Positions 1 through 64,000 of a stretch of DNA of 64,000 bases are shown here, piece by piece. The position numbers and the translations under genes were made by a program. Below the pieces are notes generated by a model that saw only the letters and a list, made by a program, of their open reading frames with translations, was not told where the DNA came from and ran no database searches. How positions within the stretch are numbered: the first letter of the stretch is position 1; every line of letters begins with the position of its first letter. The DNA comes from Eubacteriaceae bacterium (lineage in GTDB: Bacteria > Bacillota > Clostridia > Eubacteriales > Anaerofustaceae): contig WRIE01000001.1 of the NCBI GenBank assembly GCA_009782875.1, positions 1 through 64,000 on the forward strand, in the 5' to 3' direction.

Positions 1-58
1 AAATCAGGACATCGTAGAGAACCTGAAACAAGACAATTTCGGCATCGACGAGCTCTAA
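1..58 (+). CDS. C-terminal end of an unidentified gene (partial)
   Basis: The frame starting at base 2 gives 18 residues ending in NFGIDEL and then a TAA at 56-58. The gene begins outside the window. The tail is acidic and too short to identify. It points toward the holin/endolysin pair on the other strand and two hairpins follow at once, which fits the end of a gene in a convergent arrangement. Only the open frame and this layout support it; it could be chance. Confidence 0.35.
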   Translation, partial: NQDIVENLKQDNFGIDEL

Positions 59-68
59 GGTGCTTTAG

Positions 69-120
69 GCGGCTTCCAGCCGCAACACCTGAACCCACCG
101 CCTTCCAGGCGGTGGTGGTT
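69..120. terminator. Two hairpins between convergent genes
   Basis: A 5-bp stem (69-73 with 79-83) and an 8-bp perfect stem (95-102 with 108-115) follow each other, and both have the same five-base loop TTCCA. They lie between the stop of the left-edge gene and the stop of the endolysin gene on the opposite strand. This is the usual place for a bidirectional terminator, although no long T tract is present. Confidence 0.45.
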
Positions 121-124
121 CAGT

Positions 125-734
125 TTAGTACTTCCAGCGCGACTTGTAGCCCCTGGTGTCGACATGGGGGCAATTGTTCCCGCCGTAGCCCACGCCCCCG
201 TCGGGGTTGAGCTCGTCCCAGAGCGTGCCAGTGCTGAGCCACGGCACGCTGACATCGGCTGCTATGCCTTGAAGGTGCCTGGAATTGTTTTCGCCTTTCA
301 CCCTGCCATTCTCCTCCTTGCAGCGGTACCCGCTTATGATGCTGATAGTGCGCTCTTTGCCGCACCCAAGCGGGTAGCGGCGGTTGATCTCGTCGCGCCC
401 GCTCAGCCAGCGGCTTTGTGGCGATTGCCGCCTGGGCTTCGCTCAGCCCGTTGTAGCCGTTGCAGCCTTTGCCGCCGCACTTGCATTTGAACTCGGATAG
501 TTTGAATTTCCTGGCCAAGTACCCGGCGGGCAAGCCTGGCGCCACTGGCTCCGGCTCTGGTTCCGGCTCGGGCGCTGGCTCCGGGACTGGCACAGGTATT
601 GGCGGGTCGTAGTCACCGCCGCCTTGAGGCGCTTTCTCAAAGCCCTCAGCCTCGTCGATGGCCAGCTGCAGCATTTTCACCGCGATTTCAATTGACTCTT
701 TTGCGCCCATAAGCTCGTTGTGGCTGATTGCCAT
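125..734 (-). pseudogene. M15A-type peptidoglycan peptidase (phage endolysin), frameshifted
   Basis: The start is ATG 734 behind AAGAGGTG. The N-terminal part has a helix, then a long Pro-Glu linker of PxPEP units, then a Cys-containing FKLSEFKCKC segment typical of M15A peptidases. The frame breaks near base 400. In another frame of the same strand the catalytic domain continues to a TAA at 125-127: ISGYRC, NSRHLQGIAADV (zinc His and Asp) and CPHVDT (zinc His). Restoring one base near 400 would give an intact enzyme of about 200 residues that cleaves cell-wall peptides. The holin gene lies directly upstream, so this is a phage lysis cassette. The break may be a true mutation or a sequencing error. 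Confidence 0.75.
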
Positions 735-748
735 TATGGTTGCACCTC

Positions 749-1048
749 TTATTCTTTTTTTCTTCCGTGCAGGTAGCACACCGCGCTCTCTATGATCGTG
801 TCCAGGTCGTCCTCGCCCAGGCTTATGCCGTGGCTTTTGAGGAAAGCGATTACCGCCTCTTTCTTGTCGGCGCTGGGTCCGTTGATTTTCCGCTCCGACG
901 CCGCGACGGCGATCGCCGCCAGGTGAGCCGCCCGTTCGTAGCGGGACTCCCCGAGCTGCTCTTTGAGAACGGGGACAACCAGGGTTGTTATGAGCACGCT
1001 GATAAGTGACAGCACGGCTAGGAATATTTCAGTAAAATCAATACGCAT
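749..1048 (-). CDS. Phage holin, LLH family
   Basis: The protein has 99 residues from ATG 1048. One strong membrane segment lies at residues 6-27 (IFLAVLSLISVLITTLVVPV). A charged helical region follows with ERAAHLAAIAVAASERKI, and a conserved C-terminal part carries SHGISLGEDDLDTIIESAV, as in LLH-type phage holins. Holins form membrane lesions that let the endolysin reach peptidoglycan. The endolysin starts 14 bases downstream on the same strand. An earlier ATG at 1093 exists but has no ribosome binding site and would add a non-membrane extension before the hydrophobic segment. The family assignment is by pattern and size. Confidence 0.75.
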   Translation of the reverse strand: MRIDFTEIFLAVLSLISVLITTLVVPVLKEQLGESRYERAAHLAAIAVAASERKINGPSADKKEAVIAFLKSHGISLGEDDLDTIIESAVCYLHGRKKE

Positions 1049-1123
1049 TTGTTGCTCTGTTCGTTGGTGCAAAATGAAACAACGCTGGCGCATTAGCTTT
1101 GTTTTGGTGTTTTGTAATAATTG

Positions 1124-1357
1124 TTATTGGAGTTTTGTTTTGAAGTCTGGATGCTTGATTTTTTTGTGATAGTCACCCGAAATACACGCACCCCCATATG
1201 TGACAAAGTGACCAGTGAGGACGTTTTCAACGCCTACAGCAGTGGTGCAATAAACTGTACCTTGCATCCTTAGCTCGCCACTGATATAACGATGATCTGT
1301 TTTAGTTGTTTCGTTGGCGTATAGATATAGTGATGGGGAAGCAGACGGGGAGCACAT
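1124..1357 (-). CDS. Small hypothetical protein, possibly a phage remnant
   Basis: This is an open frame of 77 residues from ATG 1357, upstream of the holin gene and on the same strand. The C-terminal 60 residues (from YANETTKTDH to the end) look protein-like, with GTVYCTT and GGACISGDYH segments. No Shine-Dalgarno sequence precedes the start. The DNA upstream of 1360 shows coding-like stretches in other frames interrupted by a stop, so this may be the 3' end of a decayed phage gene. I do not recognise a family. Confidence 0.2.
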   Translation of the reverse strand: MCSPSASPSLYLYANETTKTDHRYISGELRMQGTVYCTTAVGVENVLTGHFVTYGGACISGDYHKKIKHPDFKTKLQ

Positions 1358-1861
1358 CAATGCCAGCCTTGTCCAGTAAAACGTTCTGCTACCGGAAGTC
1401 CTCTTTGAATTTCCATGACCGAACTGAAGTTTGCCTAAATTCTAGCGAATTGACTCTGGCGCATCTATCAGTATTGCCTGCTGCCCCAAAATGGATTTAA
1501 CTTCTTGGCTAGTGATCGTGAATACCGCCAATAAAAGGGCATATTTTGCAATCCCTTTTATTGGCGGTATTATTAAAATAATAAAAATAACATGCAGTAA
1601 GTTTTTTTGCTATATCTTGACAGTTTTCTAAACTCGACATATAATTAAATGGATTGATTAACTAGCTGCAACTTTTATGAATTGTATAGCTATTCACTAA
1701 AGTATAACTAACAAAATAGATTATGCGCTAGTTACATACATAATATAAATAATGATACTATATATCATATCTGCAAGACAATGTATCAAACCTTCAAATT
1801 GATGTAGCCAAGCTCGTTGCGATGGAAAGTCAATTCATTTAGCGGGAGTTATATAAAACTG
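1358..1861. other. Intergenic, AT-rich, with one strong inverted repeat
   Basis: No gene is supported here. The left part (1361-1500) holds fragments of open frame on the minus strand that change frame and contain a stop. The middle holds the inverted repeat at 1521-1571. The rest (1572-1830) is very AT-rich and may contain the promoter of the small membrane protein that follows. Confidence 0.4.
1521..1571. terminator. Perfect 19-bp inverted repeat
   Basis: Bases 1521-1539 are the exact reverse complement of 1553-1571, with a 13-base loop. The inner end of the stem is AAAAGGG/CCCTTTT and the sequence after it is A/T-rich (TATTAAAATAATAAAA). A strong intrinsic terminator is the simplest reading. 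The stem is long enough that a terminal inverted repeat of a small mobile element should also be considered. Confidence 0.5.
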
Positions 1862-2140
1862 ATGAAACTACTGAGGGACTTGGTTGAGAATTTTTTCGAG
1901 CCTCCGCGGGGCGAATGGTTTTGGGCGCAAAATAACGGCCGGAACGCAATTTTTTTCTACTATTTATTCAGGGTGATGGTCTTGTTGTTAGCTGTGGCAA
2001 TTCTTGGCTCGGCGGCTATGATTCTATGGCAAACTGTACTTGTGTTGATTAAGCCAGAGAGCGCAAAGTCAAAGGCGGGAAGAAAGAAGCTGGGAAATAG
2101 AGGAGGAAACGTTTATAGAATCAAGGACAGGAAGCTATGA
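1862..2140 (+). CDS. Small membrane protein
   Basis: The protein has 92 residues from ATG 1862; a GGGAG lies about 14 bases upstream, so the start is not certain. An amphipathic N-terminus (MKLLRDLVENFFEPP) leads into one long hydrophobic segment at about residues 31-60 (FYYLFRVMVLLLAVAILGSA). A Lys/Arg-rich tail (KSKAGRKKLGNRGG) follows, as expected for a cytoplasmic C-terminus. No family is recognised. It stands alone between AT-rich intergenic regions. Confidence 0.5.
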   Translation: MKLLRDLVENFFEPPRGEWFWAQNNGRNAIFFYYLFRVMVLLLAVAILGSAAMILWQTVLVLIKPESAKSKAGRKKLGNRGGNVYRIKDRKL

Positions 2141-3347
2141 GCGCTTGATAGAATTCTATCGTATCCGGATTTTTTTGCTCATGGCTCCCGACTTGCTTTG
2201 AAATACTTTTGGACTGGAGCATTTAGGGCGGATCAGGCAAATAAATTGAATTGGATAATCACTGTATAAGCCAATGAAAAGCCAATCCGGCACATTTTGA
2301 ATATGTTGACACGCAAGCAAGTTGTCTTTTTTATTATTTTGAGATCGCTCCCTTGTGCAAACGGGGGATTTTTTATGCAATTAGAATTCTATGCTTTCTA
2401 TGTTTCGTGAATATCTGATCCCATTTCTGACAATGGGAATTTTATTGCGCTAATATAGCAATAATTACATATTCTATCTATCTAAAAACATGTCAAATAC
2501 CCAACAATTCAAATACTATATATTACAAGGATTCAAATCAACATATCGGGAGAGTGGCATGCCAACACAAAAAGCCTGTTGGGATGCCATTTCACCTATT
2601 GCTTTGGAGGCATCATGCGCATGCCAGTCAATACCGTAGGAATTAGCGCGCTACTTTCAATTTTGCCGGAAAAAGTGGCAGAACAATAATAAACGAGTGA
2701 GAGCACTTAATGCTATGCCATATGGTCTTTAAAAACTTGCCTAGATTGCGTACAGGCTTAGCCCGTAAAACCCAATAGGAGATTGCTTTAGCGGCATTCT
2801 TGAGATCAGCCCTCACTATTCTATCTCCAGTGGAATCTATTAAAACCACGGTTTGCGGCCATATCCTTCACTAGGACCAATGCCTGCATCGGCATCTGTT
2901 TTAGCCAAGAGCAAGTTGACAAAAAAATAATAGCATATGTAGACTTGCTATATTTTGTTTTATGGAATCCCAGTGTAGGGCAGGCTCTCTGGCGATTGCC
3001 GGCATGGGCTCTAGCACTGCTACACCTAGACCGAGATTAAGCCCTATGCTTTGCGTGGGAGTACAGAGCAAAGAGCAAGCGGCACGTGGTGTGCTGCCAC
3101 ATAATCCTCGCCATCTACAGGCGGCGGCAAGCTGGTTTTGCCTCTGGGGGAGGTGCTGATTATTGCATAAAGCCACAGCAAAGCTCCAGGAATGCCTGCT
3201 TTTTAAGGAGGATAGCATACCTCTGATACTCCACATTGCCAGCATAGCCAGCGGCGGTAGCAAGATGCCTAGTGTTGCAACAGTGGTATCGGCCAAGATG
3301 GGGCTTGGCATTGTTCTAAAAAGATATAGAAGAGAGGCGGCACAAAA
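2141..3347. other. Long intergenic region, no supported gene
   Basis: About 1.2 kb without a convincing gene. A 68-codon GTG-started frame on the minus strand (2643-2849) and overlapping frames on both strands at 2901-3351 lack ribosome binding sites and recognisable protein sequence. They look like chance or decayed coding. A hairpin is described separately at 2553-2591. The last 40 bases contain the GAGAGGCGG ribosome binding site of the next gene. Confidence 0.4.
2553..2591. terminator. Hairpin, 15-bp stem with one mismatch
   Basis: The arm from 2553 pairs with the arm ending at 2591 across a nine-base loop CAAAAAGCC. One internal mismatch and one G-T pair occur. It lies about 400 bases beyond the stop of the small membrane protein gene, so it may end that transcript, but the T tract is weak. 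Confidence 0.3.
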
Positions 3348-3785
3348 ATGAATTTATCGTATATGGAAATGTCAATGAGGGAGCCACATGGTGTGCCCGT
3401 GCTTGTCGATCCAGGGAATCCAGTGGTCTTTGACCACGTAATAGAGTCGGAGGGCAACGCAATAGAATATAATACGTCTACTGGCGTATTTACTTTTCTT
3501 GAAGAAGGTTTCTACTATTTCGATTGGTATGTCGCCCCCCAGCATGGAATTACAACTGACGCGAGCAATTGGGCGATCCTGACGACATTAAACCAGTCAA
3601 AATTTATTGGCAGCAGCCATTCCCACGTTTTAATCGCTACTGGGTCTTCCATAACGAGAGTGGAATATGGAGAGATGGCTAGCTTGGTCAACGTTTCTGA
3701 CGGGCCTTTGTACTTGTCCCAAGCGGCATTGTCAAAGGCAGGTTTGATTGTGGTGAGCATAGAAGGCATTACTGAGCAGAAATAG
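3348..3785 (+). CDS. BclA C-terminal/C1q-like surface protein
   Basis: The protein has 145 residues with no signal peptide. A GAGAGGCGG element precedes the ATG by 7 bases. The body resembles the jelly-roll C-terminal domain of BclA-like and C1q-like bacterial proteins: NPVVFDHV near residue 23, IEYNTSTGVFTFLEEGFYYFDWYV at about 38-62 (the typical beta-strands with aromatic G-x-Y/F), a central SHSHVLIATGSS stretch, and a hydrophobic closing strand near AGLIVVSIEG. In Bacillus such domains form trimers on the exosporium. No collagen-like Gly-X-Y region precedes it here, so it would be a stand-alone trimer domain. It lies next to the beta-helix gene at 4149, which shares the lack of a signal peptide. 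Confidence 0.6.
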   Translation: MNLSYMEMSMREPHGVPVLVDPGNPVVFDHVIESEGNAIEYNTSTGVFTFLEEGFYYFDWYVAPQHGITTDASNWAILTTLNQSKFIGSSHSHVLIATGSSITRVEYGEMASLVNVSDGPLYLSQAALSKAGLIVVSIEGITEQK

Positions 3786-3902
3786 GCGGCTCATTTGCAT
3801 CAATTCGCCTTTAACAAGGGCAGCAGCCCAAATAAATGAAGAGAAATTGCATCGCCTTTCTTTATGTTTTCGGCAACCACAGCAATTGCATATTATTTCC
3901 AT
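3732..3902 (-). CDS. Possible 56-residue Cys-rich small protein
   Basis: ATG 3902 is preceded by GGAGG with a five-base spacer, a near-ideal ribosome binding site. The N-terminus is MEIICNCCGCRKHKERRCN, five cysteines within 18 residues, and may bind metal. The rest is moderately hydrophobic. The frame overlaps the 3' end of the BclA-like gene by 54 bases on the opposite strand, which counts against it or suggests that only the N-terminal part matters. No family is recognised. The quality of the start signal and the cysteine cluster are the only support. Confidence 0.35.
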   Translation of the reverse strand: MEIICNCCGCRKHKERRCNFSSFIWAAALVKGELMQMSRLFLLSNAFYAHHNQTCL

Positions 3903-4069
3903 CGTTTCCTCCAATATTTATTAAAAGGGCTGTCCTCGCAAATTCTCCTAAAAAGTTGGTATAATTATATTTCGGGTATGAACACCAATTGCGGATAAGT
4001 GTAACGTTTATTCTGCATTTTTGCGGACGTTAAAATGCTTTGCCGTGGAATGCGGCAAGCTTCAAATAC

Positions 4070-4096
4070 ACATATAAAAAACTTTGTCATATTATA
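4070..4096 (+). promoter_or_regulatory. Sigma-K-type promoter of the beta-helix gene
   Basis: AC at 4070-4071, a 16-base spacer, then CATATTATA at 4088-4096. This is an exact match to AC-N16-CATANNNTA, the consensus of the late mother-cell sigma factor SigK in Bacillus and Clostridia. The start codon of the beta-helix gene is 52 bases further on. Use of this promoter is inferred; the match itself is seen. Confidence 0.55.
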
Positions 4097-4148
4097 AATC
4101 ATCAATAAATACAAATAATGTTCTAACCAAAACGAAAGGCGTAACAAA

Positions 4149-6407
4149 ATGCAAGTTAGAATCAAGGAAACTGGCTTGGTGTATGCCACATTAAACGATG
4201 CAATTGCGGCTGCGCAAACAGCAGGCTTGACAACATATACTCTGGAGATACTCGGCCCTGTGAATGAGGTGGACAATGTGCCAATAACAGGCAATGTGTC
4301 AATTGTCGGCTCCGGAGGGGCGCAAACCATAACACTCCCCCCAGGCCGCTACATCAGTGTTCCTAGCGGCGGCAACCTTACACTTGGAAGCGGAAACAGC
4401 ACATCTCCTGTCACTATTTCAAATATGGTCAGGGTCCAAGGCGGCGGAATAAATATCAATGACGGTATTGAGCTAGTTGTGCCTAATGGCACTGCTGTAG
4501 CTATGGACAACGGGTCGACAGGTGCCATGACCGGCGGGAAGATAGACGCGAACAGGGGGATTAGCTTGACAGACGGCTCCCAAATTATAAAAATCTCTGG
4601 CGGGGCAATCGAGGCTACTGGGGAAGCGATTTTTATGGCCGGAAATGGAACTTCGATAGGAGAAATTTCCGGCGGGTCATTTGAACAGACTGCTACTTCT
4701 TATTCAGGCTCGGGAGATGCTTTGTACATAAGCAACAATGCAAGGGTTGGCCTTATTTCGGGCGGTTATTTTGAGGCGCAAGCAAACAATGCGATACTCG
4801 TAGCCCGCGGCGCCCGCATAGACAAGATAAGCGGCGGCGAGTTTGTGGCAAACCGTTATAGCGCCACCGGCAATGGGTACCCTGACGCCAATGAGGCGGT
4901 CAGGGTTATATCTGATTCCGGATACCCTCCCTCCAGCATTGGGGAAGTTTCTGGCGGCCATTTCCGCGGCACAAACCATGGAATTTTGGTTATAACCTTT
5001 ACATCAAGCGTCCCAGGAATAATTGAGAAGATAACTGGCGGAGTGTTTGATGTTGCGAATGTCGGCATCCAATGCGACCGCTTCTCGTATATCTACGAAA
5101 TTTCAGGAGGGTATTTAACAACACGCCAAGGAATTCTAAACTCGGGCACTATCAACCTGATCACAGGCGATGTGTACATTGCCGCTTCGGGCTCGTATGC
5201 CATTTACAACTATGAAGGAGGCACCATTGACGAAATTGCAGGCGGGATGTTTCTAAGCTACACCGGGAACTACTCCTATGCAATGGCCAACTCCGGGACA
5301 GTTAAGCTGATTTCCGGAGGCACATTTATTGGGACATATAGTGCGATCAACTGCGATGCGCTTGTCAAAGGGCATCTTGACGAAATTACTGGCGGAGTGT
5401 TTTGGGGGCAAGGCGGTGTGGCAATCAGGCTTTACTATCCGGTGACTTTGCTTGAGCCGGGGCTAAATACGCTAGTAGGGGCTGGCCGGTATATGGGGCT
5501 GAACGGGGTGATTTTCAATAATGACGCGCTTGTGCAGTTTCCTGTAAACAGCTCGACGGGCATAACCTACCATATGAGCACTGGAACATTGCCAGTTGAC
5601 GGGATTTCTGGGACAGAGTTCAAATACCTGACACTTGACATGCCGTATGGGTTCCATAATGTGGATGTCATCGATTCCTACGCTGCTAACTCTGGAGCTG
5701 GAATTTACAGCGATGGCGAAGAAGTCACAATCAGGGCAGGAGTCCGCCCCGGGTATGTTTTTGATGGATGGACTACCACGCTTCCTGACGGCGCTTTGGC
5801 AAACCCAAATTCGCCTGACACAACATTCATTATGCCAGAAAGCAATGTTGTAGCTACTGCGAATTGGAGGGCATTGGCAAGCTCAAATGTCACAGTCAAA
5901 TGCAGTTTTTCCCAATTTAGCGGGGCAGGCACATATTTGGAAGGGGATACAGTCACAATCTATGCGGGCAGCCGTGGCGACCGTTGTGAATTCCAAACAT
6001 GGACATCACAAAATCCAAATGTTGTTTTCGCAAACCCAAACGATGCGACTACAACATTCATAATGCCTGACACGCCTGTGACAGTTGTGGCGGGTTGGCT
6101 GTGCGAGCCAAAAATGACAGCACAAATCGCTTTGGCGCAAGTCATTTCATCGATATCGATGGAAGAGCTGGCGCTTAGCCATATCTTGAATTCTGAAGGG
6201 GAGAAGATACAATATGTTCTGGGAACCTTGGAGGGCGGCAGCGGGCTTGATGGCCCCCCCTCGTTCAATGACTTGTTCCGCATAAATATGAGCGCTAAGG
6301 AGTTGGTGGCAACCGTGTCAATCAGCCAAATGTTTTTGCTCGGCAAGCTTTCCTCTGTTGTAGGCTTTTTGCGGACTGCAGCGGCTAGCGAAGGTGAATG
6401 TGGCTAA
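4149..6407 (+). CDS. Beta-helix SGG-repeat protein with InlB-like repeats, candidate spore surface
   Basis: A 752-residue protein with no signal peptide or anchor. Residues 1-85 begin with VRIKETGLVYATLNDAIAAA, a common opening of repeat proteins of this kind. Residues 90-440 carry about a dozen turns with the core I-S-G-G-x-F or I-T-G-G-V-F spaced by 20-30 residues, typical of a right-handed beta-helix. Two divergent InlB B-type repeats follow at about 511-570 and 585-650 (YxxGEEVTIRAG, FDGWTT, TTFIMPESNV). The last 100 residues (MTAQIALAQVISS, LALSHILNSEGEKIQ) match a tail found in Clostridial collagen-like and spore-associated proteins. The tail and a sigma-K-like promoter point to deposition on the spore from the mother cell. 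Localisation is inferred. The RBS is weak (AACGAAAGGCGT). Confidence 0.7.
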   Translation: MQVRIKETGLVYATLNDAIAAAQTAGLTTYTLEILGPVNEVDNVPITGNVSIVGSGGAQTITLPPGRYISVPSGGNLTLGSGNSTSPVTISNMVRVQGGGININDGIELVVPNGTAVAMDNGSTGAMTGGKIDANRGISLTDGSQIIKISGGAIEATGEAIFMAGNGTSIGEISGGSFEQTATSYSGSGDALYISNNARVGLISGGYFEAQANNAILVARGARIDKISGGEFVANRYSATGNGYPDANEAVRVISDSGYPPSSIGEVSGGHFRGTNHGILVITFTSSVPGIIEKITGGVFDVANVGIQCDRFSYIYEISGGYLTTRQGILNSGTINLITGDVYIAASGSYAIYNYEGGTIDEIAGGMFLSYTGNYSYAMANSGTVKLISGGTFIGTYSAINCDALVKGHLDEITGGVFWGQGGVAIRLYYPVTLLEPGLNTLVGAGRYMGLNGVIFNNDALVQFPVNSSTGITYHMSTGTLPVDGISGTEFKYLTLDMPYGFHNVDVIDSYAANSGAGIYSDGEEVTIRAGVRPGYVFDGWTTTLPDGALANPNSPDTTFIMPESNVVATANWRALASSNVTVKCSFSQFSGAGTYLEGDTVTIYAGSRGDRCEFQTWTSQNPNVVFANPNDATTTFIMPDTPVTVVAGWLCEPKMTAQIALAQVISSISMEELALSHILNSEGEKIQYVLGTLEGGSGLDGPPSFNDLFRINMSAKELVATVSISQMFLLGKLSSVVGFLRTAAASEGECG

Positions 6408-7031
6408 AAGCCACAGAATAAAATATTAACCAGCTTTCTGTGTCGGCGCGCCGATTTGGGGGCGGTCATTGCCGCAAAAAAAAATCTTTGGAAACAATTG
6501 TCCTAGCTGTAATTGCAGCGTCGCAGTAGCTCCATATCGGTGGATATGGTATTGCGGCATAGTGGCGCCCTCTAAATAATTTTCGAGGAGTAATTTTGGT
6601 TTGGGCTATATATTGCCAAACACCCTTTGTGGGTTTTGTTGCAATACCCAGTTTTGAAACAATTTGGATACATTTACCTTATAATAATTTAATGCCCTAG
6701 TTTGTACAAGCCTGCCAGTGGTGTATTTTTTCGATCAGACTTATAACGGGCTATGCTGTTTTTGGAATATTATTACAAATTATTTATGCGTTATAGATAA
6801 TTCATCTTATTTTACACAACATCTAAACCACTATATGCAACTAATAAATACGACTTCCAATTCAATATATATGTAACCAATAAATTCTAAAAATCCCATT
6901 GACTTACATGTAAATCAAGGTTATATTGTAATCATGATTTAATTTAAATTGCAGATAAATCTAATACAACAATAACAATGCAACTTTTGATGTTATGAAA
7001 AACTGCAATCCAAAAAAATGGAGGTCGAAGA
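6408..7031. other. Intergenic with promoter of the RCC1 gene
   Basis: No gene is supported. It contains a 12-bp perfect palindrome TCGGCGCGCCGA at 6443-6454 just after the beta-helix gene, a small hairpin at 6532-6549 and a clear promoter at 6899-6927. The rest is AT-rich. Confidence 0.45.
6899..6927 (+). promoter_or_regulatory. Vegetative-type promoter of the RCC1 gene
   Basis: TTGACT at 6899-6904, a 17-base spacer and TATATT at 6922-6927 fit a sigma-A promoter with one mismatch per box. The RCC1 gene starts about 105 bases downstream behind a GGAGG site. Unlike the beta-helix gene upstream, no sigma-K match is seen here. Confidence 0.5.
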
Positions 7032-8654
7032 ATGGGAACGGACAGAAAACTCAGAAAGGCAAGCAAGATTGCCATAGGCGCTATTCTAGCTGTCCTTCTT
7101 GCTTGCAGTGCTCTAACAAGCGCGTTGGCGTCAAATGTGGCTCCAAGATATGGAAGGATCCATGACCCGAAATTTGTCGATGTGAGCATCGGCTATTATT
7201 TTGGCGGAGCCTTGGATGAAAACGGCAAGGTGTGGGTCTGGGGCATGAACGGCTCTGGGCATCTCGGCAACGGAATGTCGATCAGCACAACAACCGGGCA
7301 GGGCTATGCCGGAGCTCCGCAAATTGTGGAATCCCTGCCAAAAATCAAACAATTCTCAGCTGGGGAATCCTATGGAATGGCCCTGGATTATGATGGGGAT
7401 GTTTGGTGTTGGGGCTACAATGCAGAATGGCAAAGCGGAAACTTTGTGCCAGGCGGCAATGTCGCCCAGCGCAGCCCTAGAAAGTTAGACCGCGCAGAAT
7501 ATGGGATCCCGGAACTAGTCAAAGTGGATTGTGGCGTATTCCACTCGACAGCCCTTGATATCAATGGGGAAGTATGGTGCTGGGGCTTGAACAATGCCGG
7601 TCAACTTGGCAGCGGCAACTATGCCGGCAGCTCTCTTGCCAACAACAAGCCGAGAAAAGCGGTCTTCCCTGCAGGCACTGTGATTGTTGATGTCCAAGCT
7701 GGACGGGACAACAATGTCGCGCTTGACAGTGACGGCAATGTATGGTGCTGGGGCAGGAACTCCTTGGCTGAATGCGCAAATGGGCTGACATCAATGGTGC
7801 GCACTCCTTCAAAAGTGGCATTCCCTGCCAACACCCCAGAGTTTGTGCAAGTATCCCTTGTGCAAAATTGGGTTCTCGCCCTAGACGCTGACGGAACCGT
7901 TTGGCAATGGGGCGCTGTCCGGGGTCAGAGAGGATTTGGAACTATCAATTACCTCAAGGCGCCCGAAATCGTAGAGTTTGACTCGAAAGCCCGGATTGTC
8001 TCGCCGACAAAAGGCAACGAGAAAGCGTCCTTTGCATATGACAGCACTTATGAATACCCCGGATGCGCATCAATTAGCGCAGGGCATAGGACGAGTTACG
8101 TTGTCGACCGCAACGGCAAGATCTGGACATGGGGCGACAATGAATTTTACGGATATGGTATGGTAACCGACTTCTACGCTGCAGACTACTGCCGTGTGCC
8201 GATTTGGAGCAAAAAAGCTATACAATCCCCAACAATAACCGGCAACGGCGACCAGAACACATCAGGCAAACAAATCAGCTGGCTGCATCCGCAAGTCTCT
8301 GGCAGCGCAAGCGATCCTACAACACACACCGGATACCCAAAAGAGACATTCCCAACTGGTTTCTGGAATGAGAAAGGTTTGGGCATAGACCCGGAGTACG
8401 CAAAGGTAGCTATGCCTTATACCAGCAAGATTGCCACATTCACATCTTCATATGTTGTGTTGGATGCTGACGGCAACCTTTGGGTATGGAGCTATGACTC
8501 TATCGGTACGATTTGCTGGGGCTCGGAGAGCATGAATATCCCGCTGCCGAGCCATGCAAGATGGAATTTGTCAGGCCTTTGGGATCTGTTTATTTATGAG
8601 CCCGTGTTAGTAAGGGGCATTGACAGATATGAACAGCCAAAAATAGTTTGGTAA
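7032..8654 (+). CDS. Secreted RCC1-repeat beta-propeller protein
   Basis: A 540-residue protein behind GGAGG. A signal peptide covers residues 1-34 (positively charged start, then AIGAILAVLLACSALTSALA with a cleavage site near ALA-S). The mature part holds seven RCC1-type units, each with a core A/V-L/V-D-x-x-G-x-V/I-W-x-W-G (for example ALDYDGDVWCWG near 117 and VVDRNGKIWTWG near 358). Seven such blades close a beta-propeller. In bacteria these proteins are extracellular and usually mediate binding; the ligand is unknown. There is no cell-wall anchor motif at the C-terminus, so it is probably released or held by non-covalent contacts. A hairpin at 8698 ends the unit. Confidence 0.85.
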   Translation: MGTDRKLRKASKIAIGAILAVLLACSALTSALASNVAPRYGRIHDPKFVDVSIGYYFGGALDENGKVWVWGMNGSGHLGNGMSISTTTGQGYAGAPQIVESLPKIKQFSAGESYGMALDYDGDVWCWGYNAEWQSGNFVPGGNVAQRSPRKLDRAEYGIPELVKVDCGVFHSTALDINGEVWCWGLNNAGQLGSGNYAGSSLANNKPRKAVFPAGTVIVDVQAGRDNNVALDSDGNVWCWGRNSLAECANGLTSMVRTPSKVAFPANTPEFVQVSLVQNWVLALDADGTVWQWGAVRGQRGFGTINYLKAPEIVEFDSKARIVSPTKGNEKASFAYDSTYEYPGCASISAGHRTSYVVDRNGKIWTWGDNEFYGYGMVTDFYAADYCRVPIWSKKAIQSPTITGNGDQNTSGKQISWLHPQVSGSASDPTTHTGYPKETFPTGFWNEKGLGIDPEYAKVAMPYTSKIATFTSSYVVLDADGNLWVWSYDSIGTICWGSESMNIPLPSHARWNLSGLWDLFIYEPVLVRGIDRYEQPKIVW

Positions 8655-8697
8655 TAGCAGCATCTGGTTTTCGAATCTAAAGACTTATGAGACTTAT

Positions 8698-8733
8698 GGA
8701 AATGCATGCCCGTCCATTGAATCATGCATTTCC
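8698..8733 (+). terminator. Hairpin after the RCC1 gene
   Basis: An 11-bp perfect stem (8698-8708 with 8723-8733) with a 14-base loop lies 44 bases beyond the RCC1 stop codon and is followed by TATTGTT. The stem is only moderately GC-rich, so termination strength is uncertain. Confidence 0.45.
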
Positions 8734-8816
8734 TATTGTTGGCGCAATGCGCTCAAAGCAAAGGCAATTGAAGCCTGCAGGGAGAATGCTTCGGGCATAA
8801 ATATGCTGGTTATAAA

Positions 8817-8833
8817 CATACAGCGGCTGTATG
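8817..8833. promoter_or_regulatory. 17-bp palindrome upstream of the M48 protease
   Basis: CATACAGC-G-GCTGTATG is a perfect palindrome with one central base, 30 bases upstream of the chosen start codon at 8864. Its size and position suit a repressor-binding operator. An alternative start at 8831 would lie inside it, which argues for the downstream start. Confidence 0.4.
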
Positions 8834-8863
8834 CCTCATAAGTTTCTATATATGAGGGCAAAT

Positions 8864-9766
8864 ATGAAACTAGCGCGTTTTCTCAAAGCAAACTCGACAT
8901 ACGTTTTGTGGTTTCTATACAACCATATCTTGATGTCAATAATTCTCAGGGGAGGCAGGAGGTCTTTCATTGCCGCATTTTTTCTGCTTGCAATATCCTT
9001 GGCTATATCGCTGTCTTCCTTCGGGGAAGTCGCCCTTAGGGCTATGCAGGGCGCAAAGGAGCTGCAAGCGCACCACGGGCAGGCGTCAATATTGTCATTG
9101 TATGATGCTGTGATAACCGGCGCTATTGGCACTGAAAAGGGCGGCAGGCGAATCCCAAAGTTGTATATTATTGACAGCGGAAGACTAAACAGCTTAGCTG
9201 TAGGCAAGGAGACAATCATCCTCACCAGGGGCATTGTGGACAACTACGATGCCGATGAGATCCAAGGCATTATTGCCCATGAGCTGGGGCACTTGCAATA
9301 TGCCCATTCCAGGGCGCTTTTGGTCGCAATGTCTGGAAACCTGCTATTCTCCCTTATTATTTTCATGGCACGGGTTGTGTTGGCTTTTGTGGACGGGGTT
9401 GCGGAAGCTGCTGAAGGCTCTAAAACCGCCGGGGAGCTGTCGAAGGCTGTTTCTTTAGCCTGCCGGCTAGCCTTTGAGTTGGCTGTCTTTCTTTTCGTGA
9501 ATGTGGGCGAGACGATCCTTGCTGTCGACAGCAAGGACAGTGAGCTGGTTGCAGACTTGTTTGCGCATGAAATCGGCTTTGGCAGAGGGCTTGCAAAATC
9601 TTTATATCGTCTTTCGAAGATTGATGCCGCCACAAAAAAAGGCTTTGGGGAAATGTTCAAGATACCCCAAGCACATATCCTTTCTAGGATTGCAAACCTT
9701 GAGAGGCTGGAAGCGGCAGAGAAAGCGAAAATGGAAGAGGCTGAAGTAGAGGTTGAAGTTATTTAA
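8864..9766 (+). CDS. M48-family membrane zinc metalloprotease (HtpX-like)
   Basis: A 300-residue protein. The start at 8864 has GAGGG at a five-base spacing; an upstream ATG at 8831 falls inside a palindrome. A membrane segment lies at about residues 29-50 (SFIAAFFLLAISLAISLSS). The cytosolic M48 domain follows with LAVGKETIILTRG near 112, the zinc motif IIAHELGHLQYAH near 138, and the third ligand region DSELVADLFAHEIG near 227. Two further hydrophobic stretches (LLFSLIIFMARVVLAFV and LAFELAVFLFVNVGETI) sit between the catalytic motifs, as in HtpX. The family degrades damaged membrane proteins. The C-terminal tail is Glu/Lys-rich. A perfect terminator follows within 10 bases, so the gene is monocistronic. 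Confidence 0.85.
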   Translation: MKLARFLKANSTYVLWFLYNHILMSIILRGGRRSFIAAFFLLAISLAISLSSFGEVALRAMQGAKELQAHHGQASILSLYDAVITGAIGTEKGGRRIPKLYIIDSGRLNSLAVGKETIILTRGIVDNYDADEIQGIIAHELGHLQYAHSRALLVAMSGNLLFSLIIFMARVVLAFVDGVAEAAEGSKTAGELSKAVSLACRLAFELAVFLFVNVGETILAVDSKDSELVADLFAHEIGFGRGLAKSLYRLSKIDAATKKGFGEMFKIPQAHILSRIANLERLEAAEKAKMEEAEVEVEVI

Positions 9767-9770
9767 GAAT

Positions 9771-9819
9771 TACAGCCAAGGAAGGCCAAGGGATTTTCCC
9801 TTGGCCTTCCTTGGCTGTA
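9771..9819 (+). terminator. Very strong intrinsic hairpin
   Basis: A 23-bp perfect stem (9771-9793 with 9797-9819) closes on a three-base TTT loop, 5 bases after the M48 gene stop. The arms contain the repeated words CCAAGG and CCTTGG. The tract after the stem is only TAAT, so it may also act as an RNA stabiliser. Confidence 0.7.
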
Positions 9820-9948
9820 TAATGGCTATGAAGGCAAAGGGATATGGTGTAATTGAAGGAGGGCAGCTTCTGGATTGAAAACGAAAGCTGTATTCCAGGT
9901 CTTGCGGGCATTTATAAAAAAATGATTCAATTCAAAGGATGGGCATAT

Positions 9949-10707
9949 ATGATATTCTATTTTACTGCCACTGGCAACAGCAAATATGCCGCACAGCTCA
10001 TTGCACAAAAAACCGGGGATACTAATCTAATAGATATTGCAGATTGTGTGAAGGCGGGCAAGTTTTCTTTTAGCCTGGACAAAGGGGAGAGCGTTGGTTT
10101 TGTTGTGCCGGTCTATTTTTACATTGTCCCCGCTATAGTATCAGAGTTTGTAGGTAAATTGTCGATAATTTACCAGGAAAACTACTACTCCTATGTTGTG
10201 CTAAATGCAGGGGGGACAGCGGCAGACGCTGCAAGGAATATCACTAAGGCCATAAGGATTGACGCTGTGTTTGCTGTACCGATGGTGGACAACTACGTAA
10301 TGCTGTCAAGTATCAAGCCAAAAGCGGAAATAGAAGAATTGCTTGACAGGGCCAAGGAGAGCCTTGCTCAAATTGCAGACAAGATTAACAGCCGCGAGGC
10401 TGGTGATTTTAATGGAATCAAAGGTTTTATGCCCAGGTTTATGAGCTTCGTCGCAGCCCCCATGTATGAGTTGGCCAGGACAACCGGGAAGTTCAAGGTA
10501 GATGAAAGCAAATGCGCCAGCTGCGGATTGTGCTCTGAAATTTGCCCACGCAATACAATCGAGATCATTGACGGCAAGCCTGTTTGGAAAACGGGCAAAT
10601 GCGAGCAATGCCTCGGCTGCCTGCACAGGTGCCCATCATCAGCAATTGATTTTGGCAAGAGTGAAGGTCGGGGGCGCTACACCAACCCGAGAGTAGAGCT
10701 GCCTTAG
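9949..10707 (+). CDS. EFR1-family ferredoxin/flavodoxin fusion
   Basis: A 252-residue protein from ATG 9949, preceded by AAAGGAT at 8 bases; an earlier ATG at 9853 would add 32 residues ahead of the flavodoxin motif and is less likely. The N-terminus IFYFTATGNSKYAA is the FMN phosphate-binding loop of flavodoxin. The C-terminal 60 residues hold two 4Fe-4S motifs, CASCGLCSEICP and CEQCLGCLHRCP. This architecture (EFR1 family) transfers electrons between cytosolic donors and acceptors in anaerobes; the partner is unknown. It stands alone after a strong terminator and ends three bases before a convergent gene. Confidence 0.88.
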   Translation: MIFYFTATGNSKYAAQLIAQKTGDTNLIDIADCVKAGKFSFSLDKGESVGFVVPVYFYIVPAIVSEFVGKLSIIYQENYYSYVVLNAGGTAADAARNITKAIRIDAVFAVPMVDNYVMLSSIKPKAEIEELLDRAKESLAQIADKINSREAGDFNGIKGFMPRFMSFVAAPMYELARTTGKFKVDESKCASCGLCSEICPRNTIEIIDGKPVWKTGKCEQCLGCLHRCPSSAIDFGKSEGRGRYTNPRVELP

Positions 10708-10710
10708 GCG

Positions 10711-11070
10711 CTACCACGTTATGTGGTATCCGGGATAGCCTTTCTTGAGGGCTTTCTGGAATTGGCGCTTAAGCAAATCGACATAAAAAAACTTGGCTAG
10801 CGCCAGGATTGCAAACAATACTGCCCCGGTGGCCAATAAAGAGAAAAGGGCTATTTTGGTTGCCCTCATATTAGAAATGTAGAGAATAGCCATCAGGGCA
10901 TACACTCCTATCGAGATGAACGCGGCCAACTTGATACCTTTGTTTTTCGTGTTGTGGCGCGCCTTGATCTCTAATTCCACAGAACGGACCTGGTCGATTG
11001 CCAGCTCGCTGTTTTGGAGCGCTTTTTTCAAGTTTTTTTGCAATGTTTCGGGAAATAGGATAAAAATCAT
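10711..11070 (-). CDS. Small two-pass membrane protein
   Basis: The protein has 119 residues from ATG 11070, with AGAGG nine bases upstream; the open frame extends further up but those residues look unlike protein. An N-terminal charged helix (FPETLQKNLKKALQNSELAI) is followed by two hydrophobic segments at about 49-68 and 75-97 and a basic tail (RQFQKALKKGYPGYHITW). No family is recognised. It lies 142 bases beyond the amidohydrolase gene on the same strand and could be a read-through member of that operon. Its stop is three bases from the stop of the convergent ferredoxin gene. Confidence 0.6.
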   Translation of the reverse strand: MIFILFPETLQKNLKKALQNSELAIDQVRSVELEIKARHNTKNKGIKLAAFISIGVYALMAILYISNMRATKIALFSLLATGAVLFAILALAKFFYVDLLKRQFQKALKKGYPGYHITW

Positions 11071-11211
11071 ACGAGTAGCCTCTGGGCAACAATATTTGTT
11101 TCGATCCGTGCGATTGGCGGCAATAGCGGCATATCTCAGAGCTAATTGTCGCAAAACTGCCAATATATAAACTAATAACAGCTGCGCTAGGGAAGTGGGG
11201 CATAACTGCAG

Positions 11212-12843
11212 CTATGCTCCACTTTTAAAGAAATGCTCAACGAGCAATCCATTTGAATAGGTCACATCCCCGCCTTTAATGGTCATGGCAACCTTGACAT
11301 CTTTTATGCTGTGGGGGTCAATTTCAAACAAGTCGCTTTCAAGGACAACCAAATCGGCGTATTTTCCCGCTTCGATGGTGCCGCTGTTGTGCAGGTTGTT
11401 TGACAGCCGCGCAGGCCCTATGGTATAAAGCTCAAGAGCTTGCATGACAGACAACCTCTCATCGGGCATCCAAGGCTCCTTGCCCTCCCCGTCGCACCTG
11501 GTTACAGCGCAGTATATGCCCCAAAGAGGGGCAAACGGCTCTACAGGGCTGTCAGAGCCTCCCCCAAGCTGGATGCCATAATCCAGCAAACTCTTCCAAA
11601 CATATGATTCTTTAACCCGCTGCTGCCCTACTCTCGCAAGGACAATAGGGGCATCTGTGGCTGTGAATGGGGGCTGGATGTCAGCGGCAACGTTTAATGC
11701 AGCCATCCTCTCGTACTGCTGCTTTGATCCGATTTGGCAGTGGACCACACGGTTTATGAGGGGCTTGGGATTGCTTGCAATGGATTTTTCCAAAGCGTCC
11801 AAAAACATCTCCAGCGCCCCGTCCCCGATGCAGTGGCAAGCCACGCCAAAATCAGCGTCATGGCATGCCTTGACTAGCCCGTCAATTTCCTCTTGGGTGT
11901 AGATTGCAATGCCTTTATCTCCCGGAGCGTCATTGTATTCCTCCCTCAACAAGGCAGTAGCCCCGCCGAGGCTGCCATCAGCCAAGATTTTCACACAGAG
12001 CGCTGAAAAGTCGCTATTCCCTACGCCTGTTTTCAAGCCTTGTTTTGAGAGCTCCTGAATTGCCTCAATTGTAGGCCCTTGGCAATCCTCATAAATGCGG
12101 ACTTTCAACAAACCTTGGTTTGCAAGCTCCAAAGCAGTGTCCTTCAAGTCGTTGTATCCCAAGGAGCTCAAATCATCAGAGTGCACTGCTGTCAACCCTG
12201 ATGAGGCATAAGCCTCAGATGCGGTTTTTAGCAAACGGGCTGCTTTCTCTTTGTCAATTTGGGGCCAGGCAGAATGGGGCAAGTCCAAAGCTGTTTCGCT
12301 TAGGATCCCGTTAAGCTGCCCATTGGCGTCTCTATAAAACTCTCCTCCTGGAGAGGCGGTTTTAGTTGTTATGCCACAAACCTCGATGGCGTATGAGTTT
12401 ATCGAGCCGATATGGCCGCAGATGCGGGTGAAAATTATTGGATGCGCAGTGGAGACAAGGTCTAAATCATCCTTGGTGGGCATTCGCGGCTCATCAAAAC
12501 CATTGTCGTTGAAGCCTACGCCGATGATCCATGAGCCTTCGGGGATTTGCTTTGCCTCCAGGTATTTTTTCCCCCTTTCGACCAGCTCCTCGACGCTTTT
12601 TGAGCCCCTCAAGTCTAAACGCTCCATATGCTCTCCTGTGCTGAGCATATGGATGTGGCTATCAGCAAATCCTGGTACTGCAAAGTTGCCTTTCAAATCG
12701 ATTAATTTTGTTGATTCACTGGCTAGAGCCAGAACGGCTGCATCCTCGCCGACATATGCGAAGCGCCCGTTTTTAATAGCTGCGGCAGCCACCCTGCGAC
12801 CTGCCATAGTCTCAATGGATCCGTTGTACAAAATTGTGTCCAT
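11212..12843 (-). CDS. YtcJ-like amidohydrolase
   Basis: A 543-residue protein starting behind TTAGGAG. Metal-binding and family motifs are in order: ADSHIHMLSTGEH near residue 61 (HxH), LTAVHSDDLS near 215, ACHCIGDGALEMF near 334 (His plus IGD), RVVHCQ near 365 and the closing GGGSDSPVEPFAPLWG near 430. Length and motifs fit the amidohydrolase_3/YtcJ family, which hydrolyses N-acyl or amide bonds in the cytosol; the substrate is not predictable. It is the last gene of the peptide-transport operon, 58 bases after the binding protein, so the likely substrate is the imported peptide or amide. A hairpin at 12862 lies between them. Confidence 0.85.
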   Translation of the reverse strand: MDTILYNGSIETMAGRRVAAAAIKNGRFAYVGEDAAVLALASESTKLIDLKGNFAVPGFADSHIHMLSTGEHMERLDLRGSKSVEELVERGKKYLEAKQIPEGSWIIGVGFNDNGFDEPRMPTKDDLDLVSTAHPIIFTRICGHIGSINSYAIEVCGITTKTASPGGEFYRDANGQLNGILSETALDLPHSAWPQIDKEKAARLLKTASEAYASSGLTAVHSDDLSSLGYNDLKDTALELANQGLLKVRIYEDCQGPTIEAIQELSKQGLKTGVGNSDFSALCVKILADGSLGGATALLREEYNDAPGDKGIAIYTQEEIDGLVKACHDADFGVACHCIGDGALEMFLDALEKSIASNPKPLINRVVHCQIGSKQQYERMAALNVAADIQPPFTATDAPIVLARVGQQRVKESYVWKSLLDYGIQLGGGSDSPVEPFAPLWGIYCAVTRCDGEGKEPWMPDERLSVMQALELYTIGPARLSNNLHNSGTIEAGKYADLVVLESDLFEIDPHSIKDVKVAMTIKGGDVTYSNGLLVEHFFKSGA

Positions 12844-12861
12844 TATTTTTCTCCTAAAGAA

Positions 12862-12884
12862 AGGCCCTGCACTAGGCAGGGCTT
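12862..12884 (-). terminator. Intra-operon hairpin between binding protein and amidohydrolase
   Basis: A 7-bp GC-rich stem (12864-12870 with 12876-12882), extended by a G-T and an A-T pair, has loop ACTAG. It sits between two same-strand genes. In ABC operons such hairpins often protect the binding-protein mRNA or partly stop transcription so that less of the downstream enzyme is made. The T run after it is short. Confidence 0.45.
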
Positions 12885-12901
12885 AAAGTTGAAAATTAGC
12901 T

Positions 12902-14521
12902 TTATTCAGCCGGCCGTGCATCTTGGAAATGGACATTCGCTACCCAATTGGCTTTGGCGTCAAGGCCTGTGACCTTGTTTGACAATGCGTATGTCTTTAT
13001 TGGATGCAAAGCGACCAGGTATGGAAGCTCCTCTGTTACGATGTCCATTAGCTCAAATAGCAGATCGTTCCTCTCAATGGGGTCAGTTGCCGCAAATTGT
13101 GCTACAATGAGCGCGTCAATCTCCGGGTTGCTGTATACGGCTGCATTAGCTGTCTGGCCTGATTTCAGCAGGGGCTCAATGATGTTGCCTATGTCCGGAT
13201 AGTCGGCAGACCAGCCTGCCATCAGGATGTCATATCCCCTTAGGCCGTCTTCGAGTATCTCGCCAAACTGGTAGGATGTATGCTCATCGCCTGAGACCTT
13301 GTTGATGGTCACATTGATGCCGATTTCCCCCAGCTGTTCTTGGATAGCCAAGCAGATCGCATTGCGCATCCCGTCCTCGTTTGTCATGAGGGAAACCTCC
13401 AGACCGTCTGCGTAGCCTGCTTCAGCCAAAAAGGCAGCAGCTTTTTCCGGGTTGTACTCGTATACCGGGATGGTGTTGTGCCTGTAGTTTTGCCATCTGT
13501 CAGCCTCGACAGGGAACATGGCTTCGCTGCCGGGGATGGCTGTGCCGATTTGCCCGGCCCGCTTTACAAGTGTTTGGTGGATTTCTACGAAGTTGATCCC
13601 ATGCGCTACTGCCTTGTGGATCCTGGGATCGTCAAAAGGCTTCTTTGCGTAGTTGAATGCCATATAAACCAAGCCATAGCTTGGCTGGTCAAGGACAGTA
13701 ATCTTGGCATCGCCATATAGGGTGTCCAGCAAAGCTGGCGGCGGCAGTGTCAGGATGTCCACATCGCCATTTTGGATCGCAGCCACACGGGTGGTCTCTT
13801 CTGCTATGACTTTGAATTCAAGGATATCGTAGTAGCCGATATCGTCTTCGTTCCAATAGTTCTCGTTCCTTTCCAGCTTCAATCCTGTGCCTGTTACCCA
13901 GCTGCCCAAGACATATTTGTATGGGCCTGTGCCGATGAGCCCGCCGTTAATGGATCCAAAGCTGTCCCCTTGCGCTTCGCAGTATTCTTTTTTGACAACA
14001 TGGCCCACTGTGCCAGCCAAAGTGTTAATGAATGTCGAGTCGGCAGATTTCAGTTTCACGGTCAGTTCCCAGTCCCCGCTTTGGGTGATTGATTCGACAT
14101 TCTCAAGCTGGCCTGCCAGTAGCGAGCCCACACTGTCGTCAAAGTGGCGGTTGAGGGAGTAGACTACATCCTCCATCTCCATCGGTGTGCCGTCCGAAAA
14201 TGTGGCGTCGTCACGGATGTCGTAGATATAAGCCAAGCCATCCTCTTCAACCCTCCATGATTTTGCCAGCAGTGGCGCAAGCTGTGTGTTTTGGTCAAAA
14301 TACATGAGCCCTTGGCTTATCTGGTTGATCACCGGGTTTGTGGTGAAGTCGTAGGCGTATGCCGGGTCGAGTTTCAGAATGTCAGAATCCAGCCCGATCT
14401 TCAAGGTTTTTGCATCATCGCCACCTCCACCGCCTCCGCCTCCTCCGACGCAACCGGCGAGAGCAGAAGCCAGCATCAAGCCAGCAAGGACTACTGAAGC
14501 TAATCTCCTTAGTTTTGGCAT
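12902..14521 (-). CDS. oppA: ABC transporter peptide-binding lipoprotein (SBP family 5)
   Basis: A 539-residue protein. A lipoprotein signal ends in LASALAGC near residues 17-24, followed directly by VGGGGGGGGGDD, an unusually long glycine linker between the lipidated Cys and the fold. The body has family-5 features: LKIGLDSDILKLDPAYAYDF, the YIYDIRDDATFSDGTPMEMEDVVYSLNR block near 95-123, and ALSNKV near the C-terminus. It captures an oligopeptide or related solute outside the membrane and delivers it to the permeases encoded upstream. The gene lies after the ATPases in the operon, whereas oppA is often first. Substrate specificity cannot be read from sequence. Confidence 0.88.
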   Translation of the reverse strand: MPKLRRLASVVLAGLMLASALAGCVGGGGGGGGGDDAKTLKIGLDSDILKLDPAYAYDFTTNPVINQISQGLMYFDQNTQLAPLLAKSWRVEEDGLAYIYDIRDDATFSDGTPMEMEDVVYSLNRHFDDSVGSLLAGQLENVESITQSGDWELTVKLKSADSTFINTLAGTVGHVVKKEYCEAQGDSFGSINGGLIGTGPYKYVLGSWVTGTGLKLERNENYWNEDDIGYYDILEFKVIAEETTRVAAIQNGDVDILTLPPPALLDTLYGDAKITVLDQPSYGLVYMAFNYAKKPFDDPRIHKAVAHGINFVEIHQTLVKRAGQIGTAIPGSEAMFPVEADRWQNYRHNTIPVYEYNPEKAAAFLAEAGYADGLEVSLMTNEDGMRNAICLAIQEQLGEIGINVTINKVSGDEHTSYQFGEILEDGLRGYDILMAGWSADYPDIGNIIEPLLKSGQTANAAVYSNPEIDALIVAQFAATDPIERNDLLFELMDIVTEELPYLVALHPIKTYALSNKVTGLDAKANWVANVHFQDARPAE

Positions 14522-14568
14522 CTTTCCTCCTCATAGTTCAAATTATTTATATCAAAAAGGAAAAGCCG

Positions 14569-15537
14569 CTAATGCAGATGGCATGCAACAAGATGCCCTG
14601 CCCCCATATCTCTTAACTGGGGTTTTTCCAAGCGGCAGCGCTCCATCCCATGGCGGCACCTGGGCGCAAACGGGCAGCCAGGCCCAAGGCCAATGGCGGA
14701 AGGTATGTCGCCTTCAAGGATGATTCGCTCCTTTGCGATATCCGAGTCAATCGAAGGCACTGCCGACATAAGCGCTTGTGTATAAGGGTGGGCTATGTTG
14801 GCGAACAGCTCTTGGGTCGGAGCTTTCTCGACAAAACTTCCCAAGTACATAACGGCAACTTCGTCACACACTGCTTTGACTACTGGCATCTCATGCGATA
14901 TAAAGAGCATTGCAATAGCATGGCTCTCCCTCAAGTCCATGATCAAATTCAAGATCTGCGCTTGCACGCTGACATCAAGGGCGCTGACAGGCTCGTCTGC
15001 AACAATAAACTCAGGTCCAAGCAACAGGGACCGGGCAATTGCCAGCCGCTGCAGCTGGCCTCCAGAAAGCTCTGAAGGCACCCTGCCCAAAGCGTCAATG
15101 GGCATGCCGACTTCAGACAGAAGGGCAGCAATTTTGTCTGGGGCAATTTCCTTGGGGATTTTGTGCACTTTGGCTACTTCAGCCAATGCAGAGCCGATCC
15201 TTTGCTTCGGGTTGAATGACCCGTAGGGGTTCTGGAACACCATCTGCATTTGGCTGCGCAGTGCGATCAAATCCTTGCCTGAGAGGCGTGTTATGTCCCG
15301 CCCATTAAAGACAATAGTCCCATCGCTTGTTGGCTCCATTTTTGTAAGAAGCCGCCCAAGTGTAGTTTTTCCGCAGCCTGATTCACCGACAACGCCAAAA
15401 ATCCTGGAACGCCCAATTTTGATTGTCACACTATCCACAGCCACTAGCTCTTTGCCTTTCTCTGCCAGTTTGCGGGATGGTATATGGTATCGCTTCTGCA
15501 AGTTCGTGCCCTCAATTACTGATCCGCTCAAATTCAT
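14569..15537 (-). CDS. oppF: Peptide ABC transporter ATPase, OppF type
   Basis: About 322 residues. Walker A GVVGESGCGKTTLG near 50, LSGGQLQRLAIARSLL signature near 160, Walker B FIVADEPVSALDVSVQAQ near 182, and the C-terminal GCPFAPRCRHGMERC region typical of OppD/OppF ATPases, where such Cys motifs can hold an iron-sulfur cluster. The start is uncertain: ATG 15555 overlaps the previous gene by 22 bases, ATG 15537 abuts GGAGG, and TTG 15531 has GGAGG at ideal spacing. In every case translation is coupled to the stop of OppD. It powers uptake together with OppD. Confidence 0.88.
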   Translation of the reverse strand: MNLSGSVIEGTNLQKRYHIPSRKLAEKGKELVAVDSVTIKIGRSRIFGVVGESGCGKTTLGRLLTKMEPTSDGTIVFNGRDITRLSGKDLIALRSQMQMVFQNPYGSFNPKQRIGSALAEVAKVHKIPKEIAPDKIAALLSEVGMPIDALGRVPSELSGGQLQRLAIARSLLLGPEFIVADEPVSALDVSVQAQILNLIMDLRESHAIAMLFISHEMPVVKAVCDEVAVMYLGSFVEKAPTQELFANIAHPYTQALMSAVPSIDSDIAKERIILEGDIPSAIGLGPGCPFAPRCRHGMERCRLEKPQLRDMGAGHLVACHLH

Positions 15538-16511
15538 CCTCCAATGCCAAAGCATGCTGCCCTATGGCCATCCTCCAGGTACTGGTAGCCAGGCCTTTCA
15601 TTGCGGCATTGGCCAAAAGCTTGGGGGCATCTAGCGCAAAAGGGACAATATGAAAGGTTTTCATATAGTGTGTCAGGCCTGCCAGGTATGGATCCTAGCC
15701 GTTTTTGGCTTTCCAGCGCCATAGTGGGTATTGAGGCTATTAGCGCGGCAGTGTAGGGGTGCGCAGGGTTGTCAAGGACACTGCGGGTATAGCCTGTCTC
15801 AACCACCCTTCCTTGGTACATAACTGACACTGCGCTGCAAATCTCAGCCACTATCCCGAAATTATGGGTAATAAAAAGCACGCTCATCCCCATTTCATCG
15901 GAGAGGGATTGGATCAATTCTAAAATCTGCGCTTGTATTGTGGCATCAAGGGCGGTTGTCGGCTCGTCTGCAATAAGCAGCTTTGGGGAGCAAGCGATAG
16001 CTATCGCGATCATCACCCTTTGCTGCATCCCGCCAGAAAGTTCGAAAGGGTATTGCCTGTATCTATTTATTGCTGGGCTAAGTCCCACTTTCTCAAGCAT
16101 CCCAAGCGCAATTTGCCTAGCTTCAGCTTTGGATGATTTCAAGTGGACACGCGCCATTTCTGCGATTTGGTTTCCAACACTCATCAAAGGGTTTAAAGAC
16201 ATAGCCGGGTCTTGGAAGATCATTGAAATATCTTTTCCACGAAGCCTCTCTACCTCTTTAATTTCCATAGCAGCAATATCTTCGCCTTCAAATAGGATAG
16301 TGCCGCCCATCCGGCTGCGCTTGGGATTGTGCAGCCTCATTATCGATTTGGCGGTCATGGATTTTCCACAGCCTGATTCGCCGACTACCCCATGTATCTG
16401 CCCATGAGCCACATTCAAGTCAACTCCTGACAGGGCGTATACAATACCACGCTCTGTCATCAACTCCACAGTGAGCCCGTTAATCTCCAACAGGTTTTCC
16501 ATATCAATCAT
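15534..16511 (-). CDS. oppD: Peptide ABC transporter ATPase, OppD type
   Basis: A 325-residue protein with Walker A GVVGESGCGKSMTAKSIM near 40, signature LSGGMQQRVMIAIAIA near 152, Walker B LLIADEPTTALDATIQAQ near 175, switch His in LFITHNFG near 208, and a C-terminal CPFCARCPQAFGQC cysteine motif as in OppD. The ATG overlaps the TGA of the upstream permease in an ATGA arrangement, so the two are translationally coupled. It hydrolyses ATP for solute import at the inner face of the membrane. Confidence 0.9.
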   Translation of the reverse strand: MIDMENLLEINGLTVELMTERGIVYALSGVDLNVAHGQIHGVVGESGCGKSMTAKSIMRLHNPKRSRMGGTILFEGEDIAAMEIKEVERLRGKDISMIFQDPAMSLNPLMSVGNQIAEMARVHLKSSKAEARQIALGMLEKVGLSPAINRYRQYPFELSGGMQQRVMIAIAIACSPKLLIADEPTTALDATIQAQILELIQSLSDEMGMSVLFITHNFGIVAEICSAVSVMYQGRVVETGYTRSVLDNPAHPYTAALIASIPTMALESQKRLGSIPGRPDTLYENLSYCPFCARCPQAFGQCRNERPGYQYLEDGHRAACFGIGG

Positions 16512-17434
16512 GCCCCGCTCTCTTGCGGTTTTTGTTGTTTTTCCAAACGGGACGCGTATTCCTCAAAGGATGGCAGTTGCACTTGTGTGTGGTCCAGGTA
16601 CTGTCGCAGGCAATCAGAAAAAATATTCAGCGAAACTACCGACAAGACTATGACTGCGCCTGGCACAGTCGACAAGTATGGATTAACCAGCAGGTAAAGC
16701 CTTCCTTGCCCCAGCATAGCCCCCCAATCTGCAGTAGGCTCAATCACGCCCAACCCAAGGAAGGAAAGGGAGGATAAATCCAAGATTGCGTATCCAAGGT
16801 CTAAGGTCAGCTGGACCAGGATCGTGGAAATACAATTGGGCAAAATATGGCGATACATGATGCGCAGCGGCGAATAGCCCAGCGAGATAGCCGCAGAGAC
16901 ATATGTCTTGTTCTTTTCAACAATGGCAAGGGAGCGTGTCAGCCTAGTCAGCATGGGCACATAAACTATGCCCAAAGCCACAACAGAGATTGTGATCCCC
17001 CGCCCGAAGGTAGCTACAAACAAGAATGCCAACAGAAGGGTAGGGAATGCCAGTATCACATCGCACAAACGCATGATAAGGGTGTCTGCAAGCCCTCCCA
17101 CATACCCGCAAACCAAGCCTAAGGGTATGCCTAAAACAATTGAGAGCCCTACAACGCCCAAAGCCCCCATCAAAGCAGTCCTGCCGCCATATAAAACGCG
17201 GGAATACAGGTCCCGGCCATTAACGTCGCATCCCAGCCAATGGCTTTTTGAAGGCCCTGCAAGGCTGGATTGCAGCTCGTTCTTGTTTGGGTCATGGGTC
17301 GCGAAAACGGGGGCAAAGGCGGAAAGGACAACAATTGCTATAAAAATAACTAAGCTAATGGCGAAAGAAGGTGTCAGCAACTTTCCGTAACTATTTTTTT
17401 TTGATGTTTTTTGGCCGATAATCGCTTTTAACAA
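16508..17434 (-). CDS. oppC: Peptide ABC transporter permease, OppC/DppC type
   Basis: A 308-residue inner-membrane protein. It has the N-terminal OppC_N helix (FAISLVIFIAIVVLSAFAP), the HWLGCDVNGRDLYSRVLYGGRTAL block near residue 65-90 diagnostic of OppC, further membrane helices, and the EAA-like loop AISLGYSPLRIMYRHILPNC near 190 that contacts the ATPase. The C-terminus carries an extra Gln/Lys-rich tail. It lies 14 bases after OppB and overlaps OppD by four bases. Confidence 0.9.
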   Translation of the reverse strand: MLKAIIGQKTSKKNSYGKLLTPSFAISLVIFIAIVVLSAFAPVFATHDPNKNELQSSLAGPSKSHWLGCDVNGRDLYSRVLYGGRTALMGALGVVGLSIVLGIPLGLVCGYVGGLADTLIMRLCDVILAFPTLLLAFLFVATFGRGITISVVALGIVYVPMLTRLTRSLAIVEKNKTYVSAAISLGYSPLRIMYRHILPNCISTILVQLTLDLGYAILDLSSLSFLGLGVIEPTADWGAMLGQGRLYLLVNPYLSTVPGAVIVLSVVSLNIFSDCLRQYLDHTQVQLPSFEEYASRLEKQQKPQESGA

Positions 17435-17448
17435 TTGCCAATCTCCTG

Positions 17449-18372
17449 TTATTGAAGCCGGATTCTTGGATCTATTATTGCATAAAGGGTGTCAACGACA
17501 ACACTCAAGGCGCAATACACGACAATCATCATCATAGTCACCCCTTGGACAACAGGGTAGTCAGAGCTTTTAATAGAGGAGATCAACAAGTCTCCCAAGC
17601 CGCCCATAGCAAAAACAGTTTCAACGAGCACTGCGCCAACAAGCATCCCGCCAATTTGCAGGGAAGTAATTGTAATAACTGGTATCACCGCATTTCGCAG
17701 AGCATGTATAAAGATTATGCGCAATGGCCCGACACCTTTTGCGTAGGCAGCTGTTATGTAGTCGCTTGAGAGCTCTTCAATCATAGACTGGCGGGTAATA
17801 CGGCTTGTGAGCGCCACCATATTGATAGCCATAGCGCAAGAGGGCAAAACCAAGTGCCTGAAACTGCCTGTCCCCATAGAGGGAAACCACTTGAGCCTTA
17901 ACGCAAAGACAAGCATAAAGATGACTCCTATCAAAAAAGTGGGGGAAGCGACAAACACAAGGGAGATTATTGAAAGCGCTTTGTCTGTGAAACTGTTTGC
18001 CTTTACAGCCAAAACAATACCCAAAGGGACAGCAATCAAGATTGCAAGCACTGTCGAAAGCGCAGCAAGCTGGACGGTTGTCTTGACCCTCTGGCTGACA
18101 AGGAGAGAAACCGGTTGGCGGTATTGGTAGCTTTCGCCGAAGTCGCCCTTCAACATTCCGCCAATCCATAGATAGTATTGTTGGATAGGGCTCTTGTCAA
18201 GATTGAAACGCCTCAATAGATCCTCCCGGACTTGGGCGGTCACAGTTTTTCCCTTTGTAATGGAAGCTATAGGATCAGAAGGGGACAAGCGCACAGTGAA
18301 AAAAATGACAGCGCTTACCACAACAAGGACGACCAGGGATTGCAGAAGCCTTTTTAACAAGTATTTAGCCAA
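17449..18372 (-). CDS. oppB: Peptide ABC transporter permease, OppB/DppB type
   Basis: A 307-residue protein that begins with TTG, with GAGG seven bases upstream. N-terminal membrane anchor MAKYLLKRLLQSLVVLVVVSAVIFF is the standard OppB start. RLSPSDP, the GDFGESYQYRQPVSLLV block near 75-92, the EAA loop AYAKGVGPLRIIFIHALRN near 208-227 and six hydrophobic segments follow. It is the first gene of a six-gene operon B-C-D-F-A-amidohydrolase reading left. A 7-bp hairpin at 18412-18430 lies in the leader. Confidence 0.9.
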   Translation of the reverse strand: MAKYLLKRLLQSLVVLVVVSAVIFFTVRLSPSDPIASITKGKTVTAQVREDLLRRFNLDKSPIQQYYLWIGGMLKGDFGESYQYRQPVSLLVSQRVKTTVQLAALSTVLAILIAVPLGIVLAVKANSFTDKALSIISLVFVASPTFLIGVIFMLVFALRLKWFPSMGTGSFRHLVLPSCAMAINMVALTSRITRQSMIEELSSDYITAAYAKGVGPLRIIFIHALRNAVIPVITITSLQIGGMLVGAVLVETVFAMGGLGDLLISSIKSSDYPVVQGVTMMMIVVYCALSVVVDTLYAIIDPRIRLQ

Positions 18373-18981
18373 GGGATATCCTCTTTATAAAATTATGCCT
18401 AAATGTGCTTATGCCATAACATATATGGCACAGCTGGTTTTACATTGTGTTTGGCAAAGGGATTGGCAGGATTTAAACTACAATATGAAGAAAGTATACG
18501 ATATTCGACTATATGCGTCAAGAAATATACAGAATTTCCTAGAAGATTCCAATATTTGCGAGTTGGGCTACATAGTTGTTTTTTTTCGATAAAATCGAGA
18601 TAATGGCTTAAAATAGCGTAGTTATTGACAAGAATTATAGTCTCCCAAAAATGTCTCCGAAATCTGTTGTTTGGTATATTTGCCAAATGACGGATTTCGG
18701 GCTGCACACCCTGCAGCAATCTACACAAGCGTAACTGCGCATTGAGTACCATAGAGGGCTTAAGCGCCCAGGCAAGCATCTGGGAGGCGGATGCCGGACA
18801 TTGCCTAGCCAGTTGGGCTTCTAAAGTGAAACCTATGCTTCTAGGCGGAAGACAAGCGGCAGGTTGTCCATGGAATATAACCAAATACTCAAAGGGGGAG
18901 GACCGGATACTCGATAGCCGGCTCCCCCCCCTTTTACGGTCCAAACGTTCTTTTGCTGCTAAAGCAATCTATAGCCAGTTG
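18373..18981. other. Intergenic: Opp operon leader and nucleotidase terminator
   Basis: No gene is supported. The left end carries the ribosome binding site of oppB and a small inverted repeat TGCCATA/TATGGCA at 18412-18430 that could be an operator. The right part holds the terminator at 18891-18934. Open frames on both strands here lack start signals. Confidence 0.4.
18891..18934 (-). terminator. GC-rich terminator of the 5'-nucleotidase gene
   Basis: A run of five Gs preceded by AAA (18891-18900) pairs with an eight-C run followed by TTTT, with an inner CCGG/CCGG pairing. Read on the minus strand it ends in CCCCCTTTGAG, 48 bases past the nucleotidase stop. Confidence 0.55.
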
Positions 18982-20682
18982 TTATTTGATGGTGATCCTT
19001 CCTGCTGGAGATGCGTAATCCTGTCCAATCACTCCGCCTAAAACTCTCAGGGTGTAGTTTACTAAAGCATCCTCTAGGGATAAGCCAGTCATATACCCTG
19101 TTTGGGTGTAGCCATAGCGGAATGCATAGTAAGTGTCTCCGCCGGCTGCTGTAAAGTCATTTGATGCAATAACATATTCAGCATTCAAGTCGAAAGGTTT
19201 GCCTCCAACGGTTGCAATGGTGACACGGCTGCCGGGGTTCGCAGGCTTGAAGTAGGTGGATTCCGGATACTCTTCGCCTTCGGCATACTCAACAGATGTG
19301 TCAATAGTGAACTCTATCCCTGCAACCTGCGGGAATGCCCCTATGGCTTCTGGTGTAGTGCATGTCGCGGCTTCCAGCGCTTCAAGCAGCTCTGCGCCGG
19401 TTATCGTGAGCACCGTCACTTGGTTGCCAAACGGGAATACTGTTTTCATGTCGTTCATAGAGATTGGCCCGGCGGGGATAGAAGTCCTGATGCCTCCGCC
19501 GTTTGTGACAGCAGCTACCACTTGGTCGCCAACAGCTTGCTTGGCTGCCCAAAGGATCGCGTCTGCCGCAAAGTCTCCAAGGTTTGTCTCTTGGGTGCGG
19601 ACGCCAGGATCGCGCTCCCCATCTAGATCTACATCAGTTGTCGCGAAAACTGCGGAAAGCTGCTCCATGACCGTATCGTTGATATCGCTGACAATTTTGC
19701 CGACAGCAACGTCAACTTCAGTTGAAGCGAATACACCGGCTATCTTTTCGTCGACAGTCCCGGCAATTTTTGCATCAACGCCGTTATAGACGGTTGCGGA
19801 TGCTTTTGTGCCATCATAGGTCACGATGCCGATATTTTTGAACAGGGAGCCTGTGCTGGCGATCAGGACGCCATTCTCCTCTTGGCCGCTTTCTAGAAGG
19901 GTATGGCTGTGGCCGTCAATGAGGATGTCAATGCCTGTAACCTTGCCTACAAGGTCAATAGACCTGTTAGGCTCAGATTCGCCATCCATTCCAAGATGGG
20001 AAAGGCAGACTATCACTGTGGCGCCTGCGCCCTTAAGCTCGTCAACTTGCGCTTGGGCTGCCGCGTACAGCTCTTCACCCATCAAGAAGTCGATGTCCCT
20101 AACTTTGTCGGGATGCGCTTTTGTCAATGTCTCTGGGGTTGTAAGCCCAAACACGCCGACTTGCATGCCGTTGGGCATTTCAAAAATCTTGTTGGCGTCA
20201 AAAACCAAATCCCCGCCTGTGCGGCGCACGATATTAGCCGACAGCACTGGGAAGCTTGCGCCTTCTGCGAGTTGCTGCAAGTTGTCGGAGCCCCAGTCAA
20301 ACTCATGGTTGCCTGGCGAAATTGCGTCATAGCCAACTGCATCCATAATATCGAATGCGGATTTGCCGTAATCCAAATTCACCAGACTTGTCCCTTGGCT
20401 GGCGTCGCCTGCGTCAAGCAGCAGCACTGACGCGCCCAAAGCTTCCAATTCGCTTTTTATCTTGGCTATCTTGGCATATCCGATAGTGCCGGACCCTTCT
20501 TCAGGTTCAAGGTCCTCAAGGGCGTTGCCATGGACATCATTCGTGTGGAGAATGATAAGCATGTCCTCAAAGCTGCCGCTTCCGGTTTGTTGCCTCGATC
20601 CTCCTGTGTTGCATGCAGCGGCTAATAAAAGCACGCCTGCCAGCAGCACTGCAATGATTTTGCGAATATCTGTTTTTTTCAT
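18982..20682 (-). CDS. 5'-nucleotidase/UDP-sugar hydrolase-type lipoprotein
   Basis: A 566-residue protein from ATG 20682, which has GAGGAGAG nine bases upstream; a longer frame to 20748 lacks such a site. The lipobox is LLLAAAC near residue 22-25. The metallophosphatase domain shows ILHTNDVHGN near 43, LDAGDASQGT near 92, SPGNHEFDWGSDN near 124, CLSHLG near 211 and DGHSHT near 243. The C-terminal 5_nucleotid_C domain shows TNLGDFAADA, NGGGIRTSIPAG and FPFGNQVTVL, with the substrate-binding FTAAGGDTYYAF near the end. Such enzymes dephosphorylate extracellular nucleotides to release nucleosides and phosphate. It is anchored outside the membrane. The two-component pair upstream resembles PhoB/PhoR, so phosphate control is possible but not shown. 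Confidence 0.9.
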   Translation of the reverse strand: MKKTDIRKIIAVLLAGVLLLAAACNTGGSRQQTGSGSFEDMLIILHTNDVHGNALEDLEPEEGSGTIGYAKIAKIKSELEALGASVLLLDAGDASQGTSLVNLDYGKSAFDIMDAVGYDAISPGNHEFDWGSDNLQQLAEGASFPVLSANIVRRTGGDLVFDANKIFEMPNGMQVGVFGLTTPETLTKAHPDKVRDIDFLMGEELYAAAQAQVDELKGAGATVIVCLSHLGMDGESEPNRSIDLVGKVTGIDILIDGHSHTLLESGQEENGVLIASTGSLFKNIGIVTYDGTKASATVYNGVDAKIAGTVDEKIAGVFASTEVDVAVGKIVSDINDTVMEQLSAVFATTDVDLDGERDPGVRTQETNLGDFAADAILWAAKQAVGDQVVAAVTNGGGIRTSIPAGPISMNDMKTVFPFGNQVTVLTITGAELLEALEAATCTTPEAIGAFPQVAGIEFTIDTSVEYAEGEEYPESTYFKPANPGSRVTIATVGGKPFDLNAEYVIASNDFTAAGGDTYYAFRYGYTQTGYMTGLSLEDALVNYTLRVLGGVIGQDYASPAGRITIK

Positions 20683-20850
20683 ATTGCTGAACTCTCCTCT
20701 TAATAATACGTACATGTCCATTCTAACAATTTGTGGGTTTTTAGTCAAACGCTACAATACAGAATTAAATCGGTTTATCTGTTTCTAGCAAAATGCCAAA
20801 AAACGACAGCTGCATCCTTAAAACAAAAAAACAGCTATTGCCAAGCTGCA

Positions 20851-22554
20851 TTAATGATCAAGAAGCCGGTTGTTTTGGACAAATTCAACAGAAATCTGTG
20901 TGCCTTTCCCGGGTTTGCTTTTCAAAGAGACCCTCCATCCGTATAACGCAGCGATATGCTTGACTATTGAAAGGCCCAAGCCTGTGCCGCCGCCTCTTTG
21001 GGACCTGCTCTTCTCAACCCGGTAAAAGCGCTCAAAAATCCGCGCCTGGTCCTCGGGGGCAATTCCGATGCCTGTGTCAGAGACAAAGAGCCATACTGTT
21101 TTCCTGCCGCTTTCAATAGCTATCGCGATCCTGCCTTTGTGGATGTTATAGCGCACAGCGTTTTCCACTATGTTACGCACAAGCCCATAAGCATGCTCAG
21201 GCTCTGCTTCGATAATCCCGTCTCCAAAAATGTCTACCGTTATCGCTTTTTCTTCAATAGCCATCGACAAGGTATTGCATACATCGTTTGCCACTTGAGC
21301 CAGTGAGATTGGGCTAGGGTTTATAGTCCTGTCGCTTTCGAGTTTTGAGAGCCTGAGCATGTCACGGATCAAAGAGGACATGCGGTCAGTCTCCCTTGTT
21401 ATGCCCTCAAGATACTTAGCCAGGTTCTCGTCGTGGTTGTGCATTGTCGCAAGCTCGCTGAATCCTTTGATAGCTGTTAGCGGCGTCTTTAGCTCGTGGG
21501 ACGCATTGGCGAAAAAGTCCTCCCGCAGCTTTGCATTCTCAGTATTCTCTGTTATGTCCGACATGATAAGCATAGACAATCTGCCACTGGGAAGCTGTTT
21601 GACTGTTGCTTGGAATATCCTCGAATGGAGGTTGACCTGGAACAGGGCGTTCTCGTTGCGGCTTATACATACGCTCACAGTGTCGATAAGCTTTTCTTCA
21701 TTGGCCAGCTCGCTCAAGTTCCTGCCGATGATTTCTGGATTGCTGTCAAAAATGCCTAATGCTGACGAGTTGATCAATACGATGTCCATCATCTCGTCCA
21801 AAACGAAAATTCCGTCTCCAATGCTTCCCAAAACGTAGTCAAGCTTGGTCTTCTCTTCCCAAAGCTCCGCAAACCCGTTTTGGACTATTTCGGCAACCTC
21901 GTCTATCCCCCGTAAAATCGAATCTATCTCCTCCTCGTACCCTTCCTCAAGGTGCTGTTGGGCGTATTCCCCCATCGAAAGAAGCCTTAGCCTTCTCTCA
22001 ACCGATTCAAAAGGCTTTGTGATTTTTCTTATCATGCTTCTAGAGAAGAGAAAACAAGGCAACGACACAGCTAAAAGCAGTGAAGCCAAGACTGCCAGTG
22101 ATTTCATGGAATAATCATCAATTTTAGTGGTGGGGATTGCAGCGTGGATGAAGATATAGCTGCCATTGCTTTCCACTTTCAACGCATAGTAGATATAATC
22201 CATCCCGAAAGAAGACGAGTACCTTTTGAAAACCTCAGGCTCCCCTGCCAACGCGGCTTGTATCTCAGGCCTGTCCAAGTAGCCCTCCGTGTCCTTGCTG
22301 TCAGGCCTGCTGTCAGCTAATACAAGGCCATCTTTGGAAATGAGGGTGATCCTCGTGTTGCCTCCGATATTTACAAAATCTTGAAGGTCGATTTCATCGT
22401 TGAATAGAGCAGCGCAAATCCTGGCTGCCTCCATGACAGTGTCTTTTGAAACATTGAGGTTGTTATTGTGGACAATGTAGACAGAAGCGAAAAAAAAGCT
22501 TAGAAGCACAACAAAAATCATCAAGGCGAGATTGAGAAACAGCCTTTTTTTCAT
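20851..22554 (-). CDS. Sensor histidine kinase, PhoR/WalK-like
   Basis: A 567-residue membrane kinase. First membrane helix at about 6-28, an extracytoplasmic sensor domain (residues 30-150), second helix around 152-172, then HAMP-like linker, a PAS domain near 240-340 (VLGSIGDGIFVLDEMMDIVLINSSA), HisKA with the phosphoacceptor in NASHELKTPLTAIKGFSE near 353, and HATPase_c with NIVENAVRYN, DTGIGIAPEDQARIFERFYR and GGGTGLGLSIVKHI. The order fits PhoR/PnpS-type sensors. The ATG overlaps the response regulator stop in an ATGA arrangement, so the two are coupled. The signal is unknown. Confidence 0.9.
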   Translation of the reverse strand: MKKRLFLNLALMIFVVLLSFFFASVYIVHNNNLNVSKDTVMEAARICAALFNDEIDLQDFVNIGGNTRITLISKDGLVLADSRPDSKDTEGYLDRPEIQAALAGEPEVFKRYSSSFGMDYIYYALKVESNGSYIFIHAAIPTTKIDDYSMKSLAVLASLLLAVSLPCFLFSRSMIRKITKPFESVERRLRLLSMGEYAQQHLEEGYEEEIDSILRGIDEVAEIVQNGFAELWEEKTKLDYVLGSIGDGIFVLDEMMDIVLINSSALGIFDSNPEIIGRNLSELANEEKLIDTVSVCISRNENALFQVNLHSRIFQATVKQLPSGRLSMLIMSDITENTENAKLREDFFANASHELKTPLTAIKGFSELATMHNHDENLAKYLEGITRETDRMSSLIRDMLRLSKLESDRTINPSPISLAQVANDVCNTLSMAIEEKAITVDIFGDGIIEAEPEHAYGLVRNIVENAVRYNIHKGRIAIAIESGRKTVWLFVSDTGIGIAPEDQARIFERFYRVEKSRSQRGGGTGLGLSIVKHIAALYGWRVSLKSKPGKGTQISVEFVQNNRLLDH

Positions 22555-23222
22555 ATGAGCATATATCCAACCCCTCTTATAGTCTGGATAACTGCCTCGC
22601 TTCCCGCTTCAGCCAGTTTTTTCCTCAAGTCTTTTATGTGTATGTCTAAAGTCCTGGTCTCCCCAATAAAGCTGTCCCCCCAAACCTCGTTGAAAATTGT
22701 TTCCCGCATTTGCACTGTTTCCGCATTCTCCGCAAGAAGGCAAAGGAGGTTGTATTCTTTCAGTGTTGTTTTTAGAGCCACCTCATCGACAAGGATGCGG
22801 TGCTTGGAATAGTCGATCAAAATATTTTTGTATGCCACGTTTTCAGTGCTCTTAGCTGTTCTGCGCAGATTTGCTTTGATTCGCGCTACAAGCTCCAGAA
22901 CCCCAAAAGGCTTTGATATATAGTCGTCGGCGCCCAAATTCAAGCCTTTGACTTTTGAAATCTCTTCTCCTTTCGCCGATACCATTATCACAGGAATGTT
23001 TGAGGTGGATCCGTTCTCTTTCAATTTAGCCAAGATAGCATACCCGTCCTCCCCCGGCAACATTATGTCCAGCAAGATCAGGTCCGGGCTGGTTTTCTCA
23101 AAAGCGCCAAAGAAGGACTCTCCATCATAAAAGCAATGGCAGTCAAAATCCTGTTCCAGGGTAAACTCATAAAGCTCTTGGATCGCTCTATCATCCTCAA
23201 CTGCAAAAATTGTCTGTTTCAA
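22551..23222 (-). CDS. OmpR/PhoB-family response regulator
   Basis: About 223 residues from TTG 23222, the position where the receiver domain begins (KQTIFAVEDDRAIQELYE) and where GGTG lies five bases upstream. An open frame continues to a TTG at 23273 but adds residues not typical of the family. Receiver acidic pair is EDD, the phospho-Asp lies in LILLDIMLPGEDGY, the Lys in YISKPFG. The C-terminal winged helix shows LVDEVALKTTLKEYNLLCLLAENA and RTLDIHIKDLRKKL. It is cotranscribed with the kinase. A CCGGTTAACCGG palindrome lies about 58 bases upstream of the start. Confidence 0.9.
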   Translation of the reverse strand: MKQTIFAVEDDRAIQELYEFTLEQDFDCHCFYDGESFFGAFEKTSPDLILLDIMLPGEDGYAILAKLKENGSTSNIPVIMVSAKGEEISKVKGLNLGADDYISKPFGVLELVARIKANLRRTAKSTENVAYKNILIDYSKHRILVDEVALKTTLKEYNLLCLLAENAETVQMRETIFNEVWGDSFIGETRTLDIHIKDLRKKLAEAGSEAVIQTIRGVGYMLI

Positions 23223-23279
23223 ACTATCACCCAATTTCTTTGGGGCAAACCGCTTCTCAAAGCATGCCTCCAATTATTG

Positions 23280-23297
23280 CCGGTTAACCGGTTTTAA
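23280..23297. promoter_or_regulatory. CCGGTTAACCGG palindrome, candidate operator
   Basis: A 12-bp perfect palindrome at 23280-23291 continues as TTTTAA, giving TTAACCGGTTTTAA at 23284-23297. A nearly identical TTAAACCGGTTAA occurs at 27049-27061, upstream of a URO-D-like gene. Shared sequence and promoter-proximal position suggest a common regulator site. Confidence 0.4.
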
Positions 23298-23440
23298 ATT
23301 AAGAACCATTTAATCATAGGGGCAAAATGCCGCAATTGTCAATACCCCAAGCCTCCCAAATGGCAACCTTGTGCTATTGGCCTGCATATTGATATTATAG
23401 GCAAACACTTGGGGATAATGCAACCCAAGCGCGCCACGCA

Positions 23441-23480
23441 AAATAAAACAAGGCGGCTAAAAAGCCGCCTTGTTTTATTT
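23441..23480 (-). terminator. Perfect intrinsic terminator
   Basis: An 18-bp perfect stem (23441-23458 with 23463-23480) has an AAAA loop, a GGCGGCT core and A/T flanks that serve as U tract in either direction. It lies 21 bases past the stop of the first URO-D-like gene and separates it from the two-component system. Confidence 0.85.
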
Positions 23481-23501
23481 TGCTTTGTATGTTCGTGAAT
23501 G

Positions 23502-24893
23502 CTACATAAGCAGGGTCATATAGTAGGTAAACATTGAATTGTAATAATTTTCGAAGCGTGCCCGCGCAGAGTCCGGGGTGTATGGATACTGTTTTTTGAA
23601 CTCATCCCAATTGAAAGCATACTTGCCCCCAAGAACTGGGTTGTCATCTTTCGCAAAACCTTCAGTGTTAAGGGGTGTGCCGAAGCTTTCGCCGGCATTG
23701 GTGTATACACCATAGTCGCGGATTGTCTCAGCTATCGCGTTGTAATTCTCAAGAGGGATGTCGCTTGCCATAATCGCGCCTTTGTCGAAGCCAAACTGGT
23801 ATCCTCCGCCTGGCATCATGATGTCAAGGAGCGCTTTGACTGCGTCGATGTTTTCCTGCTTTGATTTTGCCTTGACGTTCACTATCGGGTACAGCCCGCC
23901 GTAAAAGTGGGTTTTAGCCAACTTGTCGACAATCAGCTGGGCGCTTTCTATGCCGTATTCGAAGCGCATCAAATGGCCTTTGGGCTGGTCTTGCAAGATG
24001 TCAAGGTAGCGCATCCAGTCATGCTCGTTAAACATGCTGACCCTCGCCCCCCTTGCAGCATACTGCTCAAGCATCTTGGTGTACGTTGGCAGCCATACTT
24101 CCACAAAATCTTTCTCCCGCATGTAGGTGGGCATGTGCAGAGGGGTGCCAACAGCGCCTCTGGGATGCGGGGCAGGCGGCAGGCCAGCGAGGAACATTAG
24201 CGGATAGAGCGCATCGCATGCGTCTATGACTTTTGCCCTGTTGCGCCGGACATCTTTGGATACTTCAGAAAAGCTGCGCAGCTGGTCGGCTAGGAAGTCG
24301 TACGGCGCTGCAGTGAATCCGCCGGAACCCCGGGGAGCGCCGGCATAATAGCCATATTTAGCAGAAAGCGCGCCTAATGTCGGCCCGATGGCAGCGCCGT
24401 CATCGCTTAATGAGAGCCTTGACAAATGCACCGCATTGCCCCTGCCCACAGGGTCGTCCATGGCAAGCGCCTTGTGCTGGCGTGGAAGCACCAACTCAAG
24501 TATGGCTGCATAAGGATCCTCGATAAGGGCGTCATACTCCTCTGCAAGCATGCCGATCACTTCAGGGTGTTGGACAAATCCTCCAGCCCCCATTTTGAAG
24601 GATTGGCTTTCTAGAAGCTGGAAATAGGAAGGCGGGCGTGAAGCAAAACCCACTCCCCCAACTGGCAATGTGTCCGAGTACTGTTTTTCACAAATTTCCT
24701 CGGCAATGCCTGCTAGTTTCGAGAAGTCGAACTGGTAATCGAAAAAGTCGACACCGCCTAATTCTGCTAATATGTGGTGGCCAACAGACATAGACACAGG
24801 TAGCCTTTTGGGCACGATATTGTTGTAATAATCCTCATATAGCTGGTTGCGTTCTGCTTGGGCTGCAATTGGGTCAGATGGAACTAAACTCAT
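23502..24893 (-). CDS. URO-D-fold methyltransferase-like protein, paralog 1
   Basis: A 463-residue protein from ATG 24893 (GGAGG with five-base spacing). It belongs to a long subgroup of the uroporphyrinogen decarboxylase superfamily that includes cobalamin-dependent methyltransferases, not to heme-pathway HemE. Conserved blocks shared with the paralogs at 25575, 27275 and 32624: QLYEDYYNN.PKRLPVSMSVG at the start, GRGNAVHL, LRSFSEVSKDVRRNR, TPLHMPTYMREKDFVEVWLPTY, NEHDWMRYLDILQD, MRFEYG, PGGGYQFGFDKG and KYAFNWDEFKKQYPYTPD at the end. The His-x-Cys zinc ligands of MtaA/MtbA-type enzymes are not evident. Soluble; substrate unknown. A perfect terminator follows. It is probably transcribed alone or with paralog 2. 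Confidence 0.75.
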   Translation of the reverse strand: MSLVPSDPIAAQAERNQLYEDYYNNIVPKRLPVSMSVGHHILAELGGVDFFDYQFDFSKLAGIAEEICEKQYSDTLPVGGVGFASRPPSYFQLLESQSFKMGAGGFVQHPEVIGMLAEEYDALIEDPYAAILELVLPRQHKALAMDDPVGRGNAVHLSRLSLSDDGAAIGPTLGALSAKYGYYAGAPRGSGGFTAAPYDFLADQLRSFSEVSKDVRRNRAKVIDACDALYPLMFLAGLPPAPHPRGAVGTPLHMPTYMREKDFVEVWLPTYTKMLEQYAARGARVSMFNEHDWMRYLDILQDQPKGHLMRFEYGIESAQLIVDKLAKTHFYGGLYPIVNVKAKSKQENIDAVKALLDIMMPGGGYQFGFDKGAIMASDIPLENYNAIAETIRDYGVYTNAGESFGTPLNTEGFAKDDNPVLGGKYAFNWDEFKKQYPYTPDSARARFENYYNSMFTYYMTLLM

Positions 24894-25574
24894 TTTTCCT
24901 CCTTGAAAGATAATTATTATTGCATCGAAAGCGGCAGAAAAATTCCGCATTCGATTGGTCGGGAACTGCTTGGCCAATCAAGGCTATGAAGGTTGTAGTT
25001 TTTGTGCCAGTGTCTCCTTGAAACAATCTGGTGGTGGTCGCTGTTTCGGCGAAGGTGTCATAGCTGCAGGCAATGTAGCTTGCCATTATCAGCGCTTTGC
25101 TAGCCTGGATTGGATGCCATTATCGTTGCAAGGAGCTTTAAACAGCTTTTTCTTTCATAAAACCACACTTGGCTAAGCAGGCATGGCAAACCGGTAAAGC
25201 GCGTCTTGCCATGCAACACCAACATTCTAACCTATATACTGAATCCGTCAAGTGGCTTTTTTAGAATGGCTTGGAGATGCCCCCAGGCAGCGCGCCCAAA
25301 ACATGCTGGTAGCAGCGCGCTGTTGGCGTGTTTAGTGTTTGAAAGCAGCTGCAATGTATCAACGACATCTTATTGCCCATATATATGGGCATATGCAGCA
25401 AAACCAGTGCTGCATATGCCCTGCAAGGCAATCCTGTAAAAAGTTAACTAGTTTAAGGCATCGCACGCTTTTATAAAGCAAGGCTGCCAATATCCATCAC
25501 CAAAAAAGGCTTAATGCTGGTGGCTGTTTTTTTTTGCGGTTGTTTAATAGTTGTTTTGGTTGGCAGAGCTTTTT
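24894..25574. other. Intergenic between URO-D paralogs 1 and 2
   Basis: No gene is supported in about 680 bases. It contains nested palindromes at 25375-25421. The ribosome binding site of paralog 1 is at its left end. Poly-T and poly-A stretches near 25500-25540 could belong to the end of paralog 2. Confidence 0.4.
25375..25421. repeat. Overlapping palindrome and hairpin
   Basis: Bases 25375-25390 form a 16-bp perfect palindrome (GCCCATATATATGGGC). Its last four bases also start a second hairpin, whose 14-bp perfect stem pairs 25387-25400 with 25408-25421 around the loop AAACCAG. The two structures are mutually exclusive at GGGC, an arrangement seen in attenuators and in small structured RNAs. 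No T tract follows. Confidence 0.4.
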
Positions 25575-26957
25575 CTAGCAAATGCAGAAAGTGATATTTT
25601 GCATGAACATCCTCTTGGCATAAGCTTCGAAGCGCGGCCTCGCCTCATCCGGGGTGTAAGGGTACTTTCTCTTGAACTCGTCCCAGTCAAAGGTATACTT
25701 GCTAACCACCTTTGGAGCCTCCTCAATCTTGAACTTTTCAGAGTTCAGCGGTGTAGCGATGCTTGCGCCTGGATTGCTATAAACGCCATAGTCGCGAACC
25801 GTTTCAGCTATTGCGCAGTAGGTGTCAAAGGGGATGTCTGTTGACGCGATGGGGTTTTTGTCGAAGCCGAAAATATACCCGCCTGCTGGCATCATGATGT
25901 CAAGCAGCCTCTTGACTTCGCTGATGTTTTCTTCCTTTGTCAAGTTCTTCACATTAGCCATGGGATACAATCCGCCCAGGAAATGTGTCTTTGAAAGCTT
26001 GTCGTTGATAACTTGGGGATCTCCGTACTCGAAGCGCATAACATTGCCTGTTGGCAAATCTTGCAGTATGTCAAGGTAGCGCATCCAATCATGCTCGCAG
26101 AACATGCTTACCCTGATGTCCCTTGCATTGTACTGTTCGACCAGTTTTCTGTAAGTGGGCAGCCAAACTTCTTTGAAGTCTTTTTCACGCATGTATGTGG
26201 GCATATGCAGAGGGGTTGACACAGCTCCCCTTGGATGGGGGTTGGAAGGCAAGCCGAAATTGAACATAATCGGGTACAGGGCGTCGCAGGCTGCTATGAC
26301 TTTGTCCCTGTAGCGCCTGGTGTCGCTGGAGATGCCCGAAAAGCTCCGCAGCTGGTCTGACAAAAAATCATATGGCGCAGCAGCGAAACCGCCTGAGCCG
26401 GCAGGGGCTCCAGGGTAATACCCAAATCGCTCGACCAATCCAGCGACTACTCCGCCCATTGTAGCAGCGTCTTCGGCTTTTGAGATGGCAAATAGATGCA
26501 CAGCATTCCCCCTGCTTACCGGGTCAGCCATTGCGTTGTGGAGTCGGGGGATAGCTTTCTCCAAGAGGGTCGCATATGCGTCTTCAACCAGGGAGTCATA
26601 GTCCTCTGGCAACAAAGCGTGGGTGTTGGGATGTTGCATATAGCCGTGGTTGCCCATTTTAATGGTGTTGCTTTCGATGAGCTGGAATGGGACTGGAATC
26701 AAGGATGCCTGCCCGATGCCCCCCACAGGGCTCGTGTCAGAATAAAGGATCTCGCAGACCTTGTTGGCTTGCTCGGCAAGTTTTGTGTAGTCGTACTGGA
26801 AATCAAAGAAATCCACTCCGCCTTGCTCAGCCAGGATATGCATCCCCACTGACATGGATACGGGTATCCTTTTGGGAGTTTTGTAATTGTAATAGTCTTC
26901 ATACAATTGGATACGCTCGTTTTGCAGTGCTTTTGGGTCATTTTGCTCTAAACTCAT
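25575..26957 (-). CDS. URO-D-fold methyltransferase-like protein, paralog 2
   Basis: A 460-residue protein; ATG 26957 is preceded by AAGGAGGAAAA, the same leader as paralog 1. It is the most divergent of the four long copies: QLYEDYYNYKTPKRIPVSMSVG, DPVSRGNAVHLFAISKAED, SSDTRRYRDKVIAAC, FCEHDWMRYLDILQD (Cys in place of Asn), MRFEYGDPQVIND, PAGGYIFGFDKNP, and it ends in FMQNITFCIC instead of the YYxxLL seen in the others. The changes at the usual active-site face suggest a different substrate or partner. A candidate operator TTAAACCGGTTAA lies about 90 bases upstream. Confidence 0.75.
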   Translation of the reverse strand: MSLEQNDPKALQNERIQLYEDYYNYKTPKRIPVSMSVGMHILAEQGGVDFFDFQYDYTKLAEQANKVCEILYSDTSPVGGIGQASLIPVPFQLIESNTIKMGNHGYMQHPNTHALLPEDYDSLVEDAYATLLEKAIPRLHNAMADPVSRGNAVHLFAISKAEDAATMGGVVAGLVERFGYYPGAPAGSGGFAAAPYDFLSDQLRSFSGISSDTRRYRDKVIAACDALYPIMFNFGLPSNPHPRGAVSTPLHMPTYMREKDFKEVWLPTYRKLVEQYNARDIRVSMFCEHDWMRYLDILQDLPTGNVMRFEYGDPQVINDKLSKTHFLGGLYPMANVKNLTKEENISEVKRLLDIMMPAGGYIFGFDKNPIASTDIPFDTYCAIAETVRDYGVYSNPGASIATPLNSEKFKIEEAPKVVSKYTFDWDEFKRKYPYTPDEARPRFEAYAKRMFMQNITFCIC

Positions 26958-27048
26958 TTTTCCTCCTTGGAATGTGGTGTTAAATAATTTGGCATTAAGA
27001 GGCTTAACGATTGGTCAAACAAGAAGTGATTGTCCACAAGAAATATTG

Positions 27049-27061
27049 TTAAACCGGTTAA
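27049..27061. promoter_or_regulatory. TTAAACCGGTTAA candidate operator
   Basis: This near-palindrome matches the site at 23284-23297 upstream of the response regulator (TTAACCGGTTTTAA when read in the other direction) apart from one extra T. It lies 92 bases upstream of URO-D paralog 2. The function is inferred from recurrence only. Confidence 0.35.
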
Positions 27062-27183
27062 TAAACCCAAAATAAGACCCTATACAATCTATTCAAAAAT
27101 ATTTTAGCATATTTGTGCTTGTTATGTCAATGAAAGCCGTTATAGCTGGCAAATTGTAGGCGGATTATGTTAAAAGCGGCAAT

Positions 27184-27220
27184 AAAAAAAGCTGGTCCCA
27201 TCGATGAAGATGAGCCCAGC
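27184..27220 (-). terminator. Intrinsic terminator of URO-D paralog 3
   Basis: On the minus strand, GCTGG pairs with CCAGC, and CTCATC with GATGGG, around a TTCATC loop. A run of seven Ts follows directly. It sits 55 bases past the stop of paralog 3. Confidence 0.75.
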
Positions 27221-27274
27221 ATAAAAACCTGGCTTGTCCAATCCAACCATAAATAATATTTATATACGGAATGG

Positions 27275-28663
27275 CTATACGAGCAAGTTGATATAATAAT
27301 CGAACATGGTCTTGTGGTAGCCTTCGAAACGGGCCCTTGCCGAGTCTGGGGTGTATGGGTATTGTTTTTTAAAGTCATCCCAGTTAAAGGCATATTTGCT
27401 GTTGAGCACTGGAGTTTCTTCCATTGCGAAATTCTCAGAGTTGAGGGGTTTAGCAAATGTTTCGCCTGGATTGTCATAAACACCGTAGTCGCGGATCGTC
27501 TCGCCAATGGCATTGTATGTGTCAAGTGGGACATCGCTTGCTTTGATGGCGCCTTTGTCAAAGCCAAATTGGTAGCCGCCGCCCGGCATCATGATATCAA
27601 GCAGCGCTTTTACTCGAGAGATATTTTCTTCTTTTGACAAGGTTTTTACATTGGTGATCGGGTACAAACCGCCAATAAAGTGGGTTTTTGATAGCTTGTC
27701 TTTAATTAATTGGGCGCTTTCAATTCCGTATTCGAAGCGCATCAAGTGGCCTGTCGGGAAGTCTTGAAGAATATCGAGGTAGCGAATCCAATCATGCTCG
27801 TTGAACATGCTCACCCTCGCGCCCCTGACTGCATATTGCTCAAGCAGCCTTCTATAGGTTGGCAGCCATACTTCCACAAAGTCTTTCTCGCGCATGTATG
27901 TGGGCATATGTAGCGGTGTTGAAACTGCGCCCATTGGTGATGGTTTTGCCGGCATTCCGAACAAGAACATCAGCGGGTATAGGGCTTCGCAAGCATCGAT
28001 GACTTTTTTCCTGTTGCGGCGGACATCTTTGGAGATCTCTGAAAAGCTGCGTAGCTGGTCAGCTATGAAGTCATAAGGCGCAGCTGTGAATCCTCCGGAT
28101 CCCGCTGGAGCTCCCGGGTAATACCCGTATTTTTCTACCAAATCGCGGGTAAATGCCATTTGTGCGCCATCTTCCTGTTTTGCGACGATAGCCAAATGAA
28201 CGGCATTTCCTCTCTTTACAGGATCGTCCATGCCAAGCGCTTTGTGTTGGCGTGGGAGGACGATTTCAAGAAGAGCGGCATAAGGGTCTTCGATAAGGGC
28301 ATCATACTCGTCAAAGAGCATACCGATTACATCGGGGTGTTGGACATATCCGCCAGCCCCCATCTGGAATGATTGGCTCTCAAGAATCTGGAAAGATGAC
28401 GGTGTGCGTGTAGACAAACCGATGCCTGGTATCGGGCAGGTGTCTGAATAGAGCTCTTCGCATAATTGCTCTGCTGCGTCTTTGAGCAAGATCCAATTGA
28501 ACTGGAAATCAAAGAAGCTTATTCCGGCTTTTTCAGCTAATATGTGGGAGCCAGATGACATTGGGACAGCCAGCCTCTTAGGTATCTTGTTGTTGAAAAA
28601 ATCTTCGTAGAGCTGGATTCGCTCTTGTTGCGCAGCCTTTGGGTCTGCTGGTATATAACTCAT
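27275..28663 (-). CDS. URO-D-fold methyltransferase-like protein, paralog 3
   Basis: A 462-residue protein from ATG 28663 (GGAGG, four-base spacer). It is closest to paralog 1 by eye: both have SQSF.MGAGG.VQHPDVIGM, MFNEHDW, HLMRFEYGIESAQLI, PGGGYQFGFDKGAI.ASD and KYAFNWD.FKKQYPYTPDSARARFE. A promoter (TTGACT-N17-TAATAT) at 28775-28803 and a palindrome in the leader show that it has its own control. It is monocistronic, with a terminator 55 bases downstream. Confidence 0.75.
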   Translation of the reverse strand: MSYIPADPKAAQQERIQLYEDFFNNKIPKRLAVPMSSGSHILAEKAGISFFDFQFNWILLKDAAEQLCEELYSDTCPIPGIGLSTRTPSSFQILESQSFQMGAGGYVQHPDVIGMLFDEYDALIEDPYAALLEIVLPRQHKALGMDDPVKRGNAVHLAIVAKQEDGAQMAFTRDLVEKYGYYPGAPAGSGGFTAAPYDFIADQLRSFSEISKDVRRNRKKVIDACEALYPLMFLFGMPAKPSPMGAVSTPLHMPTYMREKDFVEVWLPTYRRLLEQYAVRGARVSMFNEHDWIRYLDILQDFPTGHLMRFEYGIESAQLIKDKLSKTHFIGGLYPITNVKTLSKEENISRVKALLDIMMPGGGYQFGFDKGAIKASDVPLDTYNAIGETIRDYGVYDNPGETFAKPLNSENFAMEETPVLNSKYAFNWDDFKKQYPYTPDSARARFEGYHKTMFDYYINLLV

Positions 28664-28706
28664 AGTTCCTCCTTTTTTCACAGGCTATTGCCCATTTTTA
28701 TTTTTG

Positions 28707-28721
28707 TATTGCAATGCAATA
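28707..28721. promoter_or_regulatory. 15-bp palindrome in the leader of paralog 3
   Basis: TATTGCA-A-TGCAATA is a perfect palindrome with a central base, between the promoter and the start codon. The half-site word TTGCAT recurs at 28749-28756. Its position downstream of the start point suits a repressor. Confidence 0.35.
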
Positions 28722-28774
28722 GTTGTAAATCTAGTAGTTGATACAAAATTGCATTGTTTAACTAGATCAATAAC

Positions 28775-28803
28775 ATATTAACACGCACAAAAATACAAGT
28801 CAA
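28775..28803 (-). promoter_or_regulatory. Sigma-A-type promoter of URO-D paralog 3
   Basis: On the minus strand TTGACT, a 17-base spacer and TAATAT form a good vegetative promoter about 112 bases upstream of the ATG at 28663. Confidence 0.55.
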
Positions 28804-29625
28804 GTTTGTTTCAATCCACACTGCCTATTCACTCGTCAACAATCTGCACCGAGCTTCCATTGAGGCAGCGGCGCCATATTTTGATGTAAATAATGATAAG
28901 CCGCTATATGTTGATAGATACTAAGCGTTTTTATCCAAAAACTACAAACTCATTTCATATCAACAATCCTGCTCTTCAAAATGGCTCGATTTTTTTAGCC
29001 ATTCATGTTAGCTCTAGGTATGAATATTGTTTATTGATCCAGCTCATTTACAAAACAAATATTCAACTATGGCAGTAGACAGTTTTGCACCATAATGCCC
29101 AAAATAGATCCAGCAAGTTTTTTTCAAGCCAGTCATAGCCGCTGCAGCTTTTTGTCAACATCAAGCTGCCATCAAGTTTGCCAATTGGGATATTTCGTGT
29201 GATCCGCCGCGCTTTATTTTCGTTGCCGCAAATGCAGGGAAGTGCTTTTTTCGCAGTAGCATGCCCCTTTTTAATGATCAAAGAAAATATGCAAAAAAAA
29301 CGGCCATTCATATCGAGAAATGAAAGTGGCAACCCGGCCGGCACAAACGCACATTAGTGCAGGAGCGGGATTCGCAATAATGTATTTTGCCTTCTTTGCG
29401 GCTAAGTTTTTTTTTTCATCATACGGCAAGGCAAGCATATAACTGGTTACGCCGCATTAACTAATAGAACCGAGTAAAAACCGGATTGCGAAAACAAGTA
29501 AAAAATTGGCAATAAAAGCGGGCCAGGTTTCGACCCCCAACCCGCTTGCAGTATGTGGCCCACAACAAATGCGCATGTGGATTATTTTAAAATGCAGATA
29601 ATTTTAGTTTTTTTATCTTTGCGCG
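28804..29625. other. Intergenic between paralog 3 and the GPH transporter
   Basis: No gene is clearly supported. A 93-codon minus-strand frame at 29063-29344 has protein-like stretches (ITRNIPIGKLDGSLMLTK, YDWLEKNLLDLFWAL) but no ribosome binding site and no recognised family. It may be a gene remnant. A terminator for the transporter lies at 29510-29546. Confidence 0.35.
29510..29546 (-). terminator. Terminator of the GPH transporter gene
   Basis: AGCGGG pairs with CCCGCT around an 18-base loop that itself contains GGTT/AACC complementarity; on the minus strand TTTTATT follows. It is about 80 bases past the transporter stop. Confidence 0.55.
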
Positions 29626-31008
29626 CTATAACGAGTTGCGCTGGAGAGGCTTGCGAGCGTCGATCTCAGCTTGGAGCTCGTTGACCCTTTCGTCATCGAG
29701 CTTATAGAAGACTAGGCAAACCAAGGCAGACATAGCAGTCATAACAGAGGGAACGATTGTCAGCAGAGTGAGTATGCCGTGTTGGAGCTGAGGTGTCGGG
29801 GTTTGGTTGGCAACAAAGTTGTACATGCCAAGCCCGAATGCGACCGCCGCCCCGCGCATGGTGATGCCGATTTTTAGGATAACAGTCGAGCAGCCATTAA
29901 TGAGGGCAGGCATGCTCTTGCCCGTCTTCCACTCTCCGTAAATAGTTGCGGATGCGTACATGAGCGGGTTGCTTGCCTGAAGTGCTTGGTAGAAAAAGTT
30001 GTATATTGCCATGCAGACGATAAAGCCGGTGGCATTTAAGCCATTGAGCTTTGTGACCAGCAAAGTGGCAATTATGGCGCCGCAGTATGCCACGTACCTG
30101 ATTTTAGTGTCCTTGATTAGCTTGGTGACATAAGGGACTGTCATTGCGCCAAAGAAACAGGCAATGCCGTTGATAATCAAATACGTGCCCAGCCATCCCA
30201 TATTGCCTATAGAATACCTGAAATAATAAGTGGCGAGTGTGCTGACGAAGTTTGCGCCCATGCTCCTGAATAAATCGACGATCATGTGGATGAACAAAGG
30301 CGGGTTGGTGCCAATTACTTTCACCATGTCGCCAAAGGATGTATTTTCTTTCGCTTTAGCGGTAATCTGGACAGTGTCTGTGTCATACCCTTTTGTGATA
30401 GAGAAGACGACTAGGTAGGATGCCACCATGAAACATGACATGATAAAAGCGAGGGCAGGGAAGCCGTACATATCGTTGCCTATCAACTTGCTGGAGAGCA
30501 CCAAAACGGGGGGGCCAACATACCCAAACACAATGCGGGCCACAGACGAGTAGGCTGTCCTGTGGGAGCTTAGCAGCATGCGCTCGTCAGGGTTGTTGGC
30601 AAGGACTGTGATCATTGACAGGTTGCACATCCAGTGGGTGTTCCAAACCAAGTGGCTAAACACAAAGGCGAAAATTATCACGGACGCGGCCACTGTGCTG
30701 TTCCCAAGCTTGACGTATTGGAAGGGGTATGTCAATGCGACTATGGGGGGGCCGATAAGCATCCACGAACGGTACCGCCCCCATTTCATATTTGCTTTTT
30801 CGATAACGACGCCAGGGAGGGCAGCGAAAATCGCGTCAAATGTGCTCGTCAAAGACAATATAAGCCCGGAGAGCGCCAGTGGGAACTGGGCGTAGTCGGT
30901 CAAGAAGAGGGCAAAGTAAGTGGATTCAATTTGGCTCATCATTCCGAAGCCAAGGTCTGCAATGCCGTACAATCTCTTGATTGCGGGGGACAACGGCTTT
31001 TTCATCAT
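29626..31008 (-). CDS. GPH-family (MFS) cation symporter
   Basis: A 460-residue, roughly twelve-helix membrane protein that starts at a double ATG behind GAAGG. It begins KRLYGIADLGFGMMSQIESTYFALFLTDYA, the usual opening of glycoside-pentoside-hexuronide:cation symporters. The KWGRYRSWMLIGPPIVALTYPFQY block near 75-98 is the characteristic GRyrpwll loop. Further family segments are NTHWMCNLSMI, YFRYSIGNMGWLGTYLIING and YGEWKTGKSMPALINGCST. It sits inside the URO-D paralog cluster on the same strand, so it may import a substrate or export a product of those proteins. GPH relatives beside URO-D-like genes may carry methylated compounds, not sugars; that is inference. Confidence 0.82.
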   Translation of the reverse strand: MMKKPLSPAIKRLYGIADLGFGMMSQIESTYFALFLTDYAQFPLALSGLILSLTSTFDAIFAALPGVVIEKANMKWGRYRSWMLIGPPIVALTYPFQYVKLGNSTVAASVIIFAFVFSHLVWNTHWMCNLSMITVLANNPDERMLLSSHRTAYSSVARIVFGYVGPPVLVLSSKLIGNDMYGFPALAFIMSCFMVASYLVVFSITKGYDTDTVQITAKAKENTSFGDMVKVIGTNPPLFIHMIVDLFRSMGANFVSTLATYYFRYSIGNMGWLGTYLIINGIACFFGAMTVPYVTKLIKDTKIRYVAYCGAIIATLLVTKLNGLNATGFIVCMAIYNFFYQALQASNPLMYASATIYGEWKTGKSMPALINGCSTVILKIGITMRGAAVAFGLGMYNFVANQTPTPQLQHGILTLLTIVPSVMTAMSALVCLVFYKLDDERVNELQAEIDARKPLQRNSL

Positions 31009-32033
31009 TCCTTCGCGAAAATACCTCTTTCCAAAGCGGGCGTTTAGGCCGCAGCTAAGGCGGGGGAAGGATCGCGATTACCTCTTTTCCATTTTTTTTT
31101 GCAGAGAGTAGCAGGAGGGGCAACCTCATTTTTGCGTTGCGCACATACCGCTTGCGAAATTACGCACAAACCCCTGTGGGCATTGGCAAGTTTGGCCTTG
31201 CCAATGATATCCCAAGGCTAGTGTGTCTACAGCGCCGTCCAGCCGCCCGGATCTTGATTGGCAACCAGTAGAGCGCAGGAAAGTTTGCATCCAGCGGCGC
31301 TTATATATTCCTGGGCTATAGTGCGCATAGGCCAGCCAACCGGGGCGTGTGTCTCAATTTCACCACAAGCCCCTGCTTCAAGCCCATTGGAGGCTAAAAG
31401 CAGGTTGTTGCCCTTTAGTTTGCTCCTTTTTTGGCTGCAAGGCCGCTATGTCGCTATGGCTGTCTTGCAGAAGTTGTTGTGCAATAATATGTCTTTTTTC
31501 CACATGCGCTTTTTGCAGAGCCAAGACGTATAGGCTAGTTTCGAGCATTGCCAAAACGAATATAAGTTCAAAAAAGCATAGGGTGATTTGGAATAAAGCC
31601 TAAAAAGATATTATCATGCATCTAATCTCAATGCAAGTCCGAATTGATTCCAATTATAATCGTTCAAATTTATATCCAATATATTTCGCATTGCCAAAGT
31701 AGATGTTTTTACTTTAAACACGCCTTATTATGGTTGCTTCAATAATCGCCCTTGCCAGTATAACTAGGCAGGTTTGGTTATAGTTATCATAGCGCCTAAA
31801 ACAAACTGGCAATCCGAGTAAATATCATAACTATATATAACCAATAAAAATATGAAATACCAGTTTTTAGAGCGCCAAATATAGGCACTGCCTTCCTGCC
31901 CATGGCTGTTATGGCTCGATGTATTCATATTCTTGTCCAACTGGCGCAAAGCTTATTCAACAGGCAAGGGCAGAATTTCGCATAATGTGCGGCAAGTGTG
32001 GCGGGGGAAAAAGAAATGGGTTTTTTGGAGAAA
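31009..32033. other. One-kilobase intergenic region
   Basis: No gene is supported. A 10-bp perfect hairpin CATTGGCAAG/CTTGCCAATG lies at 31181-31206 upstream of the transporter. Plus-strand frames at 31258-31603 overlap in two frames and lack start signals. The part from 31600 to 32000 is AT-rich and featureless. Confidence 0.35.
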
Positions 32034-32537
32034 TCAATCAGACAGATAAGTGAAACCGTAGATTTCTTTAAGCTGCTCGAAGATCTCGTAGACAATTGGG
32101 CAGACTTCAATCATAGATACACAGCTATAGATAGAGGCAAGCCCGCCTGGCTTGCCGGTGCTGGGAAAACTTGTGCAAACTTCTGGCTTGCAAATATAGA
32201 TGGAGCATTTCCCATCTGAAGCTAGGAATGGGCAAGGCTCGTTGAGCAAATACTCCTTGCCAAAAGGCTCAAGGTATTTTTTTGTGAACTCTTTGGGCGC
32301 CATTTTCAAATGTGAAGCGATTGGACCTACCTCGTTCTTGGTTACGCTGACTGTATATTCCCTGCAACAGTTGCCGCATTTTGAGCAATCGTAGCTGGCA
32401 AACAGCTCATTGTGCAACTGGGCAAATTGGGAGTCGAGTTGCCCGCCATCAGCGTTTTGTTTTAAAAAGTCGCAAAACTCGTAGTTCTCGTCTGATTTGT
32501 GGATGGCAGCCTCTTGGATTCTTACAGGGTCTATCAT
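32034..32537 (-). CDS. YkgJ-family cysteine-cluster protein
   Basis: A 167-residue protein from ATG 32537; longer starts run into a hairpin. The YkgJ pattern is clear: YDCSKCGNCCREYTVSVT (CxxCxxCC) near residue 47-64, then CPFLASDGKCSIYICKPEVCTSFP near 100-123 (CxFL..GxCxIYxxRPxxC) and a final Cys. Eight cysteines in this arrangement bind zinc or an Fe-S cluster in the cytosol; some relatives modify proteins. It lies 86 bases after URO-D paralog 4 on the same strand, with a hairpin between, so it may be read from the same transcript. Confidence 0.75.
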   Translation of the reverse strand: MIDPVRIQEAAIHKSDENYEFCDFLKQNADGGQLDSQFAQLHNELFASYDCSKCGNCCREYTVSVTKNEVGPIASHLKMAPKEFTKKYLEPFGKEYLLNEPCPFLASDGKCSIYICKPEVCTSFPSTGKPGGLASIYSCVSMIEVCPIVYEIFEQLKEIYGFTYLSD

Positions 32538-32573
32538 TTTAAACTCATTTCTGCTTGTCACATAATTTGATGC

Positions 32574-32609
32574 CAGCCCGGCAAAATCGCACAAACGTTT
32601 GCCGGGCTG
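32574..32609 (-). terminator. Hairpin between URO-D paralog 4 and the YkgJ gene
   Basis: A 12-bp perfect stem (32574-32585 with 32598-32609) with core GCCCGGC lies 14 bases past the paralog 4 stop. No T tract follows on the minus strand, so partial read-through into the YkgJ gene is likely. Confidence 0.55.
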
Positions 32610-32623
32610 CAATCTCGGGTTGT

Positions 32624-34000
32624 TTAATGCAGCAAGCTCAAGTAATACCTGAACATGGAGTGGTGGTAGTCTTCAAAACGTTTTTGTGCGAAGTCTGGAG
32701 TGTATGGGTACTGCTTCTTGAACTCGCCCCAATCAAAAGCGTACTTGCTGACTAGTTTTGGAGTCTCCTCCAAGGCGAAATTCTCTATGTTTAGCGGGGT
32801 GCCGAAAGACTGGCCAGGATTGTCATAGACGCTGTAGTCACGCGCAGTCTCAGCTATGGCGCAGTATGTCTCAAAGGGGATGTCACTAAGTATAAGCGCG
32901 CCCTTGTCAAAACCGAACAAATACCCGCCTCCCGGCAACATTGTGTCAAGGAGCTCTTTTACCTTGGCGATGTTCGCCTCTTTGCTCAAGGTTTTCACAT
33001 ACAATGTTGGATACAGTCCGCCAATAAAGAACTTTTTGCCGAGTTTTTCTTTGATAAGCTTGGGGTCGCCGTATTCAAAGCGCATGATATTTCCTGCTGG
33101 CAGGTCTTGCAAGATATCCAGGTAGCGCATCCAGTCATGCTCATTGAAACTGTTGACGCGCACGCCTCTGGCAGCGTATTGCTCGGCCATTCTCCTGTAA
33201 GTAGGCAGCCAGACTTCGACGAAATCCTTTTCCCTCATGTAGGTGGGCATATGCAATGGCATTGAAACGCTACCGCGCAGATCCGGTGATGGCGGCAACC
33301 CGTAAATGAACATCAACGGGTAAAGCGCTTCGCATGCGGCGATCACTTTGTTGCGGTTCCTGCGGACATCCTTTGATATCTCGGAGAATGACCGCAGCTG
33401 GTCGGCGATAAAATCATACGGCGCTGCTGTGGTTGGCGCGCTGGACCCGGCAGGCGGGCCGGGGTAGTAGCCAAAGCGCTCTACGAGGGAACGGACAGTA
33501 CCTGCAAGGGCTGCCCCGTCGTCTAGCCTTGCTTGGATGCCAAGGTGCACAGCGTTCCCCCTTTTCACGGGATCATCCATGCCAATAGCTTTGTGTTGGC
33601 GTGGAATGACTTTTTCAAGAATGGCGGCGTAGGGATCGGCTATGAGCTCGTCATACTCATCTTCCAGCATGCCGATGACTTCAGGGTGCTGGACAAAGCC
33701 TTTTGAGCCCATTTGAAAGGCTTGGCTCTCTAAAATTTGGTAGGAGGACGGGTTCCTGGTTGTCCCGCTTCCGATTGGGCAGTTGTCGGAATATAGGATT
33801 TCGCAAACTTTTTCCACTTGGTCTATGAGCAAGCTATAGTCAAATTGGAAATCAAAAAAATTGATGCCTGCCATCTCTGCCAAGATGTGGTGGGCAACAG
33901 TCATGGATACGGGCATTCTCTTGGGTATCTTGTTTGTGTAATAATCGCCATATAGCTGGATTCGCTCTTCTTGCATTGCTTTTGCGTTAAAATCGCTCAT
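32624..34000 (-). CDS. URO-D-fold methyltransferase-like protein, paralog 4
   Basis: A 458-residue protein from ATG 34000. Shared blocks: QLYGDYYTNKIPKRMPVSMTV, DPVKRGNAVHLGIQA, LRSFSEISKDVRRNRNKV, MPLHMPTYMREKDFVEVWLPTY, FNEHDWMRYLDILQD, MRFEYGDPKLIKEK, PGGGYLFGFDKGAL, KYAFDWGEFKKQYPYTPD. The ribosome binding site AAGGAGG is unusually far from the ATG, and a hairpin fills the gap (34008-34024). An inverted repeat at 34060-34085 lies further upstream. Its own leader and its distance from the other copies suggest separate control. Confidence 0.75.
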   Translation of the reverse strand: MSDFNAKAMQEERIQLYGDYYTNKIPKRMPVSMTVAHHILAEMAGINFFDFQFDYSLLIDQVEKVCEILYSDNCPIGSGTTRNPSSYQILESQAFQMGSKGFVQHPEVIGMLEDEYDELIADPYAAILEKVIPRQHKAIGMDDPVKRGNAVHLGIQARLDDGAALAGTVRSLVERFGYYPGPPAGSSAPTTAAPYDFIADQLRSFSEISKDVRRNRNKVIAACEALYPLMFIYGLPPSPDLRGSVSMPLHMPTYMREKDFVEVWLPTYRRMAEQYAARGVRVNSFNEHDWMRYLDILQDLPAGNIMRFEYGDPKLIKEKLGKKFFIGGLYPTLYVKTLSKEANIAKVKELLDTMLPGGGYLFGFDKGALILSDIPFETYCAIAETARDYSVYDNPGQSFGTPLNIENFALEETPKLVSKYAFDWGEFKKQYPYTPDFAQKRFEDYHHSMFRYYLSLLH

Positions 34001-34007
34001 TTGATTA

Positions 34008-34031
34008 TGCGGCTTATAACCGCACACCTCC
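34008..34031 (-). promoter_or_regulatory. Ribosome binding site separated from the start by a hairpin
   Basis: On the minus strand AAGGAGG is followed by a 5-bp GC-rich stem TGCGG/CCGCA (34020-34024 with 34008-34012, loop of seven) and then the ATG at 34000. The linear gap is about 25 bases, too long for normal initiation. If the stem folds, the gap falls to near-normal length. A GTG right after AAGGAGG has no spacing and cannot serve. Confidence 0.45.
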
Positions 34032-34059
34032 TTTTTATGATAACTATTGTTTTTGGTTG

Positions 34060-34085
34060 AGCATTCCAAAATTAATTGGAATGCT
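34060..34085. promoter_or_regulatory. 10-bp inverted repeat upstream of URO-D paralog 4
   Basis: AGCATTCCAA and TTGGAATGCT flank six bases, 60 bases upstream of the start codon. The size and symmetry suit a dimeric repressor site or a leader hairpin. Confidence 0.4.
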
Positions 34086-34160
34086 TTGATATTCAATTCT
34101 AACATGTTAACTGCTGAAATGGATAGTCGCTGGAAGAATTAGATCGATTCTATTTATTTA

Positions 34161-34385
34161 TTGGCATGGTTTTGGCGCTACTTATTCAAATTCAGGAATT
34201 TCGCAGTTAACACTAAATTTTGGCTAACATATCTTTATAGGGCAGTCAAGGTTGAATTTTGTCAAATTATTGGATCAAAGTGTAACTGCATAGGCTATTG
34301 CGCAATATTATGTATTGATGTTGTAGCTTTGGCCTTAGTCGCGCAGGTTAAGCGAAAAATCGATAAAATAAAAAAAAGAGGCTAG
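34161..34385 (+). CDS. Possible small membrane protein
   Basis: An open frame of 74 codons from a TTG. The C-terminal half has one hydrophobic segment (CIGYCAILCIDVVALALVA) and a Lys-rich tail, and the stop lies five bases before the ATG of the next gene, which would suit a short operon. No ribosome binding site is seen at the TTG and the N-terminal half is not protein-like. The true start may be internal. Confidence 0.2.
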   Translation: MAWFWRYLFKFRNFAVNTKFWLTYLYRAVKVEFCQIIGSKCNCIGYCAILCIDVVALALVAQVKRKIDKIKKRG

Positions 34386-34390
34386 TCGAA

Positions 34391-34795
34391 ATGAATCCTT
34401 TTTTACTGAACGTTGCTATCGGCTTTGCTGCTTTGCTGGCGTATTTATTGTTTTGCTTCTTAGTAATCAAAGCTGAATACTACTTTTCATGCAAATTCTG
34501 GCCAGTGTTTCTTATACTGAGCGCAGTCCTTGCGTATTTGTCATACTACTTTGCAAATAATTATGTAGAGTCGATTTTTGGGCTTCTAAGCCCGATATTG
34601 GCAATTCTCGCGTTTGCTTCATTGTGGTCAGCAATAGAAATCAAGGCACAGCCAAAAAAGGTGATGAAAGGTTTATACCCAAGAAACCCGAAACGCCCGT
34701 ATGACAATTGTTATCCCGAAGAACCTAGGCGAGATATCAAATTCCCGCCTATCCTCCACAAGCCTAGAGAGCGGCGCGAGGATGATGAATGCTAG
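34391..34795 (+). CDS. Membrane protein of unknown function
   Basis: A 134-residue protein; AGAGGC lies eight bases before the ATG. Three hydrophobic segments at about 7-28, 38-55 and 61-80 precede a charged proline-rich tail (YPRNPKRPYDNCYPEEPRR) that should be cytoplasmic. No family is recognised. Hairpins downstream at 34827-34845 and 34877-34902 end the transcript. Confidence 0.6.
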   Translation: MNPFLLNVAIGFAALLAYLLFCFLVIKAEYYFSCKFWPVFLILSAVLAYLSYYFANNYVESIFGLLSPILAILAFASLWSAIEIKAQPKKVMKGLYPRNPKRPYDNCYPEEPRRDIKFPPILHKPRERREDDEC

Positions 34796-35142
34796 GCAAA
34801 TTTGCCTGATCCCAGATTAAGCGCGCCAAGCAGCATGCTTTTTTTATACCTTATAATATATAGCAAAGCGCGCCAGAAGGCCGGCAGAAATGCCGACCTT
34901 TTCCAGTAGACAATGAAAGAATATGAGTTGGAAGCATAGCAGAAAGCAACAAGGCGCTGCAGCTTGGAAAGCCTCTTGGATCACCGGATGCATGGTAAAA
35001 ATAAAACTGGCAAAAAATGTTGTATGGTTATTCAAATCCAAGCCTCTTTTGGCTTTGTCGATTTAGGCAATTTTTTTTTTGCAGGCAAGTCGAAATGCTC
35101 AAAGAGCCCTGGAGCAATAAAAAAAACTAGAGCCAGAGACGA
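34796..35142. other. Intergenic with terminators
   Basis: No gene is supported. A short AAGCA/TGCTT hairpin followed by seven Ts lies 31 bases past the membrane protein stop, and a stronger hairpin is at 34877-34902. The rest has no open frame with a start signal. Confidence 0.45.
34877..34902 (+). terminator. Intrinsic terminator with GAAA tetraloop
   Basis: A 10-bp stem with one C-A mismatch (34877-34886 with 34891-34900) closes on a GAAA tetraloop and runs into TTTT. Confidence 0.6.
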
Positions 35143-35470
35143 TTAGCGGGTTGTTTCGAATGCTTGGCGCCCCGGATGGCGCTCCATCCATATGAACAAT
35201 TCGGTCAGTGTCCGGCATCCCCCTATTATTCTTGTATATGCAAACATCAGCTTTTCTAGCGCTTCATGCAAAACGCCAGAAAAGCTGATGTTTGCATGTT
35301 CTGCCCGCTCGTTTAGCCACATGGGTATTGAAAGCGTCTTTTTAACGTACTTGTTTTCAAAATAGCGCCGGTAAAACTTTGTATCGCGGCATATAATTGA
35401 AACAATGCTGGCCTTCGTTCGCCTTAACAGCTTTGCAGTCGGAGGGGGAGGGAATGCTTCCTTCGTGCCG
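35143..35470 (-). pseudogene. Decayed HicB-type antitoxin
   Basis: Two frames join near 35406 to give a HicB C-terminal half: EGSIPSPSDCKAVKANEG in one frame, then VSIICRDTKFYRRYFENKYVKKTLSIPMWLNERAEHANISFSGVLHEALEKL in the next (quoted in parts: DTKFYRRYFENK, KKTLSIPMWLNERAEHANIS, FSGVLHEALEKL). HicB antitoxins end with this ribbon/helix DNA-binding segment. The N-terminal RNase-H-like half is missing, a frameshift separates the pieces, and no HicA toxin is next to it. It is therefore a dead toxin-antitoxin remnant. A perfect inverted repeat lies inside it. Confidence 0.6.
35238..35297. repeat. Perfect 20-bp inverted repeat inside the HicB remnant
   Basis: Bases 35238-35257 are the exact reverse complement of 35278-35297, around a 20-base spacer. 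The arms encode parts of the HANISF and EKLMFA segments. A template-switch copying event during decay, or a secondary terminator-like hairpin, could explain it. Confidence 0.6.
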
Positions 35471-35475
35471 CCCAA

Positions 35476-36171
35476 CTGGGAGTAGCTTGCAAGTTATTGG
35501 GTTTTCCCATATTTCGTGGCTGCATTTCATTGGTGATGGAAGAGACACCTGATCTTTCACAGCTCCCCTCTATAGTTCACCGTTCCCTCACCTCGTATAA
35601 CTACAGTATCACGTATCAGATACGCATTCAAACTTCTTTGTTTGCATTGCAGAAAACTTGATATTTTGCATTGGTTTGTGGCTCGTGCTATTTTCATATG
35701 ATGCCAAGCCTAATAGGAATTCGAACACAAAACCATTGAATCCTTCAAAGGTCTTAAAAGGCTTGATGGACAAAAAAAACCTATTGTACCTTGTGAACCG
35801 TGCCCACGCCATAATGAAAGTGTTTTTGAATGCTATATCGGCTTCCTGCGGGAAGATATTCAGGCTACTTGAATTTGCTTGCGCTTGTTGCTAATCCTCA
35901 AAATAAATTTGCTTGAAAAAGTCGCAAAATTATAATTTGGGCTTTCTCTAATCCCAAAATGCTTCGATATAGAGAGTTTTATAACGTAAATACGGACTTT
36001 TAGCTATCATTAAAGTACACAGCGCAGGTAAGGATTATTTTTGTTTTAAAAAAGCCTGAAAGCCCACGGCTAAACGATGGGCTTTCAGGTGAAAAAACTG
36101 TTAAATTAATATTCTCCTGTTAAAGCCATGGCATCAAGACGCGTTAATACTAACAGCAATCCCTGTTCTTA
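35476..36171. other. Intergenic, mostly AT-rich
   Basis: Overlapping frames on both strands at 35609-35894 have no start signal or recognisable protein. The right end holds a clear terminator (36050-36089) for the gene at 36172. Confidence 0.4.
36050..36089 (-). terminator. Intrinsic terminator of the GLUG-like/Cys-rich gene
   Basis: A 12-bp perfect stem (36055-36066 with 36078-36089), loop of 11, followed on the minus strand by C and six Ts. It is about 80 bases past the stop. Confidence 0.8.
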
Positions 36172-37641
36172 TTACTTGCATATGGTTTTGCCATCCCTAT
36201 CTTGGATGCAGTTATTCTCCAAGCTTGGCGGATAAAAGCTCTCGAAATAGTCTTCATCAGTCCACCAAATTGGTATGCACCTTTTGCCAGACTTGCTTTT
36301 GCGAAACCCGCGGGGGCACCCTTTTGTGTCATGGACAAGGTTCTTCTTTCTTGGAATTGGGACGCATCTCCCGTTTACTAGCCAAAAGCCATCCCGGCAC
36401 TCAGGCCTTTGGGGCGGCCTTGGCTGGTTGCAGCCTGCCCCTTTGCATGGGGGCTTTTGTGGCGGCTGGTGCCAATTGCCGCATCCTGAAGGGCAGTTCT
36501 GTGGCGGCTGGTGCCAGTTGCCGCATCCGGAAGGGCAGTTTTGGGGCGGCTTTGGCTGGATCGTGAGGATACACCGGCCGTTCACCCAAACAAACCCTGG
36601 AGGGCAAATCGGCTCCGGCTGGAAAACAGGCACACAGCGCCCGTTGACAAGATGGAACGCAGGAGGGCAAATAGTTGGCGCGGCCCAGTTGCCGCCTTGC
36701 AGCCCAGATGGGGAAAAGTCGGGGTCGAATTGCTGGATTGTCTGGTTGGCGTATGCCAACCCCCCATCCTGCGAGTTGTCGCCGCTGATTAAGACTGATG
36801 GAATTGCCGTATTCCCATAAAGCGCTATGGGCGCGCCCTTGTCTGCAAAGCCTGCAATTCTGCGCGCGTTAAGCCTCGCAGATACTCTCGCGCCGCGGAA
36901 TGTGTTGTTTTCCACTTCTTGCCTGCGCGGCCCGGAAAGGCAACCGACTATGCCTCCAGCATTGTTGGAAGATGCGGTTATGCTGGCAAAGGACTCGTTG
37001 TTCGCAATAGCGCTTGACCTTGAGATTCCAACGATGCCTCCGGCGTTCCCAACAGACTCAACGCTTCCTCTGGATATATTAGAAGAAACTTGGGTTGACT
37101 CGCCATCAGTTTCGCCGATGATGCCTCCCGAAGCGGAAATACCGCTAACTTCGGCGTCGCTTTCGTTTTGAGTAATCAAAACCCCAGCCCCGGCAACAGA
37201 GCCTGCAATGCCTCCGGCGCATTGGCCTGCGACTTGGGCAAAGTTTTTGTTGGATATGGCAACTGCCCCGCCTAAAAGAATGCCGGCGACGCCCCCTGTT
37301 TGGGCTTGCCCGGTTACCCTGCCCCTGACTGTGCAGTTTTCTATGCGTGAGCCGTTTTGGGCAAAGGCTGCAATAGCACCTATGGGGCCATTGCCCACCC
37401 GGATATCGGCATTTACATTGAGGTTGCAAACTGCGCCCCAGAGGTTTTGGAAAAGAGGGGCCCTAACATTGCTAATCGTGCAAAAAGAGCCATTTAGCAG
37501 GAAGCCTGGCTCTGCTGGTATTGGCGCCCAATTGCTATCGATGTTGATATTGCCGGCAAGGGTATAATCGCCATTGGCAGGAAAGCGGCTGTTTCTGCCA
37601 ATGCGCATCAATTCTTCTTGTGAAGATATCATTTGTGACAT
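36172..37641 (-). CDS. GLUG-like beta-helix protein with Cys-rich tail, candidate spore surface
   Basis: A 489-residue protein with no signal peptide, behind GGAGG. Residues 1-280 hold about nine short repeats with the core GG-I-V/A-G (TGGVAGILLGG, AGGIAGSVAG, SGGIIGETDG, AGGIVGISR, AGGIVGCLSG), as in GLUG-type beta-helix proteins. From about residue 320 the protein turns Cys- and Pro-rich: three to four modules of CPPxFxxVNGRCVP, a 14-residue tandem repeat PPQNCPSGCGNWHQ and a final CPRGFRKSKSGKRCIP module. Disulfide or metal cross-linking is likely. An exact sigma-K-type promoter lies 28 bases upstream of the ATG, so mother-cell synthesis and assembly on the spore is the best inference. No enzyme motif is seen. 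Confidence 0.65.
   Translation of the reverse strand: MSQMISSQEELMRIGRNSRFPANGDYTLAGNINIDSNWAPIPAEPGFLLNGSFCTISNVRAPLFQNLWGAVCNLNVNADIRVGNGPIGAIAAFAQNGSRIENCTVRGRVTGQAQTGGVAGILLGGAVAISNKNFAQVAGQCAGGIAGSVAGAGVLITQNESDAEVSGISASGGIIGETDGESTQVSSNISRGSVESVGNAGGIVGISRSSAIANNESFASITASSNNAGGIVGCLSGPRRQEVENNTFRGARVSARLNARRIAGFADKGAPIALYGNTAIPSVLISGDNSQDGGLAYANQTIQQFDPDFSPSGLQGGNWAAPTICPPAFHLVNGRCVPVFQPEPICPPGFVWVNGRCILTIQPKPPQNCPSGCGNWHQPPQNCPSGCGNWHQPPQKPPCKGAGCNQPRPPQRPECRDGFWLVNGRCVPIPRKKNLVHDTKGCPRGFRKSKSGKRCIPIWWTDEDYFESFYPPSLENNCIQDRDGKTICK
36458..36541 (-). repeat. 42-bp tandem repeat in the Cys-rich tail
   Basis: Two copies with period 42 (starting at 36458 and 36500) differ at only a few bases and encode PPQNCPSGCGNWHQ twice; a degenerate third copy follows. 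Few silent changes suggest recent duplication, so copy number may vary between strains. Confidence 0.7.
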
Positions 37642-37669
37642 GTATAACCTCCAAAATGCAATATATAAT

Positions 37670-37696
37670 TAATTTATGTTCAATTGGCTATTATGT
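37670..37696 (-). promoter_or_regulatory. Sigma-K-type promoter of the GLUG-like/Cys-rich gene
   Basis: On the minus strand AC (37696-37695), a 16-base spacer and CATAAATTA (37678-37670) match AC-N16-CATANNNTA exactly. Twenty-eight bases with a GGAGG site separate it from the ATG at 37641. Confidence 0.6.
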
Positions 37697-37803
37697 GCCA
37701 TAAAACGATACCTTGTATTGTCGATTGGGGAAAAATAGGCGCAAAACCTGGTGGTTGGGGAATAGCGCTGTAAAATGTAATATAGAAAAAAGAGGTGGAT
37801 TGA

Positions 37804-38169
37804 TTGAAGAAAAAAATAGCTTTTACACTGCTTGTGCTGCTCCTGCTGCAGCTGTTGGGCGCATGCAACAGCCAGCAAGGGGATGCAAAGGGAAAAAAAG
37901 AACAGCTTGTTGGGGAAATGCAGGAGCTAGAAAAAGCGTTGGAAGAAGCTTTGGAAATTGTCAGGAACACAAAACTGGTGGGGGGCTTGCAAGAACAGCT
38001 AGAGAAAGGCGTTGGCCAGTTGGGGCAATATGTGTCAGAGCTTTCGAAAGAGCTTGAGGAGAAGATCGAAACGCTGGACGCTGACCAAATCAATGAGATG
38101 ATAGAGAAAGCCAAACAGCTGAAAAAGGCAATAGACGATTTCCGCTTGGGAGTCCAAAAACGGCAATGA
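37804..38169 (+). CDS. Small coiled-coil lipoprotein
   Basis: A 121-residue protein that starts with TTG, with AGAGGTGG five bases upstream. The lipoprotein signal is KKKIAFTLLVLLLLQLLGAC with the lipidated Cys at 21. The rest is almost entirely charged helix with heptad-like Leu/Ile spacing (QELEKALEEALEIV, LSKELEEKIETL, INEMIEKAKQLKKAI), a likely coiled coil on the outer face of the membrane. No family is recognised. A 21-bp perfect terminator follows and is shared with the convergent coaD gene. Confidence 0.6.
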   Translation: MKKKIAFTLLVLLLLQLLGACNSQQGDAKGKKEQLVGEMQELEKALEEALEIVRNTKLVGGLQEQLEKGVGQLGQYVSELSKELEEKIETLDADQINEMIEKAKQLKKAIDDFRLGVQKRQ

Positions 38170-38302
38170 CCCTAGTTATTGCTTAAAAGCGTAAACGCAT
38201 AGTTGGCAATCTTGCGGTTGGGAAGCACGGGCCAGCCCAGGCAGGCAGCAAGGCGAAATTTGTGTTTAGCGGCTTGTTTGCTCAAGAGCCGAGCCTGCTG
38301 GA

Positions 38303-38360
38303 AAAGACAACAAAACAGGCGTGATTGCTGCATGGCAGACACGCCTGTTTTGTTGTCTTT
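38303..38360. terminator. Bidirectional terminator, 21-bp perfect stem
   Basis: Bases 38303-38323 pair exactly with 38340-38360 around a 16-base loop. Arms end in AAAGACAACAAAA/TTTTGTTGTCTTT, giving U-rich tails in both directions. It lies between the convergent lipoprotein and coaD genes. Confidence 0.8.
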
Positions 38361-38401
38361 AGTTTTATAGGCTGTTGCAACCTATTTTGCCCGTTCCATT
38401 T

Positions 38402-39484
38402 CTACTGAGCCTTGTTGTCCAAGGCATCTAGCATCGATTTAATATTGGCCCTGGCCTGCTCTTCATGCCTGTCATAGTAGAATTGGGTTTGGTATATCCT
38501 TGGGGAGGCTGCCAATGATTCGAGAAAATCGGCTTTCTCACCTTGGGAGCCGCCGCCAATAAACAAGCCTAAGACATCCTTTTCGTGGTTGGCAAATCTC
38601 TCTTTGTCAGTCCCGAAAATCGCCAGCGATATGTCTTTGGCATAAGCGAAGTCTTCGCTTCCAGAAGTGTGGACGGACCCGTTCAGCACACCAAGCAGCT
38701 GGGCGGCTGCCAGCGCGGCAGAGCCGTCGATGCCCAACCTGGCGAAAAGCTTCAGTGCAGCTTCCTCATTGTCGCCTAATTTCTTATAATGGGCATAGTG
38801 CCAGACCGCAAGCACTAATGCATCAGGCGCTTTAAGCTTGCTTCTTATAATGCTGACTTGGCACAACATCTGGTGTATGGCGCCCAAGCTTGCGCCTTCG
38901 CTGTTTTCGTAAGCGCTTAAAAGCTCCTGGTACACGCTTTCATGGTTTTGGATGCCGAGATTGTTCGCCAGTGTTGTCCAAAGGCCTTTGTAAAAGTTGT
39001 CCACAAGCTTTTTGAGCACAGGCCCCGGCACGTAGTCGGCAACCAAGTCTTCCCAGCCATTGGGCCCCACCAGGCTTTTGACTAGGCTCGAGGAAATGTT
39101 TGCGTATTCCGGCTTTGAGGGGAAGAAGTATAATGTTTCTATCTGGGGGCACAATTTTTTATTTACAGAGTACATCCGCAGCTCATAGGAAAAATCGTCC
39201 CTGCTGCGAATGCCCCGGACCAAGTGTGTTGCCCCAAGTTGCTCTGCGAATGTCACTAGGAAATCCCCTTCAAAACCGACGATTTGGACGTTGCCCACAT
39301 CCACAAGGGTGTCCCTGATCATTTCGAGCCTGTCGGCAAGGGAGTATGTGTAGCTTTTTTCCGCATTGATGCCGATAGCGACTACCAGGGTGTCGCACAT
39401 TCCAGCGACTTTATTGATTATGTCTAAATGGCCAATTGTGATTGGGTCAAAAGACCCGGCGTAAACGTAAATGCTTTTTCCCAT
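38402..39484 (-). CDS. coaD: Phosphopantetheine adenylyltransferase fused to a degenerate HD domain
   Basis: A 360-residue protein. Residues 1-160 are CoaD: AGSFDPITIGHLDII (nucleotide-binding TxGH), KSYTYSLADRLEMI, HLVRGIRSRDDFSYELRMYSVNKKL near 88-110 and ISSSLVKSLV near 130. This enzyme adenylates 4'-phosphopantetheine in CoA synthesis. Residues 165-355 resemble the COG4339 HD-phosphohydrolase-like family (LWTTLANNLG, YQELLSAYEN, LAVWHYAHYKKLGDNEEAALKLF, IYQTQFYYDRHEEQARANIKSML), but the usual WFHD metal motif reads WHYA, so hydrolase activity is doubtful. Normal CoaD has about 160 residues. The leader carries a 25-bp tandem duplication containing the ribosome binding site. Confidence 0.85.
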   Translation of the reverse strand: MGKSIYVYAGSFDPITIGHLDIINKVAGMCDTLVVAIGINAEKSYTYSLADRLEMIRDTLVDVGNVQIVGFEGDFLVTFAEQLGATHLVRGIRSRDDFSYELRMYSVNKKLCPQIETLYFFPSKPEYANISSSLVKSLVGPNGWEDLVADYVPGPVLKKLVDNFYKGLWTTLANNLGIQNHESVYQELLSAYENSEGASLGAIHQMLCQVSIIRSKLKAPDALVLAVWHYAHYKKLGDNEEAALKLFARLGIDGSAALAAAQLLGVLNGSVHTSGSEDFAYAKDISLAIFGTDKERFANHEKDVLGLFIGGGSQGEKADFLESLAASPRIYQTQFYYDRHEEQARANIKSMLDALDNKAQ

Positions 39485-39485
39485 T

Positions 39486-39535
39486 TATTTTGCTCCTTAT
39501 TCCAATCCACTATTTTGCTCCTTATTCCAATCCAC
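39486..39535 (-). repeat. 25-bp tandem duplication in the coaD leader
   Basis: Bases 39486-39510 and 39511-39535 are identical. Each copy includes GGAG on the minus strand; the copy next to the ATG is the working ribosome binding site and the second lies 25 bases upstream. The identity suggests a recent slip. Confidence 0.85.
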
Positions 39536-39630
39536 GCTATGGTTTGACTGCAGCATTAATTATAGCGGCACAAAGACACATAGCAAATAGTGAGAAAAAA
39601 ATGTGGTTGAGACAAGGCCCAATGCTAACT

Positions 39631-40161
39631 CTATCGGCTATGGCTCTTCAAAGGGGCGGCGGGCGTGATAGCCTCTTTGGCAGCAGGCATGGATATATTT
39701 ACACCCAACGCCAAGCAGTCTTTAGCTAATTCTTTGAGCATCGACGACCTGAACTGGCGCAAATGGGCTTTTGATGGCTGGGCAAAGTGGCGCCGGGCGT
39801 TGAGCTTGGCGCCAATGTGTATTTCCTCGTCATAGGATTGGGCTTGCAGCTTCGCAAGGCTGTCCCTAGTTGCCGACATGGCATGTGCTTGGCTTGCTTG
39901 CCAACACTGCCCAAAGACAATTGGAATAATCAAATGGGAATGGTCGCCTGCTTTGGCGCTGTGGGACCCGAATAAGATGGGGCTCAATCTCACCTGGTTG
40001 CTGCTTTTGTCATAAGAGGATGCAACGCCAAGCTCATGGGGAAAGACAGTGACCACGCAAGGGGGGCGGCATTGCCTGGCAGCAAACTCGTTTTCAATTG
40101 ACTGCAGGATTTCGATTTTGACATTCACAGATAATGCCTGCCAAATATCGGTTTCAAGCAT
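39631..40161 (-). CDS. Hypothetical protein, possibly a degenerate zincin-like protein
   Basis: About 176 residues from ATG 40161; a TTG at 40191 would add MATNYQESLK and is equally possible since neither has a good ribosome binding site. The N-terminus has ALSVNVKIEILQSIENEFAARQCRPPCVVTVF, followed by YDKSSNQVRLSPIL. This resembles proteins in which a similar start leads to a HExxH helix, but here the matching place reads VFGQCWQASQAHA with no HExxH. The C-terminus is basic and helical. The function is unknown; a decaying peptidase-like protein is one possibility. Confidence 0.4.
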   Translation of the reverse strand: MLETDIWQALSVNVKIEILQSIENEFAARQCRPPCVVTVFPHELGVASSYDKSSNQVRLSPILFGSHSAKAGDHSHLIIPIVFGQCWQASQAHAMSATRDSLAKLQAQSYDEEIHIGAKLNARRHFAQPSKAHLRQFRSSMLKELAKDCLALGVNISMPAAKEAITPAAPLKSHSR

Positions 40162-40437
40162 TTTCAGTGATTCTTGGTAATTTGTCGCCAATTTTTTTCT
40201 TGTGCGGCGCTAAAATGTGTAAAAAACATATCTAGACTTTTAAGGGCAATTGCTCCCAATAAACTGTCGGATGAAGATGTTTTTTTAGCGCCTTCGCCTT
40301 TCTTTGCTTATTTTTGGAAAATAGTTTGCCACGGCTGCGCATCGCAGCGCAGTGAATAGATGTTTAGTATTGGTAAGGTTTACAATGTTTATATTCTATT
40401 TAAGCTCTGCAACAAGGCAGGTTTCCTGCTTTGCAAT

Positions 40438-40785
40438 TTATGAAAAAAATAATTCGCTTGCCAACTCTTCTTTTGCGATATCCGGTTCGTCCATCAGCCA
40501 ATCCATCGCGATTAACGCAGATGGGAAGGTAAATCCCGCTTTGAGGAGGTTAGACACTGAAAAGCCCTCAACAACAATGTCAGAAATGCTCCTGTCAGCA
40601 AGCCATGCATCGCGTATCCCATCCAATGGAGGTTGCAAATTGCATAGGTCTTCTGCGGTCATTTCGGCAACATACTTGGAATAATCCAGTTCTGTTATAA
40701 GAATATCTTTAATTTTTTCTTCCACCGTATCTCCAATGCTCCTTAGTTGGGCAGATTGCGGAATCCAGCACAACGGGCCCGCCAA
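40438..40785 (-). CDS. Hypothetical acidic protein, 5' end unclear
   Basis: The protein reads well as coding: VEEKIKDILITELDYSKYVAEMTAEDLC, SISDIVVEGFSVSNLLKAGFTFPSALIAMDWLMDEPDIAKEEL (parts quoted). The only usable starts are TTGs (40785, 40773), yet the same frame stays open and protein-like up to 40868 with no ATG, GTG or TTG before that. This suggests a start missed by the code or a gene that lost its 5' end. No family is recognised. Confidence 0.4.
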   Translation of the reverse strand: MAGPLCWIPQSAQLRSIGDTVEEKIKDILITELDYSKYVAEMTAEDLCNLQPPLDGIRDAWLADRSISDIVVEGFSVSNLLKAGFTFPSALIAMDWLMDEPDIAKEELASELFFS

Positions 40786-40868
40786 AAGCCATGGTTGTTC
40801 TGAAGGGTATTTTGCGCCCAGTTTGCCATTAAGAAATAAAAAGTGTTCGCCTTCCCCAAATTCCTAAT

Positions 40869-41271
40869 AACAATATAGCATAGTTGTTGTAAGGTGGAAA
40901 GTAAAAAAAATTACAATGAGAGTGCGAAAAAAGCACATTATTTATCGAAAACTAGATAAAACAAGAAATTATAATATACAATCGCTTAATATTTAGAGAA
41001 ATTTATAGTAGATTTGATATAAAAATGAAATAGTATGAATTGTGGAAAAAAATGTTAAAATAGAAATATATGTAAAATACTAGGCTATTAGAGAGAATTC
41101 AGGGACGTGTCATTGCAAGGGCGCCAAAGCTTTGCGACTATTAATTTCGGACTCCAATACTATTTTAAATCAAAATTATTACAAAAAAGCAACTTTTATG
41201 ATAATATAATTACAGGCAATTAAAGGCAGAACGCCTTCAAATATAATTTTTTTAAAACCGAGGCTGAAGTT
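40869..41271. other. AT-rich intergenic region
   Basis: No gene is supported. The segment is strongly AT-rich and precedes the DUF6882 gene; a GAGGC ribosome binding site lies at its right end. Confidence 0.45.
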
Positions 41272-42030
41272 ATGAGGCTATTCAAAGGCAAAGTAGGCAA
41301 ATCTGATTTTGATGAGGACAACTTCAAATATAAGGAGACTGCCCACACAAAGCAGTACATAGATGTGCTCTCCGCGTTTATTGGCAGGGCTAGGCTCAGG
41401 CAGCAAGCATTTTATGATTTGACAATCAAAGGCAGGGATTGGGAAGTAGATTTTAATAATGGCGTGCTCTCTTTTGGCGATTCCCAGCATGACATCCAAT
41501 TCATTGGCACTGAGTCGTATGTCACCAATACTTGGCTATGGGGAGTCGACAATGTGAACAACTTCAAAGAGGAGATTGTCAAGGACGCTTACTTGTTCTT
41601 TAGCTCGAGCATGATGGGCAATCTGGAAGAGCTCAAGTCAAATGAGCTTGTCTTGGACGAGTATATCAATGGGCATAACTTGGCATCGATCATATCAGCT
41701 GCCCATTATGAGAAAGTATGCTATTTCAAATGCCCTATGCCTTCATCAGAGACCTCCGCTTTCGTATTGGTTAGGATGGTCCCCGATGAGGTTTTCGCGC
41801 CTGCAGGCAGCGGCAGCGTTTCAAAGCTGATCGTGGAATTGTTGTCCCAGCTGCCATTGAACCACAAAATCCTTGTCAAAAACATACTCATTGACAACTG
41901 TTCTAGGGTTGAAGGCAACTCAACGTCGCTTACAGGGTATTTTAGAGACAATACTGCCCTGACTACGATTTTTGATTATCGTGGCCATTTGGAGAGCATG
42001 GAGCTCTCTTTTACCGCAGCGGCACAGTAA
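41272..42030 (+). CDS. DUF6882-family protein
   Basis: A 252-residue soluble protein with no signal peptide. It shows the block typical of this family: WEVDFNNGVLSFGDSQHDIQFIGTES, then TNTWLWGVDNVNNF and KDAYLFFSS (quoted in parts from residues 60-115). The function of the family is not known; members often occur singly near stress or accessory genes. A T-tailed hairpin follows 30 bases after the stop, so the gene is monocistronic. Confidence 0.65.
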   Translation: MRLFKGKVGKSDFDEDNFKYKETAHTKQYIDVLSAFIGRARLRQQAFYDLTIKGRDWEVDFNNGVLSFGDSQHDIQFIGTESYVTNTWLWGVDNVNNFKEEIVKDAYLFFSSSMMGNLEELKSNELVLDEYINGHNLASIISAAHYEKVCYFKCPMPSSETSAFVLVRMVPDEVFAPAGSGSVSKLIVELLSQLPLNHKILVKNILIDNCSRVEGNSTSLTGYFRDNTALTTIFDYRGHLESMELSFTAAAQ

Positions 42031-42060
42031 TATTAAATAACTATGGATGACCCATTCCGG

Positions 42061-42083
42061 CGCCCCTTTAAGGGCGTTTTTTT
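42061..42083 (+). terminator. Intrinsic terminator of the DUF6882 gene
   Basis: CGCCC and GGGCG form a stem around CTTTAA and are followed by seven Ts. Confidence 0.75.
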
Positions 42084-42618
42084 ATAGGTTCTGTGTTATG
42101 TAGTGCAAGGCGCTTGACTTGCCAATCCACCGCAATCCAAAGGCTGGTGGATTGGCAGACACCCAGATGGTTGCCAACTGGCTAAAACCGCCTGCGGAAG
42201 AATGCCAAATTGTCCCTCATCGTGATACCGCACTTGCCCGCCATTGGTTTCGGTTATGCGGTTTTTTGCTTTCCGGGCACTGCCTGTTTTGCGTGATGGC
42301 GGCGCAATACTTGTTTACAATTATAATAATGGTTGCTATATCACCCGCAAGCAGCTCGCCAAATACAAGTTGCAAGCCGGCGCAGGCTTTGCGCTATTGG
42401 CGGGCACAATCCAGCCGCCAATCGAAGGCCGTCTTTTCCGGGGCAAGAATCCAAGACAAATTCTGGGATGCCAAAGAATTCGAGGAGCATGGCCCCTAAC
42501 TGGGCTCAGCCGGCGACATGACACGTGGAAAAAAATCTCTCTACAAAACTTTGGTTAACGGCATGGGCAAAAAAGATATAAGAAATTAGCTCCCAAGCCC
42601 CATTTTTCCAGGCCTAGC
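42084..42618. other. Intergenic with decayed coding on the plus strand
   Basis: A 12-bp perfect hairpin (42120-42131 with 42146-42157) lies at the left. From 42240 to 42590 three plus-strand frames show protein-like pieces in succession (VLRDGGAILVYNYNNGCYIT, then GARIQDKFWDAKEFEEHG, then SLYKTLVNGMGKKDIRN), separated by shifts and stops. This looks like a gene broken by several frameshifts. I cannot name it. Confidence 0.3.
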
Positions 42619-42762
42619 CTAGATTGTGCCGCCAGCCAAGAATTCGACCACTGCTAAAAAAGAGTCAGTTTTCTTATCTTCGTCTAAGCCATCAAGCTGC
42701 ATCAGCACATTTTCGTATCCTTGCATATCCTCAAATATTTTCGCATTGCTTCGGTTTTGCAT
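42619..42762 (-). CDS. 47-residue acidic microprotein downstream of the URO-D-like gene
   Basis: ATG 42762 is preceded by AGGAGGAGAAT and lies nine bases after the stop of the URO-D-like gene at 42772, so the two are almost certainly cotranscribed. The product begins MQNRSNAKIFEDMQGYENVL, continues with LDGLDEDKKTDSFLAVVEFL and ends in AGGTI at a TAG (42621-42619). It is acidic and helical, with no Cys and no membrane segment. A small partner or regulator of the enzyme is a reasonable guess. No family is recognised. Confidence 0.65.
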   Translation of the reverse strand: MQNRSNAKIFEDMQGYENVLMQLDGLDEDKKTDSFLAVVEFLAGGTI

Positions 42763-42771
42763 ATTCTCCTC

Positions 42772-43932
42772 CTATAGGCGCACATTTCTAATATAGTCTG
42801 TAACCGCAATCAGGTTTTCCCTCTTCGCATCCCTTGGGAAAGTAAGCATTTTATCTGTCGACGCATAGAATGCTCCGTCGTAAGCCACATCGTCCAGCAG
42901 TTGTTTGAGTTCATCAATATTCTTTTCCACAGTTCCAAAAGTAAGGGTGTTTGTTTTTATGCCGCCAGCGACAGCTGCCACAGAGCCGACTTTTTGCTTG
43001 TATTCCCTGATGTCGTTTTGCTCTGCATGCATTATGAAATGGCCCTTGGGGGCGTCTTGGAGGAAATCAAATATCCTGTCTGCAGTCCCTTGTATGAACA
43101 GGTATGCTATTTTGTCATATTCATCGCAATAGTCATAGAGCTCTTTTAGTATTGGCCAATAGATTTCCTTGAAATCGTTAGTAGACAAGATGATATGGGC
43201 GAGAAATGATGTATGGATGTCGCAGCCTTTGGCCGGGTCTGAGCCGACTGTCAAATCTTTTCTTGGCAGGGCGACGTTTGCTTGCATCAAGTCGAGGATT
43301 TTTCCCCTGCGCCTGCGCAGGTCAATGGATGTATTGTAAATTCCCCTATATCCACTGATAAGCCTTTCGAATGGATTGCTGATTGGTATGTTGCTGCGAA
43401 CATCAAGAACCCCGTACTCGGTGTCCATGATTTTTCCGATTTCAGCAACATAATTGTTGTAATTGTCCAGCTCTTTGATTGCGGCGCTAAAGTAGGCTGG
43501 TGCATTTTCGTCTGTTAAATGAGGATATTTTGCCGGAATCACTTTGGTCCATAGAAATTTTTTTCGGTCGTTTAACAGCAGATCATAGTCGTTGTCAGGA
43601 TCATCCATGACGTTGAGGTCAATGACGTTTGATGAATAGTTATCATCGCTTTGGATATACATTCCGCCTCCGCCAACAGCGTCAATTATGCGCAGCGGGT
43701 TTCGCGACCAGAAATCGCGGTAGCAGTCAAAATTGTACCTCTCATGAAACTCGCGCATCATTTTGATGCGAAGGCCGTAATCCCTGGTGGCGACGCTTAG
43801 TTTTTGGTTGCTGTCAAATACTATCCAGTGGTGGTATGAGCAGACAGTAATGATTTTTTCATTATTTTCGAATCTGGCTGCGTTCTTAAACACACGAATA
43901 CGTTCATTTTTTACTATTTTGGGGTCAACCAT
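42772..43932 (-). CDS. Divergent URO-D-fold protein, paralog 5
   Basis: A 386-residue protein from ATG 43932 behind AGGAGAAAAAAGAA. It is shorter than the four copies at 23502-34000 but keeps the same plan: KNERIRVFKNAARFENNEK at the start, RRRRGKILDLMQAN where the others have the Arg-rich DVRRNR helix, DIHTSFLAHIILSTNDFKEIYWPILKELYDYCDE matching the HMPTYMREKDFVEVWLPTY block, FDFLQDAPKGHFIMHAEQNDI matching LDILQDxPxGHxMRFEYG, and a final YASTDKMLTF near the GGGYxFGFDKG position. Zinc ligands of MtaA-type enzymes are not evident. It is followed by a 47-residue microprotein. Substrate unknown. Confidence 0.6.
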   Translation of the reverse strand: MVDPKIVKNERIRVFKNAARFENNEKIITVCSYHHWIVFDSNQKLSVATRDYGLRIKMMREFHERYNFDCYRDFWSRNPLRIIDAVGGGGMYIQSDDNYSSNVIDLNVMDDPDNDYDLLLNDRKKFLWTKVIPAKYPHLTDENAPAYFSAAIKELDNYNNYVAEIGKIMDTEYGVLDVRSNIPISNPFERLISGYRGIYNTSIDLRRRRGKILDLMQANVALPRKDLTVGSDPAKGCDIHTSFLAHIILSTNDFKEIYWPILKELYDYCDEYDKIAYLFIQGTADRIFDFLQDAPKGHFIMHAEQNDIREYKQKVGSVAAVAGGIKTNTLTFGTVEKNIDELKQLLDDVAYDGAFYASTDKMLTFPRDAKRENLIAVTDYIRNVRL

Positions 43933-44542
43933 TTCTTTTTTCTCCTATGCTATTTACAAGATACAGCGAGATTGCCAAAAATAAATGGCAACTGGTTCAG
44001 CGGGCATTGGCAAATAATGATACTGTACTTGATTATACACCAATTTACACCAAAAAGCGTAAATACTCATCAACATGTCTCAAAGGAGCCTCTGGCTGCT
44101 TCCATTGGGAGCTTAGCATAGGTATAGCGCCTACAGCAATATCGATCGTTATGGCAATATTCGCACATATTCAACAAAAAAAAGAATAAGCCTCAACTTA
44201 TTATCAGCAAGGCTTATCTCTTTTAAACTTGATCCAAGCGCCAGTTATAAATAATAGCAAAGGATCAGTTGCCGCCAGCAGTTTGCCGGCTTGGCTAGGT
44301 GATTAGGGCGCCTAGCCCTATTTGCATGTATATGATAAAACATGAGTTCGGTAAACGCCAACACATGTGGTTTGGGTGCTGGGCGTGTCCCTAATAGTGG
44401 ATTGCCAAACCAAATTCCATTATAATTTAGCCTGCATTGGGCTAGTTTTGTTTCAATGTCTATCGGGATATTCTGCATTTTGCGACAATTATAAGTTTTT
44501 TCACTTTCCGAATTCTCTCAAAATAATTGGAACGCTATGGAT
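43933..44542. other. Intergenic between HtrA and URO-D paralog 5
   Basis: An 80-codon plus-strand frame at 43947-44189 has some protein-like sequence but no ribosome binding site and overlaps the leader of paralog 5. A hairpin at 44181-44217 may terminate the HtrA transcript. Nothing else is seen. Confidence 0.35.
44181..44217 (-). terminator. Hairpin with T tract, possible HtrA terminator
   Basis: ATAAGCC (44186-44192) pairs with GGCTTAT (44211-44217); on the minus strand TCTTTTTTTTG follows. It lies about 325 bases past the HtrA stop, which is far, so an unseen small transcript in between is possible. Confidence 0.45.
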
Positions 44543-45937
44543 TTATGGCGATTTTGACTCTGTAAGCTCTATCTGAAGTGTAATGTCAGCTCCATCCCTG
44601 TCTACGACTATAGTTGCAATATCCCCCACAGACAGCTTGCTAAGCACAGGCAGTATGTCGGCGTATTCATTGACTTTGGCGCCATTTACGGACACAATCC
44701 TGTCGCCAACCATAGCCCCGTCCCTTTGGGCATAAGAATTCTCGACGAATCCCAAGATGTACACCCCAAAGGTTTCTACACCATAACTGTCGGCTGTCCT
44801 GGAATCCAAGATATCGAGGAGCCTGACTCCAATCTGTGCGCGGATCTGGGTACGGTCTGTGGCTTGCTCCTGAGGGATCCATTCTGAGGAGATCATTTCC
44901 AGGTATGCTGGTCTGGCAATATTGATGGGGATTGCAAAGCCAAGGCCTTCTACGCCTCTATCCTGGTATTTTGCGTTGATGATCCCCACAAGCTCTCCTC
45001 TGGAGTTAAACAAGCCTCCTCCGGAATTGCCTGAGTTGACAGCAGCGTCTGTCTGCAAGAGTGTCATAAGCTGGCCTTCGACATTGATCCGCCTTTCAAG
45101 GGCGCTGATAATGCCCTGGGTCACTGTGCCCCCAAGCTCCCCCAAGGGGTTGCCGATGACTATCGCTTGGTCGCCGACCATCAATTCGTCACTGTCCCCA
45201 AAAACAGCAGTGGTAAGCCCCGATGCGTCTATCTTGATGACGGCAAGGTCGTTCTTGGGGTCGTCGCCAACCACCTTGGCGTCAAACTTGCTTCCGTTGC
45301 GCAATGTCACTGTGAGTTTTGAGGCGTTTTGCACCACGTGGGAGTTGGTCAGTATATTGCCGTCCGATGTGATAATGACGCCGCTGCCGCCGCCCTCAGT
45401 CACATATTGGCCGAAATACCTGCTGGTCCTAGTGCGCTCTGAGGCGATCTCTACAACGGAGTCTGCAGTCATCGCCACAACATCCCTCAAGTCCCTCGAG
45501 ACCGCAGGCAATAGGCTCTCGGTTGAGGGAGCCCTTGTTTCATATATTACAGGCGGCACGATTGGCTGGTGGGATGCCCCTATGCCCAGCTTTGCCCCTG
45601 CCCAATTGCCCATTAGCCCAAATGCGAATGCGAGCGCAGCTAAAGGGATTGCGCCCAAGGTTTTGGCTAAGAGTCCTTTTTTATTCTTGGTTTCGCCGTC
45701 TTTAGGCGCATAATAGTAGTATTGAGCGCTTGGCGCCACCCCATAGGATGGCTGTGGGGATGGTGTGACAGTAGTCTTTGGAGCATGGTCATTTCCAAAA
45801 TTGCTCTCCTCTCCATTGCCGGCAATGGTTGCCGCTGCATCATCAGATCCAGGGGCGCCCATTCCCGGAGGCCTTTCGCTTTCATCAATATCAAATCTGC
45901 TTTCGCTGCTATAGCTATTATTCTCATTATCAACCAT
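44543..45937 (-). CDS. htrA: HtrA/DegP-like membrane-anchored serine protease
   Basis: A 464-residue protein from ATG 45937 (AAGGATG nine bases upstream). An acidic cytosolic N-terminus of about 95 residues precedes one membrane helix (TLGAIPLAALAFAFGLMGNWAG). The trypsin-like domain has the full triad: His in NILTNSHVVQNA, Asp in PKNDLAVIKID, Ser in AAVNSGNSGGGLFNSRG. One PDZ domain lies at about 375-460 (GVYILGFVENSYAQRDGAMVGDRIVSVNGAKVNEY). It degrades or refolds misfolded proteins outside the membrane. A two-component system is encoded divergently 219 bases away and may control it, as in envelope-stress circuits. Confidence 0.92.
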   Translation of the reverse strand: MVDNENNSYSSESRFDIDESERPPGMGAPGSDDAAATIAGNGEESNFGNDHAPKTTVTPSPQPSYGVAPSAQYYYYAPKDGETKNKKGLLAKTLGAIPLAALAFAFGLMGNWAGAKLGIGASHQPIVPPVIYETRAPSTESLLPAVSRDLRDVVAMTADSVVEIASERTRTSRYFGQYVTEGGGSGVIITSDGNILTNSHVVQNASKLTVTLRNGSKFDAKVVGDDPKNDLAVIKIDASGLTTAVFGDSDELMVGDQAIVIGNPLGELGGTVTQGIISALERRINVEGQLMTLLQTDAAVNSGNSGGGLFNSRGELVGIINAKYQDRGVEGLGFAIPINIARPAYLEMISSEWIPQEQATDRTQIRAQIGVRLLDILDSRTADSYGVETFGVYILGFVENSYAQRDGAMVGDRIVSVNGAKVNEYADILPVLSKLSVGDIATIVVDRDGADITLQIELTESKSP

Positions 45938-46156
45938 TTGGAAGCATCCTTTCAGCATAGTATTTCATTATTCTAGCTTTTGGGGATATTGTACCTGTTG
46001 AATGTGACAGAGACATGAAAAAAATGTGATCTAGTTTTGACATTTTCCAGATTTTGATAAGAAGAAAACCTTTTAGAGCCAAGGATCACATTCTCGACAC
46101 AATAATCTGTTAGAATACCGCTACCAAGATAATTGAATTGAAAGGATGCCAACCTT

Positions 46157-46837
46157 ATGCTTCACATGCTAGTGGTGGATGACGAATCCCGCATCAGGGA
46201 GATCATCAAAAAATATGCCGAGTTCGAAGGCTACCAAGCCAGCGAAGCCCAAGACGGGATGCAAGCTGTGTCTATGTGCAAAGCAAACTCTTATGACATC
46301 GTGGTTATGGACATTATGATGCCGGAGCTGGACGGCTTCTCGGCAGTGCGCGAAATACGGAAATTTTCAGATGTGCCGATACTTATGCTCTCTGCCAGGG
46401 GAGAGGAGTATGACAAGATCAATGGCTTTGGAATCGGCATTGATGATTATGTGGTTAAACCATTTTCCCCAAAAGAGCTGATGCTGCGCATAGAGGCGAT
46501 ACTTAAACGATACAATGCGCCGGCTTCTGTATCACAAGAGGTATATGCCTACAAGGGCTTGGAAGTGGATTTTTCAGCCCGGATAGTCCGTGTCGACTCC
46601 AATAGGGCGGCAATGTCGCCAAAAGAATATGATCTTTTGTTTTACTTGGTGAAAAACAGGAATATTGCGCTCAGCAGGGAAAAGCTTATTGTGGATGTTT
46701 GGGGATATGATTTTGCGGGGGATGACAGGACCTTGGACACCCATATTAAACTGCTTCGAAAAAGCCTTGGGGAGTACTCCTCAATGGTTGTGACCCTCCG
46801 AGGCATGGGATACAGATTTGAAGAGCCAAAAACGTAG
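46157..46837 (+). CDS. OmpR-family response regulator
   Basis: A 226-residue protein behind AAAGGATG. Receiver: VVDDESRIREII with acidic pair, phospho-Asp in IVVMDIMMPELDGF, Lys in YVVKPFSPKEL. The winged-helix output domain shows MSPKEYDLLFYLVKNRNIALSREKL and RTLDTHIKLLRKSLG with MGYRFE at the end (quoted in parts). It is cotranscribed with the kinase whose start overlaps its end by 20 bases. Divergent orientation to htrA suggests that gene as one target. Confidence 0.92.
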   Translation: MLHMLVVDDESRIREIIKKYAEFEGYQASEAQDGMQAVSMCKANSYDIVVMDIMMPELDGFSAVREIRKFSDVPILMLSARGEEYDKINGFGIGIDDYVVKPFSPKELMLRIEAILKRYNAPASVSQEVYAYKGLEVDFSARIVRVDSNRAAMSPKEYDLLFYLVKNRNIALSREKLIVDVWGYDFAGDDRTLDTHIKLLRKSLGEYSSMVVTLRGMGYRFEEPKT

Positions 46838-48251
46838 CGTGCGCACAGTGCTTTCTGGATACCTGGCAGCATTTCTTTTGGCAGCTATCGCCATATTGTG
46901 GCTTGTGCAGACAGTGTTTCTCCAAAGCTTTTATGAGAAGACCAAGTACTCCCAGGCAAAGCAAGTTGGGGTTATGGCAGCCCAAAACTTCCATGAAGTA
47001 TTCATCGCCGCAGATTTTTCAAATCGAGGTTTTGCGGTTTCCATGAGGAACGCCGCCAAGGAAAATGAGGCTACTGTAGCTGTATGTGACGAGTTTGGAT
47101 TCATTTACGCCACATTCGGAGACTTCCAATTTGACAATATAATATCGCTCTTGCGCCCCCACCAGCTTTACCAAATCTACGCTCTGGCGGCAAACAGCGG
47201 AGGGGAGTATACGGAGGCGCTGACCACCCGTTTTGAGAGGGAATCCCCTGACACAATTTTAGCGGCAAAAATCATCCCAGGATCCGACAGGGATTTCATG
47301 CTGCTGGTCAGCACAGACATAGTGGCGATGACATCGGTCAAAAAAACCTTGCGAGCCCAGCTGCTGGTTGTTAGCTGCTTATTGTTGGCAATCGCGTTTG
47401 CCATGGCGGCGCTTTTATCAACAAAAATTACAAGCCCCCTGGCCCAAATGGCCCAAATGTCATCAAAACTGGCTATGGGCGAGTATTCTGTCTCTTTTTC
47501 ACCAGGAGAGTATAAGGAATCTGAAGACTTGGCTGCCTCTTTGAATTATGCAGCCATGAAAATGTCTGAAGTGGAAACTTTGCGCCGGGATCTGGTTGCG
47601 AATGTGTCCCATGACCTGCGCACGCCCCTCACAATGATCAGGGGCTATGCTGAATTGATGCGTGATTTGCCAGGAGAGGACACGACAGAAAACCTCCAGT
47701 CCATCATAGACGAGACAAGCCGCCTCTCGTCCCTTGTAGACAGTTTGTTGGGCTATTCGAGGCTGCAGGCAGGAGCGCAGGATATAGACGTTTCCCCCTT
47801 TGATTTGGTGGCGCTTGCCCGCTTGGCAGTTAGCCGTTTTGCCCCATACCTAGAAGGGTCAAGGTTTGAGATGGAGTTCAAGGCTTCCCAAGAAAGCATA
47901 ATCGCTTTGGGGGATGAGGCGAAAATCGGCCAAGTGGTATACAACTTCATTGACAATGCCATCAAGCACTCAAATGGGCCAAACAGGGCGGTAGTGGACA
48001 TCTATACCGAGGAAGGCAGGGCAAAAGTGTCTGTGTCAGACTTTGGCATAGGCATACCTGAAAGCGCCATAGGGGAGATTTGGGAACGCTACTACGCAGT
48101 GAGGGACGGCCACATCCAAAAAGACGCAGGCACCGGTTTGGGTTTGTCTATAGCCAAGAGCATCTTGGAAGCGCACAAATCAAATTACGGCGTATTGTCA
48201 AAGCTGGGGGAGGGGAGCGTTTTCTTCTTTGACTTGGAATTGGACGGCTAG
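46818..48251 (+). CDS. Membrane sensor histidine kinase
   Basis: A 477-residue protein that begins with TTG inside the regulator gene (20-base overlap, so coupled). First membrane helix at about 10-30, extracytoplasmic sensor of about 150 residues, second helix near 184-205, HAMP (STKITSPLAQMAQMSSKLAMGEY), HisKA with NVSHDLRTPLTMIRGYAEL near 264, and HATPase_c with NFIDNAIKHSN, DFGIGIPESAIGEIWERYY and GTGLGLSIAKSI. The signal is unknown; proximity to htrA hints at envelope stress. Confidence 0.9.
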   Translation: MKSQKRSVRTVLSGYLAAFLLAAIAILWLVQTVFLQSFYEKTKYSQAKQVGVMAAQNFHEVFIAADFSNRGFAVSMRNAAKENEATVAVCDEFGFIYATFGDFQFDNIISLLRPHQLYQIYALAANSGGEYTEALTTRFERESPDTILAAKIIPGSDRDFMLLVSTDIVAMTSVKKTLRAQLLVVSCLLLAIAFAMAALLSTKITSPLAQMAQMSSKLAMGEYSVSFSPGEYKESEDLAASLNYAAMKMSEVETLRRDLVANVSHDLRTPLTMIRGYAELMRDLPGEDTTENLQSIIDETSRLSSLVDSLLGYSRLQAGAQDIDVSPFDLVALARLAVSRFAPYLEGSRFEMEFKASQESIIALGDEAKIGQVVYNFIDNAIKHSNGPNRAVVDIYTEEGRAKVSVSDFGIGIPESAIGEIWERYYAVRDGHIQKDAGTGLGLSIAKSILEAHKSNYGVLSKLGEGSVFFFDLELDG

Positions 48252-49193
48252 CTAATCTGCCAAGCCTAATTCAAAAAGCCTGGCATAATCCCCATAGCCG
48301 GCTTGCTGCATCTCTTTGCTTGGCACAAACACCAAAGCCGCTGAATTCACGCAATACCTAATGCCTCCCATGTCATCAGGCCCGTCGTTGAATACATGCC
48401 CCAAGTGGGCATCGCCTATAAGGCTGCGTATCTCGATTCTCTCTGACGGCATGGAGCGGTCTATCCTGTAGAATACTGAAGACGGCTCTATCGGTTTTGA
48501 GAAACAAGGCCAGCCGCAACCGGAGTCAAATTTGTCTTGGGATGAAAATAATGGCTGGCCTGTGGTCACATCAACATAGATGCCCTGCTTAAAGTTGTCA
48601 TAGTGCTCGTTGTTGAAGGGGGCTTCTGTCGCCCCCCTGCGCACCACTTCAAGCACCCTGGGCTCGAGAAGCCCGTCAGGCAGCCGTTTATACCTGGCGG
48701 TCTCCTGTGCCATCTCTATGAGCTTGAATGGGACATGGCAATACCCTGTGGGGTATTTCTCTAAGTAATTTTGGTGGTACTCTTCAGCCTCATAAAAGCA
48801 TTCTAGCGGCCCAAACTCAATTGCGGATTTCACCCCAAGGTTTTTTTCAAGGCCTGCCAAGCTGTTTTTTGCATCTTCTCCATACTTGGCATCATCAAAA
48901 TAAATGCCTGTCCGGTACTGCCTTCCCTCATCAGAGCCCTGTTTGTCAACAGACAGGGGGTCGATAGCCATGTAATACCACTCTAATATGGACGCCAAGC
49001 TGATCTTGGCGCTGTCGTATTCCACCCTGACTATTTCGGCATGCCCGCTGTCGCCATCGCAGACTTGTTGGTATGTGGGGTTGGGGACAAAGCCATTACC
49101 GTAACCCACGCATGTGGACACTACTCCTTCAATTGAGCCGAAAAGCTTCTCGATTCCCCAAAAGCATCCCCCTGCCAAATAAATTATTTCCAC
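48252..49193 (-). CDS. msrAB: Bifunctional methionine sulfoxide reductase MsrA-MsrB
   Basis: A 313-residue protein from GTG 49193, placed five bases after GGAGG and right at the conserved start VEIIYLAGGCFWGIEKLF; the frame extends further upstream with non-family sequence. MsrA active site GGCFWG lies at about residue 8-13 with CVGYGNG and GHAEIVRVEYD. The MsrB half from about 195 shows the RRGATEAPFNNEHYDN start, DKFDSGCGWPCFSKPI, GDAHLGHVFNDGP and RYCVNSAAL with the catalytic Cys. It repairs oxidised methionine (S and R forms). No signal peptide, so cytosolic. Confidence 0.93.
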   Translation of the reverse strand: MEIIYLAGGCFWGIEKLFGSIEGVVSTCVGYGNGFVPNPTYQQVCDGDSGHAEIVRVEYDSAKISLASILEWYYMAIDPLSVDKQGSDEGRQYRTGIYFDDAKYGEDAKNSLAGLEKNLGVKSAIEFGPLECFYEAEEYHQNYLEKYPTGYCHVPFKLIEMAQETARYKRLPDGLLEPRVLEVVRRGATEAPFNNEHYDNFKQGIYVDVTTGQPLFSSQDKFDSGCGWPCFSKPIEPSSVFYRIDRSMPSERIEIRSLIGDAHLGHVFNDGPDDMGGIRYCVNSAALVFVPSKEMQQAGYGDYARLFELGLAD

Positions 49194-50572
49194 TTCGCAC
49201 CTCCAAGCGCTTGGTTTAGTATTTGCCTGATAAGAAAGGATTAATCGTAAAATTAATGATTTTTTACCGTTTTCGCTATACTTTGGCTTAGCATCATGGG
49301 ACCTTGGCTTCAGGGCTTTTGAAAATTTGATGGCCAAAAATCGGTCAAATGCGGTTTTCCAGATCGCCGCTCGAACACTGCAAGCTCTAAAAGCGCATAT
49401 TAGCGAAATATTTGGCGCTGGCGAGGGGATCCGAACCACCAGCCACATAAGAAAGAATTATGCTCCAAAAGATTGAAAAGAAACAGCTTCACTGCACAGT
49501 TGCCAGGTTTGTGCAGCTGGTTTTAGGAGTCGGCCCAATTGCAAAATGATGTTATTGGGATTGTAGGCGGCCGTTTCGGCTGAATTAAGTGGATCCAGCT
49601 GCATACAGATATTTTTGTGGTTGGTGTTTGGCGTAGCTGGCAACCAGGGCTGTATTGTCATTTGGTGGAAATTTTGTTCGATATTAGTGGTGCTAATTCT
49701 ATTAAAATAGAAGTTAAAAGCACCAATTCCAAACAAATAGTCCTATTATTTTCATATCATATCCGTTTTTATTCCATCAATCAAACAATTAATCGATTAG
49801 CGTTGATATTTTAGCCTAAATGGATATAATAGTAGTACTATCTGGAACTTGCGTTCATAATATTAAAACAGCAGCTGGAAAGCCTCTGTTCTTAAAATTG
49901 TGTAGATTGCGTGTCGATATAAATGTCAACAACCCGCCGCTTAGCGCCTGATGGCGCTTGAAGCGGAGGCTTGTGCTGGAATCTAGATGCAAGCCTTTGT
50001 CGGCTAGCCTAAGTGTTTAGAGCGCTACGTTGCCCAAGAATATATAGGCACCTGCGGATGCTCCGCTAGACTGCGCCTCTGAAGGTTATGGTTAAAAGCC
50101 TTGACGGGCAGGGGCGGCGCTGCAACCGTCCAAAACCTTGGGGCAAATTGGCGAAGTGGATTTGGCTCTGGTAGCCGGGAGGCTTAAGGCGTTATACAGC
50201 TGCAGGCGGAGGGCATGTCTTGGAAAAGGCGCGATTCCTCCTAGCGAGCTTGAGGCGGGGGCATCCTCGCGCAAGATTAGATGAATAATGAAAGGAGAAT
50301 GCCAAAACAAGCAGCATTATAAAACTCGAAAAGAGGATTAAAGCTTGTCCGCCACAAGACATATGCGCCAAACGGCAACGGCTGTAGTGGAGAACCGGGG
50401 ACCGGGCTGGCATGGAAGGCCAGTGCGAGTTTTGCGTGCGGTATTGGGTTTTGTTGAAGCAAGCAGGTTTTACCCATCTTTAAAATGTGCTGGCAAACCT
50501 GGGCTCGATAGGCAAGGAATAAGCTTTTGCAGGTTTGTCGCAGAGTTTTATGGAGTTTTGGCAACGGCAAAA
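49194..50572. other. 1.4-kb intergenic region before the DinB gene
   Basis: No gene is supported. It holds a tRNA-3'-end-like stretch at 49413-49440, a hairpin with a 12-bp stem and two-base bulge at 49937-49966 (AGCGCC/GGCGCT core), and a GC-richer block at 49920-50570 in which frames on both strands are open but not protein-like. A structured RNA in that block cannot be excluded. Confidence 0.35.
49413..49440 (-). other. tRNA 3'-end-like sequence, possible attachment-site relic
   Basis: On the minus strand GGTGG-TTCGGAT-CCCCT-CGCCAGC-G-CCA resembles a T arm (one mismatch), the 3' acceptor strand, a discriminator base and CCA. No matching 5' acceptor strand or anticodon arm lies upstream, so no whole tRNA is present. 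Such 3' fragments are left where elements integrate into tRNA genes. Confidence 0.3.
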
Positions 50573-51817
50573 ATGGCTGACAGGATAATACTGCATTCTG
50601 ACTTGAACAGTTTTTACGCATCAGTGGAATGCTTTTACAACCCGGAACTTAGGGCATTGCCAGTAGCCGTGGGAGGGGATGCCGAGAAGCGCCATGGGAT
50701 AGTGTTGGCGAAAAACGAGCTGGCTAAAAAATATGGCGTGAAGACAGGGGAGGCGCTTTGGCAAGCGCGCCAGAAATGCCCTGGCCTTGTGGTCCTCAAA
50801 CCTAATTACAGCAAGTATATCCAATTCTCAAAGCTTGCCAGGGAAATATACGACCGCTACACAGACAGGGTGGAATCCTTTGGCTTGGACGAGTGCTGGC
50901 TCGATGTAAGCGGCGTTGCGGGCAGCATCGAGGAAGGGGGTGGCATCGCAGATGAGATACGCGCCCTGATGCGCGAAGAATTGGGGGTAAGCGTGTCAAT
51001 AGGCGTCAGCTGGAACAAGATATTTGCCAAGCTTGGCTCTGATATGAAAAAACCTGATGCTACCACCTGCGTGGCCAAAACCGACTTCAAAGAAAAAGTA
51101 TGGATCTTGCCTGTGGCAGATTTGCTGTATGTGGGCAGGGCTACAGAGCGGAAATTGCGGAAAATGGGGGTGTTGAGCATCGGGGATCTTGCCTGTTTTG
51201 ATGTGGAGCTCTTGGCAAAGGTCCTAGGCGCCAATGGCAGGATGTTGTGGGGTTTTGCCAATGGGCTGGAGAATAGCGCTGTGCGCAAATCCGGGGGTTC
51301 CCCTATCATCAAGTCTATCGGGAATTCCACGACTACGCCAAAGGACCTTGTGCGCGCGGATGATGTGAAGATAACCCTGTATGCCCTTTCAGAAAGCGTG
51401 GCATCCAGGCTTAGGGATGGGGGGGTTCGTTGCCGCGGGGTTGTTTTGTCTATTAGAGACAAAGATTTGTTTTCGTTCCAGCGGCAAGCGCCATTGGAAT
51501 TCGCCTCGTCTTCCTCAAAGACAATCTTCAACGCGGCTTGGAAGCTGTTTGCCGTAAACTACCCTGGGGGCAAGCCTATCCGCAGCCTCGGGGTAAGGGC
51601 TATCGGCCTTGTGGAGGAGTTCCCTTCCCAGCTTTCTTTTGCGGGCCCTGTTTTAGATGACGAGCGGATAGAGAGGCTGGACCGCTCTATTGATTTTATC
51701 AGGGAGCGTTTTGGCTATCATTCGGCCAAGCGTGCATTGATGCTGGTAGACCCTGCGTTGTCATCCTTGGATGCCAAAGGAGACCATGTGATACACCCGG
51801 AGAGTTTTTTTGCGTAG
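50573..51817 (+). CDS. dinB: Y-family DNA polymerase (DinB/UvrX-like)
   Basis: A 414-residue protein from ATG 50573, where the family sequence begins (RIILHSDLNSFYASVECFYNPELR). The catalytic acidic residues are present: first Asp in HSDLNSFYASVE, then Asp-Glu in SFGLDECWLDVSG near residue 103. Thumb helix-hairpin-helix (LPVADLLYVGRATERKLRKMG) and little-finger regions follow (LRDGGVRCRGVVLSIRDKDL, IRSLGVRAIGLVEE). These polymerases copy past lesions and are error-prone. A strong ribosome binding site is not obvious. The 86-residue protein downstream is probably cotranscribed. Confidence 0.9.
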   Translation: MADRIILHSDLNSFYASVECFYNPELRALPVAVGGDAEKRHGIVLAKNELAKKYGVKTGEALWQARQKCPGLVVLKPNYSKYIQFSKLAREIYDRYTDRVESFGLDECWLDVSGVAGSIEEGGGIADEIRALMREELGVSVSIGVSWNKIFAKLGSDMKKPDATTCVAKTDFKEKVWILPVADLLYVGRATERKLRKMGVLSIGDLACFDVELLAKVLGANGRMLWGFANGLENSAVRKSGGSPIIKSIGNSTTTPKDLVRADDVKITLYALSESVASRLRDGGVRCRGVVLSIRDKDLFSFQRQAPLEFASSSSKTIFNAAWKLFAVNYPGGKPIRSLGVRAIGLVEEFPSQLSFAGPVLDDERIERLDRSIDFIRERFGYHSAKRALMLVDPALSSLDAKGDHVIHPESFFA

Positions 51818-51847
51818 TTGGATTTATTAAATTTATATTAAAAATGG

Positions 51848-52108
51848 ATGGCAAGCATGATGCAAGTTGCAAAAAAATTTGTGGCAGTAGACGCCAGATT
51901 CAGCGAGGAAGGGGAGCTGGCCCCTTTGGCGATTTACTGGGAAGACGGCAGGAAGTATGAAATAGACAAAATTCTAGACAAAAGGAGAGCTGCGAGCCTG
52001 AAAGCGGGCGGCATTGGGGTTCGCTACACTGTCAGGATAAACGGGCAATCGAGATTTTTGTGGTATGAGGAGCCCAGATGGTTTGTTGAAGCTGTTATTA
52101 GAAATTAA
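51848..52108 (+). CDS. Small DinB-associated protein of unknown function
   Basis: An 86-residue soluble protein 30 bases after the polymerase gene. Its pattern, VDARFSEEGELAPLAIYWEDGRKYEIDKILDKRRAAS in the first half and GVRYTVRINGQSRFLWYEEPRWFVE in the second (quoted in parts), is that of a short beta-rich protein often found after Y-family polymerase genes in Bacillota. The role is unknown. Confidence 0.65.
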   Translation: MASMMQVAKKFVAVDARFSEEGELAPLAIYWEDGRKYEIDKILDKRRAASLKAGGIGVRYTVRINGQSRFLWYEEPRWFVEAVIRN

Positions 52109-52228
52109 TCCCTAGAGGACAGGCACTGAAAAGCCGATGTTGTTTATATTGGTAACAGAAGGTTTTCTATTGACAAGAGAATGCGATTTAGCAGGGGAAC
52201 GAGCCTGTGTTCAGTAATCGTATTCGTC

Positions 52229-52255
52229 ACGTTTAGATATTTTCTGAATAATATA
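52229..52255 (+). promoter_or_regulatory. Sigma-K-like promoter of the Asn-Cys repeat gene
   Basis: AC at 52229-52230, a 16-base spacer and AATAATATA at 52247-52255 match AC-N16-CATANNNTA except for the first base of the -10 box. The ATG is 31 bases downstream with AGGAG in between, a natural leader length. Confidence 0.45.
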
Positions 52256-52286
52256 TCACGAAACATTGACTTTAGGAGATTGATAT

Positions 52287-53105
52287 ATGAATCATAATAA
52301 CTGCAATTGCAACTGCAACTGCAACTGTAACAGCAACTGCAACTGCAACAGCAACAGCAACCCAAGAAGTAATTGTATATTTCTTTTCGGGGTATCCGAT
52401 AGCGGTTCCAAAAGACCTTGCCACTGCAATAACAACTGCAACTGCAACAACAAAGGGAACTGCACTAGTGGCGTAGGTCCATGCCCGCCACCCGCTTGCT
52501 TTGACCCATGCAGGCCGGTTCCGCTGCCATCCCCTGGATCAGGTGGCTCGACATGCCAACCGAACAACTGCATTCCTTGCAGGACTATACAACAAGTCTA
52601 TCCAAATCCATGTGGAAGATGCGATCCATCTATTACATTGCCAGGACCAGCCCCATGCCCGACAAAACCCTGCAATTGCAGCTGCAACTGCAACAATTGC
52701 AACAATAACTGCAACTGTGGGAATCACCCACAAGGACCAAGGCCGCCAAGGCCACCGGTCATTGTGCCGCCTATCACGCCAGTGCCGCCAATTGGCAACT
52801 TAAACTTTCCAGCAATGCTGACTATCTACAAGTATATGTCAGATGCCTCAACACCGCTGGCTGGAGTGCGTTACGCATTGAAACGCAATGGGGAAATTAT
52901 CAGCATGGACACCTCTGGACCTGACGGCAGCGTCAATTTGGCAGTGTTCGACCCAGGAACATACCTTCTCCAAGAGATTGATCCAGCGCCAGGATTTGCG
53001 ATTGACCCAGTAGCATACCAGATCGATGTAGACGCCCAAGGCGTGATGACCATCGGTGGCCAAGATGCCCAAGGAATAGGATTCGTAAACCACCCGACTA
53101 CCTAA
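52287..53105 (+). CDS. (Asn-Cys)n repeat protein with a SpaA/Cna-B-like domain
   Basis: A 272-residue protein behind AGGAG with no signal peptide. Residues 1-62 are built of alternating Asn and Cys with some Ser (CNCNCNCNCNSNCNCN), interrupted by a short hydrophobic CIFLFGVSDSG. Residues 63-125 are Cys/Pro-rich (CPPPACFDPCRPVPLP, CIPCRTIQ). A second Cys-Asn block follows near 128-146, then a Pro hinge (PRPPRPPVIVPP). From about 174 to the end lies a prealbumin-like SpaA/Cna-B fold: MLTIYKYMSDASTPLAGVRYAL, SGPDGSVNLAVFDPGTYLLQE and a final GIGFVNH. More than 30 cysteines suggest disulfide cross-linking or metal binding. A sigma-K-like promoter and lack of export signal suggest an outer spore-coat component. 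A terminator follows. Confidence 0.7.
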   Translation: MNHNNCNCNCNCNCNSNCNCNSNSNPRSNCIFLFGVSDSGSKRPCHCNNNCNCNNKGNCTSGVGPCPPPACFDPCRPVPLPSPGSGGSTCQPNNCIPCRTIQQVYPNPCGRCDPSITLPGPAPCPTKPCNCSCNCNNCNNNCNCGNHPQGPRPPRPPVIVPPITPVPPIGNLNFPAMLTIYKYMSDASTPLAGVRYALKRNGEIISMDTSGPDGSVNLAVFDPGTYLLQEIDPAPGFAIDPVAYQIDVDAQGVMTIGGQDAQGIGFVNHPTT

Positions 53106-53140
53106 CCGTATCCATATCATGCTATAAATAAGCGAGTTAG

Positions 53141-53171
53141 CAAAAGAAGGCAGGAGCCTTCTTTTGTTTTT
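53141..53171 (+). terminator. Intrinsic terminator of the Asn-Cys repeat gene
   Basis: An 11-bp perfect stem (53141-53151 with 53156-53166) with an AGGA loop runs into TTTTT, 36 bases after the stop. Confidence 0.85.
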
Positions 53172-53222
53172 GCGCATTTACAGTGTGATTTGTACAGATA
53201 CTTGTGTTAGGAGGTATGGAAT

Positions 53223-54035
53223 ATGCCAACTGTAGTACAAAAAAGCGCCATTTCCTTTGGTTTGGTGCATATCCCCGTTTCTCTATACGTGGCTACAGAT
53301 TCCAAAGATATCAAGTTCAACCAGTTGCATGCAACAGACAATGGAAGGATTCGGTATAAAAAAGTATGCAGCCTATGTGGCGAAGAAGTGGAGAATAAGG
53401 AAATTATAAAGGGGTACGAGTACCGCAAGGGCAAATATGTCCTTATGGATGACAGCGATTTTGAGGGCGCAAAGAGAAAGAAAGACAAGACCCTCCAAAT
53501 CCTCCAATTTACAGATGTAACCGGCATCGACCCTATCTACTATGAAAAAGCATACTACGCCCTTCCCCAGCCAGGTGGGGAGAAGGCGTTCGAATTGCTG
53601 CGGGTATCTATGGAATCGCAGAATAAAGCAGCGATAGCCACCACGGTGCTAGGGAGCAAAGAAAAGCTGATAGCGATTTTTTCATCCGGAGGCTCCTTGA
53701 GGGTGCACACACTGTTTTATCAAACTGAAGTCAGGGATTTGCCAGTAATTAAGGGTGTAAAAGCGGCGCCAATGGCAGATAGCAAGGAGATGGAGCTGGC
53801 AGCCACTCTGATTGCCGCGATGGATGGCAGATTTGACCCAGGCGCTTTTAAGGATGATTACCAGGAAAGGATAAAGGAAATTATCGAACAAAAGGCACAA
53901 GGCAACGAGATTGCGGATGTGGGCGAAGAAGCCTATCCAACAACAAATGTCACTGATCTGATGGACGCTTTGAAACAGAGCCTCAAAGCAAACAAAGCGC
54001 CTGCTCCAACAAAGGGCAAGCGCAAGTCCAGCTAG
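53223..54035 (+). CDS. ku: Bacterial Ku protein (NHEJ)
   Basis: A 270-residue protein behind AGGAGG. The family opening KSAISFGLVHIPVSLYVAT is intact, followed by INFNQLHA-like KFNQLHATDNGRIRYKKVC, a CSLCGEE motif, EIIKGYEYRKGKYV, and the beta-barrel region ending near MEQKAQGNEI. Ku dimers thread onto broken DNA ends and recruit ligase LigD. No LigD gene lies in the window. The tail is Lys-rich, as usual. It overlaps the end of the convergent RNase Z gene by four bases. Confidence 0.93.
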   Translation: MPTVVQKSAISFGLVHIPVSLYVATDSKDIKFNQLHATDNGRIRYKKVCSLCGEEVENKEIIKGYEYRKGKYVLMDDSDFEGAKRKKDKTLQILQFTDVTGIDPIYYEKAYYALPQPGGEKAFELLRVSMESQNKAAIATTVLGSKEKLIAIFSSGGSLRVHTLFYQTEVRDLPVIKGVKAAPMADSKEMELAATLIAAMDGRFDPGAFKDDYQERIKEIIEQKAQGNEIADVGEEAYPTTNVTDLMDALKQSLKANKAPAPTKGKRKSS

Positions 54036-54934
54036 TCCTCCACAAAGGACAAGACCCGCATCATTAAATCCCTTGCTGCAGAAGTGTTGGAAAACACAGA
54101 CCTCGCAAGGCCAAGATGCGCTGCCGGTTCGCTTATGGATGGGCTGAAGTGGGTAAGCAGCAACTCTGAAGCCCCTGCTTGGGCAGCAAGCTTGGCAGCT
54201 TGGGCGAAAGTCATGTGCCCATGCAAAACAGCGTTGTCCCCATCGGTGTTGGTAGCTTCCAGTATAAGCAAATCTGCATCGGCGCAGTGCTCTTCAACCG
54301 CATTTGTGGGGCTGGTGTCTGTGCAATACGCTAATTTGATGCCTCTCCGCTCTGGTCCAAGCACTTGGCTGGGGAAGTAGGATTTTCCGTCAACCTCTAC
54401 AGTCTCCCCCTTTTGCAGCCGGCTCCAATAGGACAGCGGTATGCCAAGGGTTTTAGCTTTTGCGGCATCAAAGCGCCCCGCCCTCGGCAATGAGAACGAA
54501 TACCCAAAGCATGGCACAAGGTGTTTTAAAGCAAAAGACCGGGCTTGCAGCCCGTTAAAATCAAAAGTATTGACTGGCGAGCCAAATTCGATGAAATTGG
54601 TTTCGTATGGCAAAAAAGGCGCAATAGAGCGCAGATTGCCCACTACTGCCTCCAGCCCCAAAGGCCCGGCGATAGTTACAGGCTCTGTGCGCCCACAAGC
54701 CCCCATAGTGAGAAGAAGCCCAGGAAGCCCTGCAATGTGGTCTGCATGGAAATGTGTTATGCAGACCATGTCAATGCGTGAAAGGCTCCATCCGCTTTCC
54801 CTTATGGCCACCTGTGTGCCTTCCCCGCAGTCGACAAGCAGCAGCCTGCCTGCGAAGCGCACAAGCATCGAAGCCAGTTTTCGTGTGGGCATTGGCATCA
54901 TCGCCCCTGTACCTAAAATGCAAATTTCTAACAT
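54032..54934 (-). CDS. rnz: Ribonuclease Z
   Basis: A 300-residue metallo-beta-lactamase-fold protein. It begins LEICILGTGAMMPMPTRKLASMLVRFAG, the usual RNase Z start, then CGEGTQVAIRESG, the zinc motif CITHFHADHIAGLPGLLLTMG near residue 58-78, the His in VPCFGYSF, Asp in YCTDTSPT and the late His in LLLTHFSPSI (quoted in parts). It trims the 3' trailer of tRNA precursors. A fairly weak ribosome binding site (GAAAGAGGTTGC) lies upstream. Confidence 0.9.
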   Translation of the reverse strand: MLEICILGTGAMMPMPTRKLASMLVRFAGRLLLVDCGEGTQVAIRESGWSLSRIDMVCITHFHADHIAGLPGLLLTMGACGRTEPVTIAGPLGLEAVVGNLRSIAPFLPYETNFIEFGSPVNTFDFNGLQARSFALKHLVPCFGYSFSLPRAGRFDAAKAKTLGIPLSYWSRLQKGETVEVDGKSYFPSQVLGPERRGIKLAYCTDTSPTNAVEEHCADADLLILEATNTDGDNAVLHGHMTFAQAAKLAAQAGASELLLTHFSPSISEPAAHLGLARSVFSNTSAARDLMMRVLSFVED

Positions 54935-55337
54935 TGCAACCTCTTTCTTTTCTAGCGCAGCTTTCTGTTGGCGCTGGTTTCATAGCTGATTTTTGACACA
55001 TAGGGAAAGAGGCTATCTGTGCATTTGTGTTTTTCGCATAAACAGGCGCTCAAACTCAAATCGCGCATACGCTGTAATAACTGTTTTTTTCAGCAGTGCA
55101 ATACTCTTCTCCACCACTCGCCACTGAGAATTAGCCATGGCAATAGCTGTTTATTATGTCGCCATCAATTTTATTGACAGCTGATTATCAAAACCAAAAA
55201 TCCGCTTATCTTTCTGCTATTGAGAGTAAATAGTTGGCAGGGCGGCAAGCCAGCTCTCCATTTTCCAAATTGCGCCCAAGCAAGCACGGCTTGGACCTCC
55301 CCAAATTTTTCCCGTTATTCTTTATAATGCCCCTGGC
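54935..55337. other. Intergenic, no features seen
   Basis: About 400 bases between the RNase Z start and the nitroreductase stop. Short open frames lack start signals, and no clear hairpin with a T tract was found. Confidence 0.45.
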
Positions 55338-56057
55338 TTAATAATATAAGCTGATTTGGTATTCATACCATTCTTTTTCTGGCGCGTCTTGCCGGATCTC
55401 AGCTTTGGGGGAGAGCCCTTCATTTTGCAATGCCAGCACAGTGTGGCAGACGCAAATGCCTATGTCATACCAGTTCATTCCCTTGAGCAAGGTATTGTCT
55501 AAAAAGCTGCCTTTCTGTGAGTAAAAATCAATTTGGCCATCCCCGCAGGCTAGAAACCAGGGCTGCCTGTTTCGGGCGCTAGGGGCAAGCCTTGCAGCCT
55601 CAATAAAACCAAGCCCAGGCGAGCCTGTTATCTGCTGTGGCGCCTTCCGGTTGAATTCTGATGCGCTTTTGCGGGCAAAACTTTCCTTTACAGGCCCGAA
55701 CACAAGGCATATACCATAGGGCAGCCCATCAAGCTGTTTGGCGCTAGCCCTCACTGTCCCGTTCCAGAAGGCCCCGATGCCGATAGATTGGCAATACAAA
55801 TCCATTTGCTGCAGCATAAATGCCATGTTAATATATGCAGCTTGTTCCTTTTTCGCATAGGCTGCAATCTTCATAGAGCTGCCCTTATGGGGCTGGATTT
55901 CAAATGCTGCCAACTCCCCAGGCAGCAAGGGGACAGAATCTTTCATGAATGCCTTTAGGTTTTCAATTTTGCTGCCAGCCAAAGGGCTGCCAGCAAAGCC
56001 CCGTGTAGATTTTCTGTAGAAAATAGCGGGGTATAATAATGGATTCAAGTTTTCCAT
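55338..56057 (-). CDS. Nitroreductase-fold protein (TM1586-like)
   Basis: A 239-residue protein. It opens with LLYPAIFYRKSTRGFAGSPL, the Arg-Ser-x-Arg FMN motif of the nitroreductase fold. A two-domain repeat follows: the second half starts near AARLAPSARNRQPWFLACGDGQIDFY, which corresponds to the SapsarN block, and ends with MNWYDIGICVCHTVLALQNEG. Arrangement and length fit the putative TM nitroreductase family, flavin-binding oxidoreductases of unknown substrate. It probably acts in the cytosol. It stands alone. Confidence 0.75.
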   Translation of the reverse strand: MENLNPLLYPAIFYRKSTRGFAGSPLAGSKIENLKAFMKDSVPLLPGELAAFEIQPHKGSSMKIAAYAKKEQAAYINMAFMLQQMDLYCQSIGIGAFWNGTVRASAKQLDGLPYGICLVFGPVKESFARKSASEFNRKAPQQITGSPGLGFIEAARLAPSARNRQPWFLACGDGQIDFYSQKGSFLDNTLLKGMNWYDIGICVCHTVLALQNEGLSPKAEIRQDAPEKEWYEYQISLYY

Positions 56058-56124
56058 TGTTGTGGCTCCTTTGCATTAGATTTTTTGTTGCATCTATTGG
56101 ATGATTATAACATGGGTGGCGCCA

Positions 56125-56152
56125 AAACAAAAAAGGCGCCTATAGAGGCGCC
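56125..56152 (-). terminator. Intrinsic terminator of niaX
   Basis: A 7-bp GC stem GGCGCCT/AGGCGCC (56135-56141 with 56146-56152) with an ATAG loop; on the minus strand TTTTTTGTTTT follows. It lies 18 bases past the niaX stop. Confidence 0.85.
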
Positions 56153-56170
56153 AGCAACCAATCGAATGAT

Positions 56171-56725
56171 CTAATCTATTTGGAGGAATTTTTGTTTGCG
56201 GAGCAAGCGCTGGATAATCCAAGCAAACTCAAAGTCCACCATGCTGTGTATTACTGTCCCTATTCCTACAAGCAATATAACCGAGACGAAGAATCCTCTC
56301 TCAGCGTACGCAGGGCTTAAGCTGCCTCCAAAGAAGAAAGTGCTGACAACTGCAACTTCTGCCGCTCCATGGATCAAACCAATAAAAAACGAGAATATCC
56401 TGGCTTTTATTGGAGTGAGGGCATCTATAGTCACTTTATGGATGTAATAAGATCCAATGACAGCAAAAATCAGGTGGGATGCTGCACGCAGCACAATTAC
56501 AATGGCAAACCCTCCAAAGAAAAATCCGATTGTTGTCCCGATAGCGACTGCGATAGCCACTGAAGGCGAGATTAACATCCCGATGAAGATTGCCACATGG
56601 CTCGCCAAAGTATAGGAAGCTGGGCCCAATACTATTTTAACCGGTGAAAACATAGGAATAATCAATCCGATCGCGATCAACAGCCCAGAAATAATCATTT
56701 TTTGTACATTTTTTTGCATATTCAT
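56171..56725 (-). CDS. niaX: ECF transporter S component, niacin-specific (NiaX-like)
   Basis: A 184-residue membrane protein with six hydrophobic segments. The start MNMQKNVQKMIISGLLIAIGLIIPMF and the following GPASYTLASHVAIFIGMLISP block match S components of energy-coupling factor transporters, and the niacin assignment rests on the niaR gene next to it. S components bind a vitamin in the membrane and dock with the shared ATPase module, which is encoded elsewhere. A palindrome typical of a repressor site lies at 57015-57032, in the space between niaR and niaX. A weak start signal leaves ATG 56719 possible. Confidence 0.78.
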   Translation of the reverse strand: MNMQKNVQKMIISGLLIAIGLIIPMFSPVKIVLGPASYTLASHVAIFIGMLISPSVAIAVAIGTTIGFFFGGFAIVIVLRAASHLIFAVIGSYYIHKVTIDALTPIKARIFSFFIGLIHGAAEVAVVSTFFFGGSLSPAYAERGFFVSVILLVGIGTVIHSMVDFEFAWIIQRLLRKQKFLQID

Positions 56726-56746
56726 ATGCTTTAGCGCTTTAATGCC

Positions 56747-56761
56747 ATCACCTTTGGTGAT
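56747..56761 (-). promoter_or_regulatory. Small leader hairpin of niaX
   Basis: ATCACC and GGTGAT form a 6-bp stem on a three-base loop, 22 bases upstream of the niaX start. It could cover the weak ribosome binding region. The rest of the 342-base gap up to 57067 contains only the operator and no gene. Confidence 0.3.
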
Positions 56762-57014
56762 TGGGGACGCGCATCCTCCTTAAAGTCATTCATTGTGTGT
56801 GATGCTTCGAACTCCTGTGTGCTATCCCGCGCCCGATAGAGCAATATCTGCTTAAGGCAATGCTATCGGCGCGTTTGCGATTTTTCCTGCTTGTTGTGTG
56901 CGCCTAAGGGAATATGGCCAACAAGCAGCTGTGTTTACTGTATCGCAGCGTGTAAAAAGCAGGCAACAGTGTGGACTCAGTTTGAAAGAAAAAACAATGA
57001 TCTCCACCGGCTTG

Positions 57015-57032
57015 CATGTGTCAAGACACATG
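57015..57032. promoter_or_regulatory. Candidate NiaR operator
   Basis: CATGTGTCAAGACACATG is an 18-bp perfect palindrome with a TGTC-AA-GACA core, the kind of site bound by dimeric NiaR repressors. It lies downstream of niaR and about 290 bases upstream of niaX, where it could silence niaX when niacin is plentiful. The assignment rests on symmetry and context. Confidence 0.5.
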
Positions 57033-57067
57033 TGAATGATACATTGGATTGGCTCTTTTGTCAAGGT

Positions 57068-57598
57068 TCAATTCTGGTAAAGATAGCCACCTTTTTCCAT
57101 TGCAGTAACTACTTGCCCAAAATGGGCTTTGTCGCGGCATGCGACGGTATGGAGATGGGTTCCCATTGTGAGCTCGGACAACAATTTGATTTCCGCGGAA
57201 TCAACTCTTCTCGTAAATTCGTCAACATCGCTGCGGGACGCCAAATTAAGGCTGCCGGTTATTTCACCATATATATCATGCTCTATGATGACATCAACAA
57301 CTACTGCTCCCAAATCAACGATCAAATAAAGCTCAGGCTTTGTCTTTTCCGGTGAATGCCGGCAAGCTATTTTCCCGATATATTTATGGTTTGCCTCAAT
57401 TTTTCCGGGAAGCATGTAGCCTCTTGCAGTAGCAATGATATCATTTCCCTGGGCGCGCAGCAATGCGACATCGCCAACAATTACTTGTCGGCTTACATTG
57501 AGGCTTGCCGCTAGTGAAGAGGCGCTGATCGGCGTGCCGCTGCGGCTGATCATATCCATGATCTGGTTTCTGCGCATAGTAGCCGGTATGTTTTTCAT
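57068..57598 (-). CDS. niaR: Niacin-responsive repressor NiaR
   Basis: A 176-residue protein. An N-terminal HTH_11 domain reads RRNQIMDMISRSGTPISASSLAASLNVSRQVIVGDVALLRAQG, with YML-type wing (parts quoted). The C-terminal 3H domain carries its conserved histidines in ANHKYIGKIACRH and TMGTHLHTV, which bind a metal and the ligand, nicotinic acid in known members. It represses niacin or NAD genes when ligand is present. Immediately downstream on the same strand is the niacin transporter gene, which supports this reading. Confidence 0.88.
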   Translation of the reverse strand: MKNIPATMRRNQIMDMISRSGTPISASSLAASLNVSRQVIVGDVALLRAQGNDIIATARGYMLPGKIEANHKYIGKIACRHSPEKTKPELYLIVDLGAVVVDVIIEHDIYGEITGSLNLASRSDVDEFTRRVDSAEIKLLSELTMGTHLHTVACRDKAHFGQVVTAMEKGGYLYQN

Positions 57599-57897
57599 TA
57601 TATCTTGGCGCTAAAGTTGCCTATTGGGTAGCGAGCGCCATCTCCTTTGGTATATTATGTAAAATGAATAATGAAGTTTGATTTAATTGTCTAGAAATCC
57701 CTCGCCTGAAATAAGCGGGGGGAGGAATCGTCAAGTTAGTTGCTTTTTTTATTGTAATTGCAAAGCTGCTGAGCAATCGTCCCCCGATAGATAAAGCCAA
57801 TCTTTGACTTGGCTATAAAAAATGGTTTTCGGAGCCAACATACATATTAATAAGGCTAGCTTTCTTCATTAGTGCGATATTTATATTCGCATCAAAA

Positions 57898-58353
57898 CTA
57901 TTGGACCAAGTCTCGTTTCAAATAAACCATGTCGACTAATTGGACACCGCCATCATACATAGGAGTGTCGTAGTTTTCTGTAAAAAAGTTTTTGATCCTA
58001 TGGGAAATGATAAATCCATGCTTTTGATAGAATTGGATAATCCAAGGGATGTCGCCTGTCCCCACCAGCATTGTCGAATAATCGTTTTTAAAATGGGAAA
58101 AGATGTGGTTTAGCAGCTTGCCCGCATAACCTTTGTGTTGCCATTTTTCATAAGTAGCTATATTTTTCAGTTCGCAAACGCCATCGCTCTCATGTGTGAC
58201 TACACAAACACTCTTCAAATCTCCAGCATCAAATAATGCAAAGAGCTCCCCTCGTTGCAAATACTTGTCTATCATGGATTCTTGCTCGTCAGCCAACAAT
58301 AGCAAATCCAGAAATGCGTCTTTTTTATGTTTGATAATTTTGATCTCAATCAT
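57898..58353 (-). CDS. GNAT-family N-acetyltransferase
   Basis: A 151-residue protein. The motif A region [20 protein letters not shown] near 87-106 (Q-x-x-G-x-A/G) binds acetyl-CoA, and the C-terminal [21 protein letters not shown] fits the motif B loop. Substrate unknown. The first 17 codons recur in decayed form at 59860-59909, beyond a foreign insert, so the 5' end of this gene was duplicated when neighbouring DNA arrived. Confidence 0.8.
58301..58350. repeat. Direct repeat, copy inside the acetyltransferase 5' end
   Basis: These 50 bases encode the start of the acetyltransferase and match 59860-59909 in the same orientation at all but a few positions and one base of length. The copies flank the DUF1016 gene and the methylase remnant. 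Confidence 0.6.
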
Positions 58354-58478
58354 GTTTTCTCTTCAACACCAACTCGACCTTTTCAAGAATCATCAGGCGG
58401 ATTCGCTATAAAAGCGAAGAGATCCAGATATACTTACATTTCCTCCTTATTGAAAAGGCTGAGTCTTGAATTGTAATT

Positions 58479-59606
58479 TCATTCGGTGTAACCTCCGTGC
58501 GTTTCCTCGAACTCCGCAGTCCACTCGGCTAGTTTGCGCTGTAGCATAGCCTTGTCCGGCAAATACGCGCTGTATTCGGAAGCGTAGATATTGCTGTCTA
58601 GCGGGAGAGTCAACTCGACAATGCTGTCGTTCTTTTCTTGGCAGAGCAGGATGCCGACCGACGGCTTCTCGAAGTCCTTCTTGACGTAGCGGTCAAAGCA
58701 GTTCACATACATCTGCATCAACCCCAAGTCCTGATGGTGGAGTTCGCCCGTCTTTAGGTCAATGAGGACATAGCATTGCAAGAGCCTGTTGTAGAACACC
58801 AAATCGACATAGAACGACTTTTCGTCAAAGGCGAACCGCTTTTGGCGTGCCTCGAACAGAAAGCCCTTGCCCAGTTCAAGAAGGAACTTCTGCAAGTTTG
58901 CGATTATCGCCGATTCCAAATCGGACTCGGAATACATCGGGTTCTGCTCTAAATCAAGGAATTCAAGCACAAGCGGACTTCTCAGCATATCGCGGGGCTT
59001 TTCCATCGTCTGCCCCTCTAATGCAAGGCGCATCACCTCGTCCTTATCCTGCGACAACGCAAGCCGTTCGTATAAGCTGCTGTCGATTTGCCGCTTTAAT
59101 TGCTTGGCTGTCCACTGCCGGCTTGCCCCCTCGATTTCGTAAAAGTGGCGGGCATCTGCGTCCTTAATTTTCATCAGAATCAGGTAATGTGTCCAGCTCA
59201 ACACGAATTGGGCAGGCAGTGATTGCCCTTTTCCAGATTCGCTAATCTGTGATTGGCGAATTGATGGCGAGTACACTTGATAAAACTGTCTCGCATTTTT
59301 CAGGTTTCCGACAGACCAGCCTCTACCGCAACGCTCGGTCAAGAAAACCGACAACTCGCCAAGCAGTTTCTTGCCGTAAGCCGCACGGTTCGCACCTGAC
59401 TGTTCTTGGCCGGCAATCAGCCGCCCGACTTCATAATAGGTTGCGCACATCGCCACATTCACCGAACGCTCGATATAAGTCCGCGCCTGTTCTATGATTT
59501 TCGCGATACCGTCGAAAAATTCTGGTGTGGATTCTGCGCTGCCTTCCAATTCGCTAATTGTTGGTTTGCGAATTTCACTTTTGGGGTTCTTTCTCTTCTC
59601 GTCCAT
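58479..59606 (-). CDS. PDDEXK nuclease, DUF1016/YhcG family
   Basis: A 375-residue protein. The N-terminal DUF1016 helical domain has YYEVGRLIAGQEQ and YGKKLLGELSVFLTERCGRGWSVGNL, then LSWTHYLILMKI. The C-terminal nuclease domain has GKGFLFEARQKRFAFDEKSFYVDLVFYNRLLQCYVLIDLKTGEL (parts quoted), with the Asp and the E-x-K-like D-L-K of the active site. Such genes travel with restriction-modification systems. Base composition differs from its neighbours, and it starts directly after the stop of a type III methylase remnant, so the pair came in together. The role may be in DNA defence. Confidence 0.82.
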   Translation of the reverse strand: MDEKRKNPKSEIRKPTISELEGSAESTPEFFDGIAKIIEQARTYIERSVNVAMCATYYEVGRLIAGQEQSGANRAAYGKKLLGELSVFLTERCGRGWSVGNLKNARQFYQVYSPSIRQSQISESGKGQSLPAQFVLSWTHYLILMKIKDADARHFYEIEGASRQWTAKQLKRQIDSSLYERLALSQDKDEVMRLALEGQTMEKPRDMLRSPLVLEFLDLEQNPMYSESDLESAIIANLQKFLLELGKGFLFEARQKRFAFDEKSFYVDLVFYNRLLQCYVLIDLKTGELHHQDLGLMQMYVNCFDRYVKKDFEKPSVGILLCQEKNDSIVELTLPLDSNIYASEYSAYLPDKAMLQRKLAEWTAEFEETHGGYTE

Positions 59607-59876
59607 TTAAAGCACCTTCCTGATCGAGTTTGGGCTATAGGTGTTGAACGTCTGCTGGAAGCTTGCCGTTGCAGAACCGGAGGTGAAGTTGTTATCGCGG
59701 AACACAGCGTAGTGCGGCTTCTTGGGCGATTGCCGTCACCTTTCCGTATCAACTTTGCCGAAACAGGCGATTAGGCAGCCATAGTCCACATGGTAGACAT
59801 CTCTGTACTGCGTGATTTTCACCAAAAGCAGAATGCCAAGGCCAAGCATGACTTGGAACAGCAAATCCATAAATCC
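59607..59876 (-). pseudogene. C-terminal remnant of a type III DNA methyltransferase (mod)
   Basis: One minus-strand frame reads DLLFQVMLGLGILLLVKI, YHVDYGCLIACFGKVDTER, a TGA, then RQSPKKPHYAVFRDNNFTSG and FQQTFNTYSPNSIRKVL before a TAA that touches the ATG of the DUF1016 gene. This is the characteristic C-terminus of type III site-specific methyltransferases of Clostridia. The catalytic domain is missing and the remnant has an internal stop. The restriction subunit is also absent. Confidence 0.65.
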
Positions 59877-59909
59877 GTCTTGTTATGTTTGATAATTTTG
59901 ATTTCTATT
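59860..59909. repeat. Direct repeat, decayed second copy of the acetyltransferase 5' end
   Basis: On the minus strand the sequence EIKIIKHNKTDL can be read, compared with [16 protein letters not shown] in the intact gene. The ATG is replaced by ATA and a one-base loss shifts the frame. It runs straight into the methylase remnant at a shared GATTTGCTG word. Confidence 0.6.
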
Positions 59910-60015
59910 ATATTTTTTTCCCATCCGCTAAAAATGTTCAAATAAAATCAGCGCTTCCTTGAGTCCAAAACGCGATGTCCTATATTTGCCTGGCATCCCA
60001 GGCATGCCTACACAG

Positions 60016-60819
60016 CTAGCTGTAGCAAATTGGACGTAAAAAAGCCTTAATGGCAGCTGCAAAGCGCACCGGTTGGTCTAAATGGACAGAGTGGCCTGCT
60101 GCCGGTATTATTTCAGCTTGCAGCTTTGGATTAATGTTCTGCAATTTCCTGACAATGGCGGGCGAAACCACACCGCTGTCACCAACAACGATTAGGCTTG
60201 GAACATCAATATTATTGCCCATTAGTGTTTCATAATCCGGGTTCGGCGGCGTAAGCACGTCAAAGGCTGCCATACTTGTTTGAAGCCATGCGCGTGACAT
60301 CAATTCTATGGTCTCCATAGGCCTGTTTGGGTGCCTTTTGAGAGCATCTGCCACCACTTCACTTAGAGGCATTTTGAGCATCTGGCGGTGCTTGTCAGCC
60401 ACATCGCTATCACGCACTTCACGCTGGATTCCTAGGCTCAAGAATGTTGGATCTGCAAGCACAACACCTCTGGCGAAGTCCGGTTTGCGGCTTGCCGCCA
60501 CAGCGGCAGCCATTCCGCCCATTGAGTGGCCCACAAGGATTGGGGCATCAAGGCCAAGAGCTTCGATTAACCCAGCGATATCATTCGCGTGGTCCTCGTA
60601 GCGGTATCCAGCGACAGGCACACTCGAACTGCCATGCCCCCTGGCATCCGGCATTATAACGTCATATTCCGATTCAAGCACACGCGCTAAACCAGTCCAG
60701 CACGCTCCGCTGGCCATTAAGCCATGCAGCAACACTACCGGAGGTTTGCCGCCGCCTGTTCTTGCATAATGGAGCCTGGCCCCATTTGCTTCACAAGAGC
60801 TTGATGCCCAACCATCCAT
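60016..60819 (-). CDS. Alpha/beta hydrolase
   Basis: A 267-residue protein from ATG 60819, which has GGGAGG eight bases upstream; a longer frame to 60909 lacks such a site. The fold signs are PPVVLLHGLMASGACW with the oxyanion loop near residue 30, MPDARGHGSSSVP, the nucleophile elbow ILVGHSMGGMAA near 95 (Ser), the acid region VVGDSGVVSP and the catalytic His in AAGHSVHLDQP near 245. Hydrolase of unknown ester or related substrate; cytosolic. Confidence 0.88.
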   Translation of the reverse strand: MDGWASSSCEANGARLHYARTGGGKPPVVLLHGLMASGACWTGLARVLESEYDVIMPDARGHGSSSVPVAGYRYEDHANDIAGLIEALGLDAPILVGHSMGGMAAAVAASRKPDFARGVVLADPTFLSLGIQREVRDSDVADKHRQMLKMPLSEVVADALKRHPNRPMETIELMSRAWLQTSMAAFDVLTPPNPDYETLMGNNIDVPSLIVVGDSGVVSPAIVRKLQNINPKLQAEIIPAAGHSVHLDQPVRFAAAIKAFLRPICYS

Positions 60820-60895
60820 GCGCGTATCCTCCCGAAGCGGCCTAATGTTTTGATTTTCAAAAATGCAATACAGCCCAATTATTGCATGCATCATA

Positions 60896-62100
60896 TTACG
60901 GCCGCGCAATATTTAAATAACCAGCGGCTTCTTCGCGGTTGTTTGGCAAGCCAACCATCTTTCTAGCAAGAGAGGCATTGCCGTCTTTCGGCAACCATAA
61001 CTCATCGTTTTCTAATAAAGCCTCAAGTATCATTGCTTGAGCTTCTGAAAGCCTGCCGGGCAGGGCTGGAGACACGCCTGGCTCAGATTCGCAACCGGGC
61101 GGGAGTGGAAAAGCCAGTTTCAAAATACGCCCCACTCAAAATTCATGCCCAAGCCTCCTCCCGCAACCTTGATGATAGCTGTCGCTGCAGGCAGTATCTG
61201 CTCTATAGAAACATCACGTTGCAACAAGCTATCCAAAAGAGAAAACCTTATTTTATTTGAAAAATAGTCCGGCTTGTGGTTGAACCAATTGTCAATCTCT
61301 AGCGGTTCGGATAATGTTTCCACCAAAATTGATTCTGCGTGGCGCCCTTGTACAAATAGTGCTGCACAAGCGCATATAACCTTATCTATATCTTTCAAAA
61401 AATCGGTCAGCTCATCACCCAATTCACCTAAAGCCAGCAAAAAAGCCGCTCTTTCATCACGGTTGGAAATGTTTTTTTCGATATTGAGGAGTTTATCCTT
61501 AATCAACAAAAGTGCTGTTTTGGCCTCTGTGCATTCCTTGTTCAAACATCCCCACTTGCCCACGGCAGCCAATGCTGCATTGCGTATATCTATTTGCGGA
61601 TCCTCAGTGAACGGTAGAATTATTGGCAAAACTTCGCTCACCATGGAACAGATATCAAAATACGCAATTTCCATCAAATCATCAATTATTTCAGAATCAA
61701 TGTATTCATAGCTTTCTTCGTCTTCACTGTTTATGTTAAGAAGGGCATAAAACTCTTCAAGCTTCTCTTCTGAAGGCATTAGTGCGCTGCATTCATCTTC
61801 CCTATAAAACCAGACGCTTTCTGCCGCATAATCCAAAAAACTAATTAAACTCCCCAAAACTGTCCTGTCATTTTTCTCGCTATATTTCATCCTAAGCACT
61901 GGCTCATATAGCTTAGGCAAAATTAATTTTATAACTACCGGCGTAACGGTATAAACAGTGCTTTGATGAATAACAGCGCTGAATAAATGGTTAATTGCAC
62001 TGGAACATAGCGCTGCGTCCCCGCTGGTCAAATTTTCAATATGCTCTGGCGTGTCAACAGCAACGCCATAAGCATGGAATAAATGATTCCAAGTTGTCAT
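60896..62100 (-). pseudogene. HEAT-repeat protein split by a one-base frameshift
   Basis: The start is ATG 62100 behind AGGGGGAAACT. The first part (residues 1 to about 325) begins TTWNHLFHAYGVAVDTPEHIENL and is followed by HEAT-like helical pairs (DIRNAALAAVGKWG, RAAFLLALGELG). In a run of four Gs at 61130-61133 the frame breaks after NFEWG. The next frame continues as RILKLAFPLPPG and ends with LEALLENDELWLPKDGNASLARKMVGLP, the usual C-terminus of this family. Adding one G would give one protein of about 400 residues. The run of Gs makes a sequencing or replication slip likely. Confidence 0.65.
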
Positions 62101-62461
62101 AGTTTCCCCCTTGCAACTGTTGTCGCATATAGCATAAATACTGCAAACCACCAGGCCTGATGTTTAAATACATAAAAAATCCTGCCTCGGCTATGTTGCC
62201 GTACCCATTGATTATATCATGCCTTGTAGAAGTGGAGTAATCCGCTATATATGAAAAGCCCCTTTGCCAAAAGCCCGCGATATCTCGGGGGGCGTCAAGC
62301 CACAACAATAGCGGCATGCCGGGCTTTTGCCTGGTTCCACCGTTTGAAGCAGATAAAAGCATATCCATTATTGTATGTGTCGCCATACCGAAGTTCCTTG
62401 GATTTGCCTTAATTTTTGATAGTAGAGTCTTTGTTGTGAAAATTGGCAATGCAATTTTCAC
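62054..62461 (-). CDS. Hypothetical protein, doubtful
   Basis: A 135-codon frame from GTG with some protein-like sequence (RNFGMATHTIMDMLLSASNG, PLLLWLDAPRDIAGFWQRGF, INGYGNIAEAGFFMYLNI). It overlaps the HEAT gene start by 47 bases in another frame. The first codons lie in a 10-bp hairpin (GTGAAAATTG/CAATTTTCAC). No ribosome binding site and no family. It may be a decayed gene that contributed the leader of the HEAT gene. Confidence 0.25.
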   Translation of the reverse strand: MKIALPIFTTKTLLSKIKANPRNFGMATHTIMDMLLSASNGGTRQKPGMPLLLWLDAPRDIAGFWQRGFSYIADYSTSTRHDIINGYGNIAEAGFFMYLNIRPGGLQYLCYMRQQLQGGNYDNLESFIPCLWRCC

Positions 62462-63062
62462 AACGATTCAATGCCTTCAATATGCCACTCTCTATTTCTA
62501 ATTATTAAAACCGGCTTTCATAAAGTGTGGATCAGGTTTTCCATCCTATCGCCTTGCCGTCAAGGAAAAGAGGCAGAACCTACAATTATTTTTTTGGGCA
62601 TTAACGAAAACACCCATGGCCCGCTATTAAGAGCGTTAAAAGCAAACGCTCTGCTGGAGGACTTCTCCTGTGAGCTCTTTTTGTGTTCCGTAGTAGTGGC
62701 AGATAGGCATTGGCATTGCCCTTTTGATTGTTGTAGTGTTGACGATTGTACATTTTAGGTAATTTTAATACAGCATGGCGTGCCAGGATTCCAATGGAAT
62801 GCTATCTTGAAAACGGCTGGCAGGCATGTGCTTTTTCCTCGCTTTGGCAGATATTGCTAATTAAATTGACAAAATTCTGCCCGAAGGACAAACTGGGCAA
62901 ACTGTTTTGCTGGAGCAAACAAATCTGGGCTTATGAAATGCTTTGCGAAGAATCGGCTATAGGCAAGCGTGAATCTATGTATCCTTCAAACAACAGGTTG
63001 CAAATAAACGAAATTTCCGCTTTTGCATTATATCAATTTCTCCCCAATAGTTGTTCAATTCG
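62462..63062. other. Intergenic, no supported gene
   Basis: Plus-strand frames at 62471-62758 and 62746-63123 are open but lack start signals and do not read like protein; the second runs into the antisense of the glycosyltransferase remnant. Confidence 0.35.
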
Positions 63063-63793
63063 CTATGAAACTTCATCCATTGAAGTTTCATTTTTCAATA
63101 AATCCTGTATTTTTTTGCTTTGATTCTGTATTTGTTTATCTTCACAGACTTCTTTTACAGTTTTATACAGTTGTCTACCGCTGCTTGGGAATGAGCGTAC
63201 TCTTTTCCCTATGTTAAGCTCTAATATCTGCTTGGCATTAGATACTTGGTCGTTAACGAAAGGCATTGCTACCATGGGCGCCCCACAATTCATCGCTACA
63301 TTTACGCTATTCATTCCACAGTGTGTTAGAAAAACATCAACATGCTTCAATACTTCAATGAATAGGCGTATATTATTTGGAATCGCCCCCAGCGTTTCCT
63401 GGCGGATTCTGCCTGTGTTTAACTGACATGTCTTTCCTGCCAAAAGCACGGATGCGCTCCATGCAAAATCCTTTATTGCTGATAAGGCTGCCCAGTGAAA
63501 TATAAACAATTAGGCGTTTTCATTTTGTCATATGGAATATTTTGTGATAGAGAAATATTTTCATCGATATGAATGGGGAGTATATAATCATCACCGAAAG
63601 CATTTCTGTCTTTTTGAAATATCTGAGCAACATATTCGATTTTTATCGACGGTTTGTCATAAACAATAGCTTTGGCAATAGATTTATTTTTATGCCCCAT
63701 AAACTCTGTATTTCTCTTTACCATCACTTGGAAATCAATCAAAAGAGTCATTGACCTTGTGGATATCGAAAAACTTGACGAGTTTATCAACAC
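63063..63793 (-). pseudogene. Broken macrolide-type (MGT) glycosyltransferase
   Basis: Pieces of a GT1-family glycosyltransferase lie in three frames. From 63793 the sequence reads EFMGHKNKSIAKAIVYDKPS and FQKDRNAFGDDY, with LYISLGSLIS in a second frame near 63510, then GAIPNNIR, VLKHVDVFLTHCGMNSVN, PMVAMPFVNDQVSNA and LYKTVKEVCEDKQIQNQ to the stop at 63063. The last segment is the UDP-sugar site (HCGMNS and DQ). The YPYVPQ turn is missing and at least two shifts occur. Intact relatives glucosylate antibiotics or lipids. The 5' half is not seen. Confidence 0.65.
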
Positions 63794-63893
63794 ACAGGCG
63801 GCAGAAGGCTGGGAATTGGTTACTCATTCTGTGATTGCTGATAACGTTAGCGGACTCATGAATACAATCATTACGTTTAGAAGGCAGAAGTAA
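63741..63893 (+). pseudogene. DUF4177-like 3' fragment
   Basis: DIEKLDEFINTQAAEGWELV followed by THSVIADNVSGLM and a final ITFRRQK is the C-terminal half of a DUF4177 protein (short beta-helix-beta fold). The N-terminal strand is missing: upstream sequence belongs to the antisense of the glycosyltransferase remnant, and a GTG at 63759 has no ribosome binding site. It looks like a gene cut by a deletion. Confidence 0.5.
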
Positions 63894-64000
63894 GATTTTT
63901 TATTCAGCGACGCGAAACCGCCCGATTGCACTTTAGTTTTGGACGGTTTTGTGATGGATTGCATAGCTGCGTTCGCTATTTCCTTTGTTTCCGGAATTAC

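Follow-up and report, generated by a model that had tools for sequence, protein, structure and literature searches.

A leaderless beta-helix protein with a cysteine-hairpin tail: a candidate spore-surface protein of a Eubacteriaceae bacterium

Spore surfaces vary greatly between lineages, and the proteins on them are hard to recognise, since they come without leaders and without shared sequence. Leaderless, Cys-rich spore-surface proteins are already known, and excerpts of the respective reports describe how some of them behave. CsxA self-assembles in the cytoplasm of E. coli into disulfide-linked sheets, for the disassembly of which harsh reduction is needed (PMC7333573, in excerpt). The cdeC and cdeM genes of C. 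difficile are monocistronic and SigK-controlled and encode Cys-rich proteins, CdeM being species-specific (PMC6101409, in excerpt), and ENA subunits are found first in the mother cell and then on the spore surface (PMC12921279, in excerpt). Searches of the literature have returned no paper that joins the GLUG motif with sporulation, and for GLUG, spore coat and beta-helix only microsporidian and unrelated papers; as far as these searches go, no protein has been described that combines a GLUG helix with a tail of putatively stapled hairpins.

Such a combination is encoded in the window analysed here, a stretch of 64,000 nucleotides from a Eubacteriaceae bacterium (assembly GCA_009782875.1, contig WRIE01000001.1, positions 1 to 64,000). 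The gene occupies 36172..37641 on the minus strand, starts with ATG and translates into a protein of 489 aa, which is single-copy in the 3.19-Mb, 109-contig genome. AlphaFold and Foldseek assign residues 1-270 (36832..37641, minus strand) to a right-handed beta-helix that includes its N-terminal cap, with a pLDDT of about 94 over this region and high values from residue 1 onwards. Its rungs, of the form GG[IV]xG, begin at residues 116, 143, 172, 201 and 229, and the closest folds are the beta-helices of IgA1 proteases (7uvl, E 2e-5, as best match, followed by 3n6z, E 3e-5, and 6xja, E 6e-5), in line with the phmmer match to 6xjb (7.6e-5). With these five rungs, the predicted helix and the exact VNGRC modules described below, the earlier note's description of a GG-I-V-G repeat helix joined to Cys modules is borne out. 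Its label "GLUG-like" is a fair one, if weak by Pfam standards, as PF07581 (Glug) reaches 17.0 bits on the whole protein at a cut-off of 20.5; in the genome scan a single repeat scores 22.4 bits against the same cut-off. M26_N remains at 17.8 bits (cut-off 27.7), no peptidase domain has been matched in the Pfam scan, and Pfam scans of both the whole protein and the tail have given no match to a coat or exosporium family.

Regarding export, the absence of a signal that had been claimed from the translation holds on closer inspection. The stop-to-stop frame comprises 498 codons only, so that a signal peptide before the helix is impossible, and the highest 12-residue hydropathy mean within the first 40 residues amounts to 0.02, as compared with 2.6-3.3 in leader-bearing relatives. 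For the GLUG-type homologues, 20 of the 25 other matching places have been used (four in G093 and the second match in one G047 frame were left out), and 18 of these 20 carry a hydrophobic N-terminal leader; of the remaining two, one ORF is cut off by the end of its contig and the other is an internal fragment. Leaders are also present in four further GLUG proteins, one from the same genome (L041) and three from other genomes (L042, L048, L021), and the one relative that the genome-contig scan has yielded is a leader-bearing GLUG protein of a Bacillota MAG. A leaderless homologue, L005, has been found in G004, a genome of the same family and another genus; it is 315 aa long and shares the N-terminal cap, while the Cys tail is missing. 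Among the 101 genomes searched, L005 and the 489-aa protein are the only ones that start inside the helix cap, and both reside in genomes with SpoIVA, which is present in 43 of the 101. Neither of the two findings that the earlier note had named as refuting its reading, a leader overlooked here or an occurrence in non-spore-formers only, has thus come up: nearly all other GLUG homologues do carry leaders, but the gene itself has no room for one, and the leaderless type has been seen in two SpoIVA-positive genomes only. An adhesin-type fold that bears a leader in nearly all relatives is met here without one, beside a promoter-like site of the mother-cell type.

This site, ACATAATAGCCAATTGAACATAAATTA at 37670..37696 (minus strand), has the form ACA-N15-CATAAATTA, its -10 box lying 37 bp upstream of the ATG, and is a match to the consensus rather than a mapped start. 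It agrees with the SigK-type elements of C. difficile, for which an excerpt of PMC3789822 gives AC at -35 and CATATAAT at -10, and the SigK-type promoter that had been proposed is present as a consensus site. No sigma-70 site has been detected at the start of the gene in the promoter scan. A GGAGG ribosome binding site (37648..37652, minus strand), recognised from the sequence and by the RBS search, precedes the start codon, and an intrinsic terminator with a 12-bp stem and a U-run follows the gene at 36048..36089 (minus strand; folding energy -24.2 kcal/mol, z -5.6; missing from the consensus scan list). Own promoter-like site, GGAGG and terminator together argue for a single-gene unit. The window holds three ACA-N14-16-CATAnnnTA sites against 0.9 expected, and two of the three lie directly upstream of leaderless genes, namely the gene of the 489-aa protein and the gene at 4149-6407. 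Over the whole genome, the pattern is no more frequent than in the reversed control (76 versus 86 sites), so that the site alone is weak evidence, its position counting rather than its presence, and we have dismissed it as sufficient evidence. The L005 gene has a CATACTATA box at -39 that is not accompanied by an AC at -35. The source genome encodes an unsplit SigK (NF004471, 271 bits at a cut-off of 252; 263 bits against TIGR02846, under the cut-off of 298.65), and its SigE gene adjoins a SpoIIGA-like gene.

Taking these data together, one may ask whether the gene is simply a GLUG adhesin that has lost its leader and is decaying, with a promoter-like site that arose by chance and a product that remains cytoplasmic or is never synthesised. 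The leaders of most relatives and the chance frequency of SigK-like sites genome-wide would fit such a history, but the frame is intact, the GGAGG and the terminator are in place, the helix cap is complete from residue 1, and a leaderless homologue exists in another genus, which makes decay an unlikely explanation.

The C-terminal part of the protein is rich in Cys and Pro and contains 16 of the 21 Cys residues within 165 residues, in which eight Cys pairs can be counted: three CxxxFxxVNGRC motifs, CPRGF...GKRC, two CPSGC, CKGAGC and C478-C488. The several copies of a Cys module that had been read from the translation are found as three exact modules and a divergent one, all on the minus strand. 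Module 1 (CPPAFHLVNGRC, residues 325-336, 36634..36669) coincides with model strands 329-332/335-338, module 2 (CPPGFVWVNGRC, residues 346-357, 36571..36606) with strands 350-353/356-359, module 3 (CRDGFWLVNGRC, residues 415-426, 36364..36399) with strands 419-422/425-428, and the divergent module 4 (CPRGF...GKRC; CPRGFRKSKSGKRC, residues 442-455, 36277..36318) with strands 446-448/455-457. Between modules 2 and 3 lies the near-perfect 42-bp tandem that had likewise been noted (36458..36551, minus strand), which TRF reports with 2.2 copies and 92% matches and from which two identical 14-aa CPSGC repeats, NCPSGCGNWHQPPQ, are translated; the CKGAGC pair (residues 399-404, 36430..36447) and the C-terminal pair C478-C488 (36178..36210), both on the minus strand, are placed by their Cys positions. 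In 100000 shuffles of the tail not even one C...F..VNGRC has arisen. The AlphaFold model is mostly of low confidence in the tail, with pLDDT below 50 over much of residues 281-489, and the structure prediction that the earlier note had proposed for the modules gives four hairpins that coincide with them and have Cys at their ends (pLDDT about 55-80 by blocks of ten residues). This model suggests that the tail may be a novel anchor of disulfide-stapled hairpins.

As for relatives of the module, the strict VNGRC coding pattern is absent from the other genomes among 67 of the order and 398 of the phylum (overlapping samples), and a slightly stricter pattern occurs in no other genome among 391 of the class, a sample that overlaps the order and phylum sets. 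None has been found in IMG/VR with a stricter pattern, nor in phages. A DNA-pattern search of this kind can overlook divergent modules, and at strict-pattern stringency the module is thus lineage-specific; its absence from the other genomes searched speaks against its being a marker of spore-formers, and its chemistry is not readable from relatives. A match to an Alteromonas plasmid (28% identity, E 6e-3) is weak and has been judged compositional. Kinship with EGF or EB modules has been rejected as well, because the Pfam scores stay under the curated cut-offs (PF01683 EB on the tail alone, E 1.6e-4, 22.1 bits, cut-off 24.3; cEGF on the whole protein, E 1.5e-4, 21.9 bits, cut-off 26.6) and no solved structure matches; a loose Cys spacing is shared with these domains, whereas the modules of the tail have two Cys and not six. 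CxxxC and CxxxxC pairs can bind metal, and CPSGC and CKGAGC are pairs of these two kinds, so that a spore-surface protein whose loops serve metal binding, redox chemistry or thiol exchange instead of cross-linking is conceivable. We regard it as quite improbable, given that the Pfam scan has matched no known metal-site family in the tail and that the VNGRC Cys are placed at the ends of predicted hairpins, as expected of a disulfide staple.

The reading that we prefer, and consider likely, is that the protein is a SigK-dependent mother-cell protein of the spore surface (coat or exosporium), with a disulfide-anchored tail and a displayed beta-helix. It would be made under SigK during the late phase of sporulation, in the cytoplasm of the mother cell and from its single-gene unit, and would need no signal peptide because it is made there. 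It would then dock on the forespore, disulfides would lock the tail as the layer matures, and lysis of the mother cell would expose the protein. The N-terminal helix would act as a rigid rod of the GLUG or IgA1-protease type, moved from secreted adhesins to the spore, and the tail, a string of two-Cys loops with four predicted beta-hairpins, three of them closed by an NG turn and with Cys at the ends, would anchor this rod via disulfides within or between chains, like other Cys-rich spore-surface proteins. SigK dependence, spore localisation, the disulfide state and the display or adhesive function of the helix are what we infer, and the location on the spore surface, which the earlier note had suggested, is supported indirectly by SpoIVA, by SigK, by the promoter-like site, by L005 and by the enrichment of such sites at A-ENA-like genes described below. 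That the protein instead belongs to vegetative cells, is released by lysis or through some uncharacterised leaderless pathway and has its function at the surface of the cell would suit modules of kinds normally found outside cells, but is very improbable in view of the SigK-type site, the negative sigma-70 scan and the restriction of the leaderless type to two SpoIVA-positive genomes among 101.

The gene at 4149..6407 (plus strand) is preceded at 61 bp by the second site of SigK type, ACA-N15-CATATTATA (4070..4096, plus strand), and encodes a leaderless protein of 752 aa with beta-helix-like repeats (assigned by eye), two InlB B-repeats and a C-terminal A-ENA-like domain (6084-6377). The ORFs downstream of SigK-type sites in the genome have led to L115, a leaderless collagen-like protein, and a 90-aa domain is common to L115 and the C-terminus of the 4149-6407 product (45% identity). 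A profile of this domain, built from 25 of the 30 copies of the source genome and G004, matches PDB 9ihh_A, entitled "Ex vivo spore-silk A-ENA fibers", with E 1.8e-20, and single copies do so with E 3.4e-9 and, for the 4149-6407 product, 4e-7. No Pfam family covers the domain, and the A-ENA-like assignment rests on sequence, as a fold search has given nothing below E 0.001; peptide strings of the domain have found no match in the papers searched. At E 1e-4, 17 copies are present in the source genome, 13 in G004 and one each in G069 and G070, and none in 97 of the 101 genomes; all four carriers possess SpoIVA, and the two rich ones are the two genomes with leaderless GLUG proteins. Most of the proteins start with MS[LMI]P and are leaderless, and the domain is placed at either end, next to heads that include collagen, Cna-B-like (by eye) and InlB-repeat modules, among others. 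The 489-aa protein itself has no such domain, which hmmsearch finds among the window ORFs only in 4149-6407.

The promoter pattern has been compared between 15 of the 17 A-ENA-like places of the source genome (L189 and L190 left out, being copies without start codon and apparently decayed) and 39 control genes, hand-chosen from the ORF lists of the window. The strict AC-N15-17-CATAnnnTA occurs upstream of 4 of the 15 and 1 of the 39 (p 0.018), the looser CATAnnnT -10 box upstream of 6 and 1, respectively (p 0.001); the full site is found at none of 12 A-ENA-like genes of G004 (of 13 places, one off the contig end was left out). Since two genes of interest had served to define the pattern and one of them belongs to the set of 15, and given the result in G004, we take the enrichment as moderate support for a link between SigK-type sites and putative spore-surface genes in the source genome.

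Together with the 4149-6407 gene, the 30 places in the source genome (G000) and G004 (L115, L179-L198) represent a large expansion of leaderless A-ENA-like fusions, putative display proteins. Related domains occur on seven IMG/VR contigs labelled viral (L226-L232), which probably represent DNA of a spore-former host or prophage, and in a collagen-like protein of the Bacillus velezensis plasmid NZ_CP083716.1 (L199, 48% identity in the domain), the gene of which adjoins a glycosyltransferase gene. Two further leaderless proteins of the window have no detectable CATAnnnT[AG] box upstream. The product of 52287-53105 (plus strand; 272 aa, 29 of them Cys) begins with a Cys/Asn-rich (NC)n stretch, carries a SpaA/Cna-B domain and is likely another spore-surface protein, and that of 3348-3785 (plus strand; 145 aa) is C1q-like (phmmer 5hkj, E 1e-9), a kind of domain that tips Bacillus spore appendages according to an excerpt of PMC11952670. 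Elsewhere in the window, 23502-34105 and 42772-43932 encode five similar or URO-D-like proteins (493, 491, 468, 460 and 386 aa; two were scanned, with weak URO-D matches), which are accompanied by an MFS_2 sugar-type transporter and perhaps form a methyltransferase-type set, and 38402-39484 (minus strand) encodes a nucleotidyltransferase of 360 aa, in which a long C-terminal extension follows the CTP_transf_like domain (residues 7-136).

If the spore-surface reading is true, it would provide a practical rule by which spore-surface proteins can be sought, namely as leaderless proteins that contain an extracellular-type module and whose genes have a SigK-type site. One may further postulate, tentatively, a modular display on the spore, in which leaderless mother-cell proteins with beta-helix, collagen, Cna-B or InlB-type heads are fixed by either an A-ENA fibre domain or a VNGRC tail; secreted adhesin modules would then have reached the spore through loss of the leader and acquisition of mother-cell promoters. 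The wider A-ENA display set is the more far-reaching lead.

Compared with known systems, the 489-aa protein shares fold and GGxxG rungs with the N-terminal beta-helix of the GLUG/M26 IgA1 proteases, but has neither a signal peptide nor a matched peptidase domain and carries a Cys tail instead. By description it resembles CsxA, CotY/ExsY and CdeC/CdeM in being Cys-rich and leaderless, the cdeC and cdeM genes in being monocistronic with a SigK-type site (PMC6101409, in excerpt), and CdeM also in its restriction to a lineage; it differs from all of these in that its Cys are gathered mainly in a hairpin tail behind a beta-helix and in having no Pfam coat family. To the A-ENA family (PDB 9ihh) it is related by circumstance, as these proteins are encoded in the same genome, are leaderless and in some cases have the same type of promoter site. 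In one of them, the 4149-6407 product, the A-ENA-like domain is joined to beta-helix-like repeats, and where that protein has this domain, the 489-aa protein has its Cys tail.

Follow-up and report, generated by a model that had tools for sequence, protein, structure and literature searches.

A candidate spore-shell protein of a Clostridia genome that joins an Asn-Cys-rich segment to a pilin-type CnaB domain

The gene at 52287..53105 on the forward strand of the window (the whole 64-kb stretch of DNA analysed here) is a real gene for a protein of 272 residues. An AGGAG ribosome-binding site lies 8 nt 5' of its ATG (52274..52278, +), and an intrinsic terminator, consisting of a hairpin with a 13-bp stem and a U-run, follows the stop codon (53139..53168, +; -23.7 kcal/mol, z -6.1). 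An earlier note on this DNA had judged the gene to be real and had credited it with a good ribosome-binding site, a terminator and a promoter. We agree on all points except the last: two sigma-70-type promoter matches occur in the region against 2.4 expected by chance, and this candidate was rejected because the count is at chance level. The neighbouring genes in the window encode a response regulator and kinase, MsrAB, DNA polymerase IV, Ku and an RNase Z-like protein. The last three are not coat genes, and the neighbours add little on function, apart from Ku, which has a link to sporulation in Bacillus subtilis.

The protein contains 29 Cys, 38 Asn and 40 Pro, with every cysteine located in residues 1-148. 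The earlier note had counted more than 30 cysteines and described near-perfect Asn-Cys alternation across the first 62 residues; the count must be lowered to 29, and strict Asn-Cys(-Ser) alternation is limited to residues 4-25 (52296..52361, +), where three Ser occupy Cys positions. Alternation is missing from residues 26-44 and partial at residues 47-55, inside a second, looser Cys/Asn block (residues 45-56; 52419..52454, +). A segment rich in Cys and Pro but free of NC repeats comes next (residues 63-127; 52473..52667, +), holding nine Cys and 18 Pro and having low predicted order. It leads into a third Cys/Asn block with seven Cys (residues 128-148; 52668..52730, +). This is the block that the earlier note had placed near residues 128-146; it is indeed present, with its loose Asn-Cys stretch now set at residues 129-144, and all Asn-Cys blocks share the frame of the gene, as had been claimed. 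A Pro-rich, Cys-free spacer occupies residues 149-176 (52731..52814, +). Given the composition of residues 1-148, 6.5 NC dipeptides would be expected and 17 are found, with (NC)5 as the longest run; none of 20,000 shuffles of these residues reached either value. Cysteine makes up 1.3% of residues in the 11 other open reading frames of the window.

The N-terminal 176 residues have no match in the 390 other genomes of the class, no full-length relative was found in the 67 genomes of the order, and searches of PHROGs, NCBIfam and the Phages collection returned no match to the protein. As far as these sequence comparisons reach, the Asn-Cys region is an orphan. The AF2 model has low pLDDT over residues 1-145, which may reflect missing homologues instead of true disorder. 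A literature search of partial coverage did not find an NCNCNC protein motif. At the DNA level, scans for (NC)4-5 patterns returned mainly hexamer microsatellites and unrelated Asn-Cys proteins. AACTGC arrays of this kind are frequent in other bacteria (Burkholderiales, Gemmatimonadota and others), and on the genome contigs concerned (L016-L134) the Asn-Cys frame is usually not the longest open frame. Since such arrays are common microsatellites elsewhere, the length of the tract may come from repeat slippage. In the scan of the order, CxCxCxCxC matches on two further contigs of the same genome (C62 and C72) were discarded, as they lie within longer open reading frames of other frames.

Asn-Cys and alternating-Cys tracts also occur in several other settings. 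Some phage proteins end in an Asn-Cys tail that is in frame (L138:3096-3692, L148:734-1135, L137, L176, L203 and further IMG/VR loci in the range L135-L213). They form three main sequence families of 37, 9 and 5 members; those tested have no match in Pfam or PHROGs, and in the two annotated loci the gene lies directly 3' of a tail-fibre gene. A radical SAM protein similar to PHROG 1802 is encoded in 44/55 of the Asn-Cys-tail phage loci, compared with 3/24 loci with other tract placement, and the pair looks like a peptide-modification system acting on the tail protein. On two bacterial contigs, L091 and L100, an Asn-Cys tract has a radical SAM gene of this kind nearby; L100 is probably a prophage, because it contains a stretch 95% identical to a phage tail-fibre protein. 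Elsewhere in the genome of the window, a 151-residue protein (L321:1529-1981, -; contig C20, ~10.0-10.5 kb) bears a Gly-rich hydrophobic segment followed by a CDCDCDCDCEDDCDCDEC tract and has no convincing Pfam match. A 324-residue protein beginning MNCNCNNNCYPND and ending CNCNCNCKCK is encoded in two genomes from one genus of the class (L216:1492-2463, -, and L217). It matches nothing in Pfam or NCBIfam and is a coat-like candidate too; Spo0A is present in G127, a genome linked to it. Finally, two membrane proteins (L062:6651-7181 and L105:7339-7980, -), one of them from an uncultured Clostridium, have hydrophobic N-termini followed by Asp-rich and CNCNCN tails, with no convincing family match.

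The C-terminal part of the window protein is a SpaA/CnaB (prealbumin-like) domain (52818..53102, +), as the earlier note had recognised from the letters. Pfam profile PF17802 matches residues 178-256 with an E-value of 2.5e-10 and 40.8 bits, against a gathering cut-off of 23.1. The AF2 model of residues 169-272 has a pLDDT of 92 and is predicted to adopt a CnaB fold, with Bacillus anthracis TIE as its best match (6fwv; Z 12.7, rmsd 2.2 over 96 residues), followed by CnaB2 of Lactiplantibacillus plantarum (8bdw; Z 12.2, rmsd 2.3 over 93) and CnaB2 of Streptococcus pyogenes FbaB (2x5p; Z 11.5, rmsd 2.3 over 92). In alignments, and thus at the level of sequence, Lys182, Glu230 and Asn268 fall in the conserved columns of the isopeptide triad. 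By analogy with the established behaviour of CnaB domains, an isopeptide bond would be expected to form here.

Three further SpaA proteins are encoded in the same genome, all without a signal peptide, an anchor or a single cysteine: 126 residues on contig C45, 158 residues on contig C39, and 369 residues with an Ig-like end on contig C20, the last matching below the Pfam cut-off. No PF17802 protein beyond these four was found in the genome, and the three Cys-free paralogues show that not every member of the set carries cysteine. Across 391 genomes of the class, the best outside match to the domain is a 401-residue protein of G213 (35% identity, E 3e-13), in which a Cys-rich N-terminus, MSTLCNVCYRRQARCPNCHCCKACCQCGNYPCNQ, precedes three SpaA domains. 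WP_320691198.1 of Monoglobus pectinilyticus, annotated as a 'SpaA isopeptide-forming pilin-related protein', is nearly identical to it, with 9/401 codons differing and all 18 Cys kept. The Monoglobus gene (L325:5436-7089) lies directly 3' of feoAB and a gene for a FeoB-associated Cys-rich membrane protein. Within the order, the best match is a G026 protein with ten Cys, comprising MYQNRKHCYNNN, four SpaA domains and a Cna_B domain. The G213/Monoglobus and G026 proteins have a plan similar to that of the window protein, in which a Cys-bearing N-terminus without a signal is followed by SpaA domains. Nearly all other SpaA matches with readable sequence are long and have few or no cysteines, and several have signal peptides or anchor-like ends.

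An in-frame TGA two codons 5' of the ATG (52281..52283, +) excludes a longer start, and hence an N-terminal signal peptide. The window protein has no hydrophobic N-terminus, LPxTG motif or C-terminal membrane segment, and the chain stops directly after the CnaB domain. The same holds for the set of six related proteins to which it belongs: a stop codon lies at most ten codons 5' of the start in 6/6, and a hydrophobic N-terminus, membrane segment or LPxTG motif was found in 0/6.

Spo0A is encoded in all three genomes concerned (that of the window, G213 and G026). Its presence is permissive and not diagnostic, as it also occurs in genomes with ordinary SpaA adhesins; SpaA proteins are in turn found in G033, which lacks Spo0A, so that the domain alone is uninformative on spores. 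The clostridial sigma-K consensus is AC-N16-CATANNNTA (PMC5749712, PMC3789822), and a candidate sigma-K promoter, AC-N16-AATAATATA, agrees with it at 7/8 positions at 52229..52255 (+), the -10 part starting 40 nt 5' of the ATG. Such a score is weak alone, because 8.5% of the window's 200-bp chunks and 13-17% of shuffled sequences score as high. Sites scoring at least 7/8 precede 5/6 related genes and 9/47 control genes (Fisher one-sided p 0.0035), and 3/4 genes when this genome is taken alone (p 0.036), an enrichment that is supportive only, since both the motif and the search window were picked after the gene had been seen. One of the six related genes lacks a sigma-K-like site. Sigma-E sites showed no enrichment in the related gene set, and our literature search yielded no usable statement on spore formation by Monoglobus pectinilyticus.

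The spore envelope is assembled by the mother cell from its own cytoplasm. Among bacterial settings, this is the one in which proteins that lack a signal, carry an extracellular-type domain and contain many cysteines would make sense, and we infer a location in the spore envelope for the window protein. Our favoured and reasonably probable reading is a protein that the mother cell adds to the coat or exosporium of the spore, with disulfide cross-links in its Cys-rich N-terminus and a rigid CnaB head on display. The suggestion of a disulfide-linked coat had already been made in the earlier note, and is now supported indirectly by Spo0A, by the impossibility of a signal peptide, by the common plan of the relatives and by the enrichment of sigma-K-like sites.

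Disulfide-linked spore shells are a recurrent principle, built in different spore formers from mutually unrelated Cys-rich proteins such as CsxA, ExsY/CotY and CdeC (PMC7333573, PMC7677010), and Bacillus spore appendages combine a Cys-rich connector with a stalk and a beta-sandwich tip (PMC11952670). Since both Cys-rich shell proteins and Cys-rich appendage connectors are known, we propose a model of foot, spacer and head. Late in sporulation, the mother cell would produce the protein and incorporate it into the outer protein layers of the spore, either coat or exosporium. The Cys/Asn-rich segment of the protein would act as the foot, forming disulfides with itself and with other Cys-rich shell proteins while the layer forms, and the Pro-rich spacer would hold the CnaB head outward. 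This head is predicted to lock itself through a Lys182-Asn268 isopeptide bond, with Glu230 as the catalyst, and the locked form could act as a knob for display or adhesion that would withstand proteases and heat, taking the place that collagen-like BclA proteins have in other spore formers. Somewhat more tentatively, we suggest that a single chain with two covalent locks, namely a disulfide-linked Asn-Cys-rich segment and an isopeptide-bonded CnaB head, may represent a new class of spore-shell protein that reuses the sortase-pilus toolkit without export. The earlier note knew of no named family with this architecture. That stands for the whole architecture, which is undescribed in the libraries and papers that we searched, but not for its parts: both halves belong to kinds already known, and a pilin-related annotation is attached to the relative in Monoglobus. 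A literature search of partial coverage found no account combining spores, CnaB/prealbumin domains and Cys-rich proteins.

Several other explanations account for part of this evidence. The CXC spacing of the N-terminus, with 29 cysteines in 148 residues, resembles metallothionein, and the protein could be a cytoplasmic metal store that binds Zn, Cu or Fe through thiolates, with the CnaB domain as a stabilising appendage. The lack of an export signal would suit such a role, as would the position of the Monoglobus relative beside feoAB, an iron importer. We nonetheless regard a metal store as unlikely: no metallothionein family in Pfam or NCBIfam matches, Pro-rich spacers (PCPPPACFDPC) hold many of the cysteines, a CnaB head on a Pro spacer has no obvious use in the cytosol, and none of the ten annotated neighbours in the window is a metal-transport gene. 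It is similarly unlikely, perhaps a shade more so, that a neutral AACTGC microsatellite has happened to expand in frame within a small gene for a coat or surface protein, with the CnaB domain as the only functional part. Identical hexamer arrays are present in many bacteria, mostly outside any plausible Cys frame; apart from three Cys-to-Ser changes, the tract here consists almost wholly of AACTGC, and none of the relatives has it. This argument deserves weight for the length of the tract, but it leaves the Cys-rich middle and the Monoglobus N-terminus unexplained. Each of the three Cys/Asn blocks is read in the coding frame, the non-repetitive residues 63-127 are themselves Cys-rich (9/65, against the 1.3% of the 11 other window frames), and the corresponding N-terminal part of the Monoglobus relative is also rich in Cys, with a sequence that is unrelated and free of repeats.

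Pilins and adhesins typically carry SpaA/CnaB domains, and the protein might accordingly be a cell-surface adhesin or pilin that leaves the cell by a non-classical route. We hold this to be improbable, given that a signal peptide is impossible and that sorting motifs and transmembrane segments are missing from the related proteins in 6/6 cases. Least probable is modification of the Asn-Cys tract by a radical SAM enzyme that acts on peptides, a relationship to which genetic linkage points in the phage proteins (44/55 loci with C-terminal Asn-Cys tails, 3/24 others). No homologue of the phage enzyme is encoded in the 64-kb window or in the loci around the relatives, and the tract of the window protein is N-terminal, not C-terminal as in the phages.

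If the protein is indeed a component of the spore shell, Clostridia would have put pilus-type isopeptide domains to use in their spore envelope, apart from sortases and secretion, and one protein would combine disulfide and isopeptide cross-links. The view of spore shells as different proteins built on the same principle would gain a new design, which could offer a source of robust display scaffolds. More generally, annotations as 'SpaA isopeptide-forming pilin-related protein' in spore formers may conceal coat proteins, and a check of start codon and signal peptide would reveal those that are mislabelled in this way.

Comparison with characterised systems places the two halves of the protein in different company. 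The CnaB domain shares its fold, its profile match and its Lys-Glu-Asn triad with the PF17802 domains of FbaB CnaB2, B. anthracis TIE and BcpA; unlike the window protein, with its 29 Cys and no signal peptide or anchor, those proteins are exported and found on the cell surface. Sortase-anchored pilins and MSCRAMMs differ in the same respect, having the N-terminal signal peptide, LPxTG motif and membrane segment that are missing here. WP_320691198.1 resembles the window protein as a signal-less protein with a Cys-rich N-terminus ahead of SpaA sequence, 35% identity in the domain and Spo0A in G213; however, it has three SpaA domains and an Ig-like end, and its N-terminus (MSTLCNVC..CCKACCQC) is unrelated and non-repetitive.

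On the side of spores, CdeC of the Clostridioides difficile exosporium has 37 Cys and CsxA of the C. sporogenes exosporium has 25 (PMC7677010, PMC7333573). Like them, the window protein is a Cys-rich protein of a Clostridia genome, for which we propose disulfide-dependent assembly by analogy, and it resembles the CdeC/CsxA/ExsY class in being rich in cysteine (29/272) and lacking a signal peptide. No sequence relation to CdeC, CsxA or ExsY/CotY was found, as judged from Pfam and NCBIfam profiles, which gave no match outside the SpaA domain. Neither a CnaB head nor Asn-Cys alternation is known in CdeC or CsxA, and the spore location of the window protein is one that we infer. A parallel in overall layout is provided by the L-BclA and AGE80398.1-type tip proteins of Bacillus endospore appendages, which join a Cys-rich N-terminal connector to an extended stalk and a beta-sandwich tip (PMC11952670), although the stalk there is collagen and the head C1q, in place of the Pro-rich spacer and CnaB head described here. 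Overall, by analogy and with no homology to them evident from the profile searches, the window protein may work like CdeC or CsxA and a BclA-type protein combined.
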